Source: Caldivirga sp. (GTDB taxonomy: Archaea; Thermoproteota; Thermoprotei; Thermoproteales; Thermocladiaceae). From it: DNA of 18,310 nt. Each line of letters starts with the position of its first letter. Within the stretch, counting starts at the first letter, position 1. This document shows, in pieces, positions 1-18,310 of the stretch. Location: contig JAPWUH010000007.1 in assembly GCA_028275645.1 (NCBI GenBank), positions 1 through 18,310 on the forward strand, in the 5' to 3' direction. Below the pieces are notes generated by a model. It was not told where the DNA came from. It did no database searches and saw nothing but the letters and a program-made list of their open reading frames with translations. Made by a program: the position numbers and the translations under genes.

Positions 1-23
1 ACCGGCATAAGCTAAAAATCTTC
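1..23 (-). repeat. possible degenerate terminal CRISPR repeat
   Basis: On the minus strand this stretch starts GAAGAT, like the array 1 repeat, and then loses all similarity. The distance from its inner edge to the first clear repeat (24-67) is 44 nt, a normal spacer length here. Repeats that keep only one end are common at the leader-distal end of arrays, and this is the leader-distal side. Only about six bases match, so chance is a real alternative. Confidence 0.35.
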
Positions 24-67
24 CTGCCACTAGAGGGGGAAGGATTATCCCCTGCAGTAGCAACAAT

Positions 68-2586
68 CCTTCAATTCTCCTTTGAGATCCTCAAATACCT
101 GTTGGTACTGTGCATGGGGAGGTTGCAATCTCGTCCTTCAATTCTCTTTTTGAGATCCTCCAGCATCATCAATCACGAAGTAGTGGGCTCCTGGCATGAA
201 GAGCCTTCAATTCTCTTTTGAGATCTTCCAAAGTTTTTCAATTTCAGGATTCGATACGTGGAGAGTAACCTTCAATTCTCTTTTGAGATCTTCACCCTTC
301 GCCCTAGCGCCCCTAACCCTACGACCAGATATCTTGTACGGCCTTCAATTCTCCTCTGAGATCCTCTGATATTGCCGTCAGGGATGGGAGGCCTGTGCCG
401 AAGCCAAGTGACATTCCTTCAATTCTCCTCTGAGATCCTCCCCCAGAGGCATCTAATCCAAACCCCAAGGACATTGTACTCGCAGCCTTCAATTCTCCTC
501 TGAGATCCTCACACATGACCCAGGTCCTCTAGGCACCCAAATCCAGGCTGAACCTGCCTTCAATTCTCTTTTGAGATCCTCTTAGGAGTGAGCCAAGCCT
601 CATTGAGAGGAGGCTTACACAACTGCTCCTTCAATTCTCTTTTGAGATCCTCGCATCCCCTGGCGGTGGCGGGCAGGGCACGGCAACTGGAGGAGGCCTT
701 CAATTCTCTTTTGAGATCCTCGGTGGGGATTGGTTTGGATTGGTTTCGAACCGCCTCCCCACTGGGCCTTCAATTCTCTTTTGAGATCTTCAGTTACCCG
801 TGGCGTGTTGCTCAAGAAACTCCCGTTTCATTCATATGCCTTCAATTCTCTTTTGAGATCTTCGCAGAAGGATGACGAACAAAACCCTCCCCGCCGTGGT
901 GGCTGCCTTCAATTCTCTTTTGAGATCTTCTGGGGCCAATCCCCAGGGCATTGTTGATTAGTCAAAAGAACCTTCAATTCTCTTTTGAGATCTTCGGATG
1001 GTTGTGTTCCCGAATGCTACCAGGATGGCTGAAGTCTTCCTTCAATTCTCTTTTGAGATCTTCTAATGCCTATTAATCATGCCCGAGAATACCGGGCCAG
1101 TGTCTAAACCCGCCTTCAATTCTCTTTTGAGATCTTCCGCCCCAATCCAGGCGACAAGCGTGTCGAGGCTTGGTAGGAGTAGGCCTTCAATTCTCTTTTG
1201 AGATCTTCCCACTCCAGTGCGGGTTTTAAAGCATTGCGCCCGCTATGTTTTACCTTCAATTCTCTTTTGAGATCTTCAAAGTATACAGTCTTGCTAATTC
1301 CCTGACCGTTACTATTCTATTACCTTCAATTCTCTTTTGAGATCTTCTTGACCTCGCTGCTGCGATTATTATTAGCCTCCATGCTTCGCCCTTCAATTCT
1401 CTTTTGAGATCTTCGGAGGCAATGAGGTGATGTTCGTGTTGGTGGGTGGAGAAGTGGGGCCTTCAATTCTCTTTTGAGATCTTCCCCACCGAGGATTGCA
1501 ATCCTCGGTGTCGAGACGTTGCTAACCTTCAATTCTCTTTTGAGATCTTCTCAGCCACCATCCATGAAGCCCTATACTCACGGAACTCGTCCCCAACCTT
1601 CAATTCTCTTTTGAGATCTTCTAATCTTCGTATTGTTGATAGTGATACCCTATGTGGGTTGGTTATCCTTCAATTCTCTTTTGAGATCTTCCTAGCAAGC
1701 ATCAGAATGAATGGTGAGGCTTGGTTGTTTAGGGTTGCCCTTCAATTCTCTTTTGAGATCTTCTAATTTCCGTCCGTTAGATGTGGTTCAAACGGTAATA
1801 GAGTATTCCTTCAATTCTCTTTTGAGATCTTCATGGGTTTGATGTAATGAACTTAGCTAAGTTGCTGAATGGTCCTTCAATTCTCTTTTGAGATCTTCCC
1901 AGTGCCTTGAGCTCGGCATTGGTGAGAGGCGTGTTATTGCACCTTCAATTCTCTTTTGAGATCTTCAATAAAGATAAGATTAGGTGCTACTGATAGTAGC
2001 GCAATATTCCTTCAATTCTCTTTTGAGATCTTCATTGTTGATGAGAAGGGTGGCGTGAGGTGGATTCGCATATGCGAGCCTTCAATTCTCTTTTGAGATC
2101 TTCCTTAAAATACGCTTAGCTGGTGTAATTAGGCGTGGGTGTGGTTAAGCCTTCAATTCTCTTTTGAGATCTTCTATGGCCACGGCAATGTGGCGCGGAG
2201 CTACGCAATACTTATATATTCCCTTCAATTCTCTTTTGAGATCTTCTCACCTGCACCACCCAGTAGGGTGTCTCCAGGGGGGTTTTTCCTTCAATTCTCT
2301 TTTGAGATCTTCTAACCTCCTTAGCGGCGAAGCCCAGTATCTTCCTGATGTTCTTTTTACCTTCAATTCTCTTTTGAGATCTTCCTAATCAAATGAAGAG
2401 GGCAGCCGCAGAGAAGTGCAGGGCACCTTCAATTCTCTTTTGAGATCTTCGCATGGTGTGTTTGGTATTACTGTAGTGAGTTATCTATATATACCTTCAA
2501 TTCTCTTTTGAGATCTTCCGTGGCCATTAATGAGGCCCCGCATGTTAATAACACCATTGATCCTTCAATTCTCTTTTGAGATCTTC
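68..2586 (-). CRISPR. CRISPR array 1: 37 repeats, 36 spacers
   Basis: Thirty-seven repeats of 25 nt (one of 26 nt) alternate with unrelated spacers of 40-49 nt. Read on the minus strand, the main repeat begins GAAGATCTC, has a central AAAA and ends GAGAATTGAAGG; TCTC and GAGA form a 4-bp stem. The end ATTGAAGG matches the 8-nt crRNA 5' handle usual in archaeal type I/III systems (ATTGAAAG). Transcription is therefore right to left, with the leader at 2587 onward. First repeats: 68-92, 135-160 (26 nt), 204-228, 269-293; last: 2494-2518 and 2562-2586. Repeats 342-721 are variants of the main type. No cas genes adjoin the array; Cas6 and effectors must act in trans. Spacers point to past mobile elements, but none could be assigned to a target by eye. 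Confidence 0.98.
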
Positions 2587-2890
2587 TGGTTGCTTTGGTT
2601 TTTTAGGGGTTTTTAAGTTTTACTGTTTAAAATAAACGGTGGTCATTGGAACAGAGTTTCAGAGCTCATTCTATGGTTCATTCCTGTTCCGATGGTGCTT
2701 ATGGTGGGATTGAATGGTTGTTCCAATTGAAAGAAAATGAAGGAATTGAAATAATGTTCCAATGGTTTTAAATCCAATGCAAAATGAGGAAGTTGCATGA
2801 AACATGCAAAACAATGACAAGACAAATGAATCTAGAACCCATGGTGTGTATTGGTAAAATGCATGATTCATGCATTTTAACCGTTTAAAA
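2587..2890 (-). promoter_or_regulatory. leader of CRISPR array 1
   Basis: AT-rich non-coding DNA next to the last repeat, closely similar to the DNA beyond array 2 (17997-18297). On the minus strand a TATA-like CTTAAAAACC lies at 2617-2608, about 26 bp from the first repeat, so pre-crRNA should start at about the leader-repeat border. Four TGTTCC boxes follow: 2685, 2719 and 2755 in one direction, and one inverted at 2645-2653. Two palindromes lie farther out: 2793-2809 and 2856-2878. The short reading frames here are not conserved as protein; the DNA is. Role: transcription of the array and, by analogy with other archaeal leaders, recognition by the Cas1-Cas2 integration machinery. Confidence 0.88.
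2856..2878. promoter_or_regulatory. operator-like palindrome in leader 1
   Basis: A perfect 23-bp dyad with arms AAAATGCATGA and TCATGCATTTT around one central base. A related dyad, ATGCATG-TTT-CATGCAT, sits at 18271-18287 in leader 2, also the outermost conserved element. A shorter dyad, TTGCATG-AAA-CATGCAA, lies at 2793-2809, with a degraded counterpart near 18204. Likely a binding site for a dimeric regulator; the protein is unknown. Confidence 0.6.
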
Positions 2891-3216
2891 TGCATGTAGC
2901 ATTGGACTGGTGATTGGGATTGGGGTTTAGTTGGTTGAATATTTTGGTAGGGGTTGTGTAATCCGTGGTTTACTTAAAGAAGGCTCTGGGTTATGGGTTG
3001 CCGTTGATGGGTATTTTAGTCTTCATAATCATTTTATGGCACGCATTTCCGTTAATACTTAAGATATTGAATTTATAGAACCTGGTTTCAGCACCTTAAC
3101 CGTGCCCTGGGTTTCCGAGACCAGTAGGGCAGGGAGCCCTAGGTGGCGGGGGTGCTGCGGTGAGGTGACCTGGGGTGACGGTGGGAGGTAGATGGTGGAA
3201 TCCCGTGAAAAGCCAC
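2891..3216. other. intergenic region, no gene seen
   Basis: Lies between leader 1 and the 3' end of the membrane operon. Minus-strand frames here either run out of phase with the 3217-4443 gene or lack a plausible start. From about 3070 to 3200 the DNA is GC-rich and probably belongs to the 3' untranslated region of the operon. No tRNA, clear terminator or repeat was recognised. Confidence 0.5.
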
Positions 3217-4443
3217 CTATTGAGAAACAGTGTGGAGGTGGTAGGTGGGTGGGGTTGGGGTTTGTTTCTTGGTGTTGCGGCAGTTGGTGACCTTGCCTAT
3301 GATGTCGCCTGCGATCCTTAGTCTCCTCGACATCTCCATCCTCATGGCCTCCTCGACCTCGCCTGGGTTCCAGATCCACCTGGTGTTAGTGTTTAAGGTC
3401 TCCTTGTATTTGATTAACTCCCCCAGCGCATCCCTTATCCCAGGTAGGTCTTGGTCGCAGAGGGTTAGCATGTGGGTTGCGTACATGATTAAACCCTCCT
3501 TATTGCCGTACTTAATGAAGTCCACTAATGCACGCTGGAGCTCCTCATCCTCCTGGGTTGCCTTCACACCCCCCTGCCTCTCATGCTCAGCATACACCCT
3601 CTCACGTATCCCCTCCAGGCTTGTGCTGTATGCCCTATAAACCCTATACGCCGTCTCACCAGTAAGCCCCAGCACCACCACTAGGCCTGCTAGGTCTATG
3701 TAGCCTGAGTACTTGGCTAGGCTGGGTATGCCACTTAGGGTTAGGGTGAAGGCTATGATGAAGATTACTGCGTTAACCCTGTTGAATAGTGGCTTCAATT
3801 CACGCACCTGCGGGTTACGTAAACCACCCAGCATTACCAGTGATGTGGCGGCCACCGTGAGGGATAGGACCTCGAAGGGGGTGGCCAGTGGCCTTGATGC
3901 CAGGTAGATTAACCCGGCGAAGCCGTAGATGGACACGGCAACCCCAACACCAGACACCGCATCGCTAACCACACCGCCTAGGCGACCCTTACCAAACCCC
4001 CTAATCACCCGGCCGAGGATCATCATGTAGAGCGCCGTTAAAGCCTGGGCTACGTAGGAGTAGGTGGGTGGCTTAGTGAACTGCCCTATGAAGACGGCTA
4101 GGTTACTGAAGCCGAAGTATAGGCCGATGGCTGGGGCCGCCAGGTCCATTAGCACCAAGCCAATTAACCCTGAGCCCTGAACCCTAATCACCACTGGGCC
4201 CCGCGCCCCACCACCCCTAGCGGTTAAACTGCCGGTGGCTCCTTCGGCAATTAGGCCGCCGATGGTTTTGATGGCGTAGTAGATTATTAATGGTAGCAGT
4301 ATTACGCCGTTGATGAAGGTTATGAGCCTTAGGAGGGCTAGTGGGTGTGTTGTTGGCGCTAGGGCGTTGAGCAGTATGTAGACTGCCACTAGGGCGGCTG
4401 TCCTTACTGCATAGCCCCTCCAGCTGGTCCTCAAGCGCACCAC
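3217..4443 (-). CDS. polytopic membrane protein with soluble C-terminal domain
   Basis: The last gene of the MoxR-DUF58 operon, 408 aa. Residues about 12-270 hold roughly seven or eight hydrophobic segments, beginning around 15-32 and 38-62. A glycine-rich polar loop occupies about 70-85. Residues about 275-408 form a charged, soluble and probably helical domain, with LQRALVDFIKYGNKEGLIMY as its most protein-like stretch and two Cys. The C-terminus is Thr/Pro-rich. The start is one of two adjacent GTG codons (4443 or 4440) overlapping the stop of the upstream gene, so the two are translationally coupled. I do not recognise the family. Position suggests a membrane partner of the MoxR/DUF58 module; this is an inference from the operon only. 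Confidence 0.85.
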   Translation of the reverse strand: MVRLRTSWRGYAVRTAALVAVYILLNALAPTTHPLALLRLITFINGVILLPLIIYYAIKTIGGLIAEGATGSLTARGGGARGPVVIRVQGSGLIGLVLMDLAAPAIGLYFGFSNLAVFIGQFTKPPTYSYVAQALTALYMMILGRVIRGFGKGRLGGVVSDAVSGVGVAVSIYGFAGLIYLASRPLATPFEVLSLTVAATSLVMLGGLRNPQVRELKPLFNRVNAVIFIIAFTLTLSGIPSLAKYSGYIDLAGLVVVLGLTGETAYRVYRAYSTSLEGIRERVYAEHERQGGVKATQEDEELQRALVDFIKYGNKEGLIMYATHMLTLCDQDLPGIRDALGELIKYKETLNTNTRWIWNPGEVEEAMRMEMSRRLRIAGDIIGKVTNCRNTKKQTPTPPTYHLHTVSQ

Positions 4444-5705
4444 CTCACGTAGGGCTCCCTCAACCTGTAAAGCCCCCTCACGAACTCCTCATACCTAGCC
4501 CTATCCATTGCGTACCCACCGTACTTGGCGTCCTCAAAGGCCCTTAGGCTACTCCACGATGGGCAATCCCCATTGCTCAACAGCCCCCTCCTACCCAACT
4601 CCCTGCAAATCTCCCTTGGCGTCATCACCCTGTGGTCAACATCCCCCCTCAAAATGTTCCTCTCGAAGACCTCCACAACCTCCCTGGTGTAGTCGTCAAC
4701 CACAAGTACCTTATGCACTTCAGCCTCATTACCAAGCCTAGCAGACACCTCGTGGCAGCCAACACCCCTAAAGACCACGTAACCACCCCCAACCTCCCCC
4801 TCAGGGCTTATTGAAACGGTGGCGCCTGGGGCTACCTCAATGGGTAGTGGTTCATTAACCCTCCACACCAGTGGTAGGTCTGCATCAATGCCGAGCTTAA
4901 TTAACCTACCACCACCCCAACCCCTAAGCGGCACGAAGACTCCGCTCAAGTTGGGTTGCTGGTACTCCTCACCCACGGTGCCCGTGGGCTTCCCCCCAAC
5001 CTTCACCAGCGGCTTCTCCGCAATCCTCCTACCCTTAGCCTCTTCACCAGCTCCCTCCTTCACGGTTGCCTTAGCGCCACCCATGTTCCTCAGGGTGGTT
5101 ATTAGCGAGAATGCGATTAAAATGGCGATAATGGCTATGAGTAGGTAAATCAACCACTGCATGGTTATGTTAACGACGTGCACCGCGGTCACCTTAACCG
5201 TGGTGCCTTGGCTGGATGTGCCCGAGCCCGAAACCCCACCAGACCCACCCCCTCCCCCACCCCCTGGCGTGGTGCCGTGATAAGTGGTGTTCACGGAGCT
5301 TGGGTGGGTGTTAAGTTTAGGCGTAGCCAAGTGTATTATCGGTAATGAAATGGTTAGGCTCATGAAGGGCATACCCGCATTAGCTTTGGGCATGGTCATA
5401 TTAGCTTTAGGCATAGCCACGTTTATTATAGGTAGTGCAATGGTTAGGCTCATGAAGGGCAAGTTGAAGCCAAATCCACGTAGCCCATGCCCAAACCCAG
5501 ACAAACCTGAGCCAAACTCAAACTGCCCAATTCCAATGCCAACCCAACCCGTCCCGAAGCCCCTCAAACCCAAGCCCCTACCCAGGTTAGCTGAGCTACT
5601 GGTGCCACTGGGCGTTACCATTAGGAGGTGTATCGAGTTCATTAGGATCCAGGTTATGAACAGGGCCGTTACTAGGAAGAGCACCGGTAGGTAACCCCTC
5701 CTCAT
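4431..5705 (-). CDS. two-TM protein with Gly/Phe repeats and DUF4129-like C-terminal domain
   Basis: 424 aa. An N-terminal signal-anchor (about 7-30) is followed by a low-complexity Gly/Phe region (41-80) and a tandem pair of 21-residue units (82-102 and 112-132), each centred on PFMSLTI-LPII. Then come a Ser/Gly linker with a Gly8-type run (148-155) and a second TM helix (181-204). The remainder is soluble: a beta-rich, Ig-like region (about 255-335) and a helical C-terminus with TPREICRELGRRG (362-374) and FEDAKYGG (390-397). The last two resemble the TPRE and ERARYG motifs of DUF4129, a domain commonly found in MoxR/DUF58/transglutaminase loci. The repeat region should be extracellular and the DUF4129-like part cytosolic. 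No transglutaminase domain is present. The start overlaps the preceding stop as ATGA. Confidence 0.85.
   Translation of the reverse strand: MRRGYLPVLFLVTALFITWILMNSIHLLMVTPSGTSSSANLGRGLGLRGFGTGWVGIGIGQFEFGSGLSGFGHGLRGFGFNLPFMSLTIALPIINVAMPKANMTMPKANAGMPFMSLTISLPIIHLATPKLNTHPSSVNTTYHGTTPGGGGGGGSGGVSGSGTSSQGTTVKVTAVHVVNITMQWLIYLLIAIIAILIAFSLITTLRNMGGAKATVKEGAGEEAKGRRIAEKPLVKVGGKPTGTVGEEYQQPNLSGVFVPLRGWGGGRLIKLGIDADLPLVWRVNEPLPIEVAPGATVSISPEGEVGGGYVVFRGVGCHEVSARLGNEAEVHKVLVVDDYTREVVEVFERNILRGDVDHRVMTPREICRELGRRGLLSNGDCPSWSSLRAFEDAKYGGYAMDRARYEEFVRGLYRLREPYVRWCA
5310..5462 (-). repeat. internal tandem coding repeat
   Basis: Two 63-bp units (5400-5462 and 5310-5372) separated by 27 bp encode the two near-identical 21-residue segments of the DUF4129-like protein. 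They share the stretch ATGGTTAGGCTCATGAAGGG on the plus strand. The spacer itself repeats a short Met-Pro-Lys-Ala-Asn unit. This is an in-frame duplication, so copy number may vary between strains. Confidence 0.8.
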
Positions 5706-6460
5706 GGCCCAACCCCCACTAGGCTCAGTACAGCTGAGCCTACCGTGGCTATTAGGAAACCAAACAGCGGGTTTGCGAAGGCGTATATGGAGCCGGCCGT
5801 GAGCAGTAGTGCACCTATTGTTGATAGGGCGCCGCGCCCCGTGAAGCCACCCCGCCTAAGCCCTAGCAGTAGCGTGGCTGTGACCACTATGCCCAACACC
5901 ACAACGCCCACTAGCCAAAGCTCGTAACCCAGCACCATGGTCCAGGGCAGGGGTAGAGTGAGGATTGCCATTCCCGAACTTAACGTAAGCCTAACGCCCG
6001 ACGTTACAATGGGCTTAACGTTAGCGAATAGCGGCGTCACCAACCCACCAATGGCCAGTGCCGACCCCCCAATCATTAACACGGCTGAACCAAGCAGTGG
6101 CATGCCAGTTACCCTATTAACCCTAATGAGCTGTAATGAACCCCTCAGGTCCTCAACGCCGGCCAGTAGCATTGATGTGAATATGAAAAGCAACGTGAGC
6201 ACTATCACTAAGTACGCCGACACCGATTCAATAGGGGGAACGAGCCCCCTGGTTATTTGCGTTAAACCAAGCGGGTTAGTCATAATTAGGGCCACGTAAT
6301 AGGTGATTTTAAGTGAATACTGGTTTACGAGCTCCTGCAGCCTATTAATGTCCCCAGACCTTAAGAGGTGGCTCATGAGTATATTCACTATTATTGTTAG
6401 TATTAAGAACGTCACGAATAACACGGCTAAAGCCCTGGTTAATGATGAAAACCTCAGCAT
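5702..6460 (-). CDS. integral membrane protein of the MoxR-DUF58 operon
   Basis: 252 aa, very hydrophobic. An N-terminal helix (about 8-30) is followed by a polar extracellular-type loop (31-80) and about five further TM segments: 82-101, 118-142, 178-200, 213-229 and 232-250. There are no Cys and no catalytic motif. The ATG start lies 31 bp after the stop of the preceding gene; the stop overlaps the next start as ATGA. I do not recognise the family. The location between DUF58 and DUF4129-like genes suggests a structural membrane subunit of the same complex. Confidence 0.85.
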   Translation of the reverse strand: MLRFSSLTRALAVLFVTFLILTIIVNILMSHLLRSGDINRLQELVNQYSLKITYYVALIMTNPLGLTQITRGLVPPIESVSAYLVIVLTLLFIFTSMLLAGVEDLRGSLQLIRVNRVTGMPLLGSAVLMIGGSALAIGGLVTPLFANVKPIVTSGVRLTLSSGMAILTLPLPWTMVLGYELWLVGVVVLGIVVTATLLLGLRRGGFTGRGALSTIGALLLTAGSIYAFANPLFGFLIATVGSAVLSLVGVGP

Positions 6461-6491
6461 ACTTAGTATTAATTATGGGGTATTCGGTATT

Positions 6492-7094
6492 TTAAGCTTT
6501 GCCTCTAATGGTTGCGGAGTGCACCATGACGATGGCCATCAACGCCAGGTAAACCACGATAAACACGGCCAACACCAGCATTGGGGGTAGTTCAAGCACC
6601 GTAGCAACCCTCATGAGTGCGTATAGGGCTAGTGAAACCGCTAGGAGAACCCCACCCACGGCAATGGCCCAGGCGTTCATGGCGTCGAGCTCCCTGACCT
6701 CCCTCGGGTCATGGCCATACCTCCTCATTGCGGCTTCAAACCTCTTAGACACCTCGTAGGCGTTCCCAAGGAAGTGGGCGTATAGGCTGGCTGCAATGGA
6801 CACCCCTAGGTACGGTAATGCGGAGGGCTTTATGGTGCCTAGGGTGAAGTGGGTGAGGTAGGGTATGTAACCCATGCTTAATGCAACCAGGAGGCTTGAG
6901 ATTAAAGCCGAGGCTAAGCCAGCGTAACCAACCCCCCTACCCCTAACCCAGCCCACTACACCTACCAGGGCCACTATCACGAGCCCCACGTATACGATGA
7001 GGCTTGGGTACTTTGCCAGGAATTGGAGTGTTAGGAATGGTGTTAACGGTAGTAGTAGGGCTAGGGCTAGTGAGGCAACCCTCACGACAACCAC
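6492..7094 (-). CDS. six-TM membrane protein of the MoxR-DUF58 operon
   Basis: Up to 200 aa with about six hydrophobic helices (near 5-25, 30-50, 57-73, 90-110, 140-162 and 170-193). One strongly charged loop (111-138, with AMRRYGHDPREVRELD) is probably cytosolic. Two starts are possible: GTG 7094, overlapping the DUF58 gene by 13 bp, or GTG 7085 (codon 4), which gives the common GTGA overlap and a cleaner N-terminus (RVASLALALL). I prefer 7085. No known domain was recognised; it is a conserved-position membrane partner in a MoxR/DUF58 operon. Confidence 0.85.
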   Translation of the reverse strand: MVVVRVASLALALLLPLTPFLTLQFLAKYPSLIVYVGLVIVALVGVVGWVRGRGVGYAGLASALISSLLVALSMGYIPYLTHFTLGTIKPSALPYLGVSIAASLYAHFLGNAYEVSKRFEAAMRRYGHDPREVRELDAMNAWAIAVGGVLLAVSLALYALMRVATVLELPPMLVLAVFIVVYLALMAIVMVHSATIRGKA

Positions 7095-8434
7095 CTAATC
7101 CTAGGCATCAACCTAGCCACCAGGCTCCCAACACCCTCGCAGAGTGGATCCCAGGCAACAACCTGGGTCCACCTCGGCAACGCCCTATACAGCCTAGCCC
7201 TACTCGGGGTAACCCCGAGGCATGGGGTTACCATGTACTCGCCCAGCAACTCCCTGTGGGTTATTGAACCGTGGGTTACGTCTATTATTAAGACCCTGCC
7301 CAAGCCCCTGCACCTACCCTCATCACCCCGGCATAGGTAACTCCTCAACCTACGCACGGACTGCCCGTCGGCTATGTTGGTTAGGAGTATCAGTATTGGC
7401 TTAGTCTCGGCAATAACCCTCAACAACCCAGGGTCCAGGTAACCCTCGGGGGTAGGTTCCTTAATCCCCTCAATTATTAGTAGTGCGTTTAGTAGCCTAT
7501 AGAACTGCGTCTGACCCGACGAGGGTATTACGTAGATGCCCGTGTTGGGCAGGGTCCATAGGCCTATGTTGTAGCCGTACCTAATCAGGGCCTTGGCTAG
7601 GGAGAGTATTAGGTAGATTGAGTATTCGAGTGGGTTCTCGTGGGGTAGCCCATACCTCATGCCCTCTGAGACGTCGATTAGGAAAACCACTGTCCTAAGC
7701 CCCTCCCTCTCATACTCATTGGACAGTAACTTACCTTGGGTAGACCTGGCCGAGGCCTTCCAGTTTATGAACTTGAATGGGTCGCCTGGCGCATACTCCC
7801 TAACCTCAATGAAGTCCGTGGAGTGGGGGCCTAGCCTTATTGGCGTGACCCTGGGTGTGACGAGGGATGGCTTAACCCTACCCACACCCCTCCTAATCAC
7901 CCTGTACCTTGGGAGTACGGTTAACCTAAGCCCCTCATCCCACGAACCCTCAATAATCCTCAAGCCGAACATGTGGTGGTAGGTGTACTTAACAAGCCCA
8001 AGCTCAAACTTACCCCTCCTAAGCGCCTTAACCCTCACCACGTACTCCCTGTCAAGATCCCTAAAGCCCTTGAAGACCACGTGCACTGAGTTACCCCTAG
8101 TCACCTCTAGGCTCTCGGCGTACCTCGCGTAGTCCTTGCTATCCCTATATGAGGCTGGTGGTAGGGCTATGGATAATAGACCGAAGCCACCCTTAACCCT
8201 AACCCTAGCCTTAACCTCAACCTCATCACCCGTGAAAACCCTATCCCTACTTAAAACCAGCTCAACGGAAACCTGGGGCTCATCACCCCCCGTGTACAGT
8301 GCGAGGGTGACCATGAGCACGGAGAATATGACGGGTATTAGGAGCTCCTTCGCCGTGCCTATGAAGGCCAGCACGGAGAGTACTATTGGTATTGCCAGTA
8401 GAGTGAAGTAAGACCTGGCGACCTCCTTAACCAT
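7082..8434 (-). CDS. DUF58 domain protein
   Basis: 450 aa. Two TM helices at the N-terminus (about 8-25 and 30-47) precede a beta-rich region (52-190). The DUF58 signature follows at 207-230: DFIEVREYAPGD, then INWKASAR. Downstream is a von Willebrand A-like segment with FLIDVSEGM (251-259), a weak version of the DxSxS metal site. This is the usual family architecture: membrane-anchored, with a cytosolic VWA-like fold, working with a MoxR ATPase. The gene starts at ATG 5 bp after the MoxR stop. The family is linked to assembly or activation of envelope or protein complexes; the client here is unknown. The identification is secure, the role in this organism is inferred. Confidence 0.95.
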   Translation of the reverse strand: MVKEVARSYFTLLAIPIVLSVLAFIGTAKELLIPVIFSVLMVTLALYTGGDEPQVSVELVLSRDRVFTGDEVEVKARVRVKGGFGLLSIALPPASYRDSKDYARYAESLEVTRGNSVHVVFKGFRDLDREYVVRVKALRRGKFELGLVKYTYHHMFGLRIIEGSWDEGLRLTVLPRYRVIRRGVGRVKPSLVTPRVTPIRLGPHSTDFIEVREYAPGDPFKFINWKASARSTQGKLLSNEYEREGLRTVVFLIDVSEGMRYGLPHENPLEYSIYLILSLAKALIRYGYNIGLWTLPNTGIYVIPSSGQTQFYRLLNALLIIEGIKEPTPEGYLDPGLLRVIAETKPILILLTNIADGQSVRRLRSYLCRGDEGRCRGLGRVLIIDVTHGSITHRELLGEYMVTPCLGVTPSRARLYRALPRWTQVVAWDPLCEGVGSLVARLMPRIRWLS

Positions 8435-8439
8435 TTAAA

Positions 8440-9402
8440 TCACTTGGGTACGGGTAGCTTATTAACGTACTCCAGTACCACGTCCCTACCACTGACCTCG
8501 CCCTCCAGGGCTAGCTCGGGTTTAAGCACGACCCTATGCCCAAGGACGTCCGGCGCCATGAACTTGACGTCGTCGGGTATGACGTAGTCCCTACCATCAA
8601 TAACCGCAATAGCCCTGGCAATCCTCATCAACGAGAGCAGCCCCCTTGGGCTTGGGCCGGCCATAACCCTATCATCATCCCTAATCCTCCTAAATGAAAG
8701 AATGTACTTGATCACCTCCCTATCAACCCTCACTCTACCCTCAATGAACTGCCTAATGGCCAGTAGCTCATCAGCGTTCATCACGGTTGAGGCATAGCCC
8801 GTTGGGTCGTCCGTCATCCACTTAATCCTCCTGTTGAGCAACTCCTCCTCCTCACCCTCATCAGGGTAGCCGAGGCTCAGCTTAACCATGAATCTGTCGA
8901 GTTGTGCCTCTGGGAGTGGGTAGGTTCCCTCATACTCAATGGGGTTTTGGGTGGCTATCACTATGAATGGTTGAGGAAGTTTAAGCGTCTCACCCTCAAT
9001 TGTGACTTGAAGCTCCTCCATAGCCTCAAGCAAGGCAGCTTGAGTCTTGGGTGGAGCCCTATTAATCTCATCAGCAAGCACGAAGTTTGCGAATATCGGG
9101 CCCCTCATGGTTTCAAACCTACCCTCGGCAGGTCTCCAAACCTTGGTACCTACTATGTCGCTTGGTAGGAGATCCGGGGTGAATTGAATCCTAGAGAAGC
9201 TTAACCCAAGGACCTTAGCCATGAGCTTGGCTAGGAAGGTCTTCCCAACACCCGGCTTATCCTCAAGGAGCACGTGCCCACCGGCTAGGATGGCTGCTAG
9301 GATCTTCGCCACAACCTCCTCCTTACCTGAGTAGAACCTAAGTACCTCATTAAGCGTAGCCTTAACCCTATCCCTAACAAAACCAATATCAACACCATCC
9401 AT
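8440..9402 (-). CDS. moxR: MoxR family AAA+ ATPase
   Basis: About 320 aa from ATG 9402. An upstream in-frame GTG at 9423 would give 327 aa but lies only 8 bp from a TTTAAA box at 9429-9434. ATG 9402 sits about 30 bp from that box, as expected for a leaderless archaeal message. Numbered from 9423: Walker A DKPGVGKT (55-62), Walker B VLADEINR (115-122), sensor 1 IATQNP (156-161), and an arginine-rich region with SPRG and the C-terminal lid. This is the complete MoxR domain order. MoxR proteins are ATP-driven chaperones that act on VWA-type partners. The adjacent DUF58 gene is the expected partner, and this is the first gene of the six-gene operon. Confidence 0.97.
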   Translation of the reverse strand: MDGVDIGFVRDRVKATLNEVLRFYSGKEEVVAKILAAILAGGHVLLEDKPGVGKTFLAKLMAKVLGLSFSRIQFTPDLLPSDIVGTKVWRPAEGRFETMRGPIFANFVLADEINRAPPKTQAALLEAMEELQVTIEGETLKLPQPFIVIATQNPIEYEGTYPLPEAQLDRFMVKLSLGYPDEGEEEELLNRRIKWMTDDPTGYASTVMNADELLAIRQFIEGRVRVDREVIKYILSFRRIRDDDRVMAGPSPRGLLSLMRIARAIAVIDGRDYVIPDDVKFMAPDVLGHRVVLKPELALEGEVSGRDVVLEYVNKLPVPK

Positions 9403-9428
9403 AAACAAGGCTATAATGCACACGCCTC

Positions 9429-9437
9429 TTTAAAGCA
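9429..9437 (-). promoter_or_regulatory. TATA box of the MoxR operon
   Basis: The minus strand reads GCTTTAAAG here. The centre is about 30 bp from ATG 9402, matching the TATA-to-start distance of leaderless crenarchaeal genes. No other promoter-like site was seen inside the tightly packed operon. Confidence 0.6.
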
Positions 9438-9561
9438 TTACGCCCAATACCCATCAACATTTTGAGGGAAGTAGGTGAGGCCTATGAGTGTAGAAATTGA
9501 AACTGGCTTAGAGGGGCTTAGGGGGAGGATTAGGATTCGGCTTAGGCCCTTTTGTGTTGGG

Positions 9562-9948
9562 CTAGTCGCTGAATAACTCAAGGCACCTGGCATCCCCAGG
9601 TCCATCGATGAAAGCCCTGGCGCCCGTGAAGATCATCCTCCTAGCTAGTACCATGGATGGCTTAAGCCATTTCACGGTAAACCCACCCCTAACCTCCACG
9701 CCTGCAACCCTCAGGAACACTACGACTACATTGTACTCGCCTGGGATTAACCTATAGTACTCCCTAAGCCTAACACCCCTACCAATGGGCAGTCCCTCAA
9801 CTGGCACGAAGTCACTCCTCTTATACCTACACCTCCTGCAAACGTTTAGGACTGGGTCCATTAATACACAGCCCCTCGTCAAAACCCTAACCCTAACAGC
9901 ACCGTTACCGCTAAACCAACTATCCACCCAAACCCCAACCCTCACCAA
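9562..9948 (-). CDS. hypothetical small Cys-containing protein
   Basis: 128 aa, GTG start. Four Cys: C27, then C37 and C40 in CRRC, and C122 near the C-terminus. The CX9CX2C spacing followed by basic residues (RRCRYKR) could bind a metal, but no family was recognised. The protein is rich in beta-forming Val/Arg alternations and has no TM segment. A TATA box at 9973-9980 places transcription at the GTG, supporting this start. The gene is divergent from the nuclease gene at 10309. A similar small-protein/nuclease divergent pair occurs at 15370-16672, so it may belong with the nuclease, although the two small proteins are not obviously alike. Confidence 0.7.
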   Translation of the reverse strand: MVRVGVWVDSWFSGNGAVRVRVLTRGCVLMDPVLNVCRRCRYKRSDFVPVEGLPIGRGVRLREYYRLIPGEYNVVVVFLRVAGVEVRGGFTVKWLKPSMVLARRMIFTGARAFIDGPGDARCLELFSD

Positions 9949-9970
9949 CTAAAATAATAAAGCATGAAAC

Positions 9971-9980
9971 CCTTTATAAA
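9971..9980 (-). promoter_or_regulatory. TATA box for the gene at 9562-9948
   Basis: The minus strand reads TTTATAAAGG, an excellent archaeal TATA box. Its centre is about 29 bp before the GTG start at 9948, consistent with a leaderless transcript. Confidence 0.7.
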
Positions 9981-10120
9981 CCTAACGCATTGAAGCAGCC
10001 GACGACTTCACCCAACTCAGCAATCACCACAGGTTATTCATGCCCTTAATGATGACTACATGTGGTTTTAAACTACCGTAGTGAACTTAAACTTTACTCA
10101 GTTAAGTAAAATATTTTAAT

Positions 10121-10148
10121 ATCAATAGTTTAAAATCAATAGTTTAAA
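10121..10148 (+). repeat. tandem 14-bp direct repeat upstream of nuclease 1
   Basis: ATCAATAGTTTAAA occurs twice with no gap (10121-10134 and 10135-10148). It lies immediately upstream of the TATA-like TTTAATAAAG at 10157-10166. The spacing of 14 bp and the position next to the core promoter suggest an activator or repressor site. Confidence 0.65.
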
Positions 10149-10156
10149 GCATAAAC

Positions 10157-10166
10157 TTTAATAAAG
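10157..10166 (+). promoter_or_regulatory. TATA box for nuclease 1 transcript
   Basis: TTTAATAAAG, centred at about 10161. A start 25 bp downstream falls at about 10186, which is both a GTG in frame with the nuclease and the first base of a hairpin. The transcript therefore probably begins with the structured region described at 10186-10324. Confidence 0.5.
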
Positions 10167-10185
10167 TATCTGCAGATATTTAATT

Positions 10186-10324
10186 GTGCAGCCGCACAGC
10201 GGCCAAAGCCGCCTAAACCATGCTGCACGGAACCCACCCCCGCCTCATGATCACGACCAAGGCTACCGAATCCCTACGATCCATACGGGTATCCGTCCCC
10301 TACCCGTCATGAGGCGGGGGTGGG
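10186..10324 (+). other. self-complementary 5' region of nuclease 1 (structured leader or ncRNA)
   Basis: Two inverted-repeat systems lie end to end. First, GTGCAGC (10186-10192) pairs with GCTGCAC (10222-10228) around an inner GCGGC/GCCGC stem (10199-10203 and 10208-10212). Second, an 18-bp perfect pair, CCCACCCCCGCCTCATGA (10233-10250) and its complement at 10307-10324, encloses 56 nt. The right arm contains ATG 10309, the likely nuclease start. The enclosed loop carries a 19-mer (10287-10305) that is the exact complement of 11219-11237 near the 3' end of the same gene. The region is open in the nuclease frame, so an N-terminal extension is possible, but its Pro/His-rich product has no counterpart in the paralogue. 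Confidence 0.6.
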
Positions 10325-11316
10325 ATGCCACATATCGGCTTCTGCAGTCTACTGCAGCTAAGGTAATTGTTGAGGCTAGTATGCTTAGTGACAATAGGAG
10401 GCTTCATGATCCTGTTCCCGATGAGGTCCTGTATAAGGCGTGGGTTAAGTATTACGATGGCCGGAGGTATGATGATGGCTTAAGGTACGATGACCTATGC
10501 GACACCAATAGGCCTTCAATAGCCGTCTTCTGCCTAATGAGGGCTATGAGCTTTGATGGGTGGTATGGTGGTGATGGGGATGAGAATGGTGGCTATGGGT
10601 TATGGTCCCAGATACTGGATAGGCAATTTAAGTATGATGCATTAGCCGGTGGTAATGGTGGCATTATGCCGTTTAGGGGTCAATTAGCCGCCTACATTGG
10701 TGGCATTGGTAAGTTTATTGTTGGGGAACCGGACTTAATGCTCTACGACATGAAGAGCGGAGACGTGGGGCTGGTTGAGGTTAAGCACGTACCAGCGTTG
10801 AGTGGGTATGACTACAGGTTACTCCTTAGAAAGGCCATCATCCAATTATCGATATACGCCTGGCTTCTCAGAGACCTCTACGTTAACGTTAACTGGATTA
10901 CAGCCTACCCAGTGATCTTCCGCACCACCTGGCCTAGAATCAGGAATACCACTTACATGATTTACCCAGTTAAGATACTACCCACAGGCCACGTGAAGAA
11001 CCTCATCATTAAAGCCCACCATATGCTTGCCAGAGGTAGGGGAGGTAGGGTGAGTATTGACGATTGCAGGTTAGCCAAGCTAATTTACGGTGACTATGCT
11101 GCATGCGATGGTGGCCTAATCAACATATGCGCACCGCAGTACGTGCTTGAGGTTAATAGGAGGATCAACAATGTGTTGTTTGGGGCACGCTGGCGTGTAG
11201 ACAGGTCGCTGTGCGGCAGGGTAGGGGACGGATACCCATGCTTATTAATATTAACCATACTGCTCACCGCAGTAGCAATACTCATGATGAGGACAGTGAT
11301 TAGCTCCCTTAACTAA
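10309..11316 (+). CDS. Cas4/RecB-like PD-(D/E)XK nuclease with C-terminal membrane tail
   Basis: 335 aa from ATG 10309; GTG 10186 would give 376 aa. The paralogue at 15824 has no equivalent of the extra residues, so the shorter form is preferred. Core motifs: GEPD (139-142), EVK (157-159) and QLSIY (179-183), corresponding to the Asp, Glu-x-Lys and QxxxY motifs of Cas4/RecB nucleases. Two Cys pairs flank the core: C64/C75 (CX10C) and C253/C266 (CX12C, after DD), resembling the iron-sulfur cysteines around the Cas4 core, though Cas4 usually has one plus three. Residues about 296-335 are a tail absent from the paralogue, with a TM helix at 311-327, so this copy may be membrane-tethered. Predicted role: a metal-dependent DNA nuclease, possibly linked to CRISPR adaptation or defence; unproven. 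Confidence 0.82.
   Translation: MRRGWDATYRLLQSTAAKVIVEASMLSDNRRLHDPVPDEVLYKAWVKYYDGRRYDDGLRYDDLCDTNRPSIAVFCLMRAMSFDGWYGGDGDENGGYGLWSQILDRQFKYDALAGGNGGIMPFRGQLAAYIGGIGKFIVGEPDLMLYDMKSGDVGLVEVKHVPALSGYDYRLLLRKAIIQLSIYAWLLRDLYVNVNWITAYPVIFRTTWPRIRNTTYMIYPVKILPTGHVKNLIIKAHHMLARGRGGRVSIDDCRLAKLIYGDYAACDGGLINICAPQYVLEVNRRINNVLFGARWRVDRSLCGRVGDGYPCLLILTILLTAVAILMMRTVISSLN
11219..11237 (-). repeat. inverted copy of the 10287-10305 element
   Basis: GGGTAGGGGACGGATACCC on the plus strand is the exact reverse complement of 10287-10305. A second 11-bp inverted match lies next to it: 11207-11217 against 10191-10201. Both fall in the tail of the nuclease gene that is missing from its paralogue. Confidence 0.85.
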
Positions 11317-11400
11317 AACCTAAAGTTGATTAAGGAGCATTCCCCTTAGTTTTGACTCGGTATTGCTCATTGACCCCCAGGGTTGATGGGTTTATGGTTG

Positions 11401-12945
11401 TTAACCGATGGGTTTTATGGCTATGGGCTTGATGTCTACGTTAACCGTGGCGCCCTGGCTCGGTGATATGCTTAGGTAATAGTAGTAATTGGATGTGAGG
11501 GTTAGTACGCCTTGGTAACTCTGTGTATTATAGGCGAGGTTAATGTCCTGGGTGGCTCCATTGTATGCCTTTTGAATTAGCCATATGGCCATTGGTTCAT
11601 TTGATGTTATGTTTACTGAGAGGGTTATGTTGTAGCCGTAGGGCACTATTATCGGTATGTTAGCCCAAGGCAGGTATGGTTCAGCAGCAACCTTCGTGAA
11701 TTTGTAGGTATCCTCACGCTCAACAATATCCAGGTAATTACTTATGTTGCTGAGGATTACGGTGGTTACGGTTAACCCCATGTTGTTGCCATCACTCATA
11801 GACCAAAGAAATGGAGTATATAAGCCGAAGGGTAGTATGAGGGTTAACGTGGTTGGCCCAGTGATGTTAAAGGGCACGATTACCTGACCAAAACGATAAC
11901 TATATATAACAACCTCAGTAGTGTTAGTGCACGACATGTTTAACGTAACCAAGGCATTAAAGCCATATGGTATGAATATGTGGGCGATTAACGCTTCGTA
12001 AATACCCGCCTTCATTTGGCTTAGTGTTATATTGTCAAGTGGCCTAAGCTCACTCAGCAACTGTTCACGCATCAACTCTTCGTAGTAGCCCTTGTAATTA
12101 CTTGTGACTTCTTCATATGCAGTCTCTAGGTTTGTGTACTTTGCCTCAAGCTGCTTATACTGACCCTGCAGTGAGTTATATTGACTCAGCAGGCTTGTGT
12201 AGTTCACCCGCAGCACCCCGTAGAGGCTCATCAGTGTCGTGTAGTTTGCCTGTAACTTTACGTATTGGCTTTGCAGATTAGTATAATTTGCTTTAAGCAT
12301 TCCATACTGGCTCATTACACTGGCTAGGCTCGCATTAATCGACGTAAGCTGATTCCTTAATGTCGTGTAGTTCACCAGCAATGAATCATATAGGCCCCGT
12401 AAGCTTGTGTAATTTGCCTTAAGCGCCTCATACATGCCCATTACGCTAGCCAACTTTGCACTAGCCATTCCGTAGAGTAAGCCTAAAACCACGACAATCA
12501 TTACCAAAACAACAATACCCACAAGGTATGGCCTAGGCGTGGGCCCAGGCTGGCGTGGGTTGGGTGGAGTTTGGGGTTGCCCTCTATGCACCTCTGATGA
12601 TAGTAATAATACTCCAATGAATACCATAATTAATGTAGTTACTGCTATTAATCCGGGTATTGCCGTGACGATTAGATTGGTGATCGTTATTTTGACTGTA
12701 GTTGTAGTCACAACGTGAGCGGTTGCGTTACTACTCACTGCATGGTGTAATAAAAGGAGTGAACGAGGGAGTGGACGGTAAAGTACGCCTATAAGCCAGC
12801 CGGTTAGGAAACCCACTGGAATTATTATTAAATACACCCCCATTATCCTCCGATTCACACATGAGAAATTAGGCTGGGTTAATAAGGTTTTAGGGTTGAG
12901 GAATGGAATGCGGGCTTCATGATCCATGGAATTATTAGGCGCCAT
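11401..12945 (-). CDS. membrane-anchored coiled-coil glycoprotein candidate
   Basis: 514 aa from ATG 12945; Met35 (12843) is an alternative just before the first TM. Hydrophobic helices lie near 35-56, 90-115 and 140-160, with a Pro-rich linker between the second and third. Residues about 161-300 form a coiled coil in which N-glycosylation sequons recur every 14 residues, exactly two heptads: N178, N192, N220, N234 and N248, with an NAS at 204. The C-terminal domain (about 305-514) is beta-rich, Tyr/Asn-rich and carries many further NxT/S sites, so it should lie outside the cell. The layout recalls stalk proteins of crenarchaeal S-layers, but this copy is anchored at its N-terminal side and no specific family was recognised. 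Confidence 0.85.
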   Translation of the reverse strand: MAPNNSMDHEARIPFLNPKTLLTQPNFSCVNRRIMGVYLIIIPVGFLTGWLIGVLYRPLPRSLLLLHHAVSSNATAHVVTTTTVKITITNLIVTAIPGLIAVTTLIMVFIGVLLLSSEVHRGQPQTPPNPRQPGPTPRPYLVGIVVLVMIVVVLGLLYGMASAKLASVMGMYEALKANYTSLRGLYDSLLVNYTTLRNQLTSINASLASVMSQYGMLKANYTNLQSQYVKLQANYTTLMSLYGVLRVNYTSLLSQYNSLQGQYKQLEAKYTNLETAYEEVTSNYKGYYEELMREQLLSELRPLDNITLSQMKAGIYEALIAHIFIPYGFNALVTLNMSCTNTTEVVIYSYRFGQVIVPFNITGPTTLTLILPFGLYTPFLWSMSDGNNMGLTVTTVILSNISNYLDIVEREDTYKFTKVAAEPYLPWANIPIIVPYGYNITLSVNITSNEPMAIWLIQKAYNGATQDINLAYNTQSYQGVLTLTSNYYYYLSISPSQGATVNVDIKPIAIKPIG

Positions 12946-13155
12946 ACCACCCTTAACCCACGCCTACCAACAGGTTGGATATGGCCTGCCTAACCGCAAC
13001 TACTGACCAGGGTTGTGGTTATTTAAGTGCTAAGGTTTTAATGAATACTGGGTGAGCAGTAATGGTCCCGGTTATCGCCTATGGGTTCCATATGGCTTTA
13101 CTACGCTACCCAGGTTATGAACTCTAACGGTAGTTTCATTAACCTGAACCCAAAC
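12946..13155. other. intergenic region between two minus-strand membrane genes
   Basis: A minus-strand TATA-like CACTTAAATAACC near 13030-13018 could drive the coiled-coil gene, with a leader of about 45-50 nt. A GGTGGT stretch immediately precedes ATG 12945. Nothing else was recognised. Confidence 0.35.
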
Positions 13156-13899
13156 CTAATCCTCCTCCACGATACCACCCTCGATCACGCTGACTGACTG
13201 GGTGGTGAGCCACTTAACGAACTCGAGGGCGCGTTCAACAAACCCATTCCCCTCAACCCACGCCCAACACTCAAGGTTATTCAACACACCGCCAGTGAAG
13301 TTCATGCTCCCAACCCCAACCAGGTTAAGCCCAGGCAGTATAATCATCTTAGCGTGGAGGGGCCCCTTAGGCAGTATGATAAGCTCCTTAACCACACTGA
13401 CACTGGCGAACCCGGTGAGGTACAGGACGCCACCAATAATAAGGAGTATGATGCCGCCGAGTAACAGTACCATGCAGGCCACCGCTAAGGCGCCGAATAA
13501 CACCAGTGTAAGGGGGCTGTAACTACTAATATTAGTATTAATTAAGTATACATAAGCCCCAATGACAATTAGGATTATTATTGCAAGCACAAGCATCACG
13601 GCACCGATTACCGCGAGTCTCTTCCCACGCCTCCCCCTGGACTTCAGGACACGTTCACGTAACATTTGAAGCGCCCTAACGTGGTTTGGGTTAGTTTGGT
13701 CATTCATTGTTATGAGTGTGATGTTCGCCTTCCTGGCCAGGTTCCTGAGGATTTGGGCAGTCTCAGTACTCACCCATGGGCTTATGATTATCGCCTCAGT
13801 TGCATTGTTAAGCCTGCCCAGCACCACCTCACCTATTGCCTTACCGCAGGTTACCTCAACGCTTCCCATCCCTCTCGCCGTGAAGGAGGATTGCACCAC
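13156..13899 (-). CDS. PLD-like protein with an inserted TM hairpin
   Basis: 247 aa from GTG 13899; GTG 13896 and ATG 13869 are alternatives. The N-terminal half has the beta-alpha pattern of a phospholipase D subdomain (EAIIISPWVSTETAQIL, 35-51). Two long hydrophobic stretches (about 95-120 and 130-163) are inserted in the middle. The C-terminal half holds the HxK part of an HKD motif (H182, K184) and GSMNFT (197-202), as in PLD-type nucleases and phospholipases. The Asp expected five residues after Lys is Pro189. There is only one HKD motif, so activity would need a dimer. The catalytic face is predicted to be cytosolic. Members of this family include DNases, helicase-linked nucleases and lipases; the substrate here is unknown. 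Confidence 0.85.
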   Translation of the reverse strand: MVQSSFTARGMGSVEVTCGKAIGEVVLGRLNNATEAIIISPWVSTETAQILRNLARKANITLITMNDQTNPNHVRALQMLRERVLKSRGRRGKRLAVIGAVMLVLAIIILIVIGAYVYLINTNISSYSPLTLVLFGALAVACMVLLLGGIILLIIGGVLYLTGFASVSVVKELIILPKGPLHAKMIILPGLNLVGVGSMNFTGGVLNNLECWAWVEGNGFVERALEFVKWLTTQSVSVIEGGIVEED

Positions 13900-13992
13900 C
13901 TCCAGAGGATAAGTGGTGAAGTTTTTCTGCTTTTCCGTTATTCATAAAAATTTATTTAATCATATTTATGTATAAGTCCTCTTTAGGCCATT

Positions 13993-14154
13993 ATGTGTAT
14001 TAATTTGTCCGTAACGCTGCACGACGAGATTAGGTTATGCTGGCTAACAACGTGTTTAAAAAAATGCCGCTACGAAATGCTGCTGATGAAGCGCTGGGCA
14101 CCTGTGTCGGTGCCAGAAACGACGCCAGGGGTTAAGCAACTCATAGTGCATTGA
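13993..14154 (+). CDS. possible small Cys-rich protein
   Basis: 53 aa, starting MCINLSVTLHDEIRLCWLTT and ending QLIVH. Cys at 2, 16, 21 and 25 (CX4CX3C) in a basic context. A TATA-like TTTATGTATAAG (13965-13976) lies about 22 bp before the ATG, which fits a leaderless start. The gene is divergent from the PLD-like gene. It matches nothing I recognise, and random open frames of this size occur, so it is only a candidate. The hairpin GGCACC-TGTGTC-GGTGCC (14097-14114) lies inside it. Confidence 0.4.
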   Translation: MCINLSVTLHDEIRLCWLTTCLKKCRYEMLLMKRWAPVSVPETTPGVKQLIVH

Positions 14155-14254
14155 AGGATTCGATGTTAGCTGACTGCATTAACCCTAATCCTCCCAACCC
14201 TCCTAATCCTAATCCACCCTCAAAACCCCTTCCTAATCCCCTCCTTTTCCACCC
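14155..14254 (-). other. G-rich 3' region (minus strand)
   Basis: Downstream of the 121-aa gene, the minus strand carries repeated GGATTAGG and GGGTTGGGAGG units with at least six G-runs of three or four within about 75 nt. It could act as a terminator or form a G-quadruplex. No gene was seen. Confidence 0.4.
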
Positions 14255-14620
14255 TTACCCAATTGATATGATTGGGTACTCGGTTGGTAGGTTTGCGCCT
14301 ACCGTCAAGTCCACTGCACAGTCGAGTAGCCCAAGCCTCCTGGCCTTCCTGACGGGCACCGCCACGGCTACCTCGTACCCGTCCCTGTACATGACCATCG
14401 CCGTGACTGGGTACACGTGCTGCCAGAATAGTAGGTCGGCGAGCGCCCTGTTGCTTACCTCAACCCACTTCCCGCTGCAGTATATTTCAACCCTACTTCC
14501 AACGTTCCTGTACCTGAGCACCGCATAGTTCTTCCTAGGCTTCGGCCTGTTCTCATTCACCCTGGTCTGGGCCTTGACCGTGGTTTTGGCCTGCGGTTTC
14601 GGCTCACTAACCCATGTCAT
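14255..14620 (-). CDS. hypothetical protein, 121 aa
   Basis: The ATG start at 14620 lies about 27 bp from the TATA-like GTTTATTTAGG at 14652-14642, so the message is probably leaderless. The first 30 residues are Lys/Pro-rich and probably disordered. The folded part (31-121) has alternating hydrophobic residues, VYPVTAMV (69-76), VAVPVRKARRLGLLDC (86-101) and no TM. Its central part resembles the small protein at 15370-15729 (WV, then V-aromatic-PV, then AV and R/E-L-x-L-x-D), suggesting distant paralogues. No domain was recognised. Confidence 0.65.
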   Translation of the reverse strand: MTWVSEPKPQAKTTVKAQTRVNENRPKPRKNYAVLRYRNVGSRVEIYCSGKWVEVSNRALADLLFWQHVYPVTAMVMYRDGYEVAVAVPVRKARRLGLLDCAVDLTVGANLPTEYPIISIG

Positions 14621-14641
14621 GTGTGGTTACGCTAGTACGCT

Positions 14642-14652
14642 CCTAAATAAAC
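14642..14652 (-). promoter_or_regulatory. TATA box for the gene at 14255-14620
   Basis: GTTTATTTAGG on the minus strand, centred about 27 bp upstream of ATG 14620. Position and sequence fit an archaeal core promoter. Confidence 0.55.
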
Positions 14653-14670
14653 TTAACCATGGGGTTGAAT

Positions 14671-14806
14671 CACCCCTCCCCGCCTTTAAGGGCGGGGAAT
14701 CGCACCGTAAGCCTTATTAAGGGGTGCCTCGCTTAGCTATGCGCCTCCCCAACGGGGAGGCAGCCCCAAACCCAATCCCAAACCCCACCCCGCGCGGGGT
14801 GGGTTG
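14671..14806 (-). ncRNA. TnpB 3'-end / reRNA-like relic (IS605/IS1341 type)
   Basis: Three GC-rich hairpins occur within 126 bp: CCCCGCC/GGCGGGG (14678-14697), GCCTCCCC-AAC-GGGGAGGC (14743-14761) and a perfect 20-bp palindrome (14784-14803). On the minus strand the last element reads GATTCCCCGCCCTTAAAGG followed by a GGGGAGGGG run. This is the type of sequence found where archaeal tnpB genes end and their guide (omega/reRNA) scaffold lies. The frame over it ends Pro-Arg-Pro-stop, as at 16803-16880. No intact tnpB is present, so this is a stranded or decaying end. The assignment rests on motif memory, not a search. Confidence 0.5.
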
Positions 14807-14819
14807 TATTTGCTTTTGA

Positions 14820-15144
14820 TTAGAATGGTTCGGGTATTTTGAACTTCCCAGCCCCAATTAACCCGTACCTGTCCTCGATAACCCTGCTGAACCTCTCAAC
14901 CCTGACAACATTACCCTCAACAACCTCCCTAGCCACAACACGGATAATGACACTGGCATCGTGGATAGCATGGAGGCTTGCCGTTGGGTACCCATCCTCC
15001 CCAAACCAACTCTCCCTAATCGCAGGGGACTCGTGGCTCAGGAGGACTCTTCAACTGCCCTAGGAGCCACCTCCCGGTTAGAGTATGCACCAGGCTTATG
15101 ATCAGCTTGTTTGCCCTACTGACATCAACAAGCAGGGTTGCAGG
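14820..15144 (-). pseudogene. frameshifted gene remnant
   Basis: Two overlapping minus-strand frames look coding, with codon use like the neighbours. Frame a (15144-15016, 42 codons) includes LLVDVSRANKLIISLVHTLT. Frame b (15050-14820, 76 codons) includes YPTASLHAIHDASVIIRVVA and ends IPEPF-stop. One frameshift around 15020-15050 would join them. Neither has a proper start, and stops cut off further upstream sequence. The family is not recognised. It lies upstream of the TnpB-like hairpins and could be part of the same decayed element, but it lacks any visible TnpB motif. Confidence 0.45.
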
Positions 15145-15369
15145 CTAAGTTAGGAGAGTAGGAGAATGAATGGGTTAGCCCTCCCTAGGGGCTGGGCGCT
15201 AGTCACGTTTCATAAACCCAAGTCCAAGTCACTGGGCCCACCCACACCAGGCTGGATTGCTGTGATTAGGTGAATGAGGGTTAGCAGGGTCACTGCTCTT
15301 AGCTTACCTCAAGACTTGAGACAACAGATATGATATTAGACACCCTCCCATACATTTTCCATTAAAACC
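15145..15369. other. intergenic or decayed region
   Basis: No reading frame of convincing length. A 19-codon plus-strand frame (15274-15333) resembles the N-terminus of a small DNA-binding antitoxin but stops at once. CTCAAG-A-CTTGAG at 15308-15320 is a small palindrome. The stretch looks like decayed DNA continuing from the pseudogene. Confidence 0.35.
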
Positions 15370-15807
15370 CTAGGCCCCCCTCTTGGGGCCCTTTTTCTTA
15401 TCCTCCTCTTCGTACTTTCTTAACAAGTCATCAGGCGTGTAATTTGATATGCGGGGTAGTTCAGCAATGTTGTTGGCCTCAATCCACTCGGTGACGTAGT
15501 CCCACAGGTTAAGCTCCTTGACAGCCCTCTCAGAGACCGCAAAGGTGTGGTCAAGCCTGTCGCCATTCATAATATCCGCCACTGGCCACACGTCCCACTT
15601 TTCAAGCGTCCTCATGAGTAGCCAGCCCTCAAGGCCCCTGTCATCAACCCACCTACGCCGCTTAACATTCCACACGTAGGTCACATCCCCCTTAAAGTCA
15701 TCCCTGAACTTGATTAACCCAAACCTCATACATATATTATCCACGAGGCTCTTAATAAGCCTAACCTCGGTTTTGAACAGGTTGTGGTGTATAAGTTTAT
15801 TACTCAC
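15370..15807 (-). CDS. hypothetical protein divergent from nuclease 2
   Basis: Up to 145 aa from GTG 15807; ATG 15729 (codon 27) would give 119 aa. The GTG overlaps the promoter of the divergent nuclease, and a minus-strand TATA-like AACTTATAC (15797-15789) lies downstream of it, so the shorter form may be real. Tryptophan-rich core: YVWNVKRRRWVDD (43-55) and KWDVWPVADIM (70-80). The C-terminal tail (about 128-145) is highly charged, ending KKKGPKRGA. No TM and only one Cys, before codon 27. The WV-to-D region resembles that of the 121-aa protein at 14255-14620. The function is unknown; the divergent layout suggests co-regulation with the nuclease. Confidence 0.7.
   Translation of the reverse strand: MSNKLIHHNLFKTEVRLIKSLVDNICMRFGLIKFRDDFKGDVTYVWNVKRRRWVDDRGLEGWLLMRTLEKWDVWPVADIMNGDRLDHTFAVSERAVKELNLWDYVTEWIEANNIAELPRISNYTPDDLLRKYEEEDKKKGPKRGA
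15789..15800 (+). promoter_or_regulatory. divergent core promoter between 15729/15807 and 15824
   Basis: GTATAAGTTTAT reads as a TATA box on the plus strand, about 30 bp before ATG 15824. Its complement (ATAAACTTATAC) can serve the minus-strand gene. The sequence is nearly symmetric, so one site may serve both directions. Confidence 0.5.
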
Positions 15808-15823
15808 AGCTGGCTTTACCCAT

Positions 15824-16672
15824 ATGCCCTGCCGTGGGGCTGGGATGGCCCACAGCTACCTTGATTCAATCATTAAGGAGGTTATTGGGAGGATTAACAC
15901 TGGTGATGTGTCAATCAATGCCATTAAGAGTGCGATTAGGGCCTTTGAGGGGAGGCATATCATTAGAAGTAGCCTTTGTAGTGGTGATATTGTTCCAGTC
16001 TCCTGCCTCATGGATGCCGTTAGGGTTGAGGCGGAGCAAAGCAGTGGGGTTGAGAGGATTGGTGCCGTGGACGCCGTGTTTTCAACCGTGGCCGATAAGC
16101 TTTTCAAGGAGGCTGCACTTAGCATTGATGTTAGGGGCACCTTACCTGCCAAGGGGGTGGCTTGCGGGCTTCTTGAGGATTACGGGGTTTACGTCTGTGG
16201 TGAGCCTGACCTGCTTCTCTTTGATAACAATGGCCTGCTTGGCGTTGTTGAGCATAAGGCTGCCTTAACCTTCGGTAAGTATTCACTCAGCGTGAAGAGG
16301 GCTGTGGTGCAGGCTTTAATGTACCTTTGGCTTTTCAGGGAGTACTACACAAAGCCGCTGGAGTGGGCTTGGGCCTTCATCACCATCACCAGGTACTCCC
16401 TGGCCAAGGATGAGAAGGCTAGGGGTAGGGTTATCCCAATCTGCGTCAGGGTTAATGATAATATTAGTACCCTCATTAGGGAGACCTACCAAGCCTTTAA
16501 GAATGACTCAGTGATTAATATTGATGATTGTAGGCTAGCGAGCTTAATTCATGGACCCGGCTCAGGGTGCCTTAACGGGCGTGTAGTCGTCCCACTAAAC
16601 CCCGGTGTGGTTAACCGCGCAGCTAATAACCTACTTTTCAAGCACTGGGACATTATTAACGCTACGACTTAA
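15824..16672 (+). CDS. Cas4/RecB-like PD-(D/E)XK nuclease, paralogue 2
   Basis: 282 aa. ATG 15824 fits the TATA box at 15789-15800 as a leaderless start; ATG 15845 is an alternative. Core motifs: GEPD (126-129), EHK (143-145) and QALMY (163-167), aligned with those of the nuclease at 10309. Flanking Cys pairs: C52/C61 (CX8C, followed by LM as in the paralogue) and C236/C249 (CX12C, within DDCRLASLI). Both proteins share VNR-AANN/INN-LLF near the end; this one then stops, with no membrane tail, and should be soluble. The fold and motifs point to a metal-dependent DNase, probably with a Cas4-like iron-sulfur site. It is not a typical Cas4: the Cys arrangement differs and no cas1/cas2 is adjacent. 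The role is inferred only from the family and the nearby arrays. Confidence 0.84.
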   Translation: MPCRGAGMAHSYLDSIIKEVIGRINTGDVSINAIKSAIRAFEGRHIIRSSLCSGDIVPVSCLMDAVRVEAEQSSGVERIGAVDAVFSTVADKLFKEAALSIDVRGTLPAKGVACGLLEDYGVYVCGEPDLLLFDNNGLLGVVEHKAALTFGKYSLSVKRAVVQALMYLWLFREYYTKPLEWAWAFITITRYSLAKDEKARGRVIPICVRVNDNISTLIRETYQAFKNDSVINIDDCRLASLIHGPGSGCLNGRVVVPLNPGVVNRAANNLLFKHWDIINATT

Positions 16673-16787
16673 GTTTAATTTAAGTTTAATTAAAGCAATT
16701 GATAGACAACCCGGTTATGGTTAACGCAAGCCCATTACCATAACCATTAGTGACGCCTACACCACAGCCACTTATCTAACCCAAATG
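16673..16787. other. AT-rich 3' region of nuclease 2
   Basis: TTAAGTTTAAT is repeated twice directly after the stop codon (about 16670-16692), followed by unremarkable sequence. It may include the terminator for the nuclease gene. Confidence 0.3.
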
Positions 16788-16880
16788 ACCCCCTCCCCAC
16801 CCTTAAGGGCGGGGTTTCCTCGGGGTCTTGGAGGTTACCCCCTTTATAGGGGCTACTGAGCAGCCTAGTAAAGCTGGGGT
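16788..16880 (-). pseudogene. TnpB C-terminal end with reRNA-like hairpin, relic
   Basis: The minus strand encodes 25 codons (16880-16803) including TPALLGCSVAPIKG and ending KTPRKPRP-stop, preceded by TGA. The stop lies inside a hairpin of the form CCCCaCCCTTAAGGGCGGGG (16795-16814, one mismatch), enclosed by GACCCC/GGGGTC (16788-16793 and 16822-16827). A coding end merging into a CCCCGCCCTTAA hairpin is typical of archaeal IS605/IS1341 tnpB and its reRNA. The rest of the gene is gone, and array 2 begins about 50 bp away. The family call is by recognition only. Confidence 0.5.
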
Positions 16881-16933
16881 TCAAAAACCTATCAGAATAT
16901 TGAAAAATGGATCACCACCATTCTATGCAATCC

Positions 16934-17996
16934 CCTTCAATTCTCCTTTGAGATCCTCCCTCAAAACCCTAAACCCAGGCTCAATGAAGCCAGGAGTGGC
17001 TTCCTTCAATTCTCCTTTGAGATCCTCCCCAGGTTGCCTAAGCCACCTGCTAGCGTTTGCGCTAGTTTAATGACCTTCAATTCTCCTTTGAGATCCTCAT
17101 AAAACAAATTACAGTACCTGTAATGGGCATTGAGAGCCTCCTTCAATTCTCCTTTGAGATCCTCTGAATGCCAGGGCATTTGGTAGGTCTATGCCTAAGA
17201 GATTTCGTCCTTCAATTCTCCTTTGAGATCCTCATGTGCATGAAATTCAGTCGGTACCCACCGCAGTGGGTGTCGAGCCTTCAATTCTCCTTTGAGATCC
17301 TCCAGGGGGCGGTTAGGGTAGATGAAACAACGAGATTCTTTAACTTCCTTCAATTCTCCTTTGAGATCCTCTTTGCCTGGTTTTGATTATGCCCAGTGCC
17401 TCCCTGAGTTTCACCCTTCAATTCTCCTTTGAGATCCTCTTCTTTAATTAACTCTCTTATAAGCCTTGATAAATTCCCCTCCTTCAATTCTCCTTTGAGA
17501 TCCTCTCAAACGCCTTCCCCCTGGACTTCCACGACACCAGGGAATTAGAGAAACCTTCAATTCTCCTTTGAGATCCTCTTAGGGAAATGGGTGTAAAGAC
17601 TTATGTCTCTGCAAACGGCACCTTCAATTCTCCTTTGAGATCCTCCCTGTATCCAACCGATGAATTTAGCTAGCCACGTGTAATTGGGGCTAACCTTCAA
17701 TTCTCCTTTGAGATCCTCGGCCTCGGGGAGATCGAGGCTGAATCCAAAAACCCTCACGCCTTCAATTCTCCTTTGAGATCCTCTGAACAAACATTAATAG
17801 CCGATGCTAAGATGCGTGGTATTCCACACCTTCAATTCTCCTTTGAGATCCTCTCCCTATACCCAACGACACCGACGGATGCGGCGAAGTTAATCAGTGA
17901 ATCCTTCAATTCTCCTTTGAGATCCTCACCGTAATGCTTTTAAAGGTGTAGTGGTAGCCCCTAATTATGGGCCTTCAATTCTCCTTTGAGATCCTC
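16934..17996 (-). CRISPR. CRISPR array 2: 16 repeats, 15 spacers
   Basis: Sixteen identical 25-nt repeats, from 16934-16958 to 17972-17996, with spacers of 40-49 nt. On the minus strand the repeat begins GAGGATCTC, has AAAG in the loop and ends GAGAATTGAAGG. It differs from the main array 1 repeat at positions 3 and 13 only, and is identical to the oldest clear repeat of array 1 (68-92). The leader lies at 17997 onward, so this array is transcribed in the same direction as array 1. Uniform repeats and the shared leader suggest the same adaptation and processing machinery. No cas genes are next to it. Confidence 0.98.
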
Positions 17997-18297
17997 CGGT
18001 TCCTCTGGCTTGTTTGGGTTTTTAAGTTTTGTGGTTTATTTTAAACGGTGGCCTTTGGAACAGGGCTCCGGGGCTCATTCTATGACTCATTCCTGTTCCG
18101 ATGGTGTTTATGGTGGGATTGAATGGTTGTTCCAATTGAAAGAAAATGAAGAAATTGAAACAATGTTCCAATGGTTTTAAGTCCAATGTAAAATGTGGGG
18201 ATTGCATGTGATCGTGCACTTTAGATGGTGGTTGAATGTGGTGTGAAGTTAAAGTTGAGGTATGGTGTTGATGCATGTTTCATGCATTTTAACTGGT
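17997..18297 (-). promoter_or_regulatory. leader of CRISPR array 2
   Basis: Near-copy of leader 1. TATA-like CTTAAAAACC at 18026-18017, again about 26 bp from the first repeat. TGTTCC boxes at 18094, 18128 and 18164, with the same 34- and 36-bp steps as leader 1, plus the inverted TTTGGAACA at 18054-18062. Similarity is strong to about 18200, is then lost, and returns at the TGCATG palindrome (18271-18290). Short frames in this region are shadows of conserved non-coding DNA. Confidence 0.88.
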
Positions 18298-18310
18298 TGA
18301 CAGGCATGAT

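Follow-up and report, generated by a model that had tools for sequence, protein, structure and literature searches.

Do two Cas4-like nucleases that are encoded between two CRISPR arrays serve these arrays? The question is raised by the window analyzed here, a whole contig (18,310 b) of a Caldivirga genome (G000) whose assembly comprises 1,319,790 b in 209 contigs and is 68% complete. A first-pass annotation had described two nuclease genes between two co-oriented arrays lacking cas genes, and had suggested that they form a distinct Cas4/Csa1-related family that might act in spacer acquisition. We recovered both open reading frames with the same limits, and a relative of each protein (P0003 and P0004) starts at the same methionine. 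Both genes indeed lie between arrays of the same orientation, each with a leader (Table 1). No cas gene was recognized among the 13 open reading frame products of the contig that were scanned with Pfam (10 of them also with NCBIfam). This absence holds for the contig but not for the genome: type III-B-like effector genes are present on another contig, where RAMP matches scored over the cut-off and a cmr3 match below its own.

Table 1. Coordinates of the features in the window.
Feature	Coordinates	Strand	Basis or remark
CRISPR array 1, 37 repeats of 25 nt, spacers of 40-49 nt	68..2586	-	strand from leader position
Leader of array 1	2587..2900	-	
Six-gene operon	3217..9423	-	Pfam, NCBIfam; not cas
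Operon: weak DUF4129-like protein	4431..5705	-	below cut-off
Operon: DUF58 protein	7082..8434	-	
Operon: MoxR-type AAA ATPase	8440..9423	-	
P0011, 128-aa protein without assigned family	9562..9948	-	divergent from P0001, gap 360 nt
P0001, predicted 335-aa PD-(D/E)XK nuclease, Cas4-like core, 2+2 Cys	10309..11316	+	motifs, homology
Predicted C-terminal transmembrane helix of P0001, residues 313-331	11245..11301	+	hydropathy; model helix 309-334, best-predicted part
P0013, 514-aa membrane protein, long coiled coil	11401..12945	-	
P0014, 247-aa PLD-like protein, membrane helices	13156..13899	-	weak PLDc_2 match (0.0013), below cut-off
P0015, 121-aa protein without assigned family	14255..14620	-	
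P0012, 145-aa protein without assigned family	15370..15807	-	divergent from P0002, gap 16 nt
P0002, predicted 282-aa PD-(D/E)XK nuclease, 2+2 Cys plus C114/C125, C3, C207	15824..16672	+	
CRISPR array 2, 16 repeats of 25 nt, spacers of 40-49 nt	16934..17996	-	trailer end towards P0002
Leader of array 2	17997..18310	-	reaches contig end

The nuclease pair and its catalytic core

P0001 and P0002 match each other at 29% over 251 columns (E 3e-28, BLASTP). Judged by this sequence similarity they are paralogues, and the motifs that they have in common are thus homologous rather than due to chance. The GEPD, E-x-K and QxxxY motifs reported earlier are present in both sequences (D142, E157-V-K159, Q179 and Y183 in P0001; D129, E143-H-K145, Q163 and Y167 in P0002). 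In the MAFFT alignment the motif III lysine of P0001 is displaced by two columns, although VEVK is plainly what the sequence reads. These residues correspond to the motif II aspartate, the motif III E-x-K and the QxxxY of RecB-type PD-(D/E)XK nucleases in a register confirmed by hhalign, and the distance from catalytic Asp to Glu is 14 in P0002 and 15 in P0001, against 14 in SSO0001. No conserved motif-I histidine was found across the family alignment, in which the single H column is an artefact of E-H-K set against EVKH; D91 of P0002, 38 residues before D129, is invariant in the family. The sequences thus place both proteins in the PD-(D/E)XK superfamily, with a core of the RecB/Cas4 type, and they probably cut DNA in a metal-dependent manner.

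Profile comparison linked the core of the family to Cas4-type nucleases. Against Cas4-type nucleases encoded outside cas operons, hhalign gave an E-value of 7e-6 (probability 84%) over 50 columns, and 5e-5 (probability 67%, 50 columns) once one row that turned out to be NucS was removed. CRISPR-type Cas4 reached only E 0.035 and Csa1 no similarity at all, so that the relation to Cas4 rests on about 50 core columns of shallow alignments. The order of the core elements in two weak structural models (mean pLDDT 57.9 for P0002 and 42 for P0001) agrees with PD-(D/E)XK. Among the families that the fold libraries contain, Foldseek/VIA searches matched the DinG nuclease, RecE, SSO0001, Pcal_0546 and MGME1, and the viral structure library gave phage PD-(D/E)XK nucleases. 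The second model, with P0001 placed first, was the worse of the two and retrieved nothing from the PDB at an E-value of 1e-3 or below. The hhalign and Foldseek/VIA matches thus bear out the view that the pair represents a nuclease family of its own whose catalytic core resembles that of Cas4; of the proposed Cas4/Csa1 relationship, the kinship with solo-Cas4-type cores stood and that with Csa1 did not.

Membership in Cas4 or Csa1 themselves was ruled out by the cysteine layout (2+2 instead of 1+3), the missing motif-I histidine and the profile tests; PF01930, PF06023 and the PADLOC and NCBIfam Cas4 models matched neither protein. The solo-Cas4 proteins of Thermoproteales (PF01930/PF12705) resemble the pair in having GxPD/GxxD, E-x-K and QxxxY in register and in being encoded away from cas1, whereas the pair has no Pfam match, no 1+3 cysteines and no motif-I histidine, and P0001 is predicted to be membrane-anchored. 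SSO0001 and Pcal_0546 (Cas4, DUF83) possess three C-terminal cysteines where the pair has two plus one extra N-terminal cysteine, and a motif-I histidine (H62 and H94, respectively) near whose place the pair has the invariant D91. Csa1 (Cas4', DUF911, PF06023) is about equal in length to the pair and has RecB-type motifs, according to passages of PMC4176176; unlike the pair, it presents 1+3 cysteines and adjoins cas1 in sister genera. Finally, the nuclease domains of the AddB, AdnAB and DinG type appear to share the PD-(D/E)XK core with the pair in structure searches, but the pair has no helicase domain and another cysteine layout.

Cysteine layout and membrane helix

The first-pass annotation had placed two cysteines before and two after the core. 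This layout is conserved: the four aligned cysteines (C64, C75, C253 and C266 in P0001; C52, C61, C236 and C249 in P0002) are kept in all nine members long enough, P0005 having no N-terminal part. P0001 contributes five aligned cysteines and P0002 seven over 277 columns, and their coincidence at these four positions is far greater than expected by chance (hypergeometric P 7e-7). The spacing CX8-10C before the core also held, but CX12C after the core was found only in P0001-P0005; P0006-P0010 present CX9C, and CX12C is therefore not general for the family. The P0002 branch carries four further conserved cysteines, namely C114, C125 and C207 as well as C3, the last in those members that possess a similar N-terminus. 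Both C114 and C125 are found in eight of the ten members and both are replaced in the other two. P0001 has extra cysteines, C302-x8-C311, before its membrane helix. The C-terminal stretch of P0001 and P0003 is strongly hydrophobic (mean hydropathy 2.43), and hydropathy revealed no such stretch in P0002 or its seven relatives. Neither the membrane helix of P0001 nor the extra cysteines of the P0002 branch had been noticed in the first-pass annotation. Cysteine content is 2.1-2.9% in P0001, P0002 and P0006 versus 0.84% in 197 open reading frames of the genus.

What these cysteines do can be read in two ways. Passages of PMC4176176 and PMC3466216 describe one cysteine N-terminal and three C-terminal of the core in Cas4 and Csa1, and we found 1+3 cysteines in Cas4 and Csa1 of sister genera as well (ten proteins from these and other loci, checked by Pfam). 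The four shared cysteines may form an Fe-S cluster site, an iron staple of the AddB/Cas4 type with shifted ligands, although we hold this to be rather less than an even prospect. C61 stands at the place of the N-terminal cysteine of Cas4: the second N-terminal cysteine precedes the catalytic Asp by 68 residues in P0002, 67 in P0001 and 66-68 in the members checked, and C32 of SSO0001 by 67. Likewise, C236 comes after the helix that precedes the cysteine triad in Cas4, and no cysteine besides these four is shared between the branches. However, none of the four belongs to a CxxC or CxxxC motif, the two C-terminal cysteines are separated by 9-12 residues whereas the triad of Cas4 and Csa1 is tightly spaced, and the models are weak in these regions (pLDDT <50 at 42-50 and 224-282 in P0002).

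Alternatively, and with about an even chance, the cysteines form intramolecular disulfides that stabilize the nuclease of a hyperthermophile (C52-C61, C114-C125 and C236-C249 in P0002; C64-C75, C253-C266 and C302-C311 in P0001). Every such pair is local, 9-13 positions apart, and C114 and C125, present or replaced together, face each other in a modelled hairpin of P0002 (strands 113-117 and 122-126). Open reading frames of the genus are biased towards even cysteine numbers: 30 of 36 with 4-7 cysteines (a range picked after the counts were seen) and 74 against 40 odd among all those with at least two, in the set of 197. Thermophilic archaea make wide use of disulfides, with Pyrobaculum aerophilum highest by structures, according to passages of PMC3177088. 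Against this, P0001 has seven cysteines and hence at least one unpaired, even counts fit metal sites too, and the main text of that survey does not mention Caldivirga by name. Because of the local pairs, the joint presence or absence of C114 and C125, the even-number bias and the use of disulfides in thermophiles, we rate disulfides somewhat above an Fe-S cluster.

Distribution and gene neighborhood

The family is very small. A search of 5.8 billion proteins, which reaches only relatives with exact 5-residue words in common, yielded one relative of P0001 (P0003, 91%) and seven of P0002 (P0004-P0010, 47-94%), and a profile built from all ten members identified no further relatives among them. 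These eight are encoded on metagenomic contigs of up to 7.9 kb. P0002 matched one of 45 genomes at the order level. At the class level, the family profile matched two of 81 genomes: the source genome and, weakly (0.0042), G071, whose 185-aa P0016 has the core motif in common with P0001 (38% over 56 aa, E 2e-6 in a single comparison). Protein and profile searches detected no member in the four other Caldivirga genomes (G002-G005, 94-99% complete). No model of Pfam or NCBIfam (both at E 1), PADLOC (0.01) or PHROG matched either protein, and pattern-seeded scans of GTDB contigs and IMG/VR gave no confirmed member. Phage records held no match for P0001 or P0002 and plasmid records none for P0002. 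A search by sequence among solved structures retrieved only ribosomal L24, at 0.4. A literature search, whose coverage excluded most subscription journals, returned no paper tied to the family or to Caldivirga without Cas1, and passages of PMC3189178 and PMC4668684 contain nothing on the family or on the absence of Cas1 from Caldivirga. In the collections searched, the sequences suggest a lineage-specific accessory family of Caldivirga-type archaea. We regard the pair as real and rare, a small and divergent offshoot of the Cas4/RecB-type nucleases in which the layout of the cysteines has changed and one member is probably tethered to the membrane. The family may help to learn whether Cas4 could do with a substitute for its Fe-S staple.

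Three genes of the operon upstream in coordinates remain without a Pfam family, and for the MoxR-DUF58 part the nearest of the DNA matches listed come from a sister genus (g4, 70-72%). For the region from ~9500 to ~16700 we found no DNA match in 24 other genomes of the family, with up to 12 candidates scored per genome. A dispersed element of ~110 b beside this region is the sole DNA match there in family genomes, among the matches listed. As had been noticed earlier, each nuclease gene is divergent from a small protein; P0011 and P0012 have no similarity to each other, which rules them out as a conserved partner. P0012 and P0015 had no confirmed match in IMG/VR, and no Rfam family reached its gathering score anywhere in the window.

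Role of the pair and the CRISPR systems of the genus

Array 1 consists of 36 repeats within four mismatches and one of 26 nt, with a 1-nt insertion, at 135-160. Its repeats do not differ near the leader but become variable towards the distal, low-coordinate end, and the array runs to near the contig start. About 310 bp of its leader are 79-91% identical beside repeats in eight other loci (six of the source genome and two of G003), and a ninth locus shows 80% over 268 bp; the leader-like flanks of the two arrays are 88% identical over 193 nt. P0002 adjoins array 2 at its trailer end, and P0001 lies kilobases from either leader. At least eight contigs, with at least 57,407 b or about 4% of the assembly, carry the array repeat, and a single chance neighborship of nuclease and array is therefore unremarkable.

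Our sample of the genus comprised the source genome and G002-G005, of which G002 is assembled into one contig (2,077,567 b). PF01867 identified no Cas1 in any of the five, whereas 13 of 25 genomes matched in the family, 12 of them over the cut-off. A profile built from eight Cas1 of sister genera gave nothing at E up to 10 in a scan that covered these five genomes and included no positive one; as a separate control, it detected Cas1 in sister loci, including ones outside its seed (for example L020 and L025). Neither Cas4 nor Csa1 was found in the source genome at its 68% completeness. Type I-A effectors are present in G002 and G003, and cas4 is reduced to its C-terminal half in G002. G004 presents cas6-cas4-cas2, and a mere 24 nt separate its cas4 from cas2, whereas in a sister-genus locus (L024) cas1 and a Cas_APE2256 gene lie in between. 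The repeat of the source arrays recurs in G003 (30 matches), and G002 has arrays with another repeat. Gaps in the assembly could conceal a Cas1 of G000 or G003, but this is less likely for G002. According to passages of PMC3396285, a missing Cas1 beside crRNA-making arrays is known for Pyrobaculum islandicum and Pyrococcus abyssi.

On balance, we lean towards P0001 and P0002 being PD-(D/E)XK paralogues of a tiny accessory family that work on their own, outside any CRISPR adaptation module. Both would trim or degrade DNA from its ends; P0002 would do so in the cytosol and P0001 at the membrane to which it is tethered, and the most plausible use of the pair would be the destruction of DNA that is foreign or damaged. 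The cysteine pairs that are conserved, whether they form disulfides or an Fe-S site, would staple the segments at the two termini. Nearness to the arrays would most likely be incidental: arrays with homologous leaders are numerous in the genome and here flank an island of accessory genes. What the analysis shows is the homology of the two proteins, their catalytic motifs, the four conserved cysteines, the narrow distribution in the collections searched and the hydrophobic C-terminal helix of P0001.

The role in spacer acquisition that had been considered earlier appears improbable. The pair would replace Cas4 and Csa1 in trimming prespacers for the flanking arrays, which fits its Cas4-like core, its position between two arrays, the fact that Cas4 and Csa1 also act as a pair, and the lack of either in a genome with type III-B-like effectors. 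The role is, however, unsupported, because the family is absent from the four other genomes of the genus, although G002 and G003 among them bear arrays. Furthermore, both genes lie away from the leaders and a Cas1 partner was found in none of the five genomes; the share of repeat-bearing contigs in the assembly argues in the same direction. There is no cas1-cas2 association on the contig either, although solo-Cas4 does not require one. A derivation of the two exonucleases from a virus or plasmid, as part of an integrated element, is unlikely but less so. The lack of listed DNA matches between ~9500 and ~16700, the predominance there of proteins without families and the structural matches to phage nucleases are consistent with such an origin. 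In turn, the viral and phage records gave no confirmed match for the pair and the plasmid records none for P0002, no integrase was recognized, and none of the 107 spacers collected from G000 and G003 matches the window at 2900-16900 beyond 17 nt.

A larger and testable question is how Caldivirga arrays gain spacers with no Cas1 in five genomes, one of them a single contig. G000 and G003 share a locus (90% over 2 kb from the leader outwards) at which the single leader-proximal spacer visible in G000 differs from that of G003, and none of the 26 spacers of G003 matches the 81 of G000 beyond 13 nt. These differences suggest that spacers were probably gained after the two genomes split, and there appears to be spacer turnover in a genus without detectable Cas1. 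For one spacer, a near-match of 28 nt turned up next to a solitary repeat of G003 (locus L046). It is conceivable, if highly improbable, that within a genus that lost Cas1 this lineage took on two Cas4-like nucleases, one anchored in the membrane and one soluble, to capture DNA jointly; incoming DNA would be degraded at the membrane and its fragments fed to a Cas1-independent route of spacer integration at the flanking arrays.

Cas1, effectors and arrays in genus g1

Cas1 was not found in any of the five genomes of genus g1 (G000, the genome of the window, 68% complete, and G002-G005) using two profiles, PF01867 and one built from eight Cas1 proteins of sister genera. Four of these Cas1-negative genomes (G000, G002, G003 and G004) possess effectors, and arrays are present in three of them (G000, G002 and G003). 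The cas4 gene of G002 is truncated and G004 presents cas6-cas4-cas2 without cas1.

One array locus is common to G000 and G003, with 90% identity over 2 kb, leader included. The leader-proximal spacer is not the same in the two copies, which suggests that spacers turned over after the two species split. No shared spacer was identified between the 26 spacers of G003 and the 81 of G000 that were compared. Array 1 of the window includes a spacer with a perfect 24-nt palindrome, and a repeat unit that is longer by an insertion of 1 nt.

Coordinates of the features discussed
Feature	Location
Array 1, repeat unit with insertion	window 135-160
Array 1, spacer with palindrome	window 1485-1525
MoxR-DUF58 operon part	window 7035-9400
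PLD-like protein (P0014)	window 13156-13899
Hairpin motif, second occurrence	window 14673-14697
Dispersed element	window 16782-16894
Array locus common to G000 and G003	L037:30-2052; L043:11566-13597
cas loci of genus g1 (no Cas1 found)	L062:3741-4067; L097:23-1813
P0016	L059:1342-1899

Relatives and surroundings of the nuclease pair

Across the genomes of the class, the top match of the nuclease family profile outside its own genome was P0016, a RecB-like protein of 185 aa from another genus, for which Pfam returned nothing above the cut-off. The PLD-like protein of the window has membrane helices within its domain and is possibly a second membrane-bound nuclease of the same island as the pair.

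Among the matches listed, copies in the sister genus g4 resemble the operon's MoxR-DUF58 part more closely (70-72%) than does the copy on another contig of its own genome (69%), a possible sign of transfer. An element of about 110 b in the window is dispersed: the matches listed place it at many sites in genomes of the genus and family. A 25-b hairpin motif inside it occurs a second time in the window.
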